From: Ruminococcus flavefaciens | GTDB taxonomy: Bacteria; Bacillota; Clostridia; Oscillospirales; Ruminococcaceae | Direction of reading: 5' to 3' | Assembly: GCA_023662725.1 (NCBI GenBank) | Contig: JAMPIL010000001.1 | Location: 1,196,449-1,260,448, forward strand | DNA length: 64,000 bases | Shown here: one piece after another, positions 1 through 64,000 of the stretch | Numbering within the stretch: the first letter of the stretch is position 1 | Layout of the letters: each line of letters opens with the position of its first letter | Translations under genes and position numbers: made by a program | Notes under the pieces: model-generated | What the model saw: the letters and a program-made list of their open reading frames with translations, nothing else | Database searches by the model: none | Told to the model about the DNA's origin: nothing

Positions 1-706
1 CATGGATATAATCTCTTACACCTGTTCCGTCAGGGGTATCATAGTCGTTGCCGTAAACACTGAGCTGCTCCAGTTTTCCTGCGGCAACCTGTGCAATATA
101 CGGAACCAGATTATTTGGAATTCCATTCGGATCTTCTCCGATAAGACCGCTTTTATGCGCTCCGATAGGATTGAAGTATCTAAGAGCCACAACGCTCATT
201 TCAGCGTCTGCAACACAGCAGTCTCTAAGTATTTGTTCGATCATAACCTTTGTATAGCCGTATGGATTGGTAGCCGACGTCGGCATATCCTCAGTGTAAG
301 GAGCAACGTTGTTCATTCCATAAACAGTTGCGGAGGAAGAAAAAACGATTCTCTTACATCCATTTTCACGCATAACACGAAGCAATACAAGCGTTCCGTG
401 AATATTATTAGTGTAGTATTCAAGAGGCATCTTAACTGATTCGCCAACAGCCTTAAGTCCGGCAAAATGAACCACGGCATCAATACTATTCTCATTAAAA
501 ATCTGTGTAACACCGTTATAATCACACATATCGGTCTTATAGAACGTTATCTTTTTTCCGCTGATTTTTTCTATTCTATCTACAGCAGCTCTTTTTGAAT
601 TTGAAAGATTATCCATAACGACGATATCAAAATTATTTTTCAGAAGTTCAACACAGGTATGACTTCCGATAAAACCAGTTCCGCCTATAACAAGTATTTT
701 TGACAT
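1..706 (-). CDS. galE: UDP-glucose 4-epimerase, C-terminus outside window
   Basis: My translation of the minus strand from the ATG at 706 gives 235 residues with no stop before the window edge, so roughly the last 100 residues are missing. The N-terminus has the Rossmann NAD motif GGTGFIGSH. The SDR catalytic residues are visible as the SSSATVYG serine region and a YGYTK Tyr-x-x-x-Lys. RYFNPIGAH follows, as in GalE. The family interconverts UDP-glucose and UDP-galactose in the cytoplasm and supplies sugar nucleotides for envelope polysaccharides. The start follows an AGAGGACG ribosome site and a consensus promoter. It is divergent from the ttcA-like gene. A related UDP-hexose epimerase is possible, but the overall match to GalE is strong. 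Confidence 0.93.
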   Translation of the reverse strand, partial: MSKILVIGGTGFIGSHTCVELLKNNFDIVVMDNLSNSKRAAVDRIEKISGKKITFYKTDMCDYNGVTQIFNENSIDAVVHFAGLKAVGESVKMPLEYYTNNIHGTLVLLRVMRENGCKRIVFSSSATVYGMNNVAPYTEDMPTSATNPYGYTKVMIEQILRDCCVADAEMSVVALRYFNPIGAHKSGLIGEDPNGIPNNLVPYIAQVAAGKLEQLSVYGNDYDTPDGTGVRDYIH

Positions 707-742
707 AATATACGTCCTCTCATATATATTTCTATATTTATT

Positions 743-771
743 ATTATAATATATTTTTTTGTTTTTTGCAA
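743..771 (-). promoter_or_regulatory. galE promoter
   Basis: On the minus strand TTGCAA (766-771) and TATAAT (743-748) are separated by exactly 17 bases, 37 bases upstream of the galE start. It lies back to back with the ttcA-like promoter, the two -35 boxes being only 7 bases apart, so one bound regulator could affect both. Confidence 0.75.
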
Positions 772-778
772 GATGTAA

Positions 779-807
779 TTGCAAATTTAGCAAAAATATG
801 TTATACT
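779..807 (+). promoter_or_regulatory. ttcA-like gene promoter
   Basis: TTGCAA (779-784), a 17-base spacer and TATACT (802-807) lie about 50 bases before the start codon at 857, which has an AAAGGAG ribosome site. Confidence 0.7.
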
Positions 808-856
808 TATTCAGAATAATTATATAAATTCTAAATGCTGATTAAAGGAGATTTTT

Positions 857-1582
857 ATGCAAAAGATTCTTGGTCGTATGCGAAAAGCTATTCATGAATA
901 TGATCTTATTCACGACAATGACCGCATTTGCGTTGGTGTTTCAGGTGGAAAGGACAGTTTTGTTCTACTTCATGGTCTATTCCTTTTGAGACGATTTATT
1001 GGTATTAATTATGACATCGTCGCTGTTACGCTGGATATGGGATTTAATGGTTTGTCCGGAGATTTCACTCCTATCGCTGATTTTTGCAAAAAATTGGAAA
1101 TTGAATATCATATCATAAAAACGCAAATAGGTGAAATTGTGTTTGATGTAAGAAAAGAACCGAATCCTTGTAGTTTATGTGCCAGAATGAGAAGAGGTGC
1201 GCTTCATGATGCTACAGTTTCTCTTGGATGCAACAAAATTGCCCTCGGACATAACTACGATGACGTTGTTGAAACCTTTATTATGAATCTTTTCACAGAA
1301 GGACGTATCGGTTGTTTTTCACCAATTTCTTATCTTGAACGAAAACAAATTCACCTGATTCGTCCGCTTGTACTTGCCTCTGAACGAGAAATAAAAAAAG
1401 CTTCGACGAAAAATGAACTTCCGGTAATCAAGTCAAGATGTCCTGCCGACAGCTTTACAAACAGACAAAAGACAAAAGAATTTATTGCTGATATGGAACG
1501 AAAAAATCATGGTTTCAAAGAGCGCATATTCGGAGCAATGAAGCGTGGAAACATCGACGGCTGGGGCAACATCAGTAAATGA
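857..1582 (+). CDS. TtcA-family tRNA 2-thiolation ATPase
   Basis: A 241-residue PP-loop ATPase. The adenylation motif SGGKDS sits at about residues 29-34. Two cysteines in a CxxC (C105, C108) and a third in SRCPADS (C195) match the three ligands of the [4Fe-4S] cluster used by TtcA/TtuA-type enzymes, and GHNYDD is the second conserved nucleotide-site motif. The family activates a tRNA base with ATP and replaces oxygen with sulfur; in TtcA the target is cytidine 32. The protein is shorter than proteobacterial TtcA (about 310 residues), as is common for Firmicute members, so the exact tRNA position is uncertain. It is monocistronic, with its own promoter and a terminator shared with the convergent scaE. 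Confidence 0.88.
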   Translation: MQKILGRMRKAIHEYDLIHDNDRICVGVSGGKDSFVLLHGLFLLRRFIGINYDIVAVTLDMGFNGLSGDFTPIADFCKKLEIEYHIIKTQIGEIVFDVRKEPNPCSLCARMRRGALHDATVSLGCNKIALGHNYDDVVETFIMNLFTEGRIGCFSPISYLERKQIHLIRPLVLASEREIKKASTKNELPVIKSRCPADSFTNRQKTKEFIADMERKNHGFKERIFGAMKRGNIDGWGNISK

Positions 1583-1584
1583 AA

Positions 1585-1610
1585 AAATCCTCTCCCGAAG
1601 GAGAGGATTT
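1585..1610. terminator. Bidirectional terminator between ttcA-like gene and scaE
   Basis: An 11-bp perfect stem, AAATCCTCTCC against GGAGAGGATTT, closes a four-base loop that reads UUCG on the minus strand. A run of six T follows on the minus strand and a weaker T-rich tract on the plus strand. It ends the cttA-scaE unit and probably the ttcA-like transcript. Confidence 0.85.
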
Positions 1611-1642
1611 AATTTTATTCAGTTAGAAATTTGACTAATTAA

Positions 1643-2665
1643 TTAGTCTTCCTTCTTTCTGAGAACAAATGCTGTACCTACTGCAATTGCAAGACCAGCA
1701 GCTGCAACGCCAACACCAGCAACACCTGTCTTAGGTGCATCAGCCTTCTTTGTTGTTGTTGAAGGCTTCTTAGTTGTCTTAGCTGTTGTTGTTGTTACCT
1801 TACCAGTTGTCTTAGGAGCATCTGTAGTTGTTGTGGTGGTTGTTGTGTCAGAAGATGTTGTTGTAGATGTAGTAGTTGTTGTAGATGTTGTTGTTGTTGT
1901 AGTTGTAGTAGTTGTTGTTGTGGTTGTAGTTGTTGTGGTTGTAGTAGTTGTTGTTGTGGTTGTAGTTGTTGTGGTTGTAGTAGTTGTTGTGGTTGTTTCC
2001 TCAGGAGTAATCTTGATGTAACCGTTCTCAATACCCCGTGTGAATGTCCAAGCCTGCATGAGCTTAGCTTCTGCATCCTCATTATAGTTATAGAAAAGAT
2101 CCTTTGTATTACCTGCACTCTGATATCTTATTCCAATTGGATAAAGTGCACCAGCATATACATCATCAGGAATAGTAAAGTTTAAAGAGTACATTGTACC
2201 ACTCATAAAGTTTGCCATATCATCACACATAGATGTTATTGTGAGAAGACCATCTTCAACAAACTGCTCAGACTTTGAAAATCCCTCAATAGCATCGCCA
2301 GCTTTAACATATGTTGTTCCTCTATACGGCTCAAGTTTAAGACGAGTATCATAAATTACATGAATACCAATTGTAGAAACTTTACCATCAGCATTTGCAA
2401 CATTAAGATTTACAACCTGCTTAGGATTTGCCTTAGCCTCCTCAAGTGAAAGTTCAATCTTATCAATAGAAATCTGCGGTTTAACAATTGATTCACTTGC
2501 ACTCAACTGACCATGTGGATAATCATATTCGTCTACATATGCAACTTCTTTATCATCCTGATTATTTACACTATAAAGTGCAGATGCAGAAAGAGATGTT
2601 ACGGATACAGCCATAGTAGAAACTGCAAGAGCAGAAAATGCTCTCTTAAGTGTATTCTTATTCAT
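1643..2665 (-). CDS. scaE: Cell-wall anchoring scaffoldin ScaE (one cohesin, sortase signal)
   Basis: About 340 residues. A signal peptide (to about residue 30) is followed by one cohesin (about 63-217), a stretch of some 60 nearly pure threonines (mixed ACN codons), and a C-terminal anchor made of APKTG (about residue 310), a hydrophobic helix and a KKED tail. In R. flavefaciens ScaE is covalently fixed to the wall by sortase, and its cohesin binds the X-dockerins of ScaB and CttA, so it is the base of the cellulosome. Position as last gene of the cluster supports the name. The start was set at MNKN because AAAGGA is 10 bases upstream; an ATG three codons earlier (2674) almost touches that site. 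The anchor motif is APKTG rather than LPxTG. Confidence 0.9.
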   Translation of the reverse strand: MNKNTLKRAFSALAVSTMAVSVTSLSASALYSVNNQDDKEVAYVDEYDYPHGQLSASESIVKPQISIDKIELSLEEAKANPKQVVNLNVANADGKVSTIGIHVIYDTRLKLEPYRGTTYVKAGDAIEGFSKSEQFVEDGLLTITSMCDDMANFMSGTMYSLNFTIPDDVYAGALYPIGIRYQSAGNTKDLFYNYNEDAEAKLMQAWTFTRGIENGYIKITPEETTTTTTTTTTTTTTTTTTTTTTTTTTTTTTTTTTTTTSTTTTTSTTTSSDTTTTTTTTDAPKTTGKVTTTTAKTTKKPSTTTKKADAPKTGVAGVGVAAAGLAIAVGTAFVLRKKED

Positions 2666-2743
2666 TGTTTTCATTTCCTTTCAGTTATTATGAAATATAT
2701 ATAATCCGCCGCCGTTTAAGACGGTAGATTAAAATCATAAAAA

Positions 2744-4795
2744 TTATTTATTAAAAATTTTGTTCCAAAGAGCCTCACCAGGTTCTTCCTTTGAAATAAC
2801 AAGGGTATAATATCTAAGAATTTGTGTTGCATCAGTACCATCAACATTTCTTTCTGCCTTTGTCATTTTCCAGTTATTAGAAAGATCTGAATTTACATCA
2901 GCAAGGAATGCCGCAAATTCTTCATAAACAGATGTAGGTGAATCTACTAATTCACTTGTTGAAAGTGTAAGTGTATACGGATCAACTGCTGCACCGCCAG
3001 CACCTGACATTAATAATGTGTAGTAACGAAGTGTTAATGTTGCATCCGTACCGTCAACGACATTATTAAGGTTTGCATCGCCCTTAAGACCAATGTAAAC
3101 TTCTACTGTAACGGCATTCCCGTCAACATCCTTAAGTTCTTCACCCTCATAAGAAACAGGAACATCATAACGAAACGTATCATTCTCTTCATTATATGTA
3201 TTTCCAGGAGTATTTTCTCCAAAGTCAACATCATCAAGAATATCAGTTACATTTTCATATTCCTTAAGTACAATAGCGTTTCCATCTTCATCAAGGATTT
3301 CGAGACCATCTTCATCTACAGCTACGTCATTGTAAAGAACGTGGAGCTGAGCACTTGTAATCTGTTCTTTGTTGAATTCCTTGTCATAATCAATGTAGAA
3401 ACCATAATCAGACTCAACTTCTGCATATCTGCCTACTTCAACAGCCATTACAGAAGTGGTAGTTGTCGTAGTTGTCGTATCAGATGTAGTAGTTGTTGTT
3501 GTTGTTGTTGTCTTAGGTTCTGTAACTACTACTCTTTCGATTTCTACATCAACACTTGCATCAGAGTCATTTGCTCTGCTAAGATCAACGGTTCCTGTAA
3601 TAATCTTATATGAGCTTACATAGGCACCAAGTTCATCATTACTGTTATAATATGCAGCAACAGCATCAGCTTCGGCATCATCAAACTGTCCTGAAAGTGT
3701 ATATACACCACTTTCTGCGCCAGCATTAACGCTTGTAAGACTATCTATAAATGTACCGATTTCAGCCAATTCAATATTTACTGCTGATGGAGCAGCTGCC
3801 TTATTTATTTCTGAAATAGCCGCATCATAAATCGATTTAACTGCTTCGTTTGAGGCAATAGCAGCTCCTGTTGCAGGAATAGTTCTGTTTATGTTCTTCT
3901 TAGCAAGTTTTGCATTTACAGCAGCAATAACGTTTTCAACAGTACCGTATTCCTTGCTTGCAGCTGATTTCTTTGTTGCTTTAACAACTCCATTTTCAAC
4001 TCTATTGAGCTGATAAATATAATTATCAAACGGCTTATCGATTTCAGTCTTTGCAGCTGTTACATCAAAGCTAATTCCCTGAGCAGTAATACTATCGATC
4101 TTGTCATAAGCAATCTTTCTGTATTCCTCAAGCTTGCTCTTTGCCCACTCAATAGTAGCTACTGTTCCAAGGTTTCCGCCTTCAGAAGGAACAAATGCAA
4201 ACGTTACAGGAAGTTCTGTACCAGCGTCAAGTGCCGAAGCAGCAATAACGACTTTAATTGTACCGGAAGCATCCACTGTTGTAAAATCAACATTGCTAAA
4301 TTCAGGAATATCGAATTCATCAGCAAGCATCTTAACTGCACTTCCAAGTGACTTTTCAAAATCACCGGAAAGAGCTTCTGAAACATTATCGACATCAGCT
4401 GTAATTGTTATATCACCGTTTGATGCAATTTCATACTTTACATTTTTTACCTGACCCAAAACAGCTGACGCAAGTTCGCTGTATGAACCAGCATTTTTTG
4501 CAATTGTATCAAAAATCGCACTAGCATCAATAGAACCAGCCACATTGCCAGAATCAACTACTGTCTTAATTGCACTTACTGCAAGATCATTCCATTTTGA
4601 CTTTGTTTCTGTAGGAGCAATGTAAAGGAGCTTTTCAAGTGTTATAGACGAAACGGAAGCGGCATCATCAGCAATTGCTGTAGGAGCTGCTGTATCATCT
4701 GCTGTTACAGCGAATGAATAAGTCAGACACTGTGAGAGAGCAAGCGGAACAGTTGCAGCTGCAGCGATCGCTCTTTTGAGTAATGAATTTTTCAT
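2744..4795 (-). CDS. cttA: CttA-like X-dockerin surface protein
   Basis: A 683-residue secreted protein with a signal peptide (to about residue 32), a long Ala/Asp/Ser-rich region of largely helical character (about 45-425), a short Thr linker, then an X module (about 450-565) and a dockerin (about 570-670) with calcium loops starting GDANLNN and RNVDGTDAT. The X-dockerin closely resembles that of ScaB next door, as expected if both bind the ScaE cohesin. In R. flavefaciens CttA carries two cellulose-binding modules that tether cells to cellulose. Here the N-terminal region does not look like a recognisable beta-sandwich CBM, so the name rests on position and X-dockerin, and the ligand is unknown. 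It has its own promoters and a GAGAGG ribosome site. Confidence 0.82.
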   Translation of the reverse strand: MKNSLLKRAIAAAATVPLALSQCLTYSFAVTADDTAAPTAIADDAASVSSITLEKLLYIAPTETKSKWNDLAVSAIKTVVDSGNVAGSIDASAIFDTIAKNAGSYSELASAVLGQVKNVKYEIASNGDITITADVDNVSEALSGDFEKSLGSAVKMLADEFDIPEFSNVDFTTVDASGTIKVVIAASALDAGTELPVTFAFVPSEGGNLGTVATIEWAKSKLEEYRKIAYDKIDSITAQGISFDVTAAKTEIDKPFDNYIYQLNRVENGVVKATKKSAASKEYGTVENVIAAVNAKLAKKNINRTIPATGAAIASNEAVKSIYDAAISEINKAAAPSAVNIELAEIGTFIDSLTSVNAGAESGVYTLSGQFDDAEADAVAAYYNSNDELGAYVSSYKIITGTVDLSRANDSDASVDVEIERVVVTEPKTTTTTTTTTSDTTTTTTTTSVMAVEVGRYAEVESDYGFYIDYDKEFNKEQITSAQLHVLYNDVAVDEDGLEILDEDGNAIVLKEYENVTDILDDVDFGENTPGNTYNEENDTFRYDVPVSYEGEELKDVDGNAVTVEVYIGLKGDANLNNVVDGTDATLTLRYYTLLMSGAGGAAVDPYTLTLSTSELVDSPTSVYEEFAAFLADVNSDLSNNWKMTKAERNVDGTDATQILRYYTLVISKEEPGEALWNKIFNK

Positions 4796-4917
4796 TGTTC
4801 TATACCTCTCTAATATTTTTTCTCATTCCTTTCAGCTTTGTGTTCAAAGCCGAATGCCTGAGTTTAAATTCAGGGTTTGTTACAGATATACCTATAGCTT
4901 GCCCCGCAAATTCATAA
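4796..4917 (-). promoter_or_regulatory. Structured 5' leader of cttA
   Basis: Downstream of the nearer promoter the transcript would carry about 120 bases with nested pairing: CCTGA/TCAGG, then CATTC pairing GAATG around GCTTTG-AACA-CAAAGC, then the ribosome site. I compared it with c-di-GMP-I, c-di-AMP and M-box patterns and could not match it to one. A regulatory role is inferred only from structure and length. Confidence 0.4.
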
Positions 4918-4921
4918 CTTC

Positions 4922-4950
4922 ATTTTAACATATTATTCTCAATAAGTCAA
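4922..4950 (-). promoter_or_regulatory. cttA promoter P2 (gene-proximal)
   Basis: TTGACT (4945-4950), a 17-base spacer and TAAAAT (4922-4927) on the minus strand, about 130 bases before cttA. It is the weaker of two tandem promoters. Confidence 0.55.
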
Positions 4951-5091
4951 GAAGATGTCTATATTTTTTTCAAAAATTATTGACGATTAATTAATGCCTT
5001 TTTTGTGCTTATTTCACAATTCTATCAATATTTTTTATTTCAACTGCTTTTCAACGTATTTTCCTTAAATTTAATTTTCCTCTGTGCTTTT

Positions 5092-5120
5092 ATTATATCA
5101 CAGCAATTTTATATTGTCAA
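5092..5120 (-). promoter_or_regulatory. cttA promoter P1 (distal, consensus)
   Basis: TTGACA (5115-5120), a 17-base spacer ending TGTGA, and TATAAT (5092-5097) on the minus strand: an almost perfect sigma-A promoter just past the scaB terminator. With P2 it accounts for most of the 378-base gap 4796-5173, in which I see no gene. Confidence 0.8.
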
Positions 5121-5136
5121 CTGTATTTTTATGGAT

Positions 5137-5165
5137 AAAAAAGCAGACCCGAAGGTCTGCTTTTT
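5137..5165 (-). terminator. scaB terminator
   Basis: A 12-bp stem, AAAAAGCAGACC against GGTCTGCTTTTT, with loop UUCG on the minus strand and a six-T run, eight bases after the scaB stop. It should separate scaC-scaA-scaB from cttA-scaE. Confidence 0.88.
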
Positions 5166-5173
5166 ATTTAATA

Positions 5174-8100
5174 TCAGTCGTTCTGACCGCCAAATCTCCA
5201 CGGAACTACTTCATTCCATGTTTCATAAGCATCAGGTAATGTGCCGCCAGGTGTACCAGAAATCATAAGAGTATAGAATCTGAGTATCTCTGTTGCATCG
5301 GTACCGTCAATATTTCTGTCTTCTTTTCTTACTCTCCAGTTATTTTCGTCCCATTCATCCACGTTAACGTCTCCCAGGAATGCTGCGAGATGCTCAAGCG
5401 GATCGTTTGGTCCAGTAACCAGTTCGCTGTTTGAAAGTTGAAGCTCTAACGGATCGATAGCTCCACCACCCTGACCTGAGATACGTAATGTATAGTATCT
5501 GAGAGTATGTGTTGCATCAGTACCATCGGTTACGTTGTTAAGGTTTACGTCACCCTTAACGCCAATATAAGCGGTAATATAAAGCGGGTTGCCATCCTTG
5601 TCTACAAGAGCAAGGTCATCATAATAAACCTGAACATCGTGGTCATATGTGAAGTTTGTACGATCTTCGCTGTAAACAGAAGCTGGTGTAAGACCATTGT
5701 AGTTGATCTTGCTCATATCAATGTCTTCTCTGAGTACAGGAGCCTGTTCTACGCCATCAATTGTGTAAACATCGTAAATAACAAGGCTATTTACCTGTTC
5801 CTTAGCAAAGCCACCTGTCATGCCATCTGCACGTCTGCCGTCATCGTGGCTGAAGTAGAATCCTATTTCAGTTTCGATTTCTGCATAAGAGTGATCAAGC
5901 ACCGGCTGACCCGGAACAGTAGTAGTTGTTGTTTCAGAAGATGTAGTAGTTGTTGTTGTTGTAGTTGTAGTTGTTGTTGTAACAGCATCAACGATAATTG
6001 CACCGTTGATTACTACAATCTGCTTTGTTATGTCAATTCCGTTGCCGGCAGAAACATAAAGATCAGAAAGTGTTACAGGATATCTGCCTGCTGCTGTATC
6101 TTCCGGAACCGTATAAGTAAGTGTCATTACAATAGCTCCGTCTGCCGCAGCTGTACCATCACCGATTTCGTCACCAAATGCAAATTCCTGTGTATCATCG
6201 TTCGCAATAAGTGTATCACCATATGCATCTGATCCTGTTGCTGAATTATAAATAATCGGATCTGCTGCCTTGATGATATACTGTGCTGCTCCAACAGGAA
6301 GATTTACGCCGTTAGGATCTACAACTATCATCTTAAGTGTAACTGTATCTCCAGGAGCTGCGTGCGTTTCTTCAATCTGCCATACGATTGCGCCATCAGG
6401 TGCTGTGATTGTAGTAGTTGTAGTAGTAGTGGTGGTGGTTGTTGTAGTTGTTGTTGTAGACGACGAGGACGATGTTGTAGTGGTTGTATCAGAAGATGTT
6501 GTCGTAGTTGTAGTAGTTGTTGTTGTAGACGACGAGGACGATGTTGTAGTGGTTGTATCAGAAGATGTTGTTGTAGTTGTTGTTGTAGACGATGAGGACG
6601 ATGTTGTAGTGGTTGTATCAGAAGATGTTGTTGTAGTTGTAGTAGTTGTTGTTGTAGACGATGTTGTAGTGGTTGTATCAGAAGATGTTGTTGTAGTTGT
6701 TGTCGTTGTAGTTGTGGTTGTCTTCTTGATAATGATTGCACCGTCAACAAGTTTTACCTTATCTGTGATTTCATTACCATAAGTATCAGTAATGTATGCA
6801 TTAGACCATTCTACCGGATATCTGCCGTCTGCTGTATCTTCAGGTACAACATAGGTGAGTGTAAGAACAATAGAACCGTCCGTTGCAGCTACACCTGAAC
6901 CAATTCCCTGACCAAATGCAAATTCCTGAGTATCATCATTCTTAACGAGTGTTGAGTCATAAGCAGTTGAACCAGATGCTGAATCATAAACGATAGGTGT
7001 AACAGCCTTTATAACGAACTGGGCGCCTGCTACAGGAAGAGCCGGATTAGAGCTGCCGGATACTTCAACCTGCATAGTAACTGTATCGCCAGGCTGTGCC
7101 TCAACTTCAGGAATTACCCAGCTAACTTCTCCGTCAACAGTGTTAGGAAGAACTGTGATAAGACCATCAATAAGTGAGATCTGCTCTGTAAATTCATTTC
7201 CGTTTCCGTCGCTGATATAAGCGTTGGACCACTTTACAGGATATTCGCCTGCTGGACAATCATTAGGAACAACATATGTGAGTGTAAGAACTACAGCGTT
7301 GTTATCAGCAACAATACCGTCGCCAATTCCATGACCAAAAGCAAATTCCTTTAAATCATTGTTAGCTACGATTGTTGCATCATAAGCTGTTGAACCTGCA
7401 ATGCCATTGTACTCAATAGGAGTATCTGCATTGATATCAAACTGAGCTCCGCCTACAGGAAGCTTAGCTCCGTTAGGATCAGAAACAAGTGCGTTGATTG
7501 TTACAGTTTCTCCAGGATAAGCAGTAACCTTATCAAGAATCCATGCGATCTCGCCCTCAAACTTTTCTGCTTCAACGATGATTGCACCGTCTGTAAGAGT
7601 GATTTTGTCTGTGATTTCAAGTCCGTTTGTATCTGTGATATAAGCATCGGACCATTTTACAGGATATGTTCCTGCTGCTGTTCCGTTAGGAACTGTGTAA
7701 GTAAGAGTGAGAACTACAGCGTCGTTTGCTGCTGTTACACCATTACCAATTCCCTGACCGAATGCAAATTCCTGTGTTGCATCATTAGCTACAAGCGTTG
7801 AATCATAAGCTGTGCTTCCTGAAGCGGAATTGTATTCGATAGGAGATGCTGCATTGATATCAAATTCTGCACCTGCAACTTCAATAGCTGATCTCTTTAC
7901 GAGAACATCCATCTTAACCTGCTCGCCTGGCTTAGCCTTAACTGTAGGAATTACCCACTCAGCTTCGCCGTCAACAGGTACTATTGTTGTAGTTGTTGTC
8001 GAGGAGGAGGATGTTGTTGATGTTGTAGTTGTAGTAGAAGAAGAGGATGAAGTAGTAGTTGTTGTTGTAGTTGTTGTGGTGGTGGTAGTAGTCTCGCTGG

Positions 8101-9175
8101 TATTACCAACCTTGATTATACCGTTAATAGTAGCACCCTTGAGCATATTGCTCTGGTTATCCTTGTAGATATCGAAGTAATCGCCCATACCAATCTTGTA
8201 TTCGCCGTCCGGACAATCCTCCGGAACGTGATATGTAAGCATAAATACTACGCTTCCATCTTCTGCTAATACCGCGTCTCCTTCCGGTGTTGGACACGCA
8301 AAAGATGCTCCGTTATTATCCGGATTAAACATTACTGCTGCATCGTTATATGCAGGTGTGAACTCTTCAACAGCTGTCAGTGTAAGCGGAGAATCATGCT
8401 TAAATCTAACATCCATGGATATTACTGCATTTCCGTTTGACTGAACTGTTACGTCTACATATACGTCATCACCTGGCTGTGCTTCCCAGTTGCCGAAATC
8501 AAGAATGATATCTGCTGCAGGTGCCGGTCCAGGATTTGTAGTAGTTGTAGTTGTTGTAGTTGTTGTAGAAGAAGATGTTGTTGTCTGGCTTCCACCGTTA
8601 CCAACCTTGATTATACCGTTAATAGTAGCACCCTTGAGCATATTACTCTGGTTATCCTTGTAAATATCAAAGTAATCGCCCATACCAATCTTGTATTCGC
8701 CGTCCGGACAATCCTCCGGAACGTGATATGTAAGCATAAATACTACGCTTCCATCTTCTGCTAATACCGCGTCTCCTTCCGGTGTTGGACACGCAAAAGA
8801 TGCTCCGTTATTATCCGGATTAAACATTACTGCTGCATCGTTATATGCAGGTGTGAACTCTTCAACAGCTGTCAGTGTAAGCGGAGAATCATGCTTAAAT
8901 CTAACATCCATGGATATTACTGCATTTCCGTTTGACTGAACTGTTACGTCTACATATACGTCATCACCTGGCTGTGCTTCCCAGTTGCCGAAATCAAGGA
9001 TGACATCTGCTGCCGAAGCATTTTTATTTGCTGCTACATCCAGAACTTCGTCCATACTAATATTAGGCTGCGAAGCAGATAATCCACCCGCAGCACTAAC
9101 CGACGAAGCAAATGCACTTGTCATGAGCGATATGCCCATGACAAAGGATGTAACCGCAGAAAGCAGTTTCTTCAT
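5174..9175 (-). CDS. scaB: Main anchoring scaffoldin ScaB: six cohesins plus X-dockerin
   Basis: 1333 residues. Signal peptide; two nearly identical cohesins of one type (about 57-195 and 221-358, starting DFGNWEAQPGDD); four cohesins of a second type (about 401-540, 540-680, 680-818, 924-1063, starting W-I-P/D...PGE); Thr/Ser linkers, the longest (about 820-920) before the last cohesin; then an X module and dockerin (about 1091-1333) with GDVNLNNVTDGTDA. In R. flavefaciens ScaB likewise has two cohesin classes, one resembling ScaA cohesins and one that captures the ScaA dockerin, while its X-dockerin binds ScaE. The same division is inferred here from grouping. The start has AAAGGA upstream. 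It lies 59 bases from scaA with no terminator between them. Confidence 0.93.
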   Translation of the reverse strand: MKKLLSAVTSFVMGISLMTSAFASSVSAAGGLSASQPNISMDEVLDVAANKNASAADVILDFGNWEAQPGDDVYVDVTVQSNGNAVISMDVRFKHDSPLTLTAVEEFTPAYNDAAVMFNPDNNGASFACPTPEGDAVLAEDGSVVFMLTYHVPEDCPDGEYKIGMGDYFDIYKDNQSNMLKGATINGIIKVGNGGSQTTTSSSTTTTTTTTTTNPGPAPAADIILDFGNWEAQPGDDVYVDVTVQSNGNAVISMDVRFKHDSPLTLTAVEEFTPAYNDAAVMFNPDNNGASFACPTPEGDAVLAEDGSVVFMLTYHVPEDCPDGEYKIGMGDYFDIYKDNQSNMLKGATINGIIKVGNTSETTTTTTTTTTTTTTSSSSSTTTTTSTTSSSSTTTTTIVPVDGEAEWVIPTVKAKPGEQVKMDVLVKRSAIEVAGAEFDINAASPIEYNSASGSTAYDSTLVANDATQEFAFGQGIGNGVTAANDAVVLTLTYTVPNGTAAGTYPVKWSDAYITDTNGLEITDKITLTDGAIIVEAEKFEGEIAWILDKVTAYPGETVTINALVSDPNGAKLPVGGAQFDINADTPIEYNGIAGSTAYDATIVANNDLKEFAFGHGIGDGIVADNNAVVLTLTYVVPNDCPAGEYPVKWSNAYISDGNGNEFTEQISLIDGLITVLPNTVDGEVSWVIPEVEAQPGDTVTMQVEVSGSSNPALPVAGAQFVIKAVTPIVYDSASGSTAYDSTLVKNDDTQEFAFGQGIGSGVAATDGSIVLTLTYVVPEDTADGRYPVEWSNAYITDTYGNEITDKVKLVDGAIIIKKTTTTTTTTTTTTSSDTTTTTSSTTTTTTTTTTSSDTTTTTSSSSSTTTTTTTSSDTTTTTSSSSSTTTTTTTTTTSSDTTTTTSSSSSTTTTTTTTTTTTTTTTITAPDGAIVWQIEETHAAPGDTVTLKMIVVDPNGVNLPVGAAQYIIKAADPIIYNSATGSDAYGDTLIANDDTQEFAFGDEIGDGTAAADGAIVMTLTYTVPEDTAAGRYPVTLSDLYVSAGNGIDITKQIVVINGAIIVDAVTTTTTTTTTTTTTSSETTTTTVPGQPVLDHSYAEIETEIGFYFSHDDGRRADGMTGGFAKEQVNSLVIYDVYTIDGVEQAPVLREDIDMSKINYNGLTPASVYSEDRTNFTYDHDVQVYYDDLALVDKDGNPLYITAYIGVKGDVNLNNVTDGTDATHTLRYYTLRISGQGGGAIDPLELQLSNSELVTGPNDPLEHLAAFLGDVNVDEWDENNWRVRKEDRNIDGTDATEILRFYTLMISGTPGGTLPDAYETWNEVVPWRFGGQND
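8104..9005 (-). repeat. Near-identical tandem cohesin modules in scaB
   Basis: The segments at about 8594-9005 and 8104-8513 encode cohesins 1 and 2 and differ at only a few, mostly silent, bases. The scaA cohesin at about 9613-10024 is a third, slightly more diverged copy. The pattern points to recent duplication or gene conversion. Confidence 0.85.
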
Positions 9176-9234
9176 CAGTGCATTTCCTTTCCGAGCGTTA
9201 TGCTCTATTTAATTATTTTCTATTCTCGTTAAAC

Positions 9235-10902
9235 TTAGCCGTTTACAACAGGAAGTGTAACAAGATGTACGATAGATCTGATGATAGCATCAGAGTCAGC
9301 AGCTGTAAGCTTAACGCCGCTTACCTTAACCTTACCACCAGTTGGATCCTGAGGATCGCAGCAGTCAGCATTTACCTTACCCTGATCAGTCATGTTGTAA
9401 GCCTTGTTGTCGTTGAGCCACTTGTTAAGGAGAACAACGTCAGAAACGTTTACCTTACCATCACAGTTTACATCGCCCCATGTAGGTGTGTATTCGCCAG
9501 AAGGTGTAGGTCCAGGAGTTGTAGTTGTTGTTGTAGAAGAAGATGAGGATGTTGTTGTAGTTGTAGTAGTTGTTGTTGTAGAAGAAGATGTTGTTGTCTG
9601 GCTTCCGCCGTCGCCAACCTTGATTATACCGTTAACTGTAGCGCCCTTGAGCATATTACTCTGGTTATCCTTGTAGATATCAAAGTAATCGCCTATACCG
9701 ATCTTGTATTCGCCGTCCGGGCAATTTTCAGGAACATGGTATGTAAGCATGAATACTACGCTTCCGTCTTCTGCAACTACTGCGTCTCCCTCTGGTGTTG
9801 GACACGCAAAAGATGCTCCGTTATTAGCAGGGTTAAACATTACTGCTGCATCGTTGTATGCAGGTGTAAATTCTTCAACAGCTGTCAGTTCAAGCGGAGA
9901 ATCATGCTTGAATCTAACGTCCATAGATATTACTGCATTTCCGTTTGACTTAACTGTTACGTCTACATATACGTCATCGCCTGGCTGTGCTTCCCAGTTG
10001 CCGAAATCAAGGATGACATCTGCATCCGGTGTAGGACCAGGATTTGTTGTTGTCGTTGTTGTTGTAGTTGTTGTTGTGGAAGAAGATGTTGTTGTAGTTG
10101 TTGGACCTGGATTTTCAGAGCCCTCAACGTTAATGGTCATGCTCTCAAGTTTAAGACTGCCATCTAAATGAGTCATTGTATTACCGTTCTGAACCATAGT
10201 TGCAGGAACATACAGAAGGTTGCCATTCTCATCCTTGGCTGTCTGATTTGAGTTATATGTGAGGAAATCAAGAGTATACTCGCCTGCAGCAAGACCCTTA
10301 GGAAGAGTTACGTCAAAAACTGACATAGGATGATCTGTAGAAGTTGTACCTGTCCATGTGTATTCTTTACCGTAATTGGTCCAACCAAAACCATAATAAT
10401 AGTTTTCTGTCTCTGCTGCTTTTAATCCCTGTGCAGCATTGATCTGATCCTGTCCATGCGGAACAAATTTCTTACCTCTTGCATTATAAGCACCAGCCCA
10501 TAAAACTACCTGCTTAGAAGTGAATGATGTGCCGTCTGCAAGAGTGTATTCCTTATCAGTGCTGAAGTAAGAATCAGTACGTGCATATGCATTGAATGTA
10601 ATATCCTTTGCAGCTGCTCCGCCGTTAACTGAAAGCATAATATTAAATGATGTTGTATCTGGATTAGCTTCATCAAGATAAATACCAACAGGGATTACAA
10701 CATCGCCAGCAGCGATATCATCAGCGGAAACTGTTACATTAGAACCAGCGCTTGCATACTTAGAATCAGATTCTGCATATGTCTTGATTGCAAGACCCTT
10801 AGTAGTATCCTTGCCAGCAGCGCTTGTAACAACAGGAGCTACAGCGCTTGCCATTGTTGCAGCCATCGCAAGCGATGTTACTGCGGAAATAAACTTTCTC
10901 AT
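9235..10902 (-). CDS. scaA: Primary scaffoldin ScaA: N-terminal module, one cohesin, dockerin
   Basis: 555 residues. Signal peptide (to about 29); an N-terminal beta-rich module (about 35-255) not clearly assignable, with cohesin-like features near its end (a PKGLAAGEYTL turn, then a final strand MTINVEG); a Pro/Thr linker; one cohesin (about 294-432) almost identical to ScaB cohesins 1-2; a Thr/Ser linker; and a C-terminal dockerin (about 470-555) beginning WGDVNCDGKVNVSDVV. In the R. flavefaciens system ScaA collects enzymes or ScaC on its cohesins and its dockerin binds ScaB. Here it offers only one clear cohesin. The second half of the dockerin has an insertion rich in Cys, Asp and Pro before its second helix. 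The start follows AAAGGA by 10 bases. Confidence 0.88.
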   Translation of the reverse strand: MRKFISAVTSLAMAATMASAVAPVVTSAAGKDTTKGLAIKTYAESDSKYASAGSNVTVSADDIAAGDVVIPVGIYLDEANPDTTSFNIMLSVNGGAAAKDITFNAYARTDSYFSTDKEYTLADGTSFTSKQVVLWAGAYNARGKKFVPHGQDQINAAQGLKAAETENYYYGFGWTNYGKEYTWTGTTSTDHPMSVFDVTLPKGLAAGEYTLDFLTYNSNQTAKDENGNLLYVPATMVQNGNTMTHLDGSLKLESMTINVEGSENPGPTTTTTSSSTTTTTTTTTTTNPGPTPDADVILDFGNWEAQPGDDVYVDVTVKSNGNAVISMDVRFKHDSPLELTAVEEFTPAYNDAAVMFNPANNGASFACPTPEGDAVVAEDGSVVFMLTYHVPENCPDGEYKIGIGDYFDIYKDNQSNMLKGATVNGIIKVGDGGSQTTTSSSTTTTTTTTTTSSSSSTTTTTTPGPTPSGEYTPTWGDVNCDGKVNVSDVVLLNKWLNDNKAYNMTDQGKVNADCCDPQDPTGGKVKVSGVKLTAADSDAIIRSIVHLVTLPVVNG

Positions 10903-11000
10903 TTGTAATAATTCCTTTCTTTAGGTTTTTAGCCTATTACTAAACTTAAAAAATTGGGTTTGTATTCCTTTGTAAGGGGGACAAATCAGATAATCACGGA

Positions 11001-11861
11001 TTAAAGCTCACTAACAAGTTCAAGCTTGAATTTCTGGATTTGAAGTGCATCGTCATTAGTTACACCATCTCCGCCTTTGCCAGCGTCTCCGCCTGCAACA
11101 TCGGCATTCTTTAAGCCCTGTTCAGTGATATGAGTATCGTTGCTGCCGTTAATACCATAACCGTCTGGATTTGAAAGAGACTGCATAATAAGAACAGCAT
11201 CAGACATATCTATCTTGCCATCACAGTTAGCGTCTCCACGCATTCCTACCGGAATTGGTGTATCGCCTGCAACTTTAACGTATCCGTCAACAGCATTGAC
11301 TGTATAGGAAATCTTTTCGCTGCCGTTGAAATATCCGCAATTGATATTGGCGTTTTTTACACCTGAATCCGGGTATGTTTCACGATCGGTAGGAACAGCC
11401 TTAAAATCAATAACAGTTCCTTCCGGTGCATCTGCTGAAACAGTTCCGGAAATTGTACAAAAAACTCCATCCTTACTGATCCAGTAAGATGAATCTTCTG
11501 CAGCTGTTGTCCATACTAATCTTACTTCACCATCAGAAAATGAGCTTCCGAAAAGCGGAACATCAGCAGCAGACGGATCATTTGAATCAGCTCCTGTGGT
11601 TGCAGATGAACCAGCCTCCACCCCATCGATAGTAAAATATGTGGAATCATAAACAATTGCAAAATCAGTTGCTTGAATTCCTGTAGACGGAATATCAGCC
11701 AATGATACATCCACTGTAACCTTATCGCCTGCATTCGCCTCAACCTTGCTAACGCTTATCTGCACTGTATCGTTAGCAGCAACAACGGGCGCAATCGGGC
11801 ATACGGAAAGTGAAAGCATCGTAGCAGCGATAGCTCCGACGACTACCTTTTTTGTCTTCAT
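11001..11861 (-). CDS. scaC: Adaptor scaffoldin ScaC: one cohesin plus dockerin
   Basis: 286 residues: signal peptide (to about 29), one cohesin (about 30-195; VEANAGDKVTVDVSLADIP is a typical first strand pair) and a dockerin (about 207-286) starting RGDANCDGKIDMSDAV, with no Thr linker. In R. flavefaciens ScaC docks onto ScaA and presents a cohesin of different specificity, so it changes which enzymes the complex accepts. It is the first gene of the cluster, 98 bases before scaA. The start at 11861 was chosen because AAGGAGG lies 8 bases upstream; an upstream in-frame extension lacks such a site. The second dockerin loop region is Gly/Asp-rich and unusually long. Confidence 0.9.
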   Translation of the reverse strand: MKTKKVVVGAIAATMLSLSVCPIAPVVAANDTVQISVSKVEANAGDKVTVDVSLADIPSTGIQATDFAIVYDSTYFTIDGVEAGSSATTGADSNDPSAADVPLFGSSFSDGEVRLVWTTAAEDSSYWISKDGVFCTISGTVSADAPEGTVIDFKAVPTDRETYPDSGVKNANINCGYFNGSEKISYTVNAVDGYVKVAGDTPIPVGMRGDANCDGKIDMSDAVLIMQSLSNPDGYGINGSNDTHITEQGLKNADVAGGDAGKGGDGVTNDDALQIQKFKLELVSEL

Positions 11862-12118
11862 TAATTTTTCCTCCTTTTTCATTGATGTTATATAACAAAG
11901 GAACAATAGCCCCTTTTATTATATCGTGTCTTAATTGCAGCAGCCCCTGCCGCAGCATCCACTGAAATCAGATACATAGCGCATATCTGAACTGCAAAGC
12001 GGCATTTCTGCTTCTGCGGTTTATACAGACTGAAAATTCGCTCCGCACACAGTAGTTTCAGCGTAAGACGCATCACACTGCCATGATGAGATACCTAATC
12101 CAAATCTATATCTATTCT
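11862..12118 (-). promoter_or_regulatory. Long structured leader of the scaC-scaA-scaB transcript
   Basis: From the likely transcription start near 12118 to the scaC ATG there are about 257 untranslated bases. They contain GCCGC...GCGGC enclosing GCA/TGC and a CAGATA...TATCTG hairpin, plus small hairpins CATCA/TGATG and GCGT-CTT-ACGC and a TGCGG/CCGCA pairing. A 62-codon reading frame inside lacks a good ribosome site and I do not call it. No known riboswitch was recognised. The whole 421-base gap to capA (11862-12282) otherwise holds only the promoter. Confidence 0.5.
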
Positions 12119-12125
12119 TGAATTT

Positions 12126-12154
12126 ATTATATAACAGCCGCAAAAAAAAGTAAA
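12126..12154 (-). promoter_or_regulatory. Promoter of the scaC-scaA-scaB unit
   Basis: TTTACT (12149-12154), a 17-base spacer with an eight-T run, and TATAAT (12126-12131) on the minus strand. The -35 is imperfect, which would suit regulated expression. Confidence 0.6.
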
Positions 12155-12282
12155 TAGCTTTGTGGTGTTTTTGGTATTTTATATAAACACTTATTTTATT
12201 TTTTGAACAGCTTGCACAATCATAAATTCACCGCATGATTTTAAGAGTGCGAAAAAATAGATCGTTTTATGAACAAAACAAT

Positions 12283-13566
12283 TTATTTATCCAAAAATCT
12301 AAATTCTTCCGGAATACTGTCTTCAATTATCTGATTTACAATATTCCAACTAAAGCTTGTATACGTTCCCTGCGGTATAGCATAGGGAATTCCATGGCTT
12401 GCAGCAAGCTCCGGAGTATACTTACTATATGGATAAATTCTCATATTCGAGAAATTACCGTCATCATAATGAATGATATTAGGAACACAGCCTACATTTT
12501 CAAGGCTAAGTTCATTTGTTTCGCCGTCGATAACTATATCAAACATCGGCATTTCACCGATAAGGTTGAAGTTATCAGTCTGAGCGCAAACAAAATTTCC
12601 CATCGAATAATAAACGAAGCCCTTAGTTCCGTCGTCACGCTCTATCCACTCCATAGTCTCGGCAGTATGAGTATGACATCCGAGAATAACGTCTGCTCCC
12701 CAGTTTACCATTTTATTTGCGAGTTCAATTCTATCATCCGAAACAATGTTAGTATCTTCAACACCCCAATGAGCAGAAACGATAACTGCGTCAGCGATTT
12801 GAGAAGCTTCTTTTATCTGTCTTTCGATAACATCCTCTTCATAGTTCATAACAACTCTCAGGGGCGAATCGTATGGGAAATCGAAACCGTTGATATGCTC
12901 GGCATAGGCAAGAAAAGCAATTTTCACCCCATTTACTTCACGAACACGAATATTGTTCGCATCTTCTTCATTCAGGTAAGCGCCAAGAACCGTTAAATCG
13001 TTTTCTTCTGCCTTTTGGTTCCAGAAATTGATTGACTCTTCCAAAGCTGAAGCACCGAAATCAAGAAGATGATTATTAGCCATTGTAAAAACGTCAAAAC
13101 CGAGGTCGATCACAGCGTCTGCAACCTCCGGCGGCGAATTGAACAAAAGCGCTCCGCCGTTCGCACCACGCACCTCATTGCTTTCAGAAATGATCGTTTC
13201 CTGATTCAGAATAGCCACATCGGCTGATTCCACCAGATAACGGACATTTTCATAAATGGGAGCAAAATTATAAGCTTCTCCGTTTTCCGCATAGGCTTCG
13301 GCATTCTTATAAACCGAATAATGAATAAGATTGTCGCCTGCGGCAAGCACATGAACAACCTTGTCTTCCTGAATCTGTTCCGTAGAAGCTTCAGTAATTC
13401 CATCGGATGAAGATGTTCCTTCTCCCATAGGATATACTGCAATATCATTCTGCTTTACAGAATCATCCGAACCAACGATTGTAACAGCTGCACAGCTAAC
13501 ACCTGATACCACAAGAGCGGCAACAACAATCAGTGACGCAAACGCACGTCCTTTTCTTAATTTCAT
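12283..13566 (-). CDS. CapA-family (PGA_cap) exported lipoprotein
   Basis: 427 residues. A signal sequence ends in lipobox-like SGVSC (Cys25), predicting a membrane lipoprotein. An acidic Ser/Glu stretch precedes the metallophosphatase-like PGA_cap domain (about 65-420), with motifs AAGDNLIHYSVY, ANNHLLDFG, SAHWGVEDT and GCHTHTAETMEWI whose Asp, His and Asn residues should hold metal. Family members include CapA/PgsA of poly-gamma-glutamate capsule synthesis, but many Clostridia carry solitary copies of unknown substrate, and no capB/capC lies here. It is transcribed alone from a TTGCAT/TATAAT promoter, with a long inverted repeat directly upstream of the ribosome site. Confidence 0.85.
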   Translation of the reverse strand: MKLRKGRAFASLIVVAALVVSGVSCAAVTIVGSDDSVKQNDIAVYPMGEGTSSSDGITEASTEQIQEDKVVHVLAAGDNLIHYSVYKNAEAYAENGEAYNFAPIYENVRYLVESADVAILNQETIISESNEVRGANGGALLFNSPPEVADAVIDLGFDVFTMANNHLLDFGASALEESINFWNQKAEENDLTVLGAYLNEEDANNIRVREVNGVKIAFLAYAEHINGFDFPYDSPLRVVMNYEEDVIERQIKEASQIADAVIVSAHWGVEDTNIVSDDRIELANKMVNWGADVILGCHTHTAETMEWIERDDGTKGFVYYSMGNFVCAQTDNFNLIGEMPMFDIVIDGETNELSLENVGCVPNIIHYDDGNFSNMRIYPYSKYTPELAASHGIPYAIPQGTYTSFSWNIVNQIIEDSIPEEFRFLDK

Positions 13567-13580
13567 TTTTTCTCTCCTGT

Positions 13581-13632
13581 TATGCTTAATACTTTTAAAA
13601 ATGAGAATATTTCTATAGCAGTATTAAGCATA
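13581..13632. repeat. 13-bp inverted repeat next to the capA-like ribosome site
   Basis: TATGCTTAATACT (13581-13593) and its exact complement (13620-13632) are separated by 26 bases. In the transcript the 3' arm would end a few bases before the AGGAGAG ribosome site, so the hairpin could tune translation; as DNA it could be an operator. Confidence 0.7.
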
Positions 13633-13681
13633 TGTGTGATTTTTGTTACTCAACATAAAACCCCACGTCCCATTACAATAT

Positions 13682-13710
13682 ATTATATCATAGAATTCAG
13701 ACTAATGCAA
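13682..13710 (-). promoter_or_regulatory. capA-like gene promoter
   Basis: TTGCAT (13705-13710), a 17-base spacer and TATAAT (13682-13687) on the minus strand. The 335-base gap 13567-13901 holds this promoter and the inverted repeat; I saw no clear terminator for the upstream dus gene. Confidence 0.65.
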
Positions 13711-13901
13711 TTACAAATTATAACCGTTTCAATAATAAAAGCCTGAAAAAACATGATACTTTAATTGTTATTATCTCTGAAACAACGTATTTCAGCCATA
13801 TTATGGGGGTTTATGTATATGATTTTTTCATTTTTGTTAATATATACGAATTTTCAAGGATTTTTTTGTTCAATTTGCCGCAAACACATTATATACAAAT
13901 T

Positions 13902-14903
13902 TCAGCATACATTCCGGGATTTCTGAAGCTGGATAAATTCTTCTGCGAGCCGAACTGCTTCATCATATGAAGAAAGCTGATAGCAGCGTCCTCTGAACTT
14001 AGCAGAACCGTAATATCCGTTCATATACCATGCAGCGTGCTTTCTCGCCTCATGCATAGCCAGTTCCTCGCTTTTTTCGCTGAAACTGAGAATAAGCCGG
14101 ATATGTTCAAGCATGACCTGCATTTTCTCCTCAAGCGTCGGCGGAAAATATTCTTCTCCATTGAAATGGTCCTCGATTTCACGAAAAACAAAGGGATTTC
14201 CATAGCTTCCCCTGCCGATCATAACAAGGTCGCAGCCTGTTTTTTCGTACATATCAAGACACGATCTCAGATCGTTCACATCGCCGTTGCCGATAACAGG
14301 AATACTAACAGCCGACTTAACATCCTTAATGACCGAAATATCGGCTTCACCGCTGTAATACTGCTCTCGTGTACGTCCGTGAACGGCTATGGCGGACGCT
14401 CCGACATTTTCAAGTGCTTTTGCAAACATAACCGCATTTACGCTTTTGCTGTTCCATCCGCTTCTTATTTTAACTGTAACCGGAACTTCTCCGGCAGCCT
14501 TCACAGCGGCGGCAGTAATTTCTGCGGCAAGGTCAACATCCCTCATAAGAGCTGAACCTGCGGAAGTATTGACCACCTTCGGCACAGGACATCCCATATT
14601 GATATCAATAATATCCGGCTCATATCTGAGAACGATATCAACAGCCTTAGCCATAAACTCCGGCTCGCTTCCGAAAAGCTGAATAGCCATTGGTCTTTCT
14701 TCAGGAGTTATTGTGCAAAGTTCAGCCGTTTTCCGGTCACTGTAGCAGATTCCCTTTGCGGAAACCATTTCGCTCACCACATAAGCTGCTCCAAATTTCT
14801 TGCACATAAGCCGATAAGCTCTGTCGGCCACACCCGCCATCGGCGCAAGAGCAGCAGTTTTTTTCAGTTCAACTTTACCGATTTTAATAGCATCCGCATT
14901 CAT
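13902..14903 (-). CDS. dus: tRNA-dihydrouridine synthase (DusB-like)
   Basis: 333 residues, the usual DusB length. A TIM-barrel flavoenzyme reducing uridines in the tRNA D-loop with FMN and NADPH. Visible signatures are LAPMAGVADRAYR at the N-terminus, the catalytic cysteine in INMGCPVPKV, the FMN phosphate region IPVIGNGDV, and MIGRGSYGNPF. Its start overlaps the end of the GtrA gene by four bases (ATGA), so the two are probably translationally coupled. The pairing with GtrA has no evident functional logic. Confidence 0.93.
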   Translation of the reverse strand: MNADAIKIGKVELKKTAALAPMAGVADRAYRLMCKKFGAAYVVSEMVSAKGICYSDRKTAELCTITPEERPMAIQLFGSEPEFMAKAVDIVLRYEPDIIDINMGCPVPKVVNTSAGSALMRDVDLAAEITAAAVKAAGEVPVTVKIRSGWNSKSVNAVMFAKALENVGASAIAVHGRTREQYYSGEADISVIKDVKSAVSIPVIGNGDVNDLRSCLDMYEKTGCDLVMIGRGSYGNPFVFREIEDHFNGEEYFPPTLEEKMQVMLEHIRLILSFSEKSEELAMHEARKHAAWYMNGYYGSAKFRGRCYQLSSYDEAVRLAEEFIQLQKSRNVC

Positions 14904-15379
14904 TTTTCTGCTCCGGAATCTTTATTTTTAAAAACGAAAACTTTGCTTAAAATATAATTTGCAATGAAAATCAAAACCTGACTTAGGAATGTGATAATAG
15001 TTTTGTTCATACCGATAAAATCGCAGCAAACGAGGAAAATAACTTCCTCCATAGCCAGTGTGGCAAGTCTGGCTCCATAAAACGAAACAAAAACCTTTCG
15101 AAATTCCCGAGGAGAATGAGTTTCATTTTTAAAAACGTACTTTTTATTGGTAAAGAAAGCGAATGTAACGGCGCAGATCCATGAAAAAACAACCCCTGCA
15201 GTACTTTCCCACTTAGGCTCGCCGGGAACTAATACAAATAGCAGAAGCTTCGTAACAATAGAAATAACCGTTGTCAGACCTCCGAAAACGAGGTAAAGCC
15301 ATTTTTCCTCATATTTGTAATATATATTCTGAATCGACTTCGGAAGAATCGATACGCAGGCTTTTATAAATTTTTCCAT
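14900..15379 (-). CDS. GtrA-family membrane protein
   Basis: 159 residues with four predicted membrane segments (about 30-50, 60-80, 100-120, 130-150) and the short charged tail typical of GtrA (PF04138). Family members help move undecaprenyl-linked glucose across the membrane for polysaccharide glycosylation, but most lone Firmicute members are uncharacterised and no glycosyltransferase lies beside it here. An AAAGGA site precedes the start. It is first in a two-gene unit with dus. Confidence 0.85.
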   Translation of the reverse strand: MEKFIKACVSILPKSIQNIYYKYEEKWLYLVFGGLTTVISIVTKLLLFVLVPGEPKWESTAGVVFSWICAVTFAFFTNKKYVFKNETHSPREFRKVFVSFYGARLATLAMEEVIFLVCCDFIGMNKTIITFLSQVLIFIANYILSKVFVFKNKDSGAEK

Positions 15380-15413
15380 TCAGATTTTCCTTTCTAAAAC
15401 ATAGACAATTACT

Positions 15414-15442
15414 ATAATACCAGTATTTCAAAAATTTTTCAA
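15414..15442 (-). promoter_or_regulatory. gtrA-dus promoter
   Basis: TTGAAA (15437-15442), a 17-base spacer ending TGG, and TATTAT (15414-15419) on the minus strand, divergent from polA. Confidence 0.6.
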
Positions 15443-15489
15443 GAGTTTTCATCATTTTTTCAAAAATTTTTTTATATGTGCTTAAACAT

Positions 15490-15518
15490 TTGCTATTTCC
15501 ATTAAAATATGTTATAAT
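15490..15518 (+). promoter_or_regulatory. polA promoter
   Basis: TTGCTA (15490-15495), a 17-base spacer and TATAAT (15513-15518), 36 bases before the polA start. It probably drives polA-rimI-tsaD and the small gene after them. Confidence 0.7.
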
Positions 15519-15554
15519 AGAATTGTTTATAAAATACGTTCTGAGGAGCTTGCT

Positions 15555-18092
15555 ATGAAATTTCTTGCAATAGACGGAAACAGCATTCTTAATCGTGCAT
15601 TTTACGGAATAAAGCTGCTTTCCAATAAAAACGGCGTATTCACCAACGCTGTTTTCGGATTCATGAATATTTATCTCAAACATATCTCGGAGGTAAATCC
15701 GGACGCTATAGCTGTCGCTTTCGACCTCCGTTCACCTACTTTCCGCCATAAAGCCGTTGCTTCGTATAAGGCAAACCGCAAGGGTATGCCTCCGGAACTC
15801 GCTCAGCAGCTTCCTATTGTGAAACAACTTTTAACGGCTATGGGAGTCAAAGTTATTGAATGCGAGGGATACGAAGCCGACGATATTCTTGGAACGCTCT
15901 CACGTTCATGCTCTGACGTCGGAAACAAATGTTTCGTGCTTACCGGCGATCGTGACAGTCTCCAGCTTATCAACGACAATGTAACCGTTCTTCTTGCCAC
16001 AAACAAGGAGACTATACGCTACACGCCCGACCGGTTTGCAGAGGATTATGGCTTTGAGCCTATCAAACTTATCGACCTCAAGGCTCTTATGGGAGACAGT
16101 TCTGACAACATCAAGGGCGTTGCCGGAATCGGTGAAAAAACCGCTTCAAGCCTTATCAAAGAATATGGCACGATTGAAAATCTTTACGAAAATTATGCCA
16201 GCTCAAACCTCACAAAGGGAGTAAAGGCAAAACTTGAAAAGGGCACAGAATCAGCAAAAGAAAGCAAATGGCTCGCTACTATAATCAAGAATGTTCCTAT
16301 TGACGACAATCCGGAAAGCTATATCCCTTCCACTCCGGATAATGCTGAGATAAGCCGCCTTCTTTCTGAACTGGAGATGTTCAAACTCCTTGATAAGCTC
16401 GGTATATCGGCTTCTGAGGTAAATGCTTCCTCCGTGGAACAAGCTTCGGAAGAAGCGCCTGCTATCGAGATAGTTAATTCTGAGCTTACTGCTGAAATTA
16501 TAAAAGAACTTAAAGAATGCAACTACCTTTTCAGGAACAACACACTCACTATTCTCAACGGAAACAACGTATATACGTCCTCCGATGAAAAACTTATGCT
16601 TGATTTTTTCATGTCGGACTGCGAAAAATATACCGATGATGCAAAACCGCACTACCGTTGGTCAATGGCTCATGGAGGCAATCTCTGCAATCTCAGAAAC
16701 GACGCTTCGATATGCGGCTATTTGCTCAACACCTCCGCTTCCGATTATACAATTGAAAAACTCTGCGCTGAATACGGTGTTCACTTCTATTCTGAAAACG
16801 ACGAATTGGCTGATTTACTGTCATTGGGAGGTCTTATAAAGAAGCTCCGCAGCGAAATTGAAACTGACGGTATGACGTCTCTTCTTGAAAATATCGAACT
16901 TCCGCTTACCGAGGTCCTCGCTTCTATGGAGGATATCGGAATATGCATCGATAAACAGGGCGTTGAGAACTTTGGAGTCACCCTTTCGGAAATGATCGAA
17001 GAAACTCAACAGATGATTTTCGATGATGCCGGACACGAATTCAATATTTCTTCTCCGAAACAGCTTGGAACAGTCCTCTTCGACGAACTCGGACTTCCTA
17101 CAAAGAAAAAGACCAAAAGCGGCTATTCTACCAGTGCGGATGTACTGGAAGATCTCAGAAATCAATCGCCGATTGTTGATAATGTTCTCAAATACCGCCA
17201 GTATACAAAACTCAATTCAACCTACGTTGCCGGACTTCTCGATAAAATCGCTGATGACGGACGTATCCATACGTGGTTCAGACAGACCGAAACGAGAACC
17301 GGACGAATTTCCTCCATCGAACCCAATATGCAGAATATTCCCGTTAGAACCGAACTCGGCTCGCAAATGCGAAAATTTTTCGTTGCCGAAAGCGGAAAAA
17401 CTCTCGTTGACGCCGACTACAGCCAGATTGAACTCCGAGTTATGGCGCATTTATGCGGCGACGAAAATATGATACGTGCTTTCAATTCCGGCGAAGATAT
17501 CCACACCTCCACAGCAGCGCAGGTTTTTGATATGCCGGAGATAATGGTCACCCCTGAAATGAGAAGCGCTGCAAAAGCTGTTAATTTCGGAATTATTTAC
17601 GGTATCGGAGCTTTCTCGCTCTCAAAGGATATCGGGACATCGGTCGCTCAGGCGAAAAAATATATTGCCGATTATCTCGAACGCTTCCACAAAGTCCATG
17701 CGTTCATGGAAACAACCGTTGAAAACGCTTTCAATGACGGCTCAGTTACAACTATGTTCGGCAGAAAACGCCGCATTCCGGAGCTTTCCTCGTCTAATAA
17801 AATGCTTCAGGCCGCCGGAAAACGAATCGCCATGAATACTCCTGTTCAGGGAACTGCCGCCGACCTTATCAAAATCGCAATGATAAATGTCTACAGGCGT
17901 CTGAAAGCAGAACAACTCGATGCCAAGCTGATTTTACAGGTTCACGACGAACTTATCCTCGAAAGCTCCATAGCTGATTCGGAACGTGCCTCTGAAATTT
18001 TAAAGGAAGAAATGCAGGGTGTTTACGACATGAAAGTGCCGCTTGCCGTCGATGTACACTGCGGAGACAGCTGGTATGATGCGAAAGGATGA
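15555..18092 (+). CDS. polA: DNA polymerase I
   Basis: 845 residues. N-terminal 5'-3' exonuclease (about 1-290; AIDGNSILNRAFYG, YEADDILGTL, GDSSDNIKGV with metal-binding acidic residues); a middle region (about 300-470) that aligns with the 3'-5' exonuclease position but lacks an obvious DEDD set, so proofreading is probably absent, as in other Firmicute enzymes; and a family A polymerase (about 480-845) with motif A DADYSQIELRVM, motif B KAVNFGIIYG and motif C VHDELILE. Roles are Okazaki fragment maturation and repair synthesis. The start is preceded by GAGGAG. It is followed after four bases by rimI. Confidence 0.97.
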   Translation: MKFLAIDGNSILNRAFYGIKLLSNKNGVFTNAVFGFMNIYLKHISEVNPDAIAVAFDLRSPTFRHKAVASYKANRKGMPPELAQQLPIVKQLLTAMGVKVIECEGYEADDILGTLSRSCSDVGNKCFVLTGDRDSLQLINDNVTVLLATNKETIRYTPDRFAEDYGFEPIKLIDLKALMGDSSDNIKGVAGIGEKTASSLIKEYGTIENLYENYASSNLTKGVKAKLEKGTESAKESKWLATIIKNVPIDDNPESYIPSTPDNAEISRLLSELEMFKLLDKLGISASEVNASSVEQASEEAPAIEIVNSELTAEIIKELKECNYLFRNNTLTILNGNNVYTSSDEKLMLDFFMSDCEKYTDDAKPHYRWSMAHGGNLCNLRNDASICGYLLNTSASDYTIEKLCAEYGVHFYSENDELADLLSLGGLIKKLRSEIETDGMTSLLENIELPLTEVLASMEDIGICIDKQGVENFGVTLSEMIEETQQMIFDDAGHEFNISSPKQLGTVLFDELGLPTKKKTKSGYSTSADVLEDLRNQSPIVDNVLKYRQYTKLNSTYVAGLLDKIADDGRIHTWFRQTETRTGRISSIEPNMQNIPVRTELGSQMRKFFVAESGKTLVDADYSQIELRVMAHLCGDENMIRAFNSGEDIHTSTAAQVFDMPEIMVTPEMRSAAKAVNFGIIYGIGAFSLSKDIGTSVAQAKKYIADYLERFHKVHAFMETTVENAFNDGSVTTMFGRKRRIPELSSSNKMLQAAGKRIAMNTPVQGTAADLIKIAMINVYRRLKAEQLDAKLILQVHDELILESSIADSERASEILKEEMQGVYDMKVPLAVDVHCGDSWYDAKG

Positions 18093-18096
18093 TAAT

Positions 18097-18570
18097 TTGA
18101 GCGATTTTACGATTGAATTTCTGCAAAAAGATTCTCCGGACGATATCTTTCGCCAACTTTCCAACCTTGATATCCTCTGCGTAGGAAGCGACGGCTGGTC
18201 GGAGAACTCATTCCGCAGTGAAGCCGAAAAAGATAACGGGATAGTGATCTATATCAGATCCGAAAACAGTGTAATTTCACTTATTTCAGGCTATTTTGCG
18301 GTCGGAGAGGGAGACATAACAAGCGTTGCCGTTCATCCCGATCACCGCAGAAAAGGCCTTGCACAACGTCTTATCGCTGAATTTGAAAACAGGCTTCCCG
18401 AACTTACCGAAAGCATTTTCCTTGAAGTTCGGGAGTCTAATGAATCAGCTATTGCACTATATAAAAAATGCGGATTTGCGCCTTTATCCGTCAGAAAGAA
18501 TTTTTATGTAAAACCGCAGGAAAATGCGGTAGTTATGAGAAAAACTTGCACCAAGGAAGATGATGTTTAA
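18097..18570 (+). CDS. rimI: Ribosomal-protein-alanine N-acetyltransferase
   Basis: 158 residues, GNAT fold, with the acetyl-CoA loop HPDHRRKGLAQRL and the C-terminal ALYKKCGFAP region of RimI. RimI acetylates the N-terminus of ribosomal protein S18. I set the start at the TTG at 18097 because AAAGGA, formed by the last codons of polA, lies 7 bases upstream and the length then matches the family; in-frame ATGs at 18076 and 18079 lie inside polA. It sits directly before tsaD, a common gene order in Firmicutes. Confidence 0.85.
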   Translation: MSDFTIEFLQKDSPDDIFRQLSNLDILCVGSDGWSENSFRSEAEKDNGIVIYIRSENSVISLISGYFAVGEGDITSVAVHPDHRRKGLAQRLIAEFENRLPELTESIFLEVRESNESAIALYKKCGFAPLSVRKNFYVKPQENAVVMRKTCTKEDDV

Positions 18571-19581
18571 ATGATTATTTTAGGTATAGAAAGCTCCTGT
18601 GATGAAACCGCAGCAAGCGTAGTAAAGGATTGCCGTGAGATAATTTCCTCGGTAATATCAACTCAGATCGAGGAGCATAAAAAATACGGCGGAGTTGTTC
18701 CCGAAATCGCCTCACGCCGTCATTGTGAAAATATTCTCGGAGTTGTCCGCAAAGCTCTTGACGATGCCGGAATCACTCTTGCAGAGGTAGACGGAATCGC
18801 CGTAACCTACGCTCCCGGACTTATCGGCGCTCTGCTTGTTGGGGTAAGCTTTGCGAAAGCACTCGCTATGGCATCCGATAAGCCACTTATTCCTGTTCAC
18901 CACATTGCCGGACATATTGCGACAAATTACCTCACATTTCCCACTCTTGAACCGCCGTATCTCTGTCTTGTTGCAAGCGGAGGTCACAGCCATATCATCG
19001 AGGTTTTAAGCTATACAAGTTTCCGTGTAGTAGGAAGAACTCGTGACGACGCTGCCGGAGAGTGTTTCGATAAATGTGCCAGAGCCATGGGATTTCCTTA
19101 TCCGGGCGGAGTTCATATCGACAATGCTGCAAAAAACGGAAATTCGTCCGCTTTTAAGCTTCCTCGTCCTACCGTTGCCGGAAACGAATTTGATTTCAGT
19201 TTTTCAGGATTGAAAACCGCTGTGATCAATCTGCTCCACAATGCCGAGCAGAAGAACGTTTCTATTGACCGAAACGATCTTGCCGCAAGCTTGCAGTCAA
19301 CTATTGCAGAAATTCTGACGGATAAAACTATTCGTGCCGCAAAAGCTCTCGGCTACAAAAAAATTGCTCTCGCCGGAGGAGTTTCCGCCAATACCGGAGT
19401 TCGTGCCGCTCTTTCCGAAGCCTGCGAAAAAGAGGGATTCGAGTTCTATATGCCTGAAAAAAAGCTCTGCGGTGATAACGGTGCAATGATTGCCTGTCAG
19501 GGAAGCTACAATCTTCTTGCCGGCATTACTGCGGATGAGAGCCTTAATGCCATTGCCACACTCTCCATGGAGGATATCTGA
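18571..19581 (+). CDS. tsaD: tRNA N6-threonylcarbamoyladenosine transferase TsaD
   Basis: 336 residues, normal length. ASKHA-fold ATPase motifs ESSCDETAAS and the metal-binding histidines in HHIAGHIATN are present, as are LVASGGHSHI and ALAGGVSANTGVR. With TsaB and TsaE, not in this window, it moves threonylcarbamoyl onto A37 of ANN-decoding tRNAs. It begins immediately after the rimI stop. Confidence 0.96.
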   Translation: MIILGIESSCDETAASVVKDCREIISSVISTQIEEHKKYGGVVPEIASRRHCENILGVVRKALDDAGITLAEVDGIAVTYAPGLIGALLVGVSFAKALAMASDKPLIPVHHIAGHIATNYLTFPTLEPPYLCLVASGGHSHIIEVLSYTSFRVVGRTRDDAAGECFDKCARAMGFPYPGGVHIDNAAKNGNSSAFKLPRPTVAGNEFDFSFSGLKTAVINLLHNAEQKNVSIDRNDLAASLQSTIAEILTDKTIRAAKALGYKKIALAGGVSANTGVRAALSEACEKEGFEFYMPEKKLCGDNGAMIACQGSYNLLAGITADESLNAIATLSMEDI

Positions 19582-19770
19582 ATGAAAAAGCAATCCCCTA
19601 CAAACTGCGAAACTTGTACAAATTACGTCTACGATGACGACTACGATTGCTACACCTGCATGGTCAACCTTGATGAAGATGAAATGGCACGCTTTCTTCA
19701 GGGAACGAATTATGCCTGCCCATACTACCGTCTCGACGATGAGTACGGAGTTGTACGACATCAGAATTAG
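19582..19770 (+). CDS. Small Cys-rich protein, probably DUF6472-like
   Basis: 62 residues starting directly after the tsaD stop. Five cysteines occur, four of them as two CxxC pairs (CETC and CYTC) spaced by an acidic Tyr/Asp segment, followed by CPYYRLDDEY. This suggests a small zinc or iron-sulfur binding fold. Similar short acidic proteins occur beside tsaD or other translation genes in Clostridia; the DUF number is from memory and uncertain. No function is assigned. Confidence 0.75.
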   Translation: MKKQSPTNCETCTNYVYDDDYDCYTCMVNLDEDEMARFLQGTNYACPYYRLDDEYGVVRHQN

Positions 19771-19774
19771 CTTA

Positions 19775-19799
19775 TTGTGGGAGACTCTGTCCCCCACAA
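19775..19799. other. Hairpin after the polA-tsaD unit
   Basis: TTGTGGGAGA and TCCCCCACAA form a 10-bp stem (one G-U) with a five-base loop, but no T run follows on either strand, so it is not a standard intrinsic terminator. It may be a processing or 3'-end stability element between convergent units. Confidence 0.45.
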
Positions 19800-19860
19800 C
19801 CTCTGCCAAAGGGTTATTCAACCATTTGGAAACCCAGTATTAATACAGAGCGTAAATACA

Positions 19861-20403
19861 TTAATTTGTTATAGTATATTTTTTTACTGCTCCTTTATCG
19901 GTAATTTCAGCTATTTCAGCGGAATTACTGTCGCTTAAAAGCTCTCCGAGAACCGTTATTATGTCGCATTCCGGAATTTTCCCCTGTTCCACAGCTTGCT
20001 TTATAGAACCTGAGAGAATTTCTGCATCCGCTTTTTCGAGGATTTTTCCTCCGTTTTCACTATATGCAACTATACAGGACGGCGAAACTTTCCAATTGTT
20101 GAGCAAATATTCAAGCGTTTCGCAATAGCCGCTTTCACCAAGTATAACAAGCTCGGTATATCCGGTAAAAATCGGTTTTCCGCTCTTTATCTCCGCAGAC
20201 TTTTGTGCAGAAGAAATGTCTTTGCCTGAAGCTGAAACTGAATCTCCGTTGCCTGTAAAAAAGGTGAACGTGAGATTTTTTTCGTTTTCTCCGCTTATCG
20301 AGACGGCACGCAGATAATTTTTGTCGTGAACCAGACCGCTCGAAGAGCATCCTGTAAGGGTCAAAACAGCTATAGAAGCCGTCAGAATCATCTTTTTCAG
20401 CAT
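19861..20403 (-). CDS. gerC: Short GerC-type germinant receptor lipoprotein
   Basis: 180 residues with a lipobox (LTGC, Cys19), so a membrane lipoprotein. The body resembles the N-terminal part of GerAC family proteins, including a region about mapping spore-type alternatives typical of them (KPIFTGYTELVILGES). Normal GerC proteins are about 370-400 residues, so roughly the C-terminal half is missing and the gene ends without sign of a frameshift. It follows gerB with a 7-base overlap and uses a GGGGAG site before ATG at 20403. Position makes the identity firm; activity of the short form is unknown. Confidence 0.75.
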   Translation of the reverse strand: MLKKMILTASIAVLTLTGCSSSGLVHDKNYLRAVSISGENEKNLTFTFFTGNGDSVSASGKDISSAQKSAEIKSGKPIFTGYTELVILGESGYCETLEYLLNNWKVSPSCIVAYSENGGKILEKADAEILSGSIKQAVEQGKIPECDIITVLGELLSDSNSAEIAEITDKGAVKKYTITN

Positions 20404-21395
20404 AATTTCTCCCCTTTCAGCTTTAAGCATATTAATTTTATCAGCGGAACTGCAAAAAATGCAGCTATAACTGCTATGGCTATCGCCGTGCTGTACGGAG
20501 GAATCTTTGAGAGCAAAAACGCTGATCCTATCATTAAAATCAAACTAACACTGCTCCGATATTTGGTGAACGAAGGAAAAAGTTCTCCTATAATATATGC
20601 CGCAGAGGTCATCTGAACGGCTATCGAAAAGACTGCAAATATCGCAAAAACTATCAGGAAAAGCGAGTCTATTCGCTGAGACGCAAACGGCTGTGACAGT
20701 TGTGCCGCTGTAATTACCGGAAAATCAACAACTTGCATTATTCCGCCTGCCACAAGCACAGCAGTTACGGTAACAACTGCCGTTAATATTATTTTCCCGA
20801 TAAAATATCCTATCGAGTTCTTCAAACGATGTCCTTTGGTCATTTTCAGCAGAACAGCAAAGCTTCCAAGGCCTCCGCTTAAAACAAATCCGATGAGCAG
20901 TTCATCAAAAAAGCTGCGTCCGCTGTCGGCTCTGGTTAGATTTTTCCAGTTCATATCTGTCGCTGCACTTATTGCGGCAACAAGCAGACATACTGCTCCG
21001 ACGGCAGCGGCAATAAGCGATGAACGTGCAAGAGATTTCATTCCGGTTGACGAAATATAGAGACAAACCAGCGCTATCAGCTCCGATACAAGAAGTTTTC
21101 CCCATATTCCGCCTGAATTTTCATAGGGAATATATATGACCTTTGAGGCGTTCCACTGCATTCTGAATAAAAGTCCGCCCCACATTATCATGTAAACAAG
21201 GTAAAACCAGTTTTCCCACTTGCTTTTTTCACCGCCAAGATATATTACAGGAATCGCCATTATAAATTGCAGAACGATACCAGCCGAAAGTCCAATGACA
21301 GTAACGAGCGACATTTTCCCCATAAAGCAAAACAGTGTAAATGCGTCTGTTATGAGAAGCATTGCCGCAAGTTGATTTTTTGTGATATTATTCAT
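20397..21395 (-). CDS. gerB: Germinant receptor B subunit (GerAB-type permease)
   Basis: 332 residues with about ten hydrophobic segments, in the GerAB/endospore germination permease family (APC superfamily fold). It should sit in the spore inner membrane and, with GerA and GerC, bind a germinant such as an amino acid. The ATG at 21395 follows GGAGG and overlaps the end of gerA by 8 bases, so translation is coupled; the in-frame start further upstream lies inside gerA without a ribosome site. Confidence 0.87.
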   Translation of the reverse strand: MNNITKNQLAAMLLITDAFTLFCFMGKMSLVTVIGLSAGIVLQFIMAIPVIYLGGEKSKWENWFYLVYMIMWGGLLFRMQWNASKVIYIPYENSGGIWGKLLVSELIALVCLYISSTGMKSLARSSLIAAAVGAVCLLVAAISAATDMNWKNLTRADSGRSFFDELLIGFVLSGGLGSFAVLLKMTKGHRLKNSIGYFIGKIILTAVVTVTAVLVAGGIMQVVDFPVITAAQLSQPFASQRIDSLFLIVFAIFAVFSIAVQMTSAAYIIGELFPSFTKYRSSVSLILMIGSAFLLSKIPPYSTAIAIAVIAAFFAVPLIKLICLKLKGEKLC

Positions 21396-22848
21396 GATAT
21401 TCCTCCACGGTAAAGCCACGATTCTGCATTTTTTTCATACCGGAGCGTATTGCCGTATCTTCCATTCCGCTTTTTGCAAAAGGAGAAAGCGGCGCAGTAT
21501 ACGGAAATCCGTAGTCCTCGGTCGCACAGATATTTGCAAGAACAGCGCAGGCAAGCAGACTTATTCCGAAAAGACCGAAAATTCCTCCTGCCGCAAGAAA
21601 AGCGAATCGAAGAATAGTTACCGCCGGATTAAGCTCCGGTACTGCAAAACCGCTTATAACAGCAAGAGCTGTCATTGTAAGAAGCGGAGTGCTTATCAAT
21701 CCCGAACTGACTGCTGCGTCGCCGATAATAAGTCCGCTAACTATGCTTACAGCTCCGCCGACTGGTTTAGGCAGACGGATTCCGGCTTCCCTTATTATTT
21801 CATACATCAGAAGAACGCCTATAGATTCGGTTATTATCGAAAGCGGAGCTTGCTTTTCCGATTCAACAAGCAGCATAAGCATTGTACTGTTTAGAAGTTC
21901 GGGATGATGCATGACTATCGCCGCATAAACTGCCGGAAGAAGAACCGAAATAACGAACGCTCCATATTTGATCCAGCGTATAAACGTCGCATAATAGGGC
22001 TTAAACGAGTAATCATCAAGAGTCTGAAAGCTTTCGCAGAATAGTCTGGGAATAACAATCGCAAACGGAACTCCGTCTACAAGCAAAGCGACACGTCCCT
22101 CAATAAGCTTAGAGCAAAGCACGTCCGGACGCTCTGTGGTTCCCGTTGAACTGAAAAGCTCAAAGTTATCGCTTTCAACAAATGGACGTATATATCCTGT
22201 GGAAAGAATAGATTCAAGCTCTATCTTATCGAGAGACTTGCGAATTTTATTCATAAGTCCTTTTGGCACACGATCTTGCATATAGCAAAGACACAGGTCT
22301 GTGCGGCTTTTTTCACCCTTCACCATAAGCTCCATAACAAGAGCCGGACTTTTCAGTCGTCGGCGAATAAGCGACATATTAGTTCGGACAGTTTCAACAA
22401 ACCCCTCGTGTGCGCCCATAATATTCGCTTCACCTGAAGGTTCTTGTATACTTCTTGAGGCATATCCCTGAACTCCGAAGGCAAGCGCTTTGTCTATCTT
22501 ATCAGCGATCAGGACGGCAAATCCGGAATTAAGCAGTCTGAAAAGAGTATCATAATCATAAGCTTCCGGACGATCATTTGAAAGCAGAAGCATTTCCTGA
22601 ATATAATGAAAAAGCTCATGGGAATCTTTTTTGGCAGATATATTGGTTATCGGTTCAAAAATCAATTCAGTAATCACAGCCGTAGAAACCATGCCCTCAC
22701 AGCATAAAAGCGCACAATGAATACCTCCGGAAACGAATTCGTTTATAAGAACATCAGATGAACCTCCGGATATTTCTTTTATTTTCTCGATAGATTCTTT
22801 CAAATCAGGTATAATTTTAATTTTTTTCAAGTTATTGTCATTCATCAT
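21388..22848 (-). CDS. gerA: Germinant receptor A subunit
   Basis: 486 residues, typical GerA/SpoVAF family length. A soluble N-terminal domain (about 1-280) is followed by a membrane domain with about five helices and conserved features such as PERPDVLCSKL-like TERPD and LIEGRVALLVDGVPFA. The product is an integral protein of the spore inner membrane, part of a germination channel or receptor. AGAGGTG precedes two adjacent ATG codons (22848, 22845), either of which could be used. It is first in the gerA-gerB-gerC operon. Its presence implies the organism can form spores or descends from one that did. Confidence 0.92.
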   Translation of the reverse strand: MMNDNNLKKIKIIPDLKESIEKIKEISGGSSDVLINEFVSGGIHCALLCCEGMVSTAVITELIFEPITNISAKKDSHELFHYIQEMLLLSNDRPEAYDYDTLFRLLNSGFAVLIADKIDKALAFGVQGYASRSIQEPSGEANIMGAHEGFVETVRTNMSLIRRRLKSPALVMELMVKGEKSRTDLCLCYMQDRVPKGLMNKIRKSLDKIELESILSTGYIRPFVESDNFELFSSTGTTERPDVLCSKLIEGRVALLVDGVPFAIVIPRLFCESFQTLDDYSFKPYYATFIRWIKYGAFVISVLLPAVYAAIVMHHPELLNSTMLMLLVESEKQAPLSIITESIGVLLMYEIIREAGIRLPKPVGGAVSIVSGLIIGDAAVSSGLISTPLLTMTALAVISGFAVPELNPAVTILRFAFLAAGGIFGLFGISLLACAVLANICATEDYGFPYTAPLSPFAKSGMEDTAIRSGMKKMQNRGFTVEEYHE

Positions 22849-22890
22849 CTCACCTCTGTATTATTATGTGAGATTTAATTCAGGATATAC

Positions 22891-22926
22891 AAAAATGAGC
22901 TGCCGTACCTCTGTACAACAGCTCAT
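22891..22926 (-). terminator. corA-like gene terminator
   Basis: A 14-bp stem on the minus strand (ATGAGCTGTTGTAC against GTACGGCAGCTCAT, two U-G pairs), loop AGAG, then TTTTT. It separates the transporter from gerA. The core CTGTTGTAC/GTACGGCAG recurs at two other terminators in the window. Confidence 0.85.
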
Positions 22927-22931
22927 TAATT

Positions 22932-23858
22932 TTATTTCTTTTTCCATTTCATAAGGATAAACGCAGTCATTCCGGTAAGGAATATCGTAAGCGCTATCGA
23001 AAACCACGTATACGGCATAGGCAGATCGACGGTATTGATTCCGTAAAAAGCAAATATAATATTCGGGATTTCAAGAATTATCGTGATGATAGTAAGTCTC
23101 CACATCACCAGATTAAGATTATTTGAGATTATAGAGGAAAATCCATCCATCATACTTGAAAGAATCCCCGTATAAATGCTCGCCATTTCGATAGCCTGTT
23201 TCATTTCAATAAGAACATCTTCAAGGAGATCCTGATCTTCATCATAAAGCTTTATAACTCGTCCTCGGAAGATTTTCTCGATAGTAGCTTCGTTCGCTTT
23301 CAAAGACGTTGAAAAATATACGAGCGATTTTTCAAGAGCAAGAAGCTGCATAAGAAGCTCGTTTTTCATCGCATCGTGAAGTTCCTGCTCGGCTGCGGAT
23401 GAAATCTTGTCGATTTGTTTCAGATAGGTAAGAAACAGCGCTGCAATTCTCAACAAAAGCTGTAAAACAAAGCGTGTTTTAAAACTTGGACGAAGATTTC
23501 TTATCCCTCCGTGCATAGCCTCATTAATTACCTGTATTTCTTTAAGCGATATAGTGAAAACATAATCGTCCGTAATAATAATTCCCATAGGCTGGGTGTA
23601 GAAATTGCGGGTTTTATCGTCATCGACTGTAGAAACAGGAGTATCTATAATAACAAGAGTCTGCTCGTCCTCACGTTCAATACGTGAAGATTCTTCTTCA
23701 TCGAGTGAAGACTTAACAAATCCGCTGTCAAGACCGTAATCATCTATCAGAACTTTTATCTCCTGTGGAGTTGGATCAACAACAGATATCCAGCATCCGG
23801 ACGTTGCTTCATCACATTGAGAAAGCTTTCCGTTTTCAGTTATATAAAAATTAATCAT
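22932..23858 (-). CDS. CorA/ZntB-family divalent cation transporter with GIN motif
   Basis: 308 residues. A soluble N-terminal domain rich in acidic residues, a long helix region (about 120-240) and two C-terminal membrane helices with a KWKKK tail: the pentameric CorA layout. The selectivity motif between the helices reads YGIN (Gly273-Ile274-Asn275), where Mg2+-transporting CorA has YGMN; ZntB, which moves Zn2+, has GIN. The cation is therefore uncertain. The start at 23858 follows AGGAAATG; an upstream in-frame extension lacks a site. A 210-base leader with a 14-codon ORF precedes it, which suggests attenuation. Confidence 0.87.
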   Translation of the reverse strand: MINFYITENGKLSQCDEATSGCWISVVDPTPQEIKVLIDDYGLDSGFVKSSLDEEESSRIEREDEQTLVIIDTPVSTVDDDKTRNFYTQPMGIIITDDYVFTISLKEIQVINEAMHGGIRNLRPSFKTRFVLQLLLRIAALFLTYLKQIDKISSAAEQELHDAMKNELLMQLLALEKSLVYFSTSLKANEATIEKIFRGRVIKLYDEDQDLLEDVLIEMKQAIEMASIYTGILSSMMDGFSSIISNNLNLVMWRLTIITIILEIPNIIFAFYGINTVDLPMPYTWFSIALTIFLTGMTAFILMKWKKK

Positions 23859-23906
23859 TTCACATTTCCTATTCGGACACAAAAAAACAGCATCCGAACT
23901 GCGCTC

Positions 23907-23931
23907 CTTTCACCAGAATTCCCGGTGAAAG
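23907..23931 (-). promoter_or_regulatory. Hairpin in the transporter leader
   Basis: CTTTCACC and GGTGAAAG form an 8-bp stem with a nine-base loop between the leader ORF and the transporter start. A seven-T run at 23881-23887 lies 20 bases beyond, but the sequence just before it pairs poorly, so I do not call a terminator. Confidence 0.5.
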
Positions 23932-23956
23932 TCAATACAACATGAGCTTCCGCCGG

Positions 23957-24001
23957 TTAAGGGGATTCAAATATTAAATTCCCATAAGGGTCAGAACTCA
24001 T
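23957..24001 (-). CDS. 14-residue leader peptide upstream of CorA-like gene
   Basis: A GGAGG ribosome site 5 bases before ATG opens a 14-codon frame, MSSDPYGNLIFESP, followed by TAA. It lies inside the leader of the cation transporter. It contains Asp-Pro and ends Glu-Ser-Pro before the stop; acidic and proline residues near the N-terminus of Mg2+-responsive leaders such as MgtL destabilise or stall ribosomes when Mg2+ is low. The strong site and placement support translation; regulation is inferred. The 301-base gap 23859-24159 otherwise contains the hairpin, the promoter and the adhesin terminator. Confidence 0.6.
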   Translation of the reverse strand: MSSDPYGNLIFESP

Positions 24002-24076
24002 AATACACCTCCGAATAATAATACAAAATTATAAAATCTCTGCTATTGAAGATAATTCAAAAGCGGCTATAAATAT

Positions 24077-24105
24077 ATTATATCAAATTTTTCATAAATT
24101 TACAA
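24077..24105 (-). promoter_or_regulatory. CorA-like transporter promoter
   Basis: TTGTAA (24100-24105), a 17-base spacer and TATAAT (24077-24082) on the minus strand, placing the start of transcription near 24070 and giving a leader of about 210 bases. Confidence 0.7.
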
Positions 24106-24116
24106 CCCTTTTATAC

Positions 24117-24148
24117 AAAAAAATCTCCCCCGTTTTCACGGAGGAGAT
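24117..24148 (-). terminator. Terminator of the giant adhesin gene
   Basis: ATCTCCTCCG and CGGGGGAGAT form a 10-bp stem (one U-G), loop TGAAAA, followed by seven T on the minus strand, 12 bases after the stop codon. Confidence 0.85.
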
Positions 24149-24159
24149 AATTTTAGTGA

Positions 24160-27100
24160 TTATTCATCATCTTCTTTTTTGAGCGAACGTGATACAAATG
24201 CTGTTGCTGCTGCGAGAGCGATAACTGCAAGTGAAGCGCCTATGCCCTTGACTCCTGTCTTAGGAGCATTAGTAGATGAAGCCGGTTTAGACTTAGTTGT
24301 TGTAGTCTTAGAAGCTGGTTTTGCTTTTGTTGTTGTAGTTTTTTCTGTAGCTGCAGTTGTTGTAGTAGTTGTTGTTGCTTCATCGCCCTTAACATCAACT
24401 GTAGTTGTAGTAGTTGTTGCTGTGTTATGGTCGATATCAATATCTTCTGTTGTAGTAGTTGTTGTTGTGGTGGTCGTAGTTGTTGTTGTGGTTGTAGTAG
24501 TCGTCGTTGTAGTAGTTGTTGTAGTAGTTGTTGTAGTGGTGGTTGTTGTAATATCAATTGCCTCATCGATCATTACTACAGTATCAGTATCAACATCAAG
24601 TCCATCAATAGTAACAAGTTTTCCGTCCTTGATCTCGAATTCAATATCTGTTGCAACCTGATATCCCTCTGGAGCTGTAAGCTCATGGAGGATATATGTT
24701 CCGTCTACAAGTTTAACTGTAGTTTCAGAAGTTCCTGAAATCCAGATGAGTGAAGCGCCGAAGCCGTTTACAAGCTGTGCGTCTGTTCCAAGCTCAATTG
24801 TGTCTTCTTCAAATACGATTGTATTGCCGTCTACGTCAGTACCAGTAAGTGTAAGAGTTGCACCCTTAACTTCATCACCGTATACATCCTGCTTATCAAT
24901 CTTGATTTCAGCTGTTACAGTAATGGTGGTGGTAGTTTCTTCTGTAGTTGTCGTAGTCGTTGTTGTAGTTGTTTCTTCTGTGGTTGTCGTAGTCGTGGTA
25001 GTTGTGGTAGTTGTTGTTGTCGTTGTTGTGGTGGTAGTTGTCGTTGTAGTCGTAGTCGTATCGGAAGTTGTGGTTGTCGTTGTAGTTGTTGTTGTTGTAG
25101 TCGTATCGGAAGTTGTTGTTGTGGTTGTAGTAGTTGTTGTTGTCGTTGTAGTCGTTGTCGTGGTAGTCGTTGTCGTGGTAGTCGTTGTTGTGGTAATCAC
25201 CTTATCGATCATCTCAACTTCGTTGTCCTTGCCGACAATTCCGCCTTCGATAACCTTGCCGTCCTTAACCGTAAATACGATATCAGTTTCAGCTTTTTCG
25301 TATCCTTCCGGAGCTACGCTCTCGTGGAGAGTATAAGTACCGTCTTCTACGAGTACTGTTGTTGCTTCCTTTCCGGATAACCATACAAGCGTTGAGCCGG
25401 TTGCATTCATTATGCTTCCGCCTTCGCCTACGTTCAATGAACCTGCTTCAAACTCTATCGGTGTTCCGTCTGGCTTCACTCCTGTGAGTTCGAGCTGAGC
25501 TCCCACTACTTCATTTCCGCCTGCTGCATCTACCTTGTTGATCACCACTTCATATTTTGGTATTGTCGTGGTCGTTGTTTCTTCTGTAGTTGTCGTAGTC
25601 GTTGTTGTAGTTGTTTCTTCTGTGGTTGTCGTAGTCGTGGTAGTTGTGGTAGTTGTAGTCGTTGTAGTCGTATCAGAAGTTGTTGTGGTGGTTGTAGTTG
25701 TAGTCGTATCGGAAGTTGTGGTTGTCGTTGTAGTCGTGGTTGTCGTTGTTTCTTCTGTTGTAGTTGTCGTAGTCGTTTCTTCTGTAGTTGTAGTTGTGGT
25801 TGTTGTAGTTGTAGTCGTTGTCGTGGTAGTCGTTGTTGTGGTAATCACCTTATCGATCATCTCAACTTCGTTGTCCTTGCCGACAATTCCGCCTTCGATA
25901 ACCTTGCCGTCCTTAACCGTAAATACGATATCAGTTTCAGCTTTTTCGTATCCTTCCGGAGCTACGCTCTCGTGGAGAGTATAAGTACCGTCTTCTACGA
26001 GTACTGTTGTTGCTTCCTTTCCGGATAACCATACAAGCGTTGAGCCGGTTGCATTCATTATGCTTCCGCCTTCGCCTACGTTCAATGAACCTGCTTCAAA
26101 CTCTATCGGTGTTCCGTCTGGCTTCACTCCTGTGAGTTCGAGCTGAGCTCCCACTACTTCATTTCCGCCTGCTGCATCTACCTTGTTGATCACCACTTCA
26201 TATTTTGGTATTGTCGTGGTCGTTGTTTCTTCTGTAGTTGTCGTAGTCGTTGTTGTAGTTGTTTCTTCTGTGGTTGTCGTAGTCGTGGTAGTTGTGGTAG
26301 TTGTAGTCGTTGTAGTCGTATCAGAAGTTGTTGTGGTGGTTGTAGTTGTAGTCGTATCGGAAGTTGTGGTTGTCGTTGTAGTCGTGGTTGTCGTTGTTTC
26401 TTCTGTTGTAGTTGTAGTCGTTGTTGTAACTTCAGAGGCTTCATCAATCATTACGATCGTATTGTCCTTAACCTCTTCGCCATCTGTTCTTGTAACTTTT
26501 CCATCCTTGACTATGAATACGATATCATTAGCTTTTTCATATCCATCAGGAGCATTTTCTTCGTGAAGCGTATATGTTCCGTTTGGAAGACCTATTGCAA
26601 ATATATCTTTCGAGGAAGTCCACACAAGCTTTGTTGCTGTGTCTGATGTTACATCAGAATCATTGCCAACCTTTTTATTGAATGTGTAGAAATGTGCTTC
26701 TGCATTTGCACTGTTATCAACAGAATCTGCGATAATATTTCCCTCAAAGTTTCCTCCGGTAATTGTAACAGTTGCATTCGGAGCAACAATGTGTCCGGTA
26801 AGATAGTTTGAAGAAACCGACATAGCATCCGGTAGATTAAAAATCAAACCGATACCGTCTTCAAGATTAATCTGTGAATCTGTCTGTGAGCCTGCAAGAC
26901 TTTTCAATGCTTCACTTAAGCTTGAACCGTTAAGAGAAATATTAGGTCCCGCTGAACCATATGAAGTAAATTCCAGACCGATCGGATTATCATTTACATC
27001 GGTAATTGAAATAACATATCCGCCGTTTACAAGTGCCTCTAAATCTTCAACACCTGTAAGATTAATTTTTTCTGCCTGCTTAAAAATTTCATATGGAATT

Positions 27101-30100
27101 GTAATTTTTCCATTTTTTGCAACAGATAAATCTACTGTAAGAACATGATTCGTATCTAAGGAATCTTCGCCGATTGTTGTTCCGATTTTTCCATAAGATT
27201 CAGACTGTGCTTTAATTGCAGTCATTGCCTTATCAAAATCAATATACAAATCTGATTTATTCTTCTGAACAAAATATGAATAAACGTTTGTTGTAGAATC
27301 CGGAGCATTAATTATAGCATTATAATAAACCTTATTCAGACCTTTGTTTCTTATTTCCTCAGCAAGTTCTTTGCTGATTTTTTCCACATATCCTGACATA
27401 TTATAGTTGCCATATTGCAAAAGTGTTCCGCCGATCACTGTAGGAGCAACCGCACCGTCACCCCATGCACCCAATGTCGCATTTTCTCCTGCTGCAACTG
27501 CACCAACAGTATGTCCTGTAGCAATCAGGTTTGTGAATACAAAATACTGATAATCCGATAAGAAATTTTCTATCGTATATGCACTTGGATATTTTGTTGT
27601 AATAGACGTGTCAGTTGTTTCGTTTGCAGACTCGTCTGTATTTGTGGTTTTATCCGCATCATCTGTGCCATTTGTGCCTGAACCGGATGCTGCAAAATAA
27701 TCCTTGTATTCTTCGCCGAAAATTATTGCATTTCCGTCATCATCCACACCCGTGAGAGAAAGTTCTGCACCCGGAAGTCTTGATCCTGCATTATCCTGCT
27801 TATCAATATTAACAACAACAGTGGTGGTTGTTTCTTTTGTAGTTGTAGTAGTTGTTGTTGCTGTAGTTGTCGTCGTTGTTGTTGTTGACGTTGAAGCATA
27901 GTTCGGAACATCAATATTGATCGGATTTTTTGTATCATCTATCTGCACATTAGGAGCAGTATTTTTGATACCATTGATTGTCAGCGTCGGATAATCTTTA
28001 AGAGCATTTCCAACAGTGATCGTATTTGTTGACGAAGTATACTCTGTTCCGTCATTTAAAGTAAAGCTTTCTGCCTTTACTCCGTCTTTAAGATTAATTT
28101 TAATGCTTTCGAGTACATCATTTGCTGGTGCTGTTTCAGAGCAGTCAATAATAATGCTGTCTACTGAACCATCCCAAATGGAGAATTTAATATTACCATT
28201 GTTATCAAACTGTGCATTTGATAAACCTGCAACATCTACAGTCATATTATTGTCTGATGTAAATACTAAACTGTCTTTACCATCGTCTCTGCCTATCCAA
28301 CGCCAGTCATCAGTCTTAACCTGAATATTTACGCCTGAAGAACCGTTTACAATAATTTTATTAATCTTAAGGTTGGCAAAATCAGGATAACTTTTAGCAG
28401 GTTCATTATCATTTGTAACCATTTCACTACTTTTAATGGTTAATTCTTGACTCTTTGTATCTGTTAAGATATCATCAATCTTAAGTACTCCGTCCTTACC
28501 AACTTTGGCAGTTCCTTCAACTTTCTTATCTCCGGCATAATTGAGAGTATAAGAAACATCATAAGAATCATCTTCGTCTCTTGTTACGGAATAATCATTA
28601 TTAATTGTAAAGTACAATTTTTCTGATAATACTTCATATCCCTCGGGAGCTTTTGATTCCGTGATATAGTATCTGCCGGTATCAAGATGTCCGAGATCAA
28701 GAGTACCGTCTTCATCTGCTGTAAGACCTTCTTTTACAAGAACATCACTGCCATCCTTATAAACAGCGAGATTGGCAGGATTCTGTGTAATAGCTTCCCA
28801 TGTTTCGCCGTCAACCTTAGTAAGCTTAACGGTCTTTGCCGTATTCACAAATTCGGGAACTTTATTTGAAATACGAGAAATCATCATGCTTTCGGCATCG
28901 TAATAGTAAGTACCGTCAATGCCCGCAAAAGTGCTGGGTTCTGCAGGATCAACACCGATTACATCAATTTCTTTATCATCACTCTGCATCGTAACTTTGG
29001 TAACGCTTCCGTTCTCAATATAAAGCTTATATTGAGTTTCCACCTGAGGCATAGTAGGAGGTAATATGCTTCCGCTGTTATCAGCCTTTATTGTGATTGT
29101 TCTTGAAATCTGATTGCCCTCTTCATTGTATTCGTCAGTATAGGTCAGATTTCTTATTATTTCCCCGTCAAGAGTTACTTTAACCTCTACCTCTTTAGGA
29201 ACGGTTCCGTCTTCAAATTCCTGAACTTCCTTAACTTCTTCAATAATTTTTACTTCGTAGGTCTTATCTGTCAATAAATAACCTGCCGGAGCAGCCACTT
29301 CTTTTAAGGTGTATGTTTTTTCAATCGCTCCAACCTTTGCATCGGATGTATCAATTGAAGAAGGAATAGTTATGAAGTTGTATGTACCGTCGATAGTTTC
29401 AACATCTGAAGCTATATCGCCGTTTTCTTCAAGTCCGAGTGTTGCGCCTGCAAGAGGATTTTCACCATCTGTCTTTGAAACAGCAAGTGCATATCCGGAA
29501 ACAGAACCGAGCATTGAAATCGGACCGCCAAATGGTCTGTAGCCAAATTCAGCATATCCTTCAAAACTCTTCGCAATCAATGCACCTGATAAATGCGGAT
29601 TAGGACCACCATGTGCTTGATGATTGAATTTTTCATCTGTTACATTTGCATTTGGAGCAAGCACTGTTCCATAGAACGAAGCACCACTGAGAATAACATA
29701 TTCTGCATTGGGAATGTTGTAAAGAATTGATGTTGTACCGGGTAAATTGTTATGCTTATTATCATTTGTAATAGAACCACCCGTACCGATCTCAACGCCA
29801 TTAACAGTTGCAGTTGATCTATTTTGATCTTCTGCTGAAGCATACTTACCAAGATGTATACCTGAAATATCTTCACTATCGCCTGCATCCGAGTTATCGG
29901 TCTGTGGAATATTTACTACTATATAAGCATATTCCCATGTAGAGCTTGTTCCATCATTGTTTACAACTTCTCTTGCTTCTGGAAGTTTAGGAACATTCAC
30001 GTACTTGATGTTCATTGAATTTCGGAAATTCTGCAACATATCATCTGGAATTGTTGCATAAACAGTTTCCTGCGGAACATCGCTATTTCCCATATACGTA

Positions 30101-30864
30101 AAAGTTATAGTTCCACCATCTTCTGGACTATATGATATCTCAAACTGATTCTCTTTTTTGGCAAGGCTTTTTTTGCTGCGATTACGAAGTTCTTCAATTT
30201 GTTTTTTAACATCAAAAATTTCTGACCCTTCATAAATGTAATCTTCTGGATCACCAGTCCAAAGATATAATCCAGCAAATTGTAAGAAGTCACTCTGGAA
30301 AGTAACATTATCCTTAGTTGTAACCCAATATCTTTTTTCAGTATTGCCCTTTGTGCCATCTGGAAGAATAGAGTCTTCATCCCACGCCGTAGGAAGCACA
30401 TTTAAAACTTGACCTTGTGCAATAACATGAGCAAATCCATTGTTTTCTAATAACTTTTCAAGACTTACAGTATTGGAATAATCTCCCTTACCAACTTCAT
30501 ATGCGTTGATGTCTTTTGGGATAAGACTTCCTCCTAAAGCCATACGACCTTCTGAATCTGAATCATGCGGTACAAAGTCCCCTTCAAGAAACACCGAAAA
30601 TTGAGAAGCAATACCAAGAGCATACGATTGATTGTAATTCTTTATAGTATCAATTACATCTTTACCCTTCTTGCCATTTTCACCAACAAGTAAAGTGACA
30701 TCGTCGTTTTTTCTTGATTCATCCCCAGATGCAGGATAAATGGGATTCGCCGCATTGGTCAGCAAACCACCGCCCAACTGCAATCCGGACGGCAGCATAT
30801 AAGAAACCGCCAGAACTGCCGAAGTAACGCCGCTTAACAGCCGCTTCCCCCATGTTTTTTTCAT
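24160..30864 (-). CDS. Giant sortase-anchored adhesin (CAA and SpaA/Cna-B-like domains)
   Basis: 2234 residues. Signal peptide; a choice-of-anchor-A (CAA) domain (about 45-450: FLEGDFVPHDSDSEGRMALG early, GTVLAPNANV late); SpaA/prealbumin-like domains (about 455-590, 675-770); a beta-rich region (about 800-980); then four SpaA-like units separated by long Thr/Glu linkers. The first unit (about 1015-1500) contains a second whole CAA domain (about 1070-1410); the second and third are identical in sequence; the fourth differs. The C-terminus has APKTG, a hydrophobic helix and KKEDDE. SpaA-type domains serve as stalks, often with isopeptide bonds, and CAA domains occur in surface proteins of unknown ligand. 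Binding to host, fibre or other cells is inferred. It is transcribed alone. Confidence 0.88.
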   Translation of the reverse strand: MKKTWGKRLLSGVTSAVLAVSYMLPSGLQLGGGLLTNAANPIYPASGDESRKNDDVTLLVGENGKKGKDVIDTIKNYNQSYALGIASQFSVFLEGDFVPHDSDSEGRMALGGSLIPKDINAYEVGKGDYSNTVSLEKLLENNGFAHVIAQGQVLNVLPTAWDEDSILPDGTKGNTEKRYWVTTKDNVTFQSDFLQFAGLYLWTGDPEDYIYEGSEIFDVKKQIEELRNRSKKSLAKKENQFEISYSPEDGGTITFTYMGNSDVPQETVYATIPDDMLQNFRNSMNIKYVNVPKLPEAREVVNNDGTSSTWEYAYIVVNIPQTDNSDAGDSEDISGIHLGKYASAEDQNRSTATVNGVEIGTGGSITNDNKHNNLPGTTSILYNIPNAEYVILSGASFYGTVLAPNANVTDEKFNHQAHGGPNPHLSGALIAKSFEGYAEFGYRPFGGPISMLGSVSGYALAVSKTDGENPLAGATLGLEENGDIASDVETIDGTYNFITIPSSIDTSDAKVGAIEKTYTLKEVAAPAGYLLTDKTYEVKIIEEVKEVQEFEDGTVPKEVEVKVTLDGEIIRNLTYTDEYNEEGNQISRTITIKADNSGSILPPTMPQVETQYKLYIENGSVTKVTMQSDDKEIDVIGVDPAEPSTFAGIDGTYYYDAESMMISRISNKVPEFVNTAKTVKLTKVDGETWEAITQNPANLAVYKDGSDVLVKEGLTADEDGTLDLGHLDTGRYYITESKAPEGYEVLSEKLYFTINNDYSVTRDEDDSYDVSYTLNYAGDKKVEGTAKVGKDGVLKIDDILTDTKSQELTIKSSEMVTNDNEPAKSYPDFANLKINKIIVNGSSGVNIQVKTDDWRWIGRDDGKDSLVFTSDNNMTVDVAGLSNAQFDNNGNIKFSIWDGSVDSIIIDCSETAPANDVLESIKINLKDGVKAESFTLNDGTEYTSSTNTITVGNALKDYPTLTINGIKNTAPNVQIDDTKNPINIDVPNYASTSTTTTTTTTATTTTTTTKETTTTVVVNIDKQDNAGSRLPGAELSLTGVDDDGNAIIFGEEYKDYFAASGSGTNGTDDADKTTNTDESANETTDTSITTKYPSAYTIENFLSDYQYFVFTNLIATGHTVGAVAAGENATLGAWGDGAVAPTVIGGTLLQYGNYNMSGYVEKISKELAEEIRNKGLNKVYYNAIINAPDSTTNVYSYFVQKNKSDLYIDFDKAMTAIKAQSESYGKIGTTIGEDSLDTNHVLTVDLSVAKNGKITIPYEIFKQAEKINLTGVEDLEALVNGGYVISITDVNDNPIGLEFTSYGSAGPNISLNGSSLSEALKSLAGSQTDSQINLEDGIGLIFNLPDAMSVSSNYLTGHIVAPNATVTITGGNFEGNIIADSVDNSANAEAHFYTFNKKVGNDSDVTSDTATKLVWTSSKDIFAIGLPNGTYTLHEENAPDGYEKANDIVFIVKDGKVTRTDGEEVKDNTIVMIDEASEVTTTTTTTTEETTTTTTTTTTTTSDTTTTTTTTTTSDTTTTTTTTTTTTTTTTTEETTTTTTTTTTEETTTTTIPKYEVVINKVDAAGGNEVVGAQLELTGVKPDGTPIEFEAGSLNVGEGGSIMNATGSTLVWLSGKEATTVLVEDGTYTLHESVAPEGYEKAETDIVFTVKDGKVIEGGIVGKDNEVEMIDKVITTTTTTTTTTTTTTTTTTTTEETTTTTTTEETTTTTTTTTTTTSDTTTTTTTTTTSDTTTTTTTTTTTTTTTTTEETTTTTTTTTTEETTTTTIPKYEVVINKVDAAGGNEVVGAQLELTGVKPDGTPIEFEAGSLNVGEGGSIMNATGSTLVWLSGKEATTVLVEDGTYTLHESVAPEGYEKAETDIVFTVKDGKVIEGGIVGKDNEVEMIDKVITTTTTTTTTTTTTTTTTTTTTTTTTTTTSDTTTTTTTTTTTTTSDTTTTTTTTTTTTTTTTTTTTTTTTTTTEETTTTTTTTTTEETTTTITVTAEIKIDKQDVYGDEVKGATLTLTGTDVDGNTIVFEEDTIELGTDAQLVNGFGASLIWISGTSETTVKLVDGTYILHELTAPEGYQVATDIEFEIKDGKLVTIDGLDVDTDTVVMIDEAIDITTTTTTTTTTTTTTTTTTTTTTTTTTTTTTTTTTEDIDIDHNTATTTTTTVDVKGDEATTTTTTTAATEKTTTTKAKPASKTTTTKSKPASSTNAPKTGVKGIGASLAVIALAAATAFVSRSLKKEDDE
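25201..26415 (-). repeat. Perfect tandem duplication inside the adhesin gene
   Basis: The segment beginning at 25201 recurs 648 bases later at 25849. I compared both by eye and found them identical for about 565 bases, covering a whole SpaA-like unit and part of its Thr linker. This implies very recent duplication or a repeat-collapse risk in assembly. Confidence 0.9.
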
Positions 30865-30963
30865 AGGTTTTCCATCCTTTCATTATATATAATATCAAAA
30901 TCCCTCTTAAACCCCGATCTTCATGTACGCAGAAAGAGCCTTAAGATATATTTTGCACTAATT

Positions 30964-30992
30964 ATTATATCACACATAAATTTAATTTGCAA
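30964..30992 (-). promoter_or_regulatory. Adhesin gene promoter
   Basis: TTGCAA (30987-30992), a 17-base spacer ending TGTGA, and TATAAT (30964-30969) on the minus strand, about 100 bases before the ATG. The TGTGATATAAT stretch is the same as at cttA P1. The 322-base gap 30865-31186 holds this promoter, a short leader and the next terminator. Confidence 0.75.
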
Positions 30993-31144
30993 CTATTATT
31001 CATATACATTAATTAGAATTTTCTGCAAAAAATTTGTAACACTTGCACATCATTGCCAAACCGTTCAGATTGTCATTGTGCAAAATTAATAATAAAACGA
31101 AATACATAAAGCAACGGCTATACATTATATATAATATAAAATTA

Positions 31145-31181
31145 CAAAAAAGCTGCCGTACCATAAAAATAGTACAGCAGC
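31145..31181 (-). terminator. Terminator of the YidC-TagF operon
   Basis: GCTGCTGTAC and GTACGGCAGC form a 10-bp stem (one U-G) with a ten-base A/T loop and a six-T run on the minus strand, just after the operon's last stop. Confidence 0.88.
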
Positions 31182-31186
31182 GCATT

Positions 31187-33211
31187 TTATTTTTCAATAG
31201 ATTTAACGATATATCTTCCGCAAAGCTTTCTGCTTTTTCCGACATTAAAGACGTGTTCTCTGAAAGTTTTTGCAATAGAATCACGATACTGCTCTTTTTC
31301 TTCAAGCATTTTGGCGATTGTTTCATTAATAGCATCGAGCTTATTAGTATCCATAGAAACACCGATAACGTCCCTGAGAGTAATATTTATGGGCTTGGTT
31401 TTGATTTTATCCCATTCCTGATTCATAACCTTCATCGGGGTATTGATAAACAGCACCGGACGCTTCGTTACAAAAGCAAATTCCCACGAAATATCCGACC
31501 AATCGGTAATAAGGATATCAGATTCCATGATAGGATTGTTAGAGGAAAAATCCGTTTGAATTTCGATATTATTGAATTTACCGAACTTTTCTTTCATAAC
31601 CTCAAATTTTTCCGGCTGATGCCTAACCTGCTGAGGATGCGGACGAACGATTATCTCATAATCCGTTTCCGAAAGTTTTTCGAGAATATCATCGATACAC
31701 GAATCAATAATATTATCCGGCTGCCAGGAAGGAGCGATAAGTATTCTTGGGATTTTGTTCTCCTCATGCTCAGAGCTTTCGTATTTTTCGATCATCTCGT
31801 CGATAAGAGGATAACCCGTTTCAACAAGTCTCTTTTTCGGAGTGTTATAAATCTCCTCAGCGTCTCTTATCTCGTTAACGCAGTCGATTCCAACGGCAAA
31901 AACGGTATCGTACCAATCCAGCGCACCTTTTCTGAGCGTAAGAGCCGTACTTCCCATACCGTGGAAAGCGTAAACGTACTCGATATTCTTATTAACTCTT
32001 GAACGCTTGATATGATATTTTTCCAGATCAGGAGTTGTCATAACGCACATTCTGCAATCAAGCTTCATGAAAAGCGGAATCAGATATTTATCCGAAGCTA
32101 TATAATAGGGATGGATCTGCTCCCTTGAATCCTTGAACACAGCGTCGTTCGGATCGCTTGTAACATAATGTATAACGATATCTGAGTTCTCACAGATATA
32201 GTCTATCATTCCGGAATAATACTTAAAGAATCCGCTCTGCTCGGAATAAAACACAAGCTTCATATCCTTTTCAGAGAAGAATTTTTTATAATCAGCTTTT
32301 TCCCTGACTCCATACTGCTTATGAAGTTTCTCTTTTTCAATGCGCTGTTCACGCATTTTCTTGAGATAATCGTAATCAATGTACTTTTTCGGAGGCATAC
32401 AAAGATTTGTAACGAACATAAGCGGAATTCCGAAAAGGTTTCCGAAAATCCAGTAAAGCCCTACTCCGGCAGGAACGAGAAGCGCAAAATATGTAGAAAA
32501 CGCAACCATAAATATCGTCGTCAGTATCTTATTTGCATTTCCCTGTGCCATCTGAAGAATATTTATCTTATTCTGAACATAACAGAGCAGCCATGCGCTG
32601 AATCCTGAGAGAAAAGGTATGATAAGAAGAATATAATCCCTTTTGAACGACGGAGTTTTGCTCAGGTCGAGTCCAAAAAAATTCATATCCAATGCTTTGA
32701 TATCAGAAATAGCTTTGCTGAAATTTCCATCCGGAACAACGCCGTCTTTAATACGTCTGATGATCTCGCACTGATAGGAGTTATCAGCAGCAGCGTCGCT
32801 TCCCTTTCCGACTATTCCGATAAGCCAGTCCCGAAGCTGAGAAATAACGTCTGCATCTATCTGCAAAACGTATGAAAGCGGACGGTAGATAACGTAAACA
32901 AGTCCGAGAACGAGCGGAATCTGTATAAGAAGCGGTATCGTTCCAAGAATCGGATGATACTTATATCTTTTATATAGCGCAAGCCTTTCGTCGGCAAGCT
33001 TATCTTTATCGTCGATATATTTGATTTTAAGAGCATTCTCCTCCGGCATGAGCCTTACCATATTTATGGAATTTTTCTGCGTTAAAAGGCTAAGCGGGAA
33101 AAGAAGGAACTTTGTAAAAAGCGTAAAAACGATAATACTAAGTCCGTAATTGTTAATAACATTATAGATAAGGCTCATAACCCATCCAAGAATCGTACCT
33201 AAAACTGCCAT
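31187..33211 (-). CDS. Fusion of YidC/Oxa1 insertase and CDP-glycerol glycerophosphotransferase
   Basis: 674 residues. Residues about 1-280 are a YidC domain: membrane segments near 8-40, 85-115, 195-215 and 230-270, with NMVRLMPE, a charged cytoplasmic hairpin DDKDKLADERLALYKRYKYHP and GTIPLLIQIPL. The usual groove arginine position appears to be lysine (FTKFLLFPL). A Lys/Arg-rich linker leads to a TagF-like domain (about 320-670; PF04464-type) with the catalytic-type AFHGMGST (His about 413), SWQPD, RPHPQQ and DILITDWSDISWEF. TagF-type enzymes polymerise glycerol phosphate from CDP-glycerol on a lipid carrier at the inner membrane face. YidC C-termini are cytoplasmic, so the topology is consistent. 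It is last in an operon with two sulfatase-fold transferases. Confidence 0.9.
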   Translation of the reverse strand: MAVLGTILGWVMSLIYNVINNYGLSIIVFTLFTKFLLFPLSLLTQKNSINMVRLMPEENALKIKYIDDKDKLADERLALYKRYKYHPILGTIPLLIQIPLVLGLVYVIYRPLSYVLQIDADVISQLRDWLIGIVGKGSDAAADNSYQCEIIRRIKDGVVPDGNFSKAISDIKALDMNFFGLDLSKTPSFKRDYILLIIPFLSGFSAWLLCYVQNKINILQMAQGNANKILTTIFMVAFSTYFALLVPAGVGLYWIFGNLFGIPLMFVTNLCMPPKKYIDYDYLKKMREQRIEKEKLHKQYGVREKADYKKFFSEKDMKLVFYSEQSGFFKYYSGMIDYICENSDIVIHYVTSDPNDAVFKDSREQIHPYYIASDKYLIPLFMKLDCRMCVMTTPDLEKYHIKRSRVNKNIEYVYAFHGMGSTALTLRKGALDWYDTVFAVGIDCVNEIRDAEEIYNTPKKRLVETGYPLIDEMIEKYESSEHEENKIPRILIAPSWQPDNIIDSCIDDILEKLSETDYEIIVRPHPQQVRHQPEKFEVMKEKFGKFNNIEIQTDFSSNNPIMESDILITDWSDISWEFAFVTKRPVLFINTPMKVMNQEWDKIKTKPINITLRDVIGVSMDTNKLDAINETIAKMLEEKEQYRDSIAKTFREHVFNVGKSRKLCGRYIVKSIEK

Positions 33212-33229
33212 ACAAACACTCCTGAAAAA

Positions 33230-33469
33230 TTAATCTTCGTCAAGAAGATCATCAGCGGTTATAACATCCTTTTCATTGCCGTGAAGACTGTTAACTTCAG
33301 AAGCATCTATTGCAGGAGTTTCATCCTTTTTCTTTTTGAAAAGACGTTTTATCTTACTCCAGAAAATTCCGATAAAGGTTCCGGCAGCGATAATAATACC
33401 GGCTCCTATCTGAATAATAAAGCTTGTGGTTGCGGGGTCGATGTACATAGAAGCTGTTAAATTAAACAT
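33230..33469 (-). CDS. Small one-helix membrane protein of the YidC-TagF operon
   Basis: 79 residues: YIDPATTSF motif, one membrane helix (about 12-33), a basic stretch KIKRLFKKKK, then an acidic tail ending DLLDED. The polarity suggests a periplasm-facing short N-terminus and cytoplasmic tail. It begins 51 bases after the upstream transferase and stops 18 bases before the fusion gene, so it is part of the operon. Start chosen at the second ATG (33469), 10 bases from AAAGGA; 33478 is the alternative. The function is unknown; it could be a partner or anchor for the fusion protein. Confidence 0.8.
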   Translation of the reverse strand: MFNLTASMYIDPATTSFIIQIGAGIIIAAGTFIGIFWSKIKRLFKKKKDETPAIDASEVNSLHGNEKDVITADDLLDED

Positions 33470-33520
33470 ATTTATCATTTCCTTTCAATATTGTCCTTTT
33501 ATAATAAGTAACGCACAACG

Positions 33521-35314
33521 TTACTCATGCTCTGCCTGCGCTTCCCAGTTATCGAAATCTCTTGCGTCCCCGGTTATTTTATAAAGGGTTTTATAAATTA
33601 TTTCACCGGCTGTAACATATTGAAATGTCTGAAGATAACGATCGGGATGAAGATTTTGATTAATTATATCATTATAAGAATATCCGTAATCAGAATGACT
33701 GATTCCGGCATATTCGAGAATGCTTGCCATAAAAAAGTCATTGGAAAGCTCGCTTGTACTGTCTATTTTCAGCGGTTCTGAATCTGATCGGGCTGGTTTT
33801 ATAAGAAGACCTGTCGTTATTGCATGAGTAAGCTTATCCATACCATTATCCAATCCAAATGCAATACGGCCATGATCGCCGACAATTATAATAGTAGAAT
33901 TATCGTAAACGTCAAGTTTTTTCATCTGCCGCAGATATTCAAATATGATTTCATACGCACCTCTTGCTGTAGAAATTCTGTCAAAGTTCTGCGATTCGTC
34001 ACCATTATTATAAAGTGCGGATATAATTTCGTTTTGTCCATGTGCGCCGTTAAGATGAATAAACGTAAATGTCTTATTGCTCGAATCAGATTTCAGCCCA
34101 TACCTTTTTATATAATTATTAAATTTAATGTCTGATTTTGGTTCAATAGCAACAGGAGCAAGCTTTTCATCAATTTCGGGTAAATATGATATAAACTCAT
34201 TTGAAAATCCCGGAGCTATATCCTTTGTTGTAATTCCTTTAAATATGTACGGAAGCGTTCTTGAAAACGAGAATCTGGTCATTACTGGAACTATTCCGTT
34301 TTTTCCGATATAATTGAAATTATAATCGCTTCTTTGACAATATTCTATATTATCACAAATATCTTCAAGCTGATGATAATTATTAAACTCGGTAGTTTTA
34401 TCTATAAAAAGGTTTACATGGTAATTATTATTTTTAAGTTCATGCGGAATGGTATTATTCTTCCATGCCTTTTCAAGAAAATCAACCCAGATTTCTCCTT
34501 CATAATACGAGCCTGTCAGCATTTGTGCAACCGAAGGAAAAGTATTCGTATTATGTGCAATGTTATTCTGATAAAAAGTGAACCCCTCAAGTTCATCTTT
34601 TACTTCAGGATAGCGTTCGATAACTTCATCCATCCAGAGACTATCAAGTCTGTCAAAAAGAAATACAACAATATTTTCTTCTTTAGAAAGAGACATTGCC
34701 GATTCATACGAAAAATATGAAGAATACGCATTTTTATTCTTATTCTGATCGGTATTTAAAATAGTAACTAATGTTCCGCAGAGCTGCATCAGAAAAATCA
34801 GTGACGCTGCATACGGAACGATCAGCTTATTTCCTTTATTCAACCACTTTATATCAGATTTTTTATGTGCTGCTGCATAAATGATAATAGGAATAAACAA
34901 TATAAAATAATAAAAAATAAAATTAATTACATTTGTCTTCATATCCTCAGGATAAGTAATGATTCCATTTTGGGATGACATTTTTCCGTTAAAAAAGAGA
35001 CTTTGAATATAACAAGCCAGAAGGAATCCTAAAATAAGTCTCAGAACTATCTCAAAAGCTTTCTCACAAATTTTATGCAATAAAATTAAAATCATCAGAA
35101 CAGTGGCAAAACACACTAATGAAACAATCAGCAATGGAATTGCCGCCTGCTCAAAATTTATAAGAAATTCTTTTTGATTCCCAAGAAATACTTCAATTGA
35201 TGAAAAGAAAAAAATAGTAAAAGATACGGATATGCTCAGCATAACTGCGGCAAACATATTCTTTTTATCAAGGAGCTTTCTATTTATTTTAGTTTTAAAG
35301 CAACCAGACTTCAT
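33521..35314 (-). CDS. Membrane sulfatase-fold (alkaline phosphatase superfamily) transferase, copy 2
   Basis: 597 residues. About five N-terminal membrane helices (to about 180), then an extracellular sulfatase-like domain with VVFLFDRLD (metal Asp, about 218), NTNTFPSVAQML (likely Thr nucleophile, about 254) and GDHGR (metal Asp-His, about 479). The layout is like LtaS and related phosphoglycerol or phosphoethanolamine transferases, but length and motif order fit no specific one I can name. It is a paralogue of the next gene upstream, with the same ending NWEAQAEHE/NWEAQEEHE. The ATG at 35314 shares one base with the upstream stop and follows GGAGGAG. Confidence 0.85.
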   Translation of the reverse strand: MKSGCFKTKINRKLLDKKNMFAAVMLSISVSFTIFFFSSIEVFLGNQKEFLINFEQAAIPLLIVSLVCFATVLMILILLHKICEKAFEIVLRLILGFLLACYIQSLFFNGKMSSQNGIITYPEDMKTNVINFIFYYFILFIPIIIYAAAHKKSDIKWLNKGNKLIVPYAASLIFLMQLCGTLVTILNTDQNKNKNAYSSYFSYESAMSLSKEENIVVFLFDRLDSLWMDEVIERYPEVKDELEGFTFYQNNIAHNTNTFPSVAQMLTGSYYEGEIWVDFLEKAWKNNTIPHELKNNNYHVNLFIDKTTEFNNYHQLEDICDNIEYCQRSDYNFNYIGKNGIVPVMTRFSFSRTLPYIFKGITTKDIAPGFSNEFISYLPEIDEKLAPVAIEPKSDIKFNNYIKRYGLKSDSSNKTFTFIHLNGAHGQNEIISALYNNGDESQNFDRISTARGAYEIIFEYLRQMKKLDVYDNSTIIIVGDHGRIAFGLDNGMDKLTHAITTGLLIKPARSDSEPLKIDSTSELSNDFFMASILEYAGISHSDYGYSYNDIINQNLHPDRYLQTFQYVTAGEIIYKTLYKITGDARDFDNWEAQAEHE

Positions 35315-37119
35315 CACTCATGCTCCTCCTGCGCTTCCCAGTTATCGAAATCTCTTGCGTCTCCGGTTACTTTATAAAGAGTTTTATATATAACTCTTCC
35401 ATAACCGCCGAAATCATATGTCTGGAAATAGCGTTCAGGATGAAGATTTCCGTTTATAACATCATTAAATGAATATCCGAATTTTTCGTGATCTATTCCT
35501 GCGTATTCAAGAATGCTTGCCGGGAAGAAATCGTTGGAAAGCTCGGATTTGCTGTCAAATTTAAGAGGTTTCGTCTCAGCGTTCTTCGGTTTTATGAGAA
35601 GTGCGGTAGTTATTGCGCTCTCAATACCGTCTTTGCCCTCTCTTTCTATCTCAAAAGGAGCTCTTCCGTGATCGCCAAGTACGATGATCGTAGAATTATC
35701 ATAGATTCCGAGTTTTTTCATCTGATCAAAATAATAGAACAGAATCTCGAAATCGCCTCTTGTTGTGGACCATCTGTCGGTCGGAATGGAACTGTCGTAA
35801 AGAGCAGTCAGCTCATCGGAATTATCATGCGCTCCGTTAAGATGTATGTATGAAAAAGTTTTCGTATCGCTTCCGGCATTAAATTCGTGACTTTTAATGT
35901 AGTCGTTATATTTCAGGTCGGATTCTATTCCGACAGCCATAGGCATCATATCGTCCATAGGCTTGCTGTATGTCACAAAATCTGCCGAAAGGTTTGCTCC
36001 AAGACCGACTGTCACAAGGCTTTTGCAGATATACGGCGAAAGCTTTGAAAGCGAAATCTGTGCCATAGTCGGAACTATACCGCCCTTGCGGACATAATTG
36101 AACTTAACATCGTCGGTACCGCACGATAAAATATTATCGCACTGACCGTCTAACTGAGCAACACTGCTGTATGTCGTAAGATTATCTATAAGAAGATTGA
36201 CCCTGTATCCGTTTTCTTTAAGATTTTTAGCGACTGTATCGCATTCCCATGCCTTGCTGACATAGTCTGCCCATTCAGTGCCCTGATACCGATAATTGGT
36301 AAGCATCTGAGCAACCGACGGAAAGGTATTGGTATTATGGGAAATATTATTCTGATAGAATGTAAATCCCTCGAACTTATCGTTCAGATCGGGATATTCG
36401 TCAATAATCGTGTCCATCCAGAGTCCATCGAGACGGTCTACGAGAAAAACCACTATATTCTCATCCTGCGAAAGCGACATTGACGGTTCGTAAGAAAGAT
36501 AAGACGTATAGGTCTTTTGGTATTTGTCAAAATCAGCCGTGAGCATTGAAGATCCGGTTCCGGCAAGCTGCATTCCGAAAATAAGAATACTTAAATAGGG
36601 AATTATCATGCCCTTTCCGAAACCTAAGACTTTATTTGTCTTGAATTTGCCTGCAAGGATGCTGAGAATAAGCGGAAGAATTATTAATACAATATAAATC
36701 GCAAGGTTCAGTATAACGGTGAACTTATTGTCACTGTAGCGGGCATCGTCGCCTGTTATAGCAGCCATTTTACTGTTGAGGAAAAGCGACTGAATATAAG
36801 CTGCAAGAGTTATTCCGAAAATCAATCTTGATATTACCATATAAACCTTTTCATGAATTATCAGAAAAATATTCTGAATAAGAATAAGCAGAGCAGCGCT
36901 TATCAGCGACGTTATAAGAAGCGGAGCTGCAACATGACCAAAGCTTACGACGAATTCTTTCTGATTTCCGAGAAATATGTCTACAGGCGAAAAAAAGAAA
37001 AATGTAAAGCTTGCCGTAAAGCTCAACAGAATGATAAGCAGTTCATTTTTCTTATTCAGCTTTGAAGATGTTTTTGTTTTATTATTTTCCTGAATTTGAT
37101 TTTCAGTTTTATTTATCAT
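35314..37119 (-). CDS. Membrane sulfatase-fold transferase, copy 1
   Basis: 601 residues, first gene of the operon. It has the same design as copy 2: about five membrane helices, then a sulfatase-like domain with VVFLVDRLDGLWMD (about 226), NTNTFPSVAQML (about 261) and GDHGRAPFE (about 485). The pair probably arose by tandem duplication and then diverged through most of its length. Likely substrates are lipid-linked or lipid phosphoglycerol units outside the membrane, inferred from the TagF-like neighbour. Start chosen at the ATG at 37119, 9 bases after AAGGGG; upstream in-frame codons lack a site. Confidence 0.85.
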   Translation of the reverse strand: MINKTENQIQENNKTKTSSKLNKKNELLIILLSFTASFTFFFFSPVDIFLGNQKEFVVSFGHVAAPLLITSLISAALLILIQNIFLIIHEKVYMVISRLIFGITLAAYIQSLFLNSKMAAITGDDARYSDNKFTVILNLAIYIVLIILPLILSILAGKFKTNKVLGFGKGMIIPYLSILIFGMQLAGTGSSMLTADFDKYQKTYTSYLSYEPSMSLSQDENIVVFLVDRLDGLWMDTIIDEYPDLNDKFEGFTFYQNNISHNTNTFPSVAQMLTNYRYQGTEWADYVSKAWECDTVAKNLKENGYRVNLLIDNLTTYSSVAQLDGQCDNILSCGTDDVKFNYVRKGGIVPTMAQISLSKLSPYICKSLVTVGLGANLSADFVTYSKPMDDMMPMAVGIESDLKYNDYIKSHEFNAGSDTKTFSYIHLNGAHDNSDELTALYDSSIPTDRWSTTRGDFEILFYYFDQMKKLGIYDNSTIIVLGDHGRAPFEIEREGKDGIESAITTALLIKPKNAETKPLKFDSKSELSNDFFPASILEYAGIDHEKFGYSFNDVINGNLHPERYFQTYDFGGYGRVIYKTLYKVTGDARDFDNWEAQEEHE

Positions 37120-37278
37120 TTTCATTTTCCCCTTATCGTAATATTGCATATAATCAAGCAACTTACATTGTATCACAGCATCCTCACAATGTCAAGAAAG
37201 CTATGTATAAAAGGGCAATTATAACAAAATTGTAATGATATGAATCAGCGTAAATATTTATTTTTTCAAAGCGAATAG

Positions 37279-37306
37279 AAAAAAACTGCTGCAAAGAATG
37301 CAGCAG
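37279..37306 (-). terminator. Terminator of the sigma/membrane-partner operon
   Basis: CTGCTGCA and TGCAGCAG form an 8-bp stem, loop TTCTT, with seven T on the minus strand, starting directly after the stop of the partner gene. It supports the position of that gene's end. Confidence 0.88.
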
Positions 37307-37307
37307 C

Positions 37308-38279
37308 TTAAAGAATTAATATTGACCTCTTTTTTCTCGAATGAATCCGTATGGGACCATATCTTTTATAAAACAACATATTTACGGTTTTATCGGGCAG
37401 TCTTGAATAATAATGCAGCGTCACATTTAGATGTTCCGTATATGATTTTAGGCAGATTTCTGAAAAATTCTTTTTCATAGGTATATCAGAAACCGTTCTT
37501 CCATGGTCCGTATTCGATGATTTAACGGAAAACAATTCCATATTTCTTATGATACCTGTGGTTGTGGATGTCACATAGATGGTAGAAGTAGTAATGGTTG
37601 TGGTTGTCGTTGTTGTCGTTGTTGTCGTGGTGGTGGTGGTCGTCGTAGTGATCAGTGATGTTGTGATGCGGGTAGTTGTTTCATAATTACCGGTAGTTGA
37701 CGAAAGCGTAGCTATAATTGTTGTTCCGGAAGTACCCGTGGTTCTCGAATTGGAAGTATGTACAGCAGTCGTGGTTACGGAAGGTTCAGCTAAAGTCGTT
37801 GTTGCAGAAGGTCCGGCTAAAGTTGTTGTTACAGACGGCTCGGATGCAGTTGTTGTTTTGTATGATGCTGCTCGAGTAGACGAAACAGCATTATTCCCCT
37901 CAGAAGCCGGATGTTGCGTAGATACAACCGTTGTTGACGTATTAGATGAATGTTTTTTTCCTGTTGTTGTAGTTACATCCGCCTTTGTTGTAACGATATC
38001 GGATTCCTTCGTTGTGGAAACCGGATCTTTTTTATCCGTATTATCCTCTATTTCCGGAGAAATAATTCCATCGATCACTATTCTGCTGCTGTCCAAATCA
38101 GAAGGAATTGAACGCAGACGGCTACTGTTAAGAATTCCTATTCCTGCAATAACTAAAACGCAGCAGCTCAATGCAATTGAAATATTCTTTAGCCAAACGG
38201 AACGTTTAGTTTTTTTGGCTGCCAAATACTCGTCTCTGCGCTTAAAAACATCCTCAGCAATTTCTTTATAGGATTTCAA
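37308..38279 (-). CDS. Thr-rich membrane protein, putative anti-sigma partner
   Basis: 323 residues. A cytoplasmic N-terminus (about 1-35, with KSYKEIAEDVFKRRDEYLAAKK), one membrane helix (about 36-55), a long Ser/Thr-rich extracellular stalk including a pure Thr run (about 60-245), and a basic C-terminal segment of about 80 residues. It overlaps the end of the sigma gene by 14 bases; the start is a TTG 9 bases after AAGGAGG, so expression is coupled. The plan matches one-helix anti-sigma proteins such as RsgI, but I cannot see a conserved sigma-binding domain or carbohydrate-binding module. Role as sensor is inferred from context. Confidence 0.7.
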   Translation of the reverse strand: MKSYKEIAEDVFKRRDEYLAAKKTKRSVWLKNISIALSCCVLVIAGIGILNSSRLRSIPSDLDSSRIVIDGIISPEIEDNTDKKDPVSTTKESDIVTTKADVTTTTGKKHSSNTSTTVVSTQHPASEGNNAVSSTRAASYKTTTASEPSVTTTLAGPSATTTLAEPSVTTTAVHTSNSRTTGTSGTTIIATLSSTTGNYETTTRITTSLITTTTTTTTTTTTTTTTTTITTSTIYVTSTTTGIIRNMELFSVKSSNTDHGRTVSDIPMKKNFSEICLKSYTEHLNVTLHYYSRLPDKTVNMLFYKRYGPIRIHSRKKRSILIL

Positions 38280-38820
38280 ATTCAAATCCCTCCTTTTCAA
38301 GCACGGATTTTAAGGATTGTTTAGCCCTGTATAAAAGATTTTCTATCTGTCTTTTGGATCTGCGCATTATTTTTGCCGTTTCTTCATTTTTAAAATCCTC
38401 AAAAAATGTCAGGTATAAAACCTGACGATAATCAGGATTAAGCTTGCCTAAAGCCTTATGAAGCTGTATTTTCTGCTCTTCTTTAAGATATTCACGTTCT
38501 ATGCTTTCTTCATCCGAAATATCATAGCACTCTTCAATGGGTGTATGAACCATCTTTGAACGACGGCGTATTCCATCGATAGCCGCATTTCTTCCTATTG
38601 AATAAAGCCACGTTTTAAACAGGCTTTTCCCTGAAAAACGAGGTTTTTTCGTAACGAGCTTAAAAAATGTATCTTCCATAAGTTCTTCAGCAATATAAAT
38701 ATTTCCTGTAAGACCGTTAAGATATAGTATAAGACCGTCTTTATAATCACGTATTATCTCTTCCATTCCGCTGTCGTCGCCGTCCAGAAAACGGCGGTAA
38801 CTCGCTGCACCGCTGTCCAT
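38266..38820 (-). CDS. ECF-type RNA polymerase sigma factor
   Basis: 184 residues with region 2 (about 20-85; AEELMEDTFFKL, FKTWLYSIGRNAAID, promoter-melting part) and region 4 (about 120-175; LNPDYRQVLYLTFFEDF, then a helix-turn-helix RRSKRQIENLLYRAKQSL). It should direct RNA polymerase to a dedicated set of promoters, possibly surface or fibre-response genes. A strong AAAGGAGG site precedes the ATG. It is followed, overlapping, by its membrane partner. Confidence 0.92.
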   Translation of the reverse strand: MDSGAASYRRFLDGDDSGMEEIIRDYKDGLILYLNGLTGNIYIAEELMEDTFFKLVTKKPRFSGKSLFKTWLYSIGRNAAIDGIRRRSKMVHTPIEECYDISDEESIEREYLKEEQKIQLHKALGKLNPDYRQVLYLTFFEDFKNEETAKIMRRSKRQIENLLYRAKQSLKSVLEKEGFEFEIL

Positions 38821-38958
38821 ACATCTCCTCCTTTCGCATAGAATAAGAATCTACAATTCTATATAAATAAAAACTATCTTTATTATAAGACGTAAAAGAG
38901 TAAAAAAACTCTCATATCTTTAAAAAATAATATTCTCCGCTAAAATTTGTGAATAATA

Positions 38959-38987
38959 TTTACATTTCTTTTTAAAAGTGCTATACT
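38959..38987 (+). promoter_or_regulatory. comM/yifB promoter
   Basis: TTTACA (38959-38964), a 17-base spacer ending GTGC and TATACT (38982-38987), 42 bases before the start codon. Confidence 0.65.
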
Positions 38988-39029
38988 ATAGTATATGTTT
39001 CAGAATTTTAAATCAAGGGGTGATCATAT

Positions 39030-40559
39030 TTGTTTGCAAAAGTTTCAAGTCTGGGATTATTTGGGCTTAATGCTTTTCCTGTAGACGTTGAAATAGATAT
39101 AAGCCGTGGAAGTCCGCAGTTCGATATTGTCGGACTTCCCGATACGGTCGTAAGAGAAAGCCGTGAACGGATTCGTGCCGCACTTCGATCATGCAGCATT
39201 GATTTTCCTGTCGCCTCAGTTATGATAAATCTTGCTCCGGCTGATACAAAAAAGAGCGGTTCTGTTCATGATATGGCAATTTTTATGGCTGTTCTGAAAG
39301 CGATATCCCTGATAGATCGCTCTCTCGACGGATGCGCTTTTATCGGAGAAATATCCCTCAACGGCGATATAAGAAGAATCAACGGTGTTCTTCCTATGGT
39401 AATGCTTGCAAAAGAAAATGGAATAAAATCCGTTTTCGTTCCCGCCGACAACGCTTCAGAAGCTTCGGTCATCGACGGAATAAACATTTACGCCGTTAAA
39501 AATGTGGAAGAACTTATCCTGCATTTTCGCAATGAGGAGCTTCTTTCACCAACGCAATGCTATATTCCGCCGGAAACTGCATATAATGAAACTATAGATT
39601 TTTCAGATGTAAAGGGACAGCAGTCGGCGAAAAAAGCTCTGGAAATAGCGGCAGCCGGCGGTCATAACGCTTTGCTTATCGGTTCACCGGGAAGCGGAAA
39701 AAGTATGCTCGCCAAAAGAATGCCTTCTATTCTGCCGCCGCTTACGTTTGAGGAAGCTCTTGAAACTACGAAAATTCACTCTATTTCCGGATTGACAACT
39801 CCGGAAATGCCAATAATAACCAAAAGGCCTTTCCGTTCTCCCCATCATACCATTTCTTCAGCCGGACTTGCGGGCGGAGGTACTATCCCACATCCCGGCG
39901 AGGTCTCTCTTGCACATAACGGACTTCTTTTCCTTGATGAACTTGCAGAATTCGACAGAAAGACTCTGGAAATTCTCCGTCAGCCTCTTGAGGACAGAAA
40001 AGTTACTATCGCAAGAGCCGCCGGAACGGTTTCATATCCCTGCACAATAATGCTTATCGGAGCGATGAACCCTTGTCCATGCGGATATTACGGTCATCCA
40101 AAGAGGAAATGCATCTGTTCAAAGAAAAAAGTTTCAGGTTATCTTTCAAAAATTTCAGGCCCGCTTCTTGATCGGTTTGATCTTCATATCGAAGTTGCTC
40201 CCGTTGAATTCGAGGATCTTTCTTCAAAAGCAAATGAAGAATCCTCCGCCGAAATAAGAAAAAGAGTTACAGCGGCAAGAAAAATTCAGGAGGAACGCTT
40301 TAAAAATACTGCAATAACCTGCAACGCCCTTATAACTCCGGACAAGCTGCAAACGCTTTGCCCTATGGACGAAAATGCAGAAAAGCTTATGAAAAACGTT
40401 TTCGACAGGCTCGGTTTAAGCGCAAGAGCATACGACAGAATTCTCAAAGTCGCAAGGACTATTGCCGATCTTGATAAATCCGAGGTCATCCGCAAACAGC
40501 ATATTGCAGCGGCAGCGCAGTACAGAAGTCTTGACAGAAAATACTGGTCGGAGGAATGA
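39030..40559 (+). CDS. YifB/ComM family Mg-chelatase-like AAA+ ATPase
   Basis: 509 residues, full length. An N-terminal ChlI/Lon-S5-like domain (about 20-140), an AAA+ core with Walker A GSPGSGKSM (about 217) and Walker B LLFLDELAEF, the Cys motif NPCPCGYYGHPKRKCICS (about 347-364) and the C-terminal ChlI_C domain. ComM of naturally competent bacteria drives branch migration of incoming DNA; the role in Clostridia is less clear. The start is a TTG with AAGGGGTGA upstream, which fits family length; no earlier ATG is in frame. Confidence 0.93.
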   Translation: MFAKVSSLGLFGLNAFPVDVEIDISRGSPQFDIVGLPDTVVRESRERIRAALRSCSIDFPVASVMINLAPADTKKSGSVHDMAIFMAVLKAISLIDRSLDGCAFIGEISLNGDIRRINGVLPMVMLAKENGIKSVFVPADNASEASVIDGINIYAVKNVEELILHFRNEELLSPTQCYIPPETAYNETIDFSDVKGQQSAKKALEIAAAGGHNALLIGSPGSGKSMLAKRMPSILPPLTFEEALETTKIHSISGLTTPEMPIITKRPFRSPHHTISSAGLAGGGTIPHPGEVSLAHNGLLFLDELAEFDRKTLEILRQPLEDRKVTIARAAGTVSYPCTIMLIGAMNPCPCGYYGHPKRKCICSKKKVSGYLSKISGPLLDRFDLHIEVAPVEFEDLSSKANEESSAEIRKRVTAARKIQEERFKNTAITCNALITPDKLQTLCPMDENAEKLMKNVFDRLGLSARAYDRILKVARTIADLDKSEVIRKQHIAAAAQYRSLDRKYWSEE

Positions 40560-40615
40560 ACTCTGACTAAAACGATAAAAAGAACAAAGGATATATTAAA
40601 AATTAAGGAGAAACA

Positions 40616-41773
40616 ATGAAATCGGCATTTAAAAAATTATCTGTAAATAAACATAATATCGACGTCGGACTTATGTTTGCAGTTACGCTTTGCGCCGCTA
40701 TAAGCACTCTGCTTATATATTCTATCAGCGAAAGCGGACTAAGCGCAAACGAAGGCGTTGGTTCAAGCTATTGGAAAACTCAGCTTTTTTCAATGATAAT
40801 CGGTATCGGAGCAGCTATTATCATTTCTCTTATAGATTACCGCAAGCTTGTTAAACTGTGGTTTATATTTGCTCCGGCAGCACTTTTTCTCGTGGCATTA
40901 ACGTTCACTTCTCTCGGTTATCAGCGTGCCGGCGCTGACGATCAGGCGTGGATACAGATCGGACCTTTGAATTTTCAGCCGTCCGAGGTTCTGAAAATCG
41001 CTTTCATACTCACATTCGCCTATCATCTTTCCCGAGACGAAGAAGATATGAACAAGCCGCTTCATATGCTTCTTCTGCTGATACATGGAGCTGTACCGAT
41101 TGCTATAGTCGGAAAACAGGGAGATTACGGTACAGCTATAGTTTTTGCTGCGATCTTCGGATTTATGATATGCTCTGCAAAAATTTCATGGAAATATCTT
41201 GTTGCAGCTCCTTTCGTTGTTGCAGCAGCCGTTGCCGGAATGTGGTTTTTTGCGCTGAATGAATTTCACAAAAAGCGTATTCTTATTCTTTTTAGTCCAG
41301 GAACGGATTCTGATATAGAATATCAGCAGAATCTCGGACTTGCCGCACTGAAATCCGGCGGAGTATTCGGAAAAGGTCTTATGAAAAACGCCGACGAATA
41401 TGTTTATGTTCCCGAAATCCATAACGACTTTATTTTCACATATGCCGGACAGGTTTTCGGTTTTGTCGGTTCGATCGGACTTCTCATCATTCTTGCTTAC
41501 ATCTGCCTTAAAATTTTTGCCGACAGCCATATTACTCGCGACAGACTCGGACGTTTTATCTGCATGGGAGCTTTCGGTCTTATGCTTTCACATTGTATAC
41601 TCAATATCGGAATGGTACTGAAAGTTGCTCCGGTTATCGGAATTCCGCTGCCGTTTCTGAGCGCAGGCGGTACGGCTATGGTCAGTATGTATGCGATAAT
41701 AGGACTTGTTTTAAGCACATACAGTCACAGGGCTGTTAACTACAACGTCTTTTATGATGACAACGAAGAATAA
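40616..41773 (+). CDS. RodA/FtsW/SpoVE family peptidoglycan polymerase
   Basis: 385 residues with about ten membrane helices and SEDS family hallmarks: WIQIGPLNFQPSE, GKQGDYGTA, HNDFIF and a C-terminal GIPLPFLSAGGTAMVS. SEDS proteins polymerise lipid II glycan strands with a partner class B PBP. RodA (cell elongation) is the best fit; SpoVE or FtsW cannot be excluded because no PBP or division gene is next to it. AAGGAG lies before the start. It is 56 bases downstream of the comM-like gene and may be cotranscribed. Confidence 0.9.
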   Translation: MKSAFKKLSVNKHNIDVGLMFAVTLCAAISTLLIYSISESGLSANEGVGSSYWKTQLFSMIIGIGAAIIISLIDYRKLVKLWFIFAPAALFLVALTFTSLGYQRAGADDQAWIQIGPLNFQPSEVLKIAFILTFAYHLSRDEEDMNKPLHMLLLLIHGAVPIAIVGKQGDYGTAIVFAAIFGFMICSAKISWKYLVAAPFVVAAAVAGMWFFALNEFHKKRILILFSPGTDSDIEYQQNLGLAALKSGGVFGKGLMKNADEYVYVPEIHNDFIFTYAGQVFGFVGSIGLLIILAYICLKIFADSHITRDRLGRFICMGAFGLMLSHCILNIGMVLKVAPVIGIPLPFLSAGGTAMVSMYAIIGLVLSTYSHRAVNYNVFYDDNEE

Positions 41774-41792
41774 ACTTAAAAACTTATTCTAA

Positions 41793-41822
41793 AAATACCG
41801 CACAAAATATTGTGCGGTATTT
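41793..41822. terminator. Bidirectional terminator between rodA-like and DUF4363 genes
   Basis: A 13-bp stem, AAATACCGCACAA against TTGTGCGGTATTT, with loop AATA and T-rich flanks on both strands, between convergent genes. Confidence 0.82.
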
Positions 41823-41823
41823 T

Positions 41824-42201
41824 CTATAATATACTCGTAATCGACGGCATTTCACCTTTTGTTATGGATTCTATCATATGCTTCAGTTCGGTAAGATCAG
41901 AATGCAGCTCTTCGCTTTGATGTTCGACAAGATAAATTATTCTTGAACTTATACGGTCTATTTCGGTGAGTTTACCATTGTGTATCAATACAGAAGCGTA
42001 GCTTCGAAAGTTTTCCCAATCATCTTCAAGCTTTTCAGATTCATGGTAGGCTTTATCAAATTCTCCGGTCTCATAATACTCCCATATCGTTTCGGTATCT
42101 TTTATAAATCCGCTGCACTTTTTATTTATAAGAACGCTGAAAAAAATACTCATCGCTACCATAACGCATAAAATTCCGGTGCATATTTTAACTCTGGTCA
42201 T
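41824..42201 (-). CDS. DUF4363-like single-helix membrane protein
   Basis: 125 residues: one N-terminal membrane helix (about 7-26), then an extracellular helical domain with DDWENFRSYASVLIHNGKL and repeated acidic helices, as in DUF4363 (YpmB-like partners of DUF421). Its start overlaps the DUF421 stop by four bases (ATGA). The two families are commonly paired in Clostridia, including sporulating ones, and probably form one membrane complex. The function is unknown. Confidence 0.8.
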   Translation of the reverse strand: MTRVKICTGILCVMVAMSIFFSVLINKKCSGFIKDTETIWEYYETGEFDKAYHESEKLEDDWENFRSYASVLIHNGKLTEIDRISSRIIYLVEHQSEELHSDLTELKHMIESITKGEMPSITSIL

Positions 42202-42905
42202 TTATTATTCTTCTCCTCGATAATATGCGGTTTTCCGCTGTTTTTTTCTGCAATATAATAATTTCCGCATCGATCTGCGGTCATTAAAAGAACATCCTTC
42301 ATCTTAACGCTTTCTTTTTTCAATATCCTGTTTATACATTCATCGTTCAAACCAAGAAAATCCAGCGTTCTTGCTATCATTTTTCCATCTGATACAACAA
42401 GCATCGGAGGATCGCTTGATTTCGGATCAAGACCTATATCGCTTCTTTTCGGTGTGTCATCCGCCTGTTTTTTCATAACGGAAATACTTCCCGTTGTTTC
42501 AACTATAGCGAACTGCACCTCGCTTATATCAAAAACGTCCTGTCCCCTGAGAGCCATTAAAAGGTCGTCAACTGAAAAACGAAGTTCACGCATAACATAC
42601 GGATCGACTTTCCCACCCCTGATAATTATTTTCGGACTTCCCGATACGGCTTTTCTCAATTTTGGAAAATGAAGTCCGAGCCATGATGTAATAACCTCGA
42701 AGCAAACAAGTGCAAAAATCGGTGTTACACCTAAAAGAACCGGTATATCGGCATCCTCTATAGGCAGTGTTGCGATGTTAGATACAAGAATAGTTATAAC
42801 CAGTTCTGACGGCTGAAGTTCGCCAAGCTGACGTTTCCCCATCAATCTTATAGCGAATATTACAAGAACATATAATATCAGTGATCTAAGAAGTATAATA
42901 CTCAT
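42198..42905 (-). CDS. DUF421 (YetF/YcaP-type) membrane protein
   Basis: 235 residues. Three N-terminal membrane helices (about 5-20, 35-55, 60-80) with IRLMGKRQLGELQPSELVI, the family signature, and a cytoplasmic domain containing SGSPKIIIRGG and LRFSVDDLLMALRGQDV. Related Bacillus YetF-type proteins are found in the membrane, some in spores and influencing germination; exact activity is not established. The start at 42905 is an ATG 9 bases from AAAGGAG. It is first in a two-gene unit with DUF4363. Confidence 0.9.
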   Translation of the reverse strand: MSIILLRSLILYVLVIFAIRLMGKRQLGELQPSELVITILVSNIATLPIEDADIPVLLGVTPIFALVCFEVITSWLGLHFPKLRKAVSGSPKIIIRGGKVDPYVMRELRFSVDDLLMALRGQDVFDISEVQFAIVETTGSISVMKKQADDTPKRSDIGLDPKSSDPPMLVVSDGKMIARTLDFLGLNDECINRILKKESVKMKDVLLMTADRCGNYYIAEKNSGKPHIIEEKNNK

Positions 42906-42957
42906 TTCAAACAACTCCTTTCTGATTATTATTTCTTATTTTTTTTTCAATATACGC

Positions 42958-42989
42958 AAAAAGACTCTGATTTTAAGCAGAGTCTTTTT
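42958..42989. terminator. Terminator after the cytidylate-kinase-like gene
   Basis: AAAAAGACTCTG and CAGAGTCTTTTT form a 12-bp stem with an eight-base loop; the arms themselves supply T runs on both strands. Between it and the kinase stop (42990-43101) lies G-C-rich DNA with repeated CAGCCG that I cannot assign. Confidence 0.85.
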
Positions 42990-43101
42990 GTAAAAGAGAG
43001 ATATAGTATTCTATGAAATTCTGACAAACAGCCGAAGGAAATCCCTCAGCCGCTCGCCAGACGCACATAGCATCATGAATTTTTTAAAAAGGAAATTCAT
43101 T

Positions 43102-43725
43102 TTATTTCTCAAATTTTTTATTATATTCGTTGTATGCCTTAATTATAAGCTCAGCACAAAGCTCGTCTCCCAGTTCAGCGCTGTTGAGACAAAGAGAATA
43201 CCTGTCTTTATCCTGCCAGAGCTTTCCGGTATTGACATTATAAAAAGTTTCACGTCGCTTATCAGCCTTTTTCATAACCGACTCGGCTTTATTCGGAGCA
43301 ATGCCGTATTCCTCAACCGCACGTTTCATACGTTCTTCCGGAGATGAATAGATATAAACGCTGAAACATCCTTTATCCTCAAGAATATAATTTCCACAGC
43401 GTCCGACAAGTATAAAGCTTTCCTCCTTTTCAGCGATCTCGTTGATTATACGGCTTTCCATAAGAAACACCTTATCCGAAAGCGGCAGACTGTCTTCCAC
43501 CGATCTTGCGGGATTTGCTGAAAGAAGAAGCGAATAAAGAAAACTTGTGGGAACATTTTCCTCGGCGGATTCAAGATATTCCGGAGAGATCTGACATCTT
43601 TCAGCTGTCATATCAAGGATCTGCCTGTTATAGCAGTTTATTCCAAGTTTCTCAGCGGCGAGCTTTCCGATAACGCTTCCTCCGCTTCCATATTGACGTT
43701 CTATAGTGATAATTTTTTTCTTCAT
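43102..43725 (-). CDS. Cytidylate-kinase-like family protein
   Basis: 207 residues of the AAA_26/cytidylate kinase-like family. The N-terminus ITIERQYGSGGSVIGKLAAEKLG is a P-loop region, GRCGNYILEDKGCFSVYI and SPEERMKRAVEEYGI follow, and RRETFYN is a conserved basic motif. These stand-alone Firmicute proteins are related to CMP kinase but lack proven activity. Start chosen at the ATG at 43725 with GGGGG upstream. It is monocistronic with its own promoter. Confidence 0.85.
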   Translation of the reverse strand: MKKKIITIERQYGSGGSVIGKLAAEKLGINCYNRQILDMTAERCQISPEYLESAEENVPTSFLYSLLLSANPARSVEDSLPLSDKVFLMESRIINEIAEKEESFILVGRCGNYILEDKGCFSVYIYSSPEERMKRAVEEYGIAPNKAESVMKKADKRRETFYNVNTGKLWQDKDRYSLCLNSAELGDELCAELIIKAYNEYNKKFEK

Positions 43726-43800
43726 CGGAAACAACCCCCAATTGCTAAATTGTTGTACAAAACTGATGAATCAATCCTGTATCTTTATGATTACTATTCT

Positions 43801-43828
43801 ATTATACCACATTTTGCATATATTTCAA
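43801..43828 (-). promoter_or_regulatory. Promoter of the cytidylate-kinase-like gene
   Basis: TTGAAA (43823-43828), a 16-base spacer ending TGG and TATAAT (43801-43806) on the minus strand. Confidence 0.6.
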
Positions 43829-43988
43829 GTGATTATACGAAAAAAATTATCTAAAAAGCAATATTCTATTATTCCGACAACTATTTATTCGTTCAATTGT
43901 GCATTTTATATAATATCTATTTTACATAAATCTGTTGATAAGTGAATAAAAATAAATATATATTTAATGTTTAAGGAGTACTTTTAGA

Positions 43989-44822
43989 ATGAGTGATACA
44001 GAGCGCAATCTTATAAAAATATATCTTAACAGAATATCGTATAATTATCCGGAGATACCCAAGGTTCCTGATATTGAGGCTTTATCCGATGCTATCGGAA
44101 CTTTCCGTCGTGTTTTCGGGATAAGCAGCGATGAGGATACCGATGACGCTGTTATTCTCAAAATCAAGGAAATTTATGCTTCAATCAAAAAATTATCAGA
44201 ACTCTATAAAATTGCAGACGAGCTTGAAGGCATTCCGGCTCAGTTTCCAGGAGAACTTCACAAAGGAAGCGAAGGTGAATCTGTAAAGCTTATGCAGCTA
44301 TGGCTGTCGGCTGCCGGCAATTTTTATCCGTCAGTTCCGGAAATAAAAGTTACCGGAATCTTTGACGAAGAAACCGAAAATGCGCTTAAAGCCTTTCAAC
44401 ACGTTTTTGAACTCAATGAAACAGGAAGAGCCGACCGCACTTCATGGAACACACTGTACACAGCTTATAGGAGCATTATAAAAGCTCCGGACATAAATGA
44501 TATTCCGCACACCGATCCATTCGGCTCATCCATACTGCGTGAAGGTATTTCCGACAGGAATGTTCGTATTCTACAAGAATATATCAACCTTATAAATGAA
44601 ACCCTCGAACTTTCTCCTATATTAAAAGAAACAGGATATTTCGGAGCTTTAACGGCTCAGGCAGTTTCTCAGCTTCAGCAGATTCTCGGTCTTTCTCCCG
44701 ACGGAATAGTAAATCATGATACCTGGAACGCCATTGCAGAGCTTTATTCGGATATTATTCTCGGAAATATAAAAAAACCGTTTCAGTTCGCAGGTTACAC
44801 TATTGAAGAAAATGCCGTATAA
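43989..44822 (+). CDS. Peptidoglycan-binding-domain repeat protein without signal peptide
   Basis: 277 residues comprising three PG_binding_1-like helical units: a degenerate one (about 10-75), LHKGSEGESVKLMQLWLSAA (about 95-160) and LREGISDRNVRILQEYIN (about 190-260), with GLSPDGIVNHDTWNAI closing the last. These units usually bind peptidoglycan stems. No signal peptide or catalytic domain is visible, so the protein is either exported by another route, cytoplasmic, or released in the mother cell to coat or cortex; the last is a guess from the germination genes elsewhere in the window. AAGGAG is 12 bases upstream of the start. Confidence 0.75.
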   Translation: MSDTERNLIKIYLNRISYNYPEIPKVPDIEALSDAIGTFRRVFGISSDEDTDDAVILKIKEIYASIKKLSELYKIADELEGIPAQFPGELHKGSEGESVKLMQLWLSAAGNFYPSVPEIKVTGIFDEETENALKAFQHVFELNETGRADRTSWNTLYTAYRSIIKAPDINDIPHTDPFGSSILREGISDRNVRILQEYINLINETLELSPILKETGYFGALTAQAVSQLQQILGLSPDGIVNHDTWNAIAELYSDIILGNIKKPFQFAGYTIEENAV

Positions 44823-44867
44823 TCTTGTATATATATAACTATGTTAAAAATATATCACAGTATGCTA

Positions 44868-44896
44868 TTGACAGTTTGACAAAAATAATATATAAT
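44868..44896 (+). promoter_or_regulatory. pckG promoter
   Basis: TTGACA (44868-44873), a 17-base spacer and TATAAT (44891-44896): both boxes are perfect consensus, as expected for a strongly expressed central metabolic gene. A second TTGACA at 44876-44881 is too close to be used. Confidence 0.85.
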
Positions 44897-44972
44897 AGTA
44901 TTAGAGATACGATTGAATTTTTTCAGTTGTATTGAATATATTTGCTAAATGATTTATAGGAGGTATAATACG

Positions 44973-46775
44973 ATGTCACTTACAAAGAATCCTAACGTAT
45001 TAAAGTGGGTTGACGAAATGATCGCCCTCTGTCAGCCTGATCAGGTTGTTTGGATCGACGGCTCAGCTGAACAGCTCGCTGCTCTCAGAAAGGAAGCTAT
45101 CGAAACAGGCGAAATGATCGAGCTTAATCAGGAAAAGCTCCCGGGATGTCTCTACCACAGAACAAATCCTAACGATGTTGCTCGTGTTGAGGACAGAACT
45201 TTCATCTGTACAAGAAATAAAGAGGACGCAGGCCCGACAAACAACTGGTGCGATCCTCAGGAAATGTACGCTAAGCTCGGCAAGCTCTACGACGGAGTTA
45301 TGAAGGGCAGAACTATGTACGTTATCCCTTATTCTATGGGACCTATCGGTTCTCCTCTCGCTAAGGTCGGCGTTGAAGTTACAGATTCTATCTACGTTGT
45401 ACTTAATATGAACATCATGACAAGAATGGGCGCTGACGCTTTCAAGAACCTCGGCGACGAGTCCAACGACTTCGTTAGAGGTCTCCACTCTAAGGCTGAC
45501 GTTAATCCTGACGAGAGATATATCGTCCAGTTCCCAGAGGATAACACAATCTGGTCTATCAACTCTGCTTACGGCGGAAACGTTCTTCTCGGCAAAAAGT
45601 GCTTCGCTCTTCGTATCGCTTCTTTCCAGGGTAAGAATGAAGGCTGGATGGCTGAGCATATGCTTATCCTCGGCGTTAAGAAGCCAAACGGAGAAGTTAA
45701 GTATATCACTGCTGCTTTCCCGTCTGCCTGCGGTAAGACAAACCTTGCTATGCTTATTCCTCCGGAGGGATATAAAAAGGACGGCTACGAAGTATTCACA
45801 GTCGGCGACGATATCGCTTGGATGAAGCCTGGCGAGGACGGCAGACTTTATGCTATCAACCCTGAAAACGGTTTCTTCGGCGTTGCTCCAGGAACTAACG
45901 AAAAGTCTAACCCGAATGCTCTCCACTGCGCAATGAAGGATACTATCTTCACAAACGTTGCTATCAATAATGATGACAACACTGTATGGTGGGAGAAGCT
46001 CGATAAGAATCCTCCTGTTAACGCTACAGAGTGGAAGGGCGCTAAGGTTAACGGCGTTGAATACACAGAAGCAGGAAACACTCTTGCTCATCCTAACTCA
46101 AGATTTACTGCTCCGGCTACAAACTGCCCATGCATTTCTTCTGAGTTCAACAATCCTGCAGGTGTTCCGATCTCCGCTATCATCTTCGGCGGAAGAAGAG
46201 CTTCTACAACTCCTCTCGTATATCAGTCATTCGACTGGACTCACGGTACATACATCGGTTCTGCTGTTTCTTCTGAAACAACTGCTGCTGCTACAGGCGC
46301 TGTAGGCGTACTCCGTCACGATCCTATGGCTATGAAGCCGTTCATCGGCTACAATGTCGGCGATTACTGGGCTCACTGGCTCGAAATGGGCGAAAAGCTC
46401 GGCGATAAGGCTCCTAAGATCTTCAACGTTAACTGGTTCAAGCAGGATGAAAACGGAAACTTCATCTGGCCTGGTTTCGGCGACAACATGAGAGTTCTCG
46501 ACTGGATCATCAAGAGATGTGAAGGCACTGTTGACGCTGACGAAACAGCTATCGGTTACCTTCCTAAGAAGGGTGATATCAACGTTGAGGGCATCGAGGA
46601 TGAAGTTACTTCCGAAGTTATGGATAAGCTCCTCGCTGTTGACAAGGATCTCTGGAAGAAGGAAATTGCAGAGATGAGAAGATATTACACTGACGATATC
46701 GCTGCTAAGGGCGGAAAGATCCCACAGGCTCTTTATGATGAGCTTGATAAGATCGAAGCTAACCTTAACAAGTAA
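44973..46775 (+). CDS. pckG: Phosphoenolpyruvate carboxykinase (GTP)
   Basis: 600 residues, the usual length of the GTP-dependent form. The P-loop is in FPSACGKTNLAML, the Mn/substrate region includes FTVGDDIAWMKPGEDGRLYAIN split motifs, and IFGGRRASTTPLVYQ and FNVNWFKQDENG match the family. It interconverts oxaloacetate and PEP; in rumen fibre degraders it mainly fixes CO2 on PEP toward succinate. Start at 44973 after AGGAGG; the in-frame upstream codons include the ribosome site. Codon use (AAG, GTT, CTC, few rare codons) is more biased than in neighbours, in line with high expression. Confidence 0.97.
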   Translation: MSLTKNPNVLKWVDEMIALCQPDQVVWIDGSAEQLAALRKEAIETGEMIELNQEKLPGCLYHRTNPNDVARVEDRTFICTRNKEDAGPTNNWCDPQEMYAKLGKLYDGVMKGRTMYVIPYSMGPIGSPLAKVGVEVTDSIYVVLNMNIMTRMGADAFKNLGDESNDFVRGLHSKADVNPDERYIVQFPEDNTIWSINSAYGGNVLLGKKCFALRIASFQGKNEGWMAEHMLILGVKKPNGEVKYITAAFPSACGKTNLAMLIPPEGYKKDGYEVFTVGDDIAWMKPGEDGRLYAINPENGFFGVAPGTNEKSNPNALHCAMKDTIFTNVAINNDDNTVWWEKLDKNPPVNATEWKGAKVNGVEYTEAGNTLAHPNSRFTAPATNCPCISSEFNNPAGVPISAIIFGGRRASTTPLVYQSFDWTHGTYIGSAVSSETTAAATGAVGVLRHDPMAMKPFIGYNVGDYWAHWLEMGEKLGDKAPKIFNVNWFKQDENGNFIWPGFGDNMRVLDWIIKRCEGTVDADETAIGYLPKKGDINVEGIEDEVTSEVMDKLLAVDKDLWKKEIAEMRRYYTDDIAAKGGKIPQALYDELDKIEANLNK

Positions 46776-46797
46776 TTTCGATAAAATCATAAAAATT

Positions 46798-46824
46798 AAG
46801 CTCCCCTTTTCGGGGAGCTTTTTT
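46798..46824. terminator. pckG terminator (bidirectional)
   Basis: AAGCTCCCC and GGGGAGCTT form a 9-bp stem with a five-base loop and a six-T run on the plus strand. The convergent DUF2752 stop overlaps the T run. Confidence 0.88.
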
Positions 46825-47227
46825 ATGTACATAACGTAAGTATCGGAATAAAGTTTCTTAAAAGATAATAGAGAGTCAAGAAAGTCAGAATAAATGTTAA
46901 TACCCAATATTTTCTTGGAATTATATGTTTCTCAACTCCAAAAGCGCAAATAGAACACTCGATATAAAATAATACCACAAACACCAAAAGCAAAATTGGA
47001 GTTATATTATATCTCATCGAAATTAAAATATCTCCCCTAAAAAGAGCCTTGATACTTCTCGTATTGCCGCAAGCAGGACAAAGATATCCAGTTCGATTAT
47101 AAAACTGACATTCCGGAAGAAATCGGCTTAATTCAATAAGATATTCCTTTGATAAAAAAACTAGCAGGGTGAACACCGGTAAAATAATCACCGTAACCCC
47201 TGCTATCTTTTTCCTTAGATCTGTCAT
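46823..47227 (-). CDS. DUF2752 membrane protein
   Basis: 134 residues, three to four membrane helices and the family motif CPACGNTRSIKALFRGD (about 46-62), in which two cysteines form a CxxC facing the membrane surface. The role is unknown; DUF2752 proteins are often near small DUF4190 or Tm2-type proteins. It starts five bases after the DUF4190 stop and is probably cotranscribed with it. Confidence 0.82.
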   Translation of the reverse strand: MTDLRKKIAGVTVIILPVFTLLVFLSKEYLIELSRFLPECQFYNRTGYLCPACGNTRSIKALFRGDILISMRYNITPILLLVFVVLFYIECSICAFGVEKHIIPRKYWVLTFILTFLTLYYLLRNFIPILTLCT

Positions 47228-47232
47228 CAAGA

Positions 47233-47547
47233 TCAGAAAAGTCCTATTGTTTCAAGGATAGCTGCTCCGCTTACTATAATTATAACCGACGGAACAAGAC
47301 TTACAACGGATAAAACCAAACCTGCTATACCCATTCCCTTGCCGCCTTTTCCGCTTTTTATACCGACAGCAGCAAGAATTACTCCGATTATCGCACACGG
47401 AATAGATATGTAATACAAACAGCAGCTAAAAAGTATAGCAACAATTCCCAAAATCATTGAAGTTATCGAGCATCCGCTCACGGGGTTGTTAGACTGCTGA
47501 GGCTTATACCCATCCGGTGGCATATTATAAGGCATCTGATTATTCAT
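47233..47547 (-). CDS. DUF4190-like two-helix membrane protein
   Basis: 104 residues: a Pro/Gln/Asn-rich cytoplasmic N-terminus (YKPQQSNNPVSGC), then two Gly/Ile/Val-rich hairpin helices (about 28-60 and 68-98) separated by SGKGGKGMGIAG. This is the DUF4190 pattern. AGGAGG precedes the start. It is first in a two-gene unit with DUF2752. No function is known. Confidence 0.8.
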   Translation of the reverse strand: MNNQMPYNMPPDGYKPQQSNNPVSGCSITSMILGIVAILFSCCLYYISIPCAIIGVILAAVGIKSGKGGKGMGIAGLVLSVVSLVPSVIIIVSGAAILETIGLF

Positions 47548-47703
47548 AAAATCACCCTCCTAAAAATATTTACAAACTCAAGATTATTTTACACTGAATT
47601 TGCAAGATAATTATAAAATATTTTAATTGCAAACATATTAGAAAAATATTGTTTATTTTCATTGTGATATGAAATATAATTAATATTAGAGGAGCGTGAA
47701 ATT

Positions 47704-47883
47704 ATGTTTAAAATACAAAATACATACAACGAATACGAAAGCAAAACCGTTAGGATGCCAAAATATATGGCAGAACAACTTGCACAAATAGCATTGGATA
47801 ACAATATATCATTAAATGAACTTGTTAATCAATGTATAAAATACGCTATAGATAATCTTGAAAAACCTGAAAGTAAAAATTAA
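47704..47883 (+). CDS. Small ribbon-helix-helix (Arc/CopG-type) DNA-binding protein
   Basis: A 59-residue frame with a GAGGAG site 8 bases upstream and its own terminator. Residues 14-20 (KTVRMPK) are a typical beta strand of an RHH dimer, followed by two helices, YMAEQLAQIALDNN and SLNELVNQCIKYAID, with the G/N-x-S-L-N-E-L turn of CopG/Arc proteins. It is probably a homodimeric repressor or an antitoxin-like regulator. No toxin gene adjoins it: the upstream gene is convergent and the next gene is a CAP-dockerin protein on the other strand. Confidence 0.75.
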   Translation: MFKIQNTYNEYESKTVRMPKYMAEQLAQIALDNNISLNELVNQCIKYAIDNLEKPESKN

Positions 47884-47897
47884 TTTGCACCTAAAAG

Positions 47898-47930
47898 AAA
47901 AAACGACTGTATCTGAACGGTCGTTTTTTC
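47898..47930 (+). terminator. Terminator of the RHH gene
   Basis: AAAAAACGAC and GTCGTTTTTT form a 10-bp stem with a twelve-base loop and a T run, 14 bases after the stop. Confidence 0.8.
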
Positions 47931-47943
47931 TCTCTATAAAAAT

Positions 47944-47975
47944 AAAAAGCCGCCGCACATTGTGCGCAGCAGCTT
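47944..47975 (-). terminator. Terminator of the CAP-dockerin gene
   Basis: On the minus strand AAGCTGCTGC pairs with GCGGCGGCTT (two U-G pairs) around a nine-base loop, followed by TTTTT, 15 bases after the stop. Confidence 0.82.
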
Positions 47976-47990
47976 TTCACTCATAAATAT

Positions 47991-48788
47991 TTATAGCAGC
48001 ATATCAATTGTAACCGGAAGTTTACTATATTCGCCAAGAATATATTTGCTCAGCATTAAAACGTCCGCAGAAGTTACAGCTCCGTCTTTAAATGTATCTG
48101 CCGCTGCTATCTGAAGATCATTAAAATACACGCTCTCCTTATCTGCAACATATTTTTTCAGAAGAACAAGATCAAATGAATCAACCTGACCGTCTCCGTT
48201 CAAATCGCCTGTTGACCGTGGCACAACACGATATTTTACGGGAACTTCCTGACCATTCAGAACAACTTCGTCATCCAGAACAACAAAAATCACAGACCAA
48301 TACCATTTTCTGTCGCTGTTAGGTTCATACGAAAGACCAACGCCGAAATGAGTTACTTTATCGCTTGTTATTGCATTCCAGTGAACCTCGGAGCTTTTCC
48401 AAGCTTTAAAAACAAGATCAACGTTTGAGCTTCCTCTTGCAAGTATCTCATCGGCAGAATTCCACGGAACAAGCGTGCGGTCAATAATCGACACCCAGCT
48501 GTTGCCGTCAGGACGAATATGGTCATAATTCTCCAGAAGCTCTCTTGAACGAGTTCTTGCAACATCGTTAAGATAAGGAACGATATACAATGGTTTAAGC
48601 CCCAGTTCCAGCCGTGCTTCGTTAATTTTCAGTGCCATTTCGTTTTCTATGGACGAAAGTTCCTCAGACGCTGCATTTGTTGAATCAACAGATGTTTCAA
48701 CATTAAAACAAGCCATGCAAACAACTGTCAGTATAAAAGCCAAGACAACCGAAGTAAATTTTTTTAATATATTATTTGTTTTCTCCAT
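47991..48788 (-). CDS. Secreted CAP/SCP-domain protein with C-terminal dockerin
   Basis: 265 residues: signal sequence (to about 35; a Cys at the end of the helix could be a lipobox variant but lacks the usual context), a CAP domain (about 45-185) with LNEARLELGLKPLYIVPYLN-like features written as INEARLELGL, ARTRSRELLENYDHIRPDG and WKSSEVHWNAI, and a dockerin (about 197-262) with TGDLNGDGQVDSFDLVLLKK and a second EF-like repeat. The dockerin predicts attachment to the cellulosome. CAP proteins have varied or unknown roles. The start follows GAGGTGG by 8 bases. It is monocistronic. Confidence 0.88.
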   Translation of the reverse strand: MEKTNNILKKFTSVVLAFILTVVCMACFNVETSVDSTNAASEELSSIENEMALKINEARLELGLKPLYIVPYLNDVARTRSRELLENYDHIRPDGNSWVSIIDRTLVPWNSADEILARGSSNVDLVFKAWKSSEVHWNAITSDKVTHFGVGLSYEPNSDRKWYWSVIFVVLDDEVVLNGQEVPVKYRVVPRSTGDLNGDGQVDSFDLVLLKKYVADKESVYFNDLQIAAADTFKDGAVTSADVLMLSKYILGEYSKLPVTIDMLL

Positions 48789-49050
48789 TCTTTCCACCTC
48801 ATGCAAACTATTGAAATAAAATATTAAACCAACTCTAAATCCGCTATTTTACAATAAAAACATTGTAGCATATTTTTCCTGATTTGAAAATAGAAAACAT
48901 ATTTTTTCAGCAATTCACACAATAAATTTCAGCAGTTTGCATAATCTAATTATACTAATAGTAAATTTTTTTCTATTTTATCCCTTATGACAAAACAGAA
49001 TCACGGCTTATATAGACAAACGTATAATCTTTTACTTATCCGTAATATGC

Positions 49051-49079
49051 TTGACAAAACCACCAATTTATAGTAAAAT
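49051..49079 (+). promoter_or_regulatory. CPBP protease gene promoter
   Basis: TTGACA (49051-49056), a 17-base spacer and TAAAAT (49074-49079), 32 bases before the start. The 322-base gap 48789-49110 holds this promoter and a poorly defined one for the CAP gene; nothing else is seen. Confidence 0.75.
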
Positions 49080-49110
49080 TATTACATATCTGAAAAAGGA
49101 GGATATCAAT

Positions 49111-50082
49111 ATGCTAACTCTTAAACCAAAAATGTTTGAAGAATCCTCAAAATCACACGCTTCTCCGAATATATGGATACAGCTTGCGATTTTTATTGTG
49201 GTCTTTTTTATAATATTCATATTTGAGTCGATTATTCCGTCCATTCTCACCGTTCCACGCCTTATGAAAGAACTAAGTGTAGATCAGGCTTTTCTCAACG
49301 GAGCAAAAAAGCTTACTCTGGAAGAATCAATGAAAATGGCAGAAAGCTACTCCAATCTACCGGAAATAATGATACCAACACTCCTGACAACCGTTTTCGG
49401 AACTCTTGCAAGCATTTTCTACTGTCGGTGCGTAGAGATGAGACCTGTACGTTCCATGGGTTTCAGAAAACGAAAGGCTTTGCCTCATTATTTTCTCGGT
49501 CTTGCCGTGGGAACACTGATGATGACTGCAATTACGCTCCTCACTGTTTTAAGCGGAGCAAACAGCATAAAGCTCTGCTCGGAAATCAATTTCGGACTTA
49601 TCGGTCTTTATCTTCTTGGATTTGTAGTTCAGGGAATGAGTGAAGAAGTCATTTTCCGTGGATATCTTATGACTACTGTTGGCGGACATCATAGTCCTCT
49701 TCTTGCCATCGGAATAAGTTCTGCCGCATTCGGACTCGCTCATTCGGCCAATCCGGGAATAAGTCCTCTCGCTATGCTCAATCTTATTCTATTCGGAGTA
49801 TTTGCAGCACTTTACATTATACTATTCGACGATATATGGGGAGCCTGTGCGATTCATTCTGTCTGGAATTTCACTCAGGGCAACGTCTATGGAATCAGCG
49901 TAAGCGGTTCCGGAAACACGGAATCCATATTCCGTACAACGTCGCAGTCTTCTCACGCTTTTCTTACCGGAGGCAAATTCGGTATCGAGGGAAGTATTTT
50001 CACAACGCTCATTCTCACCGCCGGAATATTCCTGATAATTTTAAGGATAAAAAAATCCTCTGCGGAACATTCACCTGCATAA
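49111..50082 (+). CDS. CPBP-family intramembrane metalloprotease
   Basis: 323 residues with about eight membrane helices. The CPBP/Abi signatures are present: EEVIFRGYLM (Glu-Glu and Arg), FGLAHSANPG (His) and HSVWNF (His). The family contains the Rce1 CAAX protease; in bacteria members process membrane proteins or protect against self-made bacteriocins, and no bacteriocin gene is nearby. Start at 49111 after AGGAGG; an upstream frame extension runs through the promoter and is discarded. Confidence 0.9.
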   Translation: MLTLKPKMFEESSKSHASPNIWIQLAIFIVVFFIIFIFESIIPSILTVPRLMKELSVDQAFLNGAKKLTLEESMKMAESYSNLPEIMIPTLLTTVFGTLASIFYCRCVEMRPVRSMGFRKRKALPHYFLGLAVGTLMMTAITLLTVLSGANSIKLCSEINFGLIGLYLLGFVVQGMSEEVIFRGYLMTTVGGHHSPLLAIGISSAAFGLAHSANPGISPLAMLNLILFGVFAALYIILFDDIWGACAIHSVWNFTQGNVYGISVSGSGNTESIFRTTSQSSHAFLTGGKFGIEGSIFTTLILTAGIFLIILRIKKSSAEHSPA

Positions 50083-50090
50083 AACAGAAA

Positions 50091-50128
50091 GTCTGCTGTA
50101 CTTTTTGAAGTACGGCAGACCGTTTTTT
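50091..50128 (+). terminator. CPBP gene terminator
   Basis: GTCTGCTGTAC and GTACGGCAGAC form an 11-bp stem (one U-G) with an eight-base loop, then TTTTTT. It shares its core with terminators at 22891 and 31145. Confidence 0.88.
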
Positions 50129-50129
50129 C

Positions 50130-51452
50130 TTAACTGCTTTTTCTGAAATTTGTATCTGTAAGGATTCTTGCAAAAATAAGTCCCAAAGGAAGTGCAAGAA
50201 CTATTAAAAACGCTTTACTCAGCCATAAACCGCCAGTGGCAATATTATTTAGTCCAATAAAATAAATACCCTTATACATAAACATTCCGGGAACCATTAT
50301 AACTATTGACGGAACTGTAAGAGTTATTCTCGGATATCCCACCTTGATCTTTATCGCAGAAGCAAGCAGACCTGCTGTCAGCGCTCCTACAAAAGCCGCC
50401 GCACTTACCGGAATATTGGTAAAATCAATAAGTTCCAGTCTTAACGTATTGGCTATCATACCTATCAGACCGGCTGTAACCGCCATTTTTCTTCTGCTGT
50501 TGAAGAGGAACGAAAAGCCGTAAACTCCGCAGAAGCTTGCAATAAGACGGAATATGAGCTGTAAAACCGGATTGATCTCAATCTCGGAGAAATCCGACGG
50601 CGCAAAATCAAATGCCAACGCTGTCAGCCAACCGGTAAGCGTCGCCATGATTATTATAAGAAGAGCATACATTATACGTTCCATTCCCGAACGCAGATCA
50701 AGTTTGGCAAGATCGATCCCGCCCGTTATAAGCGGAAATCCAGGTATAACGAAAAGCATCGAGCAGATATATCCCGCCTGATGGACCGCAGATACATCCA
50801 GAACCGTTTCTGCCAGCTTCATAAGCAGTACATATGTACAACAAGCAGCCGCAACTCCTCCTGCAACGTTGGCAAGCAGAGTTATATGACGCTCCAGAAG
50901 CTTTTTGCGTACGAACTGTCCAACGCCTGCTCCGAAGAATGCGAGTATCATCTCGACTATTCCTCCGCCCAGCAGAAACGTAAATCCGCAGCAGGCAAGC
51001 GCAGAAGCAAGCGCAAGATTCCATGCCTTATAATTTGCCGGAAGCGATTGTATTTTGTCGAGAATCATATGAAACTGTTCGACAGAATATTTTCCGGCTC
51101 TTTCACTGAAGCCGTCTGCGAAACGTTCAATAGAATTTAGTTTATCTGTATTTACTCCGGTAGTGCTTAACGAAATCGCATTTGTATACGTTTCGCCGTT
51201 CTCAACGCAGGTATACGCAATTGAAAGAAGTCCTATATCTGCATTGCAGACTATATTCAAGGCTCTTGCAATTTTATTCATCGAAGCCCTTACTCTCCAT
51301 GCGCCTGTTCCGACTGAAAGCATCATCAGTCCCACACGTCCGACGAGTGTTGCTTTTTCTTTCAGAGTGGCATTTACAGCCGGTGAATTACTTTCCTGAT
51401 CGATGATATCGTGCCATTCGATCGTCATATGCTGTTTACGGAATTTGCTCAT
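50130..51452 (-). CDS. Threonine/serine exporter (ThrE family, both domains fused)
   Basis: 440 residues. A cytoplasmic N-terminal domain (about 1-135), then about ten membrane helices in two blocks that correspond to the ThrE (PF06738) and ThrE_2/DUF3815 halves, often separate proteins in Firmicutes. MLSVGTGAWRVRASM and FPLITGGIDLAKLDLRSG are typical. ThrE exports threonine and serine with proton motive force. AAAGGAG precedes the start. It lies 23 bases after the ldh stop and may be cotranscribed with ldh. Confidence 0.88.
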   Translation of the reverse strand: MSKFRKQHMTIEWHDIIDQESNSPAVNATLKEKATLVGRVGLMMLSVGTGAWRVRASMNKIARALNIVCNADIGLLSIAYTCVENGETYTNAISLSTTGVNTDKLNSIERFADGFSERAGKYSVEQFHMILDKIQSLPANYKAWNLALASALACCGFTFLLGGGIVEMILAFFGAGVGQFVRKKLLERHITLLANVAGGVAAACCTYVLLMKLAETVLDVSAVHQAGYICSMLFVIPGFPLITGGIDLAKLDLRSGMERIMYALLIIIMATLTGWLTALAFDFAPSDFSEIEINPVLQLIFRLIASFCGVYGFSFLFNSRRKMAVTAGLIGMIANTLRLELIDFTNIPVSAAAFVGALTAGLLASAIKIKVGYPRITLTVPSIVIMVPGMFMYKGIYFIGLNNIATGGLWLSKAFLIVLALPLGLIFARILTDTNFRKSS

Positions 51453-51475
51453 TATATTCTCCTTTTAAGAGATTC

Positions 51476-52420
51476 TTATATTTCAATGCTGTTTATAGTA
51501 TTTCTTACGCAGTCTGCGCTCTTTCTGAGAAGATCTGTTTCAGCGTCTGTAAGCGGAAGCATGATCTTTCCGTGTGCGCCGTTATTTCCCACAACATTAA
51601 GTATACTGAGGCAAATATCGTCAAGACCGTATTCACCGTGAAGCATAGTCGAAACGGTCATAGTCGTATCAATTCCGGTAAGCAGACACTTGCATATGTA
51701 GCATACTGATGTTGCGACAGCATAGAAAGTAGCTCCCTTACGCTCTATAACGCTTGCACCGGACTTTCTTACATATTCCTCGACTTCGTCATAATTAAAC
51801 TGAGGTATCATGTTATCGGATTTAAGCACAGAAGCGTGGAAATCCGCTATCGGAATATTGGAAATATTTGCAAGAGACCACGGAATAAACGATGAATCTC
51901 CATGCTCGCCAAGAACGTATGCATGAACGTTATTCTGATTGATCTTGTAATACTCGGAAATTCTGGTGCGGAGTCGGGAAGTATCGAGGATCGTTCCGGA
52001 ACCGATTATCTTATTATCGGGAATACCTGAACGCTTGCAGAAAACATAGGTCATAACGTCAACAGGATTGCTTACTATAAGGTAAGTTGTTTCGCCTGCG
52101 TATCTTGTGATATTGGGGATAATGCTCTTCATAACGTTCACGTTTGTCTGAGCAAGGTCAAGACGTGACTGACCGGGCTTTCGTGCAATTCCGGATGTAA
52201 TAATAACGATATCAGAACCGGCAGCATCTTCGTAACTTCCGGCGTAAACATTAAAAGGATTACAGAAAGGCGAGCCCTGTCTTATGTCTAATGCCTCGCC
52301 GAGAGCCTTTTCATTGTTGATGTCGATCATAACTATTTCGGAAGCTGTTCCGAGAAGCGAAAGCGCATATGCAATTGTTGAGCCAACGCTTCCTGAGCCT
52401 ATAATGGTAATCTTATTCAT
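51476..52420 (-). CDS. ldh: L-lactate/malate dehydrogenase family protein
   Basis: 314 residues. NAD-binding GSGSVGSTIAYALS at the N-terminus with acidic IDIN for NAD; catalytic His in GEHGDSSF; substrate Arg in ARKPGQSRLDL. The loop carries Gln in RKPGQSR, characteristic of lactate rather than malate specificity (malate enzymes have Arg there). The enzyme reduces pyruvate to L-lactate in fermentation. A good promoter and AAGGAG site precede it. Confidence 0.93.
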   Translation of the reverse strand: MNKITIIGSGSVGSTIAYALSLLGTASEIVMIDINNEKALGEALDIRQGSPFCNPFNVYAGSYEDAAGSDIVIITSGIARKPGQSRLDLAQTNVNVMKSIIPNITRYAGETTYLIVSNPVDVMTYVFCKRSGIPDNKIIGSGTILDTSRLRTRISEYYKINQNNVHAYVLGEHGDSSFIPWSLANISNIPIADFHASVLKSDNMIPQFNYDEVEEYVRKSGASVIERKGATFYAVATSVCYICKCLLTGIDTTMTVSTMLHGEYGLDDICLSILNVVGNNGAHGKIMLPLTDAETDLLRKSADCVRNTINSIEI

Positions 52421-52472
52421 AAATATTCTCCTTTTTCAGATCGTGTTCTTTTAATGATCTGCTCTGGAATAT

Positions 52473-52501
52473 ATTATATCATATTTCAAGCGATTTGTCT
52501 A
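52473..52501 (-). promoter_or_regulatory. ldh promoter
   Basis: TAGACA (52496-52501), a 17-base spacer and TATAAT (52473-52478) on the minus strand, about 55 bases before ldh. Confidence 0.65.
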
Positions 52502-52606
52502 TAAATCTGATTTAATTATAACCGTAATTTTCCATAAATTTAATACTTCTAATTTGTAGTTTGTTACAAATTGTTCAATTTTATCCATTTTATTTGCTAC
52601 AAACTA

Positions 52607-52634
52607 TTGAAATGAACGAAAAACGTGTTATAAT
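52607..52634 (+). promoter_or_regulatory. Papain-dockerin gene promoter
   Basis: TTGAAA (52607-52612), a 16-base spacer and TATAAT (52629-52634), 40 bases before the start. Just upstream, TTTGTAG, TTACAAA and CTACAAA repeats around 52553-52604 could form an operator. Confidence 0.6.
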
Positions 52635-52673
52635 ATATATAAACAAAATACATGAAAGGGAGCGAGCCGATTT

Positions 52674-55600
52674 ATGAAAAAAATAAGCCGGGTTTTTTCA
52701 AAACTTTTTACAACAGTTCTTTCCGGAGCTATAGTCTGCTCCAGCATTCCAAGCTACGCCGCTTTTGTCCCCCCCTCTTCTGATAAAGAGGAAACACTGC
52801 CCGAACCTGAGATGATCTCTGTTATTGAGGGGGAAACCTCGGAATACGGTCTTACTCCCATTTATTATGTCGATGAAAACGGAAACGAGATAGAATCAGA
52901 TCTTATTCCCGATAGAGAACCGAGAGCATTGGTTCTTCCTTCCAAATTCGATCTGCGTGATTATGGATATGTCTCTCCGGTAAAGAGTCAGGGAAGCACG
53001 GGAACCTGCTGGGCACACGCTACTCTGGCAGCAGCTGAATCAAATATGATAATTAACGGTCTTGCTGATAATACTATAGACCTTTCTGAATCTCACCTTA
53101 CATGGTTTACACAAGGTTTGGCAAGCACGGATATAAACGACCCTCTTTACGGAGATGGCCGCAGTCTTGGCAATACCGACCTGAACAACGGAGCTTATGA
53201 CAGCGGAGGAAACAGCTATCGATCCAGAGCCGCTCTGGGAAGAGGGAGTGGTGTTCAGTTTGAGGAAAATGCTCCGTCGGTTCATGAACGACCGGCATTA
53301 GATGAAAGTCAGCGATACATCTCCTATGGTTATCTCGTAAACAGTAATAACATAGATGTAAACGACCATGAATCAATAAAACAGCATCTTATGAATACTG
53401 GTGCGCTTTACTGTTCCTACTATAGCGATCAAAGCAAATATTCAAACGGAGATTCTTACTTCAAAGAATCTTACTATAACAGCGACATCGTTGAAACCAA
53501 TCATGCTGTAACTATTGTCGGCTGGGACGATAATTACAGCAAAGAAAATTTTACAGCAGACGTTCCTCCGGGAGACGGTGCATGGATAATCAAAAACAGC
53601 TGGGGAGACTGGTGGCATAATAACGGATACTTCTATATGTCTTACTATGACGTCTCGTTAAATTATATTACTTCTTTCGAAATAACCGATATGTCAACGT
53701 ATAATAACATATATCAGTATGACGGCGCAATGCCTGATAGTTATATAGGTTACGGTTATGGTACAACAACAGCAGCCAATATTTTTGATGCCGAAGAAAA
53801 CGAAACCATTTCGGCAATCGCTTTTTATACCAAAACCGCTTCTGTTCCATACGCTATTTCTATTTATGCAAATGTAGAGGATGCCAATCCATGCAGCGGA
53901 ACTCTTCTTACTACTCAAAATGGTACGATGCCTTATGCCGGATATCATGTTGTTGATTTGAACAAATCAGTTACAATAAGCAAAGGCACAAAATTTTCTG
54001 TCATTATCACTCTTTCTACCGATTTCACAATTGCCACGGATTCTGTTTATAGCAGCTATATGGCCATTCAGGAATGTAGTAATCTAAGCAACTGTTCATA
54101 TTATACAAGTGGATTTCCGAACGCAAGCAGCACTTGGAATGATATGATTTCAAAATACGGCTCAACAGCCTGCATCAAAGCTCTAACACGAAGCGATGTA
54201 CTTATAAACAGTTCAAATTTCCCCGACAGCGTATTCAGAGACTACGTTTCAAGTTTCGATACCGATTTAGACGGAGCGCTCTCTTACAGCGAAATAGCTC
54301 AGGTTTATGAAATGAATTTATCAGGCCTTGGAATTTCTGACTTTACGGGAATCGAATTCTTTACCGAGCTTACTGATCTGAATTGCAGCTTTAATCCTAT
54401 CATCAATCTTGATGTAAGCCGCAATAATAAGCTTACTAATTTTATCTGCTACGGATGCTCGATCAAACTTGGCAGTGTTATTTGCAATGGATTCACAATA
54501 GATGGTCTGGATATCAGCAAGGTATCAAATCCACAAGAAATAACCATTGAAGGCTCTTCTTTTATTCCCAGTAACAAAATAATGCATTACACATATAACT
54601 GCGGAAAAAATTATGATACACTGATAACAGTCATTGCAGATTCACTGACGCATTCCTACGGAAGCTGGAGCGATAACGGTAATTCTCATATTAAAACCTG
54701 CTATTACTGCGGCGACATAAACTCCGAGGACCATTCTTTCGACAAATGGAATATCGACTTCAAAGAGCACTCTCATCAATGCCTGATTTGCGGAGGCATC
54801 AAATCTGAGGAACATTCTTATGGACAATGGTCAGAGAATGGAAACCATTATCATATGCATTTATGTGAAATATGCGGAGTTCCTGAAATGTCTGAGCATT
54901 TATTCAGCATATTTGAATTTTCCAACAGTGAAGAGCATGCAGGAATATGTGAAAGCTGCGGATACACCGAGCAATTCTCTCATAAATTTGGAGATTTTAC
55001 CCCTTTGGACGAAACATACCATACTAAATCCTGCGAAGACTGCGATTACTCCGAAAGCTCCGAGCATAATTGGAGTGAATGGACGATTGCAGACGAAGAC
55101 AGTCACATCAGAACCTGCGTTAACTGCGGTTACACTGAAACTCTCACCCATTCATATGGAGATTGGGAAACTTCCGGCAACGACAGTCACTCAAGAATAT
55201 GCAACGACTGCGGTTATACGGAAAACATTGCTCACAGCTTCGGCGAATGGACATTTGTTGATGAAAATGTTCACTCAAGAATATGTGCGGACTGCGGTCA
55301 GATCGTTGAAGCTGAACACGATTTCACTGAATTTTCATCATCAGATAAAGAAAGACACTCCAAAATATGCAAATACTGCGGATATTCCGTTGATCTTGCA
55401 CATGATTTCGGCGAATGGGTAACCGACGATGAACACAGTCACACCAGAACCTGCGTTGACTGCGGTTACACTGAAACTCTCACCCATTCATATGGAGATT
55501 GGGAAACTTCCGGCAACGACAGTCACTCAAGAAAATGCAATGACTGCGGTTATACAGAAAACATTGCTCACAGTTTCGGCGAATGGATATTTGTTGATGA

Positions 55601-56525
55601 AGACGTTCACTCAAGAATATGTGCGGACTGCGGTCAGATTGTTGAAGCTGAACACGATTTTTCCGAATTTTCATCATCTGATGATGAAATGCACTCCAAT
55701 ATATGCAAAGACTGCGGATATTCCGTTGATCTTTCACATGATTTCAACGAATGGTCATATCATGACGATCAGCAGCACTACAGAACCTGCATCGACTGTG
55801 ATATTATAATTTACGGTGACCATAATTTCGGTAAATGGACCGTTTTAGAAAATGGCAATCATTCAAGACAATGCACCGACTGTGGTTACATCATCAGTTC
55901 CCCTCACATCTTTGACAAAACAGACGTTATAAACAGCGAAAACCATTCAAAATCTTGTAAAATATGCGGATACACGGAAATTACACTTCACAGCTTTGGG
56001 GGAACAACTTATACAGATGTTCAAAATCACTCCCAGACTTGTGGTGAATGCGGATACGTTCACATTATTGAACATAATTTCTCTGAATGGAAATCTTCCG
56101 GCGAAAACAATCATAGCAAAATCTGTCAAGATTGCCACCATATAGTCACAACACCTCATAGTTTCGGCAACTGCGAATCAATCAACGAAAAAGAGCATTC
56201 GATAATATGCGCAGACTGCGGATATACCATTACTTCTCCTCATTCGTTCGGCGACTGGAATGATAATGGAAACGCTACGCAGATACGAATTTGTACCGGC
56301 TGCGGCTACAGTGAAATTGAGGATGTTGATTATTCTTTAGGAGACATTAACGGCGATGGAACAATAGATTCTTTCGATCTTGTTATTGCAAGACAAAAGC
56401 TGCGTAAGGAATTTCTAAACAGCGCCGAATTCGCATCAGCCGACATTACTCATGACGGAACATTTGATAAAACTGATATTATATTACTTCAGAATTTTAT
56501 ATTGGGTAAAATAAAAATCTTCTGA
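52674..56525 (+). CDS. Dockerin-bearing papain-family cysteine protease with 20 CxxC/His repeats
   Basis: 1283 residues. Signal peptide (to about 29); propeptide-like region; a C1 peptidase (about 90-345) with Gln106, catalytic Cys112 in GTCWAHA, His in NHAVTIVGW and Asn in KNSWGDWW; a beta-sandwich-like region (about 350-510); a leucine-rich-like EF-hand segment (about 520-655); about 20 tandem units of about 28 residues (about 658-1212), each with H...W...H-S-x-x-C-x-x-C-G-Y; and a C-terminal dockerin (about 1220-1283; LGDINGDGTIDSFDL). The dockerin predicts cellulosome attachment; in R. flavefaciens non-carbohydrase dockerin proteins, including peptidases, are known. The repeat units resemble zinc ribbons and may bind metal. 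Confidence 0.92.
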   Translation: MKKISRVFSKLFTTVLSGAIVCSSIPSYAAFVPPSSDKEETLPEPEMISVIEGETSEYGLTPIYYVDENGNEIESDLIPDREPRALVLPSKFDLRDYGYVSPVKSQGSTGTCWAHATLAAAESNMIINGLADNTIDLSESHLTWFTQGLASTDINDPLYGDGRSLGNTDLNNGAYDSGGNSYRSRAALGRGSGVQFEENAPSVHERPALDESQRYISYGYLVNSNNIDVNDHESIKQHLMNTGALYCSYYSDQSKYSNGDSYFKESYYNSDIVETNHAVTIVGWDDNYSKENFTADVPPGDGAWIIKNSWGDWWHNNGYFYMSYYDVSLNYITSFEITDMSTYNNIYQYDGAMPDSYIGYGYGTTTAANIFDAEENETISAIAFYTKTASVPYAISIYANVEDANPCSGTLLTTQNGTMPYAGYHVVDLNKSVTISKGTKFSVIITLSTDFTIATDSVYSSYMAIQECSNLSNCSYYTSGFPNASSTWNDMISKYGSTACIKALTRSDVLINSSNFPDSVFRDYVSSFDTDLDGALSYSEIAQVYEMNLSGLGISDFTGIEFFTELTDLNCSFNPIINLDVSRNNKLTNFICYGCSIKLGSVICNGFTIDGLDISKVSNPQEITIEGSSFIPSNKIMHYTYNCGKNYDTLITVIADSLTHSYGSWSDNGNSHIKTCYYCGDINSEDHSFDKWNIDFKEHSHQCLICGGIKSEEHSYGQWSENGNHYHMHLCEICGVPEMSEHLFSIFEFSNSEEHAGICESCGYTEQFSHKFGDFTPLDETYHTKSCEDCDYSESSEHNWSEWTIADEDSHIRTCVNCGYTETLTHSYGDWETSGNDSHSRICNDCGYTENIAHSFGEWTFVDENVHSRICADCGQIVEAEHDFTEFSSSDKERHSKICKYCGYSVDLAHDFGEWVTDDEHSHTRTCVDCGYTETLTHSYGDWETSGNDSHSRKCNDCGYTENIAHSFGEWIFVDEDVHSRICADCGQIVEAEHDFSEFSSSDDEMHSNICKDCGYSVDLSHDFNEWSYHDDQQHYRTCIDCDIIIYGDHNFGKWTVLENGNHSRQCTDCGYIISSPHIFDKTDVINSENHSKSCKICGYTEITLHSFGGTTYTDVQNHSQTCGECGYVHIIEHNFSEWKSSGENNHSKICQDCHHIVTTPHSFGNCESINEKEHSIICADCGYTITSPHSFGDWNDNGNATQIRICTGCGYSEIEDVDYSLGDINGDGTIDSFDLVIARQKLRKEFLNSAEFASADITHDGTFDKTDIILLQNFILGKIKIF
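55123..55794 (+). repeat. 336-base higher-order repeat in the CxxC array
   Basis: Four consecutive CxxC units (112 residues) starting at 55123 recur at 55459 with high nucleotide identity, including long identical stretches around the TETLTHSYGDWETSGNDSHS segment. The array has therefore grown by block duplication. Confidence 0.85.
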
Positions 56526-56534
56526 GAACTACAT

Positions 56535-56574
56535 TCTGCTGCACCGGCATTATCTGGTGCAGCAGATTATTTTT
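56535..56574 (+). terminator. Papain-dockerin gene terminator
   Basis: TCTGCTGCACC and GGTGCAGCAGA form an 11-bp stem with a ten-base loop, followed by TTATTTTTC, nine bases after the stop. Confidence 0.85.
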
Positions 56575-56625
56575 CTAAAGTAAATAAAAAAGACATCTCA
56601 GATTACTCTGAAATGCCTGTTTATC

Positions 56626-56703
56626 TGGGGTGGGAGATGGGATTCGAACCCACGATCTTCGGGACCACAATCCGACGCTTTAACCAGCTAAGCTACACCC
56701 ACC
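56626..56703 (-). tRNA. tRNA-His (GTG)
   Basis: 78 bases with encoded CCA. Read on the minus strand, the anticodon loop TTGTGGT gives GTG. The extra 5' G (position -1) opposite C73 that marks tRNA-His is present. The T loop is TTCGAAT. One mismatch lies at position 6-67 of the acceptor stem by my alignment. Confidence 0.95.
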
Positions 56704-56714
56704 ATATAATAAAT

Positions 56715-56791
56715 TGGCGCGCCTTGCTGGATTCGAACCAGCGGCTTACTGCTTAGAAGGCAGTTACTCTATCCAGCTGAGTTAAAGGCGC
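56715..56791 (-). tRNA. tRNA-Arg (TCT)
   Basis: 77 bases with encoded CCA. The minus-strand anticodon loop CTTCTAA gives TCT, reading AGA/AGG. The acceptor GCGCCTT pairs fully with AAGGCGC. Confidence 0.96.
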
Positions 56792-56825
56792 ATACATAAG
56801 ATTAGCAGCCAAAGCTGCTAATAAA

Positions 56826-56899
<74 letters not shown>

Positions 56900-57268
56900 A
56901 ATCTTGTGTTTCAACAGTATTTATTATATCACGGTTATCTGCAAATGTCAAGAGAAAATTTCAAAAACGTCATTTTTCACAAATTCGCTTTTCCGCATCA
57001 ACACCAAACAGAGCAATTGTAACAATAAACATCCTTTAAAATATAATTCTATTGCTAAAAATTATAGGGAACTGTCATATTATATCTGCTAAGTATGAGA
57101 TGATATCCTATTTGAACATCATAATATTCTCCATTGAACATAAAAATTGAAAATGACGTTTTTGTTATTTTAAAGTCACAAAAAAGTCATTATATATTGG
57201 TATGATATAGTAGATTGATTTTACGACAAAAATTCCGAACTGAAAAAACAAAAAAACTGCAAAATTTA

Positions 57269-57297
57269 TTGACAATTTATTTTTATAGTATTATAAT
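57269..57297 (+). promoter_or_regulatory. Promoter of the sugar-ABC/adaptor operon
   Basis: TTGACA (57269-57274), a 17-base spacer and TATAAT (57292-57297). The start of transcription near 57304 leaves a leader of about 210 bases in which AAGAGGA (57307) can pair with TCCTCTT (57374). The 617-base gap 56900-57516 holds no gene I can support. Confidence 0.8.
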
Positions 57298-57516
57298 CAG
57301 TATTTGAAGAGGATGAGGAGTTGTTGTAATTTAATTAAAATAAAAAAATATATAAAAAGTTCGTCTTTTTGTCCTCTTAAAATCACTTATATATGGAAGG
57401 TAAAAAAATGTAACATACACCAAAAAAATTAAATAATAAACTTTTTTAAAAGCGTTGTCAGAACGGCGCATAAAAACACACTTATTATAATAGAACAAAA
57501 TGAAAGCAGTGATCAG

Positions 57517-58407
57517 ATGAAAAAGAAAAAAACAAAAAACCAATGCGGAAGACGGCGTGAACGTATTTTTAGTAATGCCTGTCTTGTTCCGAGCGTTGTG
57601 GGAGTTCTTATCTTCTTTTTGATTCCATTCGGAATCGTTGTTTATTATTCATTGATAAACAATCCCATAATGAAAGAATATGTCGGTCTTGATAATTATC
57701 AGAATCTTTTTAAAAATGCTGCATTCAAGCAAGCTGCTTCAAATACTGCGACATTCTCGCTTATTGCAGTTCCTCTCGCTGTAGTTCTGTCGCTGGGACT
57801 TGCAATTCTTCTTGAAAAAAACATCCCTGGCAAAAGTCTCCTACGAACCTTTTTCCTGAGTCCTCTTATGGTTCCTACTGCGTCTGTTGTACTTGTCTGG
57901 CAGGTTCTCTTCCATAATCACGGTACAATAAACCAGATAGCCGAATTTTTCGGCGGAGAACCTATAGACTGGCTTAAATCCTCTAAGGGACAAATCGTGA
58001 TTATTCTGATGTTTCTATGGAAAAATATAGGATACAATATGATACTTTTCATGTCGGCTCTTTGCAGCATTCCAAAAGACATTATCGAAGTTGCCGATCT
58101 GGAGGGCGCTGGAACAATTTACAAGTTCATGCATATAAAGCTCCGTTACCTCTCCCCCACCATTCTGTTTGTTCTTATTTTATCGCTTATCAATTCATTC
58201 AAGATTTTCCGTGAAGTTTATCTGCTTACCGGAAATTATCCCTATGATAAGCTTTATATGCTCCAGCATTTTATGAACAATACATTCAATAATCTCGATT
58301 ATCAGAAGCTTTCGGCGGCGGCTGTTTTATTCTCACTGGTGATGATAGTGGTCATTGCAGTTCTTCTAATCTCTGAAAGCCTTTTCGGAAAGGATGTGGA
58401 GAACTAA
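57517..58407 (+). CDS. Sugar ABC transporter permease (MalF/UgpA type)
   Basis: 296 residues, six membrane helices and the EAA loop for contact with the ATPase (EVADLEGAGTIYKFMHIKLRYLSP split around 190-213). It pairs with the next gene to form the channel of a carbohydrate importer (CUT1 family). The start has only a weak ribosome site. No ATPase gene is in the window, so a shared MsmX-type ATPase is probable. The following stop and start overlap by one base (TAATG). Confidence 0.92.
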   Translation: MKKKKTKNQCGRRRERIFSNACLVPSVVGVLIFFLIPFGIVVYYSLINNPIMKEYVGLDNYQNLFKNAAFKQAASNTATFSLIAVPLAVVLSLGLAILLEKNIPGKSLLRTFFLSPLMVPTASVVLVWQVLFHNHGTINQIAEFFGGEPIDWLKSSKGQIVIILMFLWKNIGYNMILFMSALCSIPKDIIEVADLEGAGTIYKFMHIKLRYLSPTILFVLILSLINSFKIFREVYLLTGNYPYDKLYMLQHFMNNTFNNLDYQKLSAAAVLFSLVMIVVIAVLLISESLFGKDVEN

Positions 58408-59366
58408 TGTTGAAAAAAAGAAACCAGCGTGTATTTAACATTCTCATAACGATTTTTGCAGCAGCGGCAGCAATAAGTTTCCTTCTTCCTACTGTCCTGA
58501 CTATCGCAAACTCGTTTATGACATCAAATGAAATATCAGCAAACTACGGCTCTATGTTCGGAAATATGTCCGGAAGCGAAAAAGTATTCATCTCCGACAA
58601 CGTCAATCTGAAGTTCATTCCCGATAAAGTCACTATCGACCAATATAAAGCAGTTCTTATAACAAATTCCGATTATCTTCTTAAATTCTGGAATTCAGTT
58701 ATACTTACTGTTCCGATAACGGTTTTCCAGCTTCTTCTTGCCGTTCTTACGTCATATGGATTTTCAAGATATCCGGGTAAAATAAAAAACCTGATATTTT
58801 TCATTTACATAATTCTCATGCTTATGCCCTATCAGGTAACAATTGTACCTAACTACCTTGTTCTTGATAAACTTGGAATGATCGAAACGGCCGATCCGGA
58901 AAAATCATGGGCAATAGCTCTTAAACTTCAGGAAACATTCAGTTCAAACACGCTCGCCCGTCTTGCGATAATACTTCCGGCAATTTTCTCGCCTTTCAGC
59001 ATTTTCCTGCTGACCAAAGTAATGAGACGAATTCCCGTTTCTTATGTCGAGGCGGCAAAGCTTGACGGCGCAGGCGAATTTAAGATACTGACGAAAATTT
59101 ATCTTCCTATGTGTAAAAGCGCCCTTGTTTCGATAGGAATGCTGGTGTTTATTGATTACTGGAATATGGTGGAACAACCGCTTATTCTTATGAAAGATTC
59201 ATCCCTGCATCCGCTTTCGGTGTTCCTTTCGCAGATAAGCACAAATGAAATAGGACTCGCCTTTGCGGTGGGAGTTGTTTATATGATACCAACAATACTT
59301 ATGTTCCTGTACGGAGAGGATTACCTTATTGAAGGAATTACATATTCCGGCGGAATCAAAGGATAA
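58407..59366 (+). CDS. Sugar ABC transporter permease (MalG/UgpE type)
   Basis: 319 residues with six membrane helices and the EAA motif (YVEAAKLDGAGEFKILTKI) typical of CUT1 permeases. A segment of about 60 residues after the first helix (about 35-95; extracellular) is longer than in MalG of model species. It partners the upstream permease. GGAG lies five bases before the ATG. The following gene starts 14 bases later. Confidence 0.92.
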   Translation: MLKKRNQRVFNILITIFAAAAAISFLLPTVLTIANSFMTSNEISANYGSMFGNMSGSEKVFISDNVNLKFIPDKVTIDQYKAVLITNSDYLLKFWNSVILTVPITVFQLLLAVLTSYGFSRYPGKIKNLIFFIYIILMLMPYQVTIVPNYLVLDKLGMIETADPEKSWAIALKLQETFSSNTLARLAIILPAIFSPFSIFLLTKVMRRIPVSYVEAAKLDGAGEFKILTKIYLPMCKSALVSIGMLVFIDYWNMVEQPLILMKDSSLHPLSVFLSQISTNEIGLAFAVGVVYMIPTILMFLYGEDYLIEGITYSGGIKG

Positions 59367-59380
59367 AGGAGACGATAACT

Positions 59381-61132
59381 ATGAACGAAAATACAAACAT
59401 AAAAGAAAATACATCAAAAATCAACGATAAAAAGAAAAAAGACGGAGATGATTATTCTCCTATAAGAAAAAGAGAAATTATAAAAACTCTGATAATCATT
59501 TTCCTTGCGGCAATGCTTATTCTCACATTCTTCTCAAACACGATAATGAACCGCTCCCTTTCGGAAATTACTACCGAAACTGCAACATCCGGCAAGCTTA
59601 CAGAACGTATTCGTGGAAGCGGTATGATTGAATCAAATCAGTCTTACGAAGTAACTGTTGACGGGAATAAAATTATTGATACTATCAATATAAAATCCGG
59701 ACAAGAAGTAAAAAAAGACGATGTTCTTTTCATAGTAAAATCCGAAGAGAGCGAAGAGCTAACCGCCGCTGAAACAGAACTTGCAGCCTTAGAACTCGAT
59801 TATCAGAAGGCTCTTCTTACCGAGCCTGTTGATTATACCGAGCAGAATCAGGCTATCAAAAATGCCCGTGAGGATCTTACCCTTGCAATAGAAAAGCGTG
59901 ACGCTGCTTATAACAATCAAGCAGTATCAGAAGAGGCAAAGGCTCAGTATAACAGCGATAAAGCCGAGCTCAGAAGACTGACATCCCTTCAGGGCAAGCT
60001 TACTTCAACTATTGCCGCTATAGATTCAGACGAGTATTCTTCAGCAGCTCCGGAATATGTCGGAAACCTTGCTTCCCTTTGCAGCAATTATATGAATGCC
60101 GACAGCGAATATAAAGCCGCTTACGAAATATATTCACAGGCAGTTGCAGAAGGTGCAGACGAAGGTGTCGTTGCTTCCGCAAAGGCTGATGCCGACGCAA
60201 AACAATCCACAAGAGATTCCGCTAAAAGTGATTACGATTATGCTAAAAACAATACCCGCAACGACCTTGCAAGTCAGCTGTATTATACTGAAAGCGATAT
60301 CGAAAATCTTACCTCAAGCATAGAAGCATATGAATCCTCTATGGACGGTTCTTCTATGAGCTATGAGGACTGCGTTGCCGATGTTCAGGCAAAACAGCGT
60401 GCTTTGGACGATCTTATGATCGCTCTTCAGAAAGCTCAGAAAACCGATAATATTACCGGACAGATCTCAAACCTTGACCTTGAAGCAAAGAAAAAAGAGA
60501 TAGAAAAACAGAAAAAGAAAGTCGCAAAGCTTAAAGAAACTGCAACATCAACCGAAGTTAAATCCAAATACGACGGCGTTGTAAGCTCGATAAACGTTCA
60601 GCCGAATGATACTACAACCCCCGGTTCTCCGCTCGCCGTTATTGATATTGCCGAAGAGGGATACACCGTTAAGATAAGCGTTGATGCCGAAAAATCTAAA
60701 AAAATCAAAACAGGCGTCAAGGCAGAGATCGTTAATAACTGGAGCGGAAACGTTGAAGCCGTTCTCACAGACATAAAAAATGATACGACTGCCGGCTCGA
60801 AAAATCGTTTTCTCATTTTCTCCGTTACCGGCGATGTTGATTCCGGAACTTCTATCGACCTCTCAATTCCATGCGGCAGCGGAAGCTATGATGCGATCAT
60901 TCCAAAGAGCGCAGTTTATCAGGATAAAGACGGCAGCTTCGTTCTTACGGTAAAATCCAAAAGCTCGCCTTTCGGAAACCGTTACTACGCTGAAAGAGTA
61001 AACGTTGAAGTAGTTGCTTCGGATGAAGTTTCAAGCGCAGTTCAGGGAGGAATCTCTCAGGGCGATTACGTCATCACAGCCGCCAGCAAGCCTGTTTCTT
61101 CCGGCGATCAGGTTCGCATGAAGGATAAATAA
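59381..61132 (+). CDS. HlyD/MFP-type periplasmic-adaptor-like protein
   Basis: 583 residues. One membrane helix (about 31-52), a beta-barrel start, a split lipoyl-like domain (halves about 94-125 and 395-425; SGQEVKKDDVLFIV and YDGVVSSINVQP), a long coiled coil (about 130-390), and a C-terminal beta domain with AVYQDKDGSFVL and SQGDYVITAASKPV. Such proteins normally link an export pump such as MacB to an outer channel; in Gram-positives they dock on ABC exporters. Here it lies inside a sugar importer operon. GGAG is 9 bases before the ATG. Confidence 0.87.
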   Translation: MNENTNIKENTSKINDKKKKDGDDYSPIRKREIIKTLIIIFLAAMLILTFFSNTIMNRSLSEITTETATSGKLTERIRGSGMIESNQSYEVTVDGNKIIDTINIKSGQEVKKDDVLFIVKSEESEELTAAETELAALELDYQKALLTEPVDYTEQNQAIKNAREDLTLAIEKRDAAYNNQAVSEEAKAQYNSDKAELRRLTSLQGKLTSTIAAIDSDEYSSAAPEYVGNLASLCSNYMNADSEYKAAYEIYSQAVAEGADEGVVASAKADADAKQSTRDSAKSDYDYAKNNTRNDLASQLYYTESDIENLTSSIEAYESSMDGSSMSYEDCVADVQAKQRALDDLMIALQKAQKTDNITGQISNLDLEAKKKEIEKQKKKVAKLKETATSTEVKSKYDGVVSSINVQPNDTTTPGSPLAVIDIAEEGYTVKISVDAEKSKKIKTGVKAEIVNNWSGNVEAVLTDIKNDTTAGSKNRFLIFSVTGDVDSGTSIDLSIPCGSGSYDAIIPKSAVYQDKDGSFVLTVKSKSSPFGNRYYAERVNVEVVASDEVSSAVQGGISQGDYVITAASKPVSSGDQVRMKDK

Positions 61133-61147
61133 GGCGGTGTGCCACGG

Positions 61148-62281
61148 ATGAAAATTAAATTTAAAATAAGATATATCATAATTGCTGCCATAAATCTTCT
61201 TACGATAGTCGGCGCAGCTATACTGACCGCCGTCGGAAGTTCAATGGCGAAATCACAGTCGTATAATTACGCCGCAGAACGCTGGGGCGGTAAAAAAGGA
61301 GATTACTCGCAGATCAGCAGCTTCTTTTCAAATGATTCAGGCTTTACGACCGAATCGGTCTCCGCAGTCCGCTCGCAGATTTTAGGCGAACTGAAAAATA
61401 TCTCGATAACTCCGGACGAAGGAAAAACGCTCGTTCCGGACGCATACAGCGCTCCGATAGGTTCTGTCACAGTACGATGCGATATAAGCGGACGTTCAGA
61501 AGCCGAACTCACCGCAGTAGGAGGAGATTTCTTCGCATTCCGCAATTTCACTCTTCTCGACGGCTCGTTCTTCAGCAAGGACGATATCATGCAGGACGGC
61601 GCAGTTATTGACAAAAACCTTGCATGGGCGCTTTACGGTTCGGAAAAAGTCTCCGGCATGAACATGTACATAAACGGCGTTAAATTCTATATCGCAGGAG
61701 TTATTGACCTTCCCGAAACAGAAGCTGAAAAGAAAACTTCCGGAAGTTCTCCGAGAGCTTATATCTCCTACGATATGGCGTCTCAGGTAAGTACAGACAG
61801 CAAGTTTTCTCCCGATGATCCCGACAGAGCTGTTGACAGCAGTTTTAAGAAGGTTTCCTGTTATGAATGTATTATCCCTAACCCGGTCGAAAACTTCGCT
61901 TATACGACCGTTAAAACCATTCTGAGCGAACCGTATAAAGGTATGGTCAACATCGTCAACAACAGCGAACGCTTTGAGCCGAAAAAAAGAGCTAAGGCTT
62001 TCAAAAAGCTGTCCGATCTTGCAGTCCGAAAAGACAGCGTTATCTATCCTTACTGGGAAAACGCCTCAAGAATAATTGAATTCAAACTCTCATACATTTA
62101 CTCGGCACGAAAATGGCTCTTCACTATTCCAATACTGACCGCCCTCTGGCTTGCATTTCTGGGACTAAGATTCCTCCGTCGAAAAAAACAGCATATAAAA
62201 AATGCCGTGGGACGTTTCTTTGATAAAATAAGAATCTCTCTCAGACATAAGATACATAAAAATACAAAAACAACTGATTGA
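61148..62281 (+). CDS. MacB_PCD-like extracellular protein with two membrane helices
   Basis: 377 residues. One N-terminal helix (about 8-30), an extracellular domain (about 35-310) with the MacB periplasmic core pattern (AVGGDFFAFRNFTLLDGSFF, GAVIDKNLAWALYG, FYIAGVIDLP), one C-terminal helix (about 325-345) and a basic tail. Normal FtsX/MacB permeases have four helices and an ATPase partner, so two helices are missing here. Start at the ATG at 61148, 11 bases after AAGGCGG; GTG at 61139 is the alternative. It probably works with the adaptor just upstream. Confidence 0.78.
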   Translation: MKIKFKIRYIIIAAINLLTIVGAAILTAVGSSMAKSQSYNYAAERWGGKKGDYSQISSFFSNDSGFTTESVSAVRSQILGELKNISITPDEGKTLVPDAYSAPIGSVTVRCDISGRSEAELTAVGGDFFAFRNFTLLDGSFFSKDDIMQDGAVIDKNLAWALYGSEKVSGMNMYINGVKFYIAGVIDLPETEAEKKTSGSSPRAYISYDMASQVSTDSKFSPDDPDRAVDSSFKKVSCYECIIPNPVENFAYTTVKTILSEPYKGMVNIVNNSERFEPKKRAKAFKKLSDLAVRKDSVIYPYWENASRIIEFKLSYIYSARKWLFTIPILTALWLAFLGLRFLRRKKQHIKNAVGRFFDKIRISLRHKIHKNTKTTD

Positions 62282-62300
62282 TCAAGAAAGGAAAAAAATT

Positions 62301-64000
62301 ATGAAAAGCAATCTGATCGGCCATATTACGGCTATCTCTTCATCAGCAGCAATTTTATTGTGCGCTGCTTCATGCGGAAAAAAAGAGAAAGAAGCGCCTA
62401 AGGCGAGCGAACTTATCAACAATTCCTACCGTTCTGTTGAAATCGACTGCGATATAAATATTGAAAACGTCGATAAAATGTCTTACATCGGAGAATCCGA
62501 TAAAATCTTTATCTCAGGCTACAATTACGATAAGGAAACGTATGAAAGCACTCCCGTTTTTTGCATAGCAGACACTGAATTCAGCAGCGTTCAGAATCTT
62601 GATCTTAATATTCCCGCTCCTGAAAACGGTTATCTTAACATTAATACCTCCGTTTCCGATGGAAAGATATACGCTTTCGCAACAACTACGGATTACGGCG
62701 ATTTCAAACTTCCGGACTATAGTTCAGAGGATTTTGATCCCGAAAAGTTTGACTATGAAGCTATGGAAAAAGCTGCGAAAACCTCTTACATCCTTTACTC
62801 ATTTGACGAATCCGGCAGCCAGCTTTCCGTAACTGACGTAGATCTAACCGGCATAAGCGAAGAGGATGAAAACGAAAACGGCGGCATTAACATCGGAAAT
62901 ATTTTCTCATGCGGCAACGACAAATTTATCGTTGAAACATACAGTATGGATCAATCATATTACCTCATGAATTCCGACGGAACTTTTTCCGGTAAACTCG
63001 AACTTGACGCATTTAACTGGATAAACAGCATATCCGCTGCTGCCGACGGAAATATCGCAGTTATGGGATATGGTGAAAAAGGTCCGGAGATACGTTTCGT
63101 TGATCCGTCAAATCTTTCTCAGGTAGGCGAAACTGTTGAACTCGATAATTTCAACGGTTCAAACACAATGATAAAAGGTACAGGCGATTACAGTCTTTAT
63201 ATGTCCGGCAGCACAGCTCTCTACGGTCTTAAAGACGGAAACATTGAGGAAATCGTAAACTGGCTGAATTCCGATATAAACGGCGATTATGTAAACTCTA
63301 TCATAGCTCTTGACAATGGCGACTTTATCGTTTATATCAACAACTGGCAGACAGATGAAAAAAGCTTCTGCCGCCTTACTAAAAGAGATACATCCGAGCT
63401 TGAAAACACAAAGGTTATAACCATAGCCGCTATGTATCCCGATAGCGATCTTATGGAAAAAATCACTGAATTCAATAAATCAAGCGATGAATACCGTTTC
63501 AGAATAAATGATTACAGCCAGTATTTCGAATACGATTCGGAATCAAACAAAACCATAAACACTCCTGAAAATCAGCTTAAAATGGATATTATAGCCGGTA
63601 AAGAGCCTGATATGATATACAACCCTGATAACTCGCTTCTAAGCGTTCTTGCTCCTAAGGGAACGTTTGCAGATCTGTATCAGTTCCTCGATAACGGCGG
63701 CAGCCTTTCAAGAGACGATCTTCTGCCGAATGTTCTTAAAGCCTATGAGATAGACGGAAAGCTTGTTTCAATTTCAAATTCATTCAGTATTTCAACATAT
63801 GGAGTAAAGAAAAAATATTTTGATAAAGACAGTTGGACTTTTGACGAAATGGTCGAGGTATATGACGGTCTTTCATCCAAAATGGACTTTATGGTAAACA
63901 ACTCTAAAGAAAACGTTTTTTCATTTCTTAGCTATAACACTGATTCATTTATTGACTATAAAAACGGAACATGCAATTTCGATTCTCCTGAATTTATCAA
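62301..64000 (+). CDS. Solute-binding lipoprotein with large N-terminal extension (partial)
   Basis: 566 codons are visible with no stop before the window end. The N-terminus has a lipobox (CAASC, about Cys24). Residues about 35-365 form repeated beta strands with GGINIGNIFSCGNDKF, AADGNIAVMGYG and LDNGDFIVYINNW, suggestive of a beta propeller. From about 370 (KVITIAAMYPDSDLMEKI, then LKMDIIAGKEPDMIY) it is a family 1 extracellular solute-binding protein for sugars. The reading comes from my own translation. It ends the visible operon after two permeases, adaptor and MacB-like protein, and AAAGGA precedes its ATG. Confidence 0.85.
   Translation, partial: MKSNLIGHITAISSSAAILLCAASCGKKEKEAPKASELINNSYRSVEIDCDINIENVDKMSYIGESDKIFISGYNYDKETYESTPVFCIADTEFSSVQNLDLNIPAPENGYLNINTSVSDGKIYAFATTTDYGDFKLPDYSSEDFDPEKFDYEAMEKAAKTSYILYSFDESGSQLSVTDVDLTGISEEDENENGGINIGNIFSCGNDKFIVETYSMDQSYYLMNSDGTFSGKLELDAFNWINSISAAADGNIAVMGYGEKGPEIRFVDPSNLSQVGETVELDNFNGSNTMIKGTGDYSLYMSGSTALYGLKDGNIEEIVNWLNSDINGDYVNSIIALDNGDFIVYINNWQTDEKSFCRLTKRDTSELENTKVITIAAMYPDSDLMEKITEFNKSSDEYRFRINDYSQYFEYDSESNKTINTPENQLKMDIIAGKEPDMIYNPDNSLLSVLAPKGTFADLYQFLDNGGSLSRDDLLPNVLKAYEIDGKLVSISNSFSISTYGVKKKYFDKDSWTFDEMVEVYDGLSSKMDFMVNNSKENVFSFLSYNTDSFIDYKNGTCNFDSPEFI

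Follow-up and report, generated by a model that had tools for sequence, protein, structure and literature searches.

In the DNA analysed here, a stretch of 64,000 nucleotides from Ruminococcus flavefaciens (the window), a single 674-residue frame encodes a YidC/Oxa1 domain followed by a TagF-like GT-B transferase. Comparison with relatives indicates that this fusion belongs to a four-piece module, made up of an LtaS-like AlkP enzyme, a single-TM protein with a YIDP motif, a YidC-like domain and a TagF-like transferase, and that this module tends to occur with genes for making CMP-2-aminoethylphosphonate or comparable activated headgroups. We propose, with a probability of about one half, that the module places phosphonyl or phosphoryl headgroups, activated as nucleotides, on the cell surface, and that the fusion is its cytoplasmic, membrane-bound half.

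One uninterrupted frame encodes both domains

The frame lies on the minus strand (31187..33211, stop codon included), starts with ATG and has zero internal stops; 7 nt 5′ of the start is an AGGAG that resembles a ribosome-binding site (33219..33223, minus strand). Residues 1–270 form the YidC/Oxa1-like membrane domain, with six hydrophobic segments (32402..33211, minus strand), and residues 22–269 match the Pfam family 60KD_IMP (PF02096; E = 3.4e-34, 118.6 bits, cut-off 35). Residues 314–674 form the transferase domain (31190..32272, minus strand), within which residues 452–590 match Glyphos_transf (PF04464; E = 1.4e-12, 47.7 bits, cut-off 22.1), covering positions 150–293 of the 367 in the profile. 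In an AlphaFold2 model of the whole protein (mean pLDDT 89.0, pTM 0.68), the best structural matches are YidC and TagF, and residues 280–313 (32273..32374, minus strand) make one long helix that joins the two domains. An earlier, sequence-only reading of the window, which our analysis partly supports, had placed a YidC/Oxa1 domain and a CDP-glycerol glycerophosphotransferase-type domain in this one frame, and the two Pfam scores and the lack of an internal stop bear it out. Its topological argument also stands: the C-terminus of YidC and the catalysis of TagF are, as is generally known, both cytoplasmic.

The folds nearest to the transferase domain include TagF (3l7m and 3l7k at the top) and TarL. 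H417, R523-P-H525-P526, D570-W-S572 and E577 are each present in 29/29 aligned fusions, and the histidine and RPHP motifs that had been named from the sequence are among them. When a sequence profile of the domain was run against solved chains, no TagF chain appeared up to E = 10; at such a sequence distance from TagF, homology does not reveal the donor and acceptor of the domain.

Among the 60 genomes of the genus (own genome included), the fusion is full length and free of internal stops in 19, and it is cut by a contig end in one more. The family sample has a relative of the transferase domain in 20 of 247 genomes, 14 of which (own included), spread over 13 genera, carry it as a fused frame of at least 625 aa. 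Such relatives number 23/295 in the order sample and 11/398 in the phylum sample. Apart from the genome's own protein, all 25 transferase matches of at least 40% identity in the three samples are YidC-transferase fusions, an architecture that we call type A. In named genome records, the best 80 of at least 563 relatives, a selection that favours nearer relatives, are fused without exception (80/80); among the carriers are many metagenome assemblies from the gut, together with R. flavefaciens YRD2003 and MC2020 and Ruminococcus sp. FC2018. This recurrence in the genus and in the named loci, which the sequence-only reading had thought worth counting, rules out an artefact or a frameshift. A single-sequence scan of viral contigs with the transferase domain, a weak test that reaches close relatives only, found no relative.

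Four pieces recur in opposite fusions

Upstream of the fusion and on the same strand lie two AlkP genes and the gene for the YIDP protein, and the gaps along this series of four are −4, 42 and 18 bp. The AlkP genes encode LtaS-like AlkP-superfamily membrane enzymes of 620 aa (35314..37176, minus strand; Sulfatase PF00884, 39.5 bits; 4 bp overlap with the next gene) and 598 aa (33521..35317, minus strand; 39.9 bits; about 5 TM by hydropathy), and the PF00884 cut-off is 25 bits. For this family, a profile built from 20 such AlkP proteins finds LtaS best among solved structures (E = 2.3e-10); we take this LtaS to be the Staphylococcus protein. The Asp, Thr, His and Asp-His columns of the active site are conserved (T284 is 19 T and 1 S of 20; D502 and H503 are 20/20), with the Thr and Asp-His columns present in both partner genes, and the Thr is the putative nucleophile.

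The 82-aa YIDP protein (33230..33478, minus strand), encoded 18 bp upstream of the fusion, has a single TM and the motif MYIDPATTS. It matches no Pfam family above cut-off and was recognised by homologues or the motif in named loci and by a motif profile. Since the search required Y/F-x-D-P, conservation of the motif is partly by construction. The motif directly precedes the TM segment, and because in several relatives it comes after a signal-peptide-like stretch ending AxA (judged by eye), it probably faces outward. In the 25 type A loci that we fetched, BLAST finds an AlkP relative 19 times and a small-protein relative 16 times. Among the best 80 of at least 563 named loci, at thresholds of our own choosing, AlkP was found by BLAST in 54, within 600 bp in 44 of the 80, and a YIDP homologue or a motif-bearing small frame in 73; absence of AlkP (6/25 and 26/80) means absence by BLAST, with no profile search.

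More distant transferases (23–29% identity) are frames of 342–473 aa without YidC. We fetched 13 of their loci at length (24–28% identity), and 12 have a YidC-AlkP frame of 823–984 aa, with YidC recognised by HMM, AlkP by BLAST and Pfam matches on 3. The thirteenth transferase sits at a contig end; a long PF02096 frame is found elsewhere in that genome, on another contig. In this second architecture, type B, the YidC-like domain is thus fused to AlkP, and the separate transferase starts with a YIDP segment (YIDPGTGSMLF in 12/12 of those with an intact start). At one locus (L096), the small YIDP segment belongs to the AlkP protein instead. Four further genomes at 23–29% identity (G489, G410, G555 and G569, not included in the long loci) have a YidC HMM frame beside the transferase in short loci. 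Matches with E > 1e-10 were left out (G201, G577, G394, G452, G398, G773, G890, G870 twice, G760 and G859), and a 129-aa piece at a contig end (G888, locus L098) is excluded from the counts. The joining of these four pieces in at least three different arrangements strongly indicates that they work as a unit. A tree of the transferases, which we do not count as evidence, shows a type B clade (support 100), a type A group (support 76) and, on a long branch of unsure placement, the standalone transferase of locus L097, described below.

The YidC-like domain departs from the canonical pattern

The fusion scores 109.3 bits against the NCBIfam model yidC_oxa1_cterm (cut-off 84.3) and falls below the cut-offs of the YidC equivalog models (best 77.8 bits against 377). 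By its family scores, its YidC fold and a positive groove residue in TM1, the domain belongs to the YidC/Oxa1 superfamily. This groove residue is Lys34 by alignment (codon 33110..33112, minus strand). The groove Arg of YidC has a role in insertase function, and the sequence-only reading had taken Lys at this position as a hint of altered function. That argument fails, as the genome's own separate YidC also has Lys there and, in related genomes, 18/29 canonical YidCs carry K and 9/29 R; with K in 33/34 and R in 1/34 type A domains, Lys is ordinary in this lineage. In type B the position is N or Q (11/11), and the groove charge is gone.

The domain differs elsewhere, at columns (position 81, C91 and P236 among them) that were chosen post hoc, after the alignment had been viewed. 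K43 and C91 are each found in 29/29 canonical YidCs and P236 in 27/29, and all three are missing from type A (0/34 each, with a hydrophobic residue at position 43). Type B also lacks C91 and P236 (0/11 each), and its position 43 is mostly basic (R 9/11, K 1/11). Position 81 is basic in 34/34 type A and 10/11 type B domains, as opposed to 2/29 canonical ones. K81, Q213 and N258 become invariant in type A, Q213 in type A only, and 11 residues of the YidC domain are invariant across 29 type A fusions. The type A and type B domains have thus departed from the canonical pattern partly alike. In a quick tree of 74 YidC domains, from which two cut pieces (L108 and L137) were left out, type A (34) and type B (11) form separate clades, each with support of 100, and neither clade includes any of the 29 canonical YidCs. 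The type B branch is very long (2.94), so the tree leaves room for a common origin of the two.

PF02096 matches two places in the own genome, namely the fusion and a separate YidC. The latter is flanked by genes that, from their translations, we take to be rpmH, rnpA, yidD and jag; a separate YidC near rpmH, for which the sequence-only reading had suggested looking, is thus present. At least two PF02096 matches occur in 35 of 36 related genomes; in the remaining one (G949), the transferase stands alone and the sole YidC is a normal one. These second proteins rule out the fusion as the cell's only YidC.

These observations bear on whether the domain still works as an insertase, either delivering the transferase to membrane proteins that have just been inserted, as the sequence-only reading had suggested, or inserting small substrates such as the YIDP protein or the AlkP enzymes. 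A groove charge is retained in 34/34 type A domains, and YIDP proteins, being small and single-TM, are of the kind that YidC inserts. Against this stand the second PF02096 protein in 35 of the 36 related genomes, the loss of K43, C91 and P236 from every type A domain and the missing groove charge in type B. Moreover, the recurring neighbours are headgroup-activation and AlkP genes, and nothing that we saw points to protein substrates. We therefore regard a coupling to protein insertion as very unlikely. The groove charge of type A, which an insertase would also keep, counts at the same time against the explanation that we prefer.

Alternatively, the YidC domain may merely dock a teichoic-acid-type polymerase, in which case the transferase would build a cytoplasmic chain like poly(alditol phosphate), export would fall to a separate flippase and the AlkP enzymes would work independently. 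The fold resemblance to TagF and TarL noted above speaks for this model, and TagD-like genes lie near 3 of 40 transferase loci (one of them with 117 bits against TIGR01518, under the cut-off of 165). Type B transferases also seem to manage with a single TM. However, a five-TM YidC fold is excessive where one TM does, and the YidC domain of type B, being fused to AlkP, is not the anchor of the transferase there. The 11 invariant residues of the type A domain likewise speak against a mere anchor. On this evidence we think the anchor model rather unlikely. The "membrane platform" of the sequence-only reading stands as one reading.

The module is linked to headgroup-activation genes

The own genome has a full cassette of the CMP-2-aminoethylphosphonate (CMP-AEP) type about 140 kb from the fusion. 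Its PEP mutase, phosphonopyruvate decarboxylase (PPD) and AEP transaminase all score above NCBIfam equivalog cut-offs (score/cut-off: TIGR02320, 418.8/319.55; TIGR03297, 471.4/312.5; TIGR03301, 459.3/360.8). A CTP_transf_like domain is fused to the PEP mutase, and a 236-aa protein of the cassette, a candidate cytidylyltransferase, matches NTP_transferase and NTP_transf_3 (51.0 and 41.1 bits). Because this cassette is complete, the own genome's hint runs contrary to CDP-glycerol as the donor.

The association extends to other genomes. In the family sample, PEP mutase is present in 9/14 type A genomes vs. 21/233 others (Fisher p = 2.3e-6, descent ignored), and in the genus it is present in 16/20 fusion genomes vs. 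7/40 others (Fisher p = 4.1e-6, descent ignored). When the genus test is corrected for descent, on a tree of 54 of the 60 genomes (the other 6 had no usable canonical YidC among the matches listed), 2–4 independent pairs are left and significance is out of reach. Among type B genomes of the family sample, PEP mutase is found in 1/5 (G060).

Linkage at the locus itself points the same way. In four same-genus genomes (L147–L150), the genes for PPD, the small protein and the fusion are consecutive, with PEP mutase about 5 kb off; at L228, one of the named loci, an AEP cassette of four genes begins 86 bp from the fusion, and the type B loci L107 and L108 have the cassette at the same locus. A relative from another class (L097) carries, consecutively on one strand, genes for a PEP mutase-nucleotidyltransferase, a PPD, a second nucleotidyltransferase, an AEP transaminase, a standalone transferase and two AlkP-like proteins. 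These were named by sequence recognition, and the mutase, decarboxylase and transaminase match those of the own cassette by BLAST at 32–49%. The standalone transferase is 36% identical, is supported by Pfam and has no fused YidC. When the neighbours of 40 transferase loci were clustered, genes of nucleotidyltransferase type turned up at 21 loci (this cluster also contains aminotransferase-like proteins sharing a fused partner), PPD at 6, AEP transaminase at 4 and the TagD-like genes at 3. At thresholds likewise set by us, an activation gene lies in the examined stretch of 25 of the best 80 of at least 563 named loci, and in 10 it is a PEP mutase, PPD or AEP transaminase gene.

Some type A genomes lack PEP mutase. 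In the family sample there are five, and all five have another activation gene near the fusion, which we noticed post hoc. In three of them (L074, L081 and L083), a nucleotidyl- or cytidylyltransferase is paired with a protein of the aminotransferase/CobD-like kind, one (L075) has a nucleotidyltransferase-choline kinase with a BCCT-type transporter, and in the last (G252) the fusion contig stops inside an L075-like gene. Of the fusion-bearing genomes, G037 (99% complete) yielded neither a PEP mutase nor a LicC/LicA-like (choline-type) gene, and no PEP mutase was found in G022 (64% complete) or G052 (74% complete). G039 (98% complete, 270 contigs) has no PEP mutase and has a 242-aa nucleotidyltransferase. 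Among eight controls without the fusion, one (G031) has a choline-type gene. The changes at K43 and C91 go beyond the sequence-only reading, and so does the place of the fusion in a module whose four parts are shuffled and which is linked to the activation of phosphonates or amino alcohols.

A proposed route for the headgroup across the membrane

At the cytoplasmic face, enzymes of the TagF type use a CDP-linked donor as the source of a headgroup phosphate; at the outer face, AlkP enzymes of the LtaS/EptA type use a lipid as the source of a headgroup. A headgroup borne on a lipid would therefore need to cross the membrane between them, and a YidC fold that is fused to either enzyme fits this gap. 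In our proposal, PEP mutase, PPD, AEP transaminase and a cytidylyltransferase, all predicted from the genes present, would make CMP-AEP. The TagF-like domain, with its fold and motifs, may then move the headgroup from CMP to a membrane-embedded carrier at the inner face. The carrier would be held in the polar groove of the YidC-like domain and cross to the outer leaflet, the domain serving as a scramblase or gate. Outside, the LtaS-like AlkP enzyme, whose family and active-site letters are evident, may hand the headgroup to a surface glycan. Finally, the YIDP single-TM segment, with its motif outside, would tether the cytoplasmic transferase to the outer enzyme, a role suggested by its fusion to either partner. 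The headgroup in R. flavefaciens is most likely AEP, and relatives probably also use phosphocholine or other amino-alcohol phosphates. The AEP operon at L097, whose transferase has no fused YidC, counts against the proposal in one respect: flipping by a fused YidC is not universal. Also against it count the single PEP mutase among five type B genomes of the family sample, the fusion in G037 without PEP mutase or a choline-type gene, the limited shares of the best 80 named loci with an activation gene (25) or an AlkP by BLAST (54), and the distance of the transferase from TagF in sequence.

A related alternative makes a lipid the end product. The transferase would itself yield a phosphonolipid or a phosphatidylcholine-like lipid, the YidC domain would balance the leaflets and the AlkP enzymes would just recycle. 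CDP-alcohols are normally transferred to lipids by other families, and the same operon encodes AlkP enzymes with conserved active-site letters. The CMP- or CDP-headgroup genes nearby agree with this alternative, as does the report that YidC scrambles phospholipids in vitro (PMC10491306), but overall we consider it improbable. For the route across the membrane that we prefer, the same source is relevant in that it describes lipid scrambling by YidC and Oxa1-family proteins in vitro and by further members in simulations.

We tentatively extend our proposal to a "transfer-flip-transfer" machine. The YidC/Oxa1 fold may have been recruited twice from insertion, once onto a TagF-like cytidylyl-donor transferase and once onto an LtaS-like AlkP enzyme, to carry a headgroup-charged lipid across the membrane, and would so supply the missing step after CMP-AEP in the tailoring of surfaces with phosphonate or choline. 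If this is true, the YidC fold serves glycan or lipid headgroup traffic in a bacterium and not protein insertion; no such case is known to us, and our search of the open literature brought up none. The scrambling of lipids by Oxa1-family insertases in vitro would then gain a cellular setting. The module would also offer rumen and gut bacteria candidate enzymes for what follows CMP-AEP, and because its two fusion types are opposite, the proposed complex lends itself to direct tests.

Comparison with known systems

We found no paper on the fusion or the module in the open literature, to which the search was confined and which excludes subscription papers. Unlike the YidC/Oxa1/Alb3 insertases, such as Bacillus halodurans YidC (3wo6 and 3wo7), the YidC domain described here is fused to a transferase and occurs alongside another YidC. 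Compared with canonical YidCs of related genomes, it is without K43, C91 and P236 (27–29 of 29 canonical) and has K81, Q213 and N258 as invariant residues. The transferase differs from the TagF/TarL polymerases (3l7i–3l7m and 8va1) in its partial Pfam coverage (150–293 of 367), in having no TagF match by sequence profile and in its fused YidC; genes of the CMP-AEP or CDP-choline type are also linked to it more often than tagD-like genes are. The AlkP partners resemble LtaS/EptA-type transferases in having about 5 TM and a catalytic domain with conserved Asp, Thr, His and Asp-His columns, but they are encoded with a YidC-like domain and, in type B, are fused to one.

A near known pathway is that of PntC phosphonate tailoring, which as described in PMC6697681 ends at CMP-AEP and has LicD-like phosphotransferases or glycosyltransferases as neighbours. 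The abstract of that paper terms the tailoring steps after PEP mutase enigmatic and then names the nucleotidyltransferases; its Discussion assigns no enzyme to the step after CMP-AEP, and its main text does not mention YidC, TagF or sulfatase. As in the PntC pathway (PMC6697681), the genome that carries the fusion has a PEP mutase, a PPD, an AEP transaminase and a nucleotidyltransferase.

Headgroup supply and layout at related loci

One genome that carries the YidC-TagF-like fusion (G008) also holds a PEP mutase gene, of the 2-aminoethylphosphonate (AEP) pathway, and a nucleotidyltransferase-choline-kinase-like gene. Because these three occur together, the module of AlkP enzyme, YIDP, YidC-like domain and TagF-like transferase may receive more than one headgroup within a single cell. 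The kinase-like gene (L301; G008:C4:8230-9786) matches that of another fusion locus, L075, at 48%. At L083 (10490-12304), and also at L081 and L074, nucleotidyltransferase/cytidylyltransferase genes lie beside, or are fused to, CobD-like/aminotransferase genes; these genes may serve to activate an additional amino-alcohol phosphate.

At L097 (4694-13724), in a genome from a different class, an AEP biosynthesis operon runs on into genes for a TagF-like transferase that stands alone and for two AlkP-like enzymes; the YidC fusion is absent there. This layout may be the simpler, ancestral arrangement. A signal-peptidase-like gene occurs in the neighborhood of 7 of 40 loci (L074, L077, L085, L086, L087, L096 and L110), and adjoins the fusion at several of these.

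Neighboring genes in the window

Immediately upstream of the AlkP-fusion operon, an ECF sigma factor precedes a protein that is rich in Thr and contains a hydrophobic stretch (37308-38820, minus strand). The latter could be the anti-sigma partner of the former, and the pair is a possible regulator. Immediately downstream lies a 2234-residue surface protein (24160-30864, minus strand). It contains six SpaA stretches and an adhesive domain of the ice-binding-like type, has long runs of Thr, and its C terminus is of the PKTG type.

Farther away, a protease of the papain family (52674-56525, plus strand) carries dockerin and lectin-like domains and is predicted to be cellulosomal. Five genes form a scaffoldin-like cellulosome cluster (1643-11906, minus strand): one protein (5174-9175, minus strand) carries a CttA_N domain along with six cohesin stretches, another has a single cohesin (11001-11906, minus strand), and the other three gave no family above cut-off in a Pfam search. 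The gene order matches the sca cluster known from R. flavefaciens.
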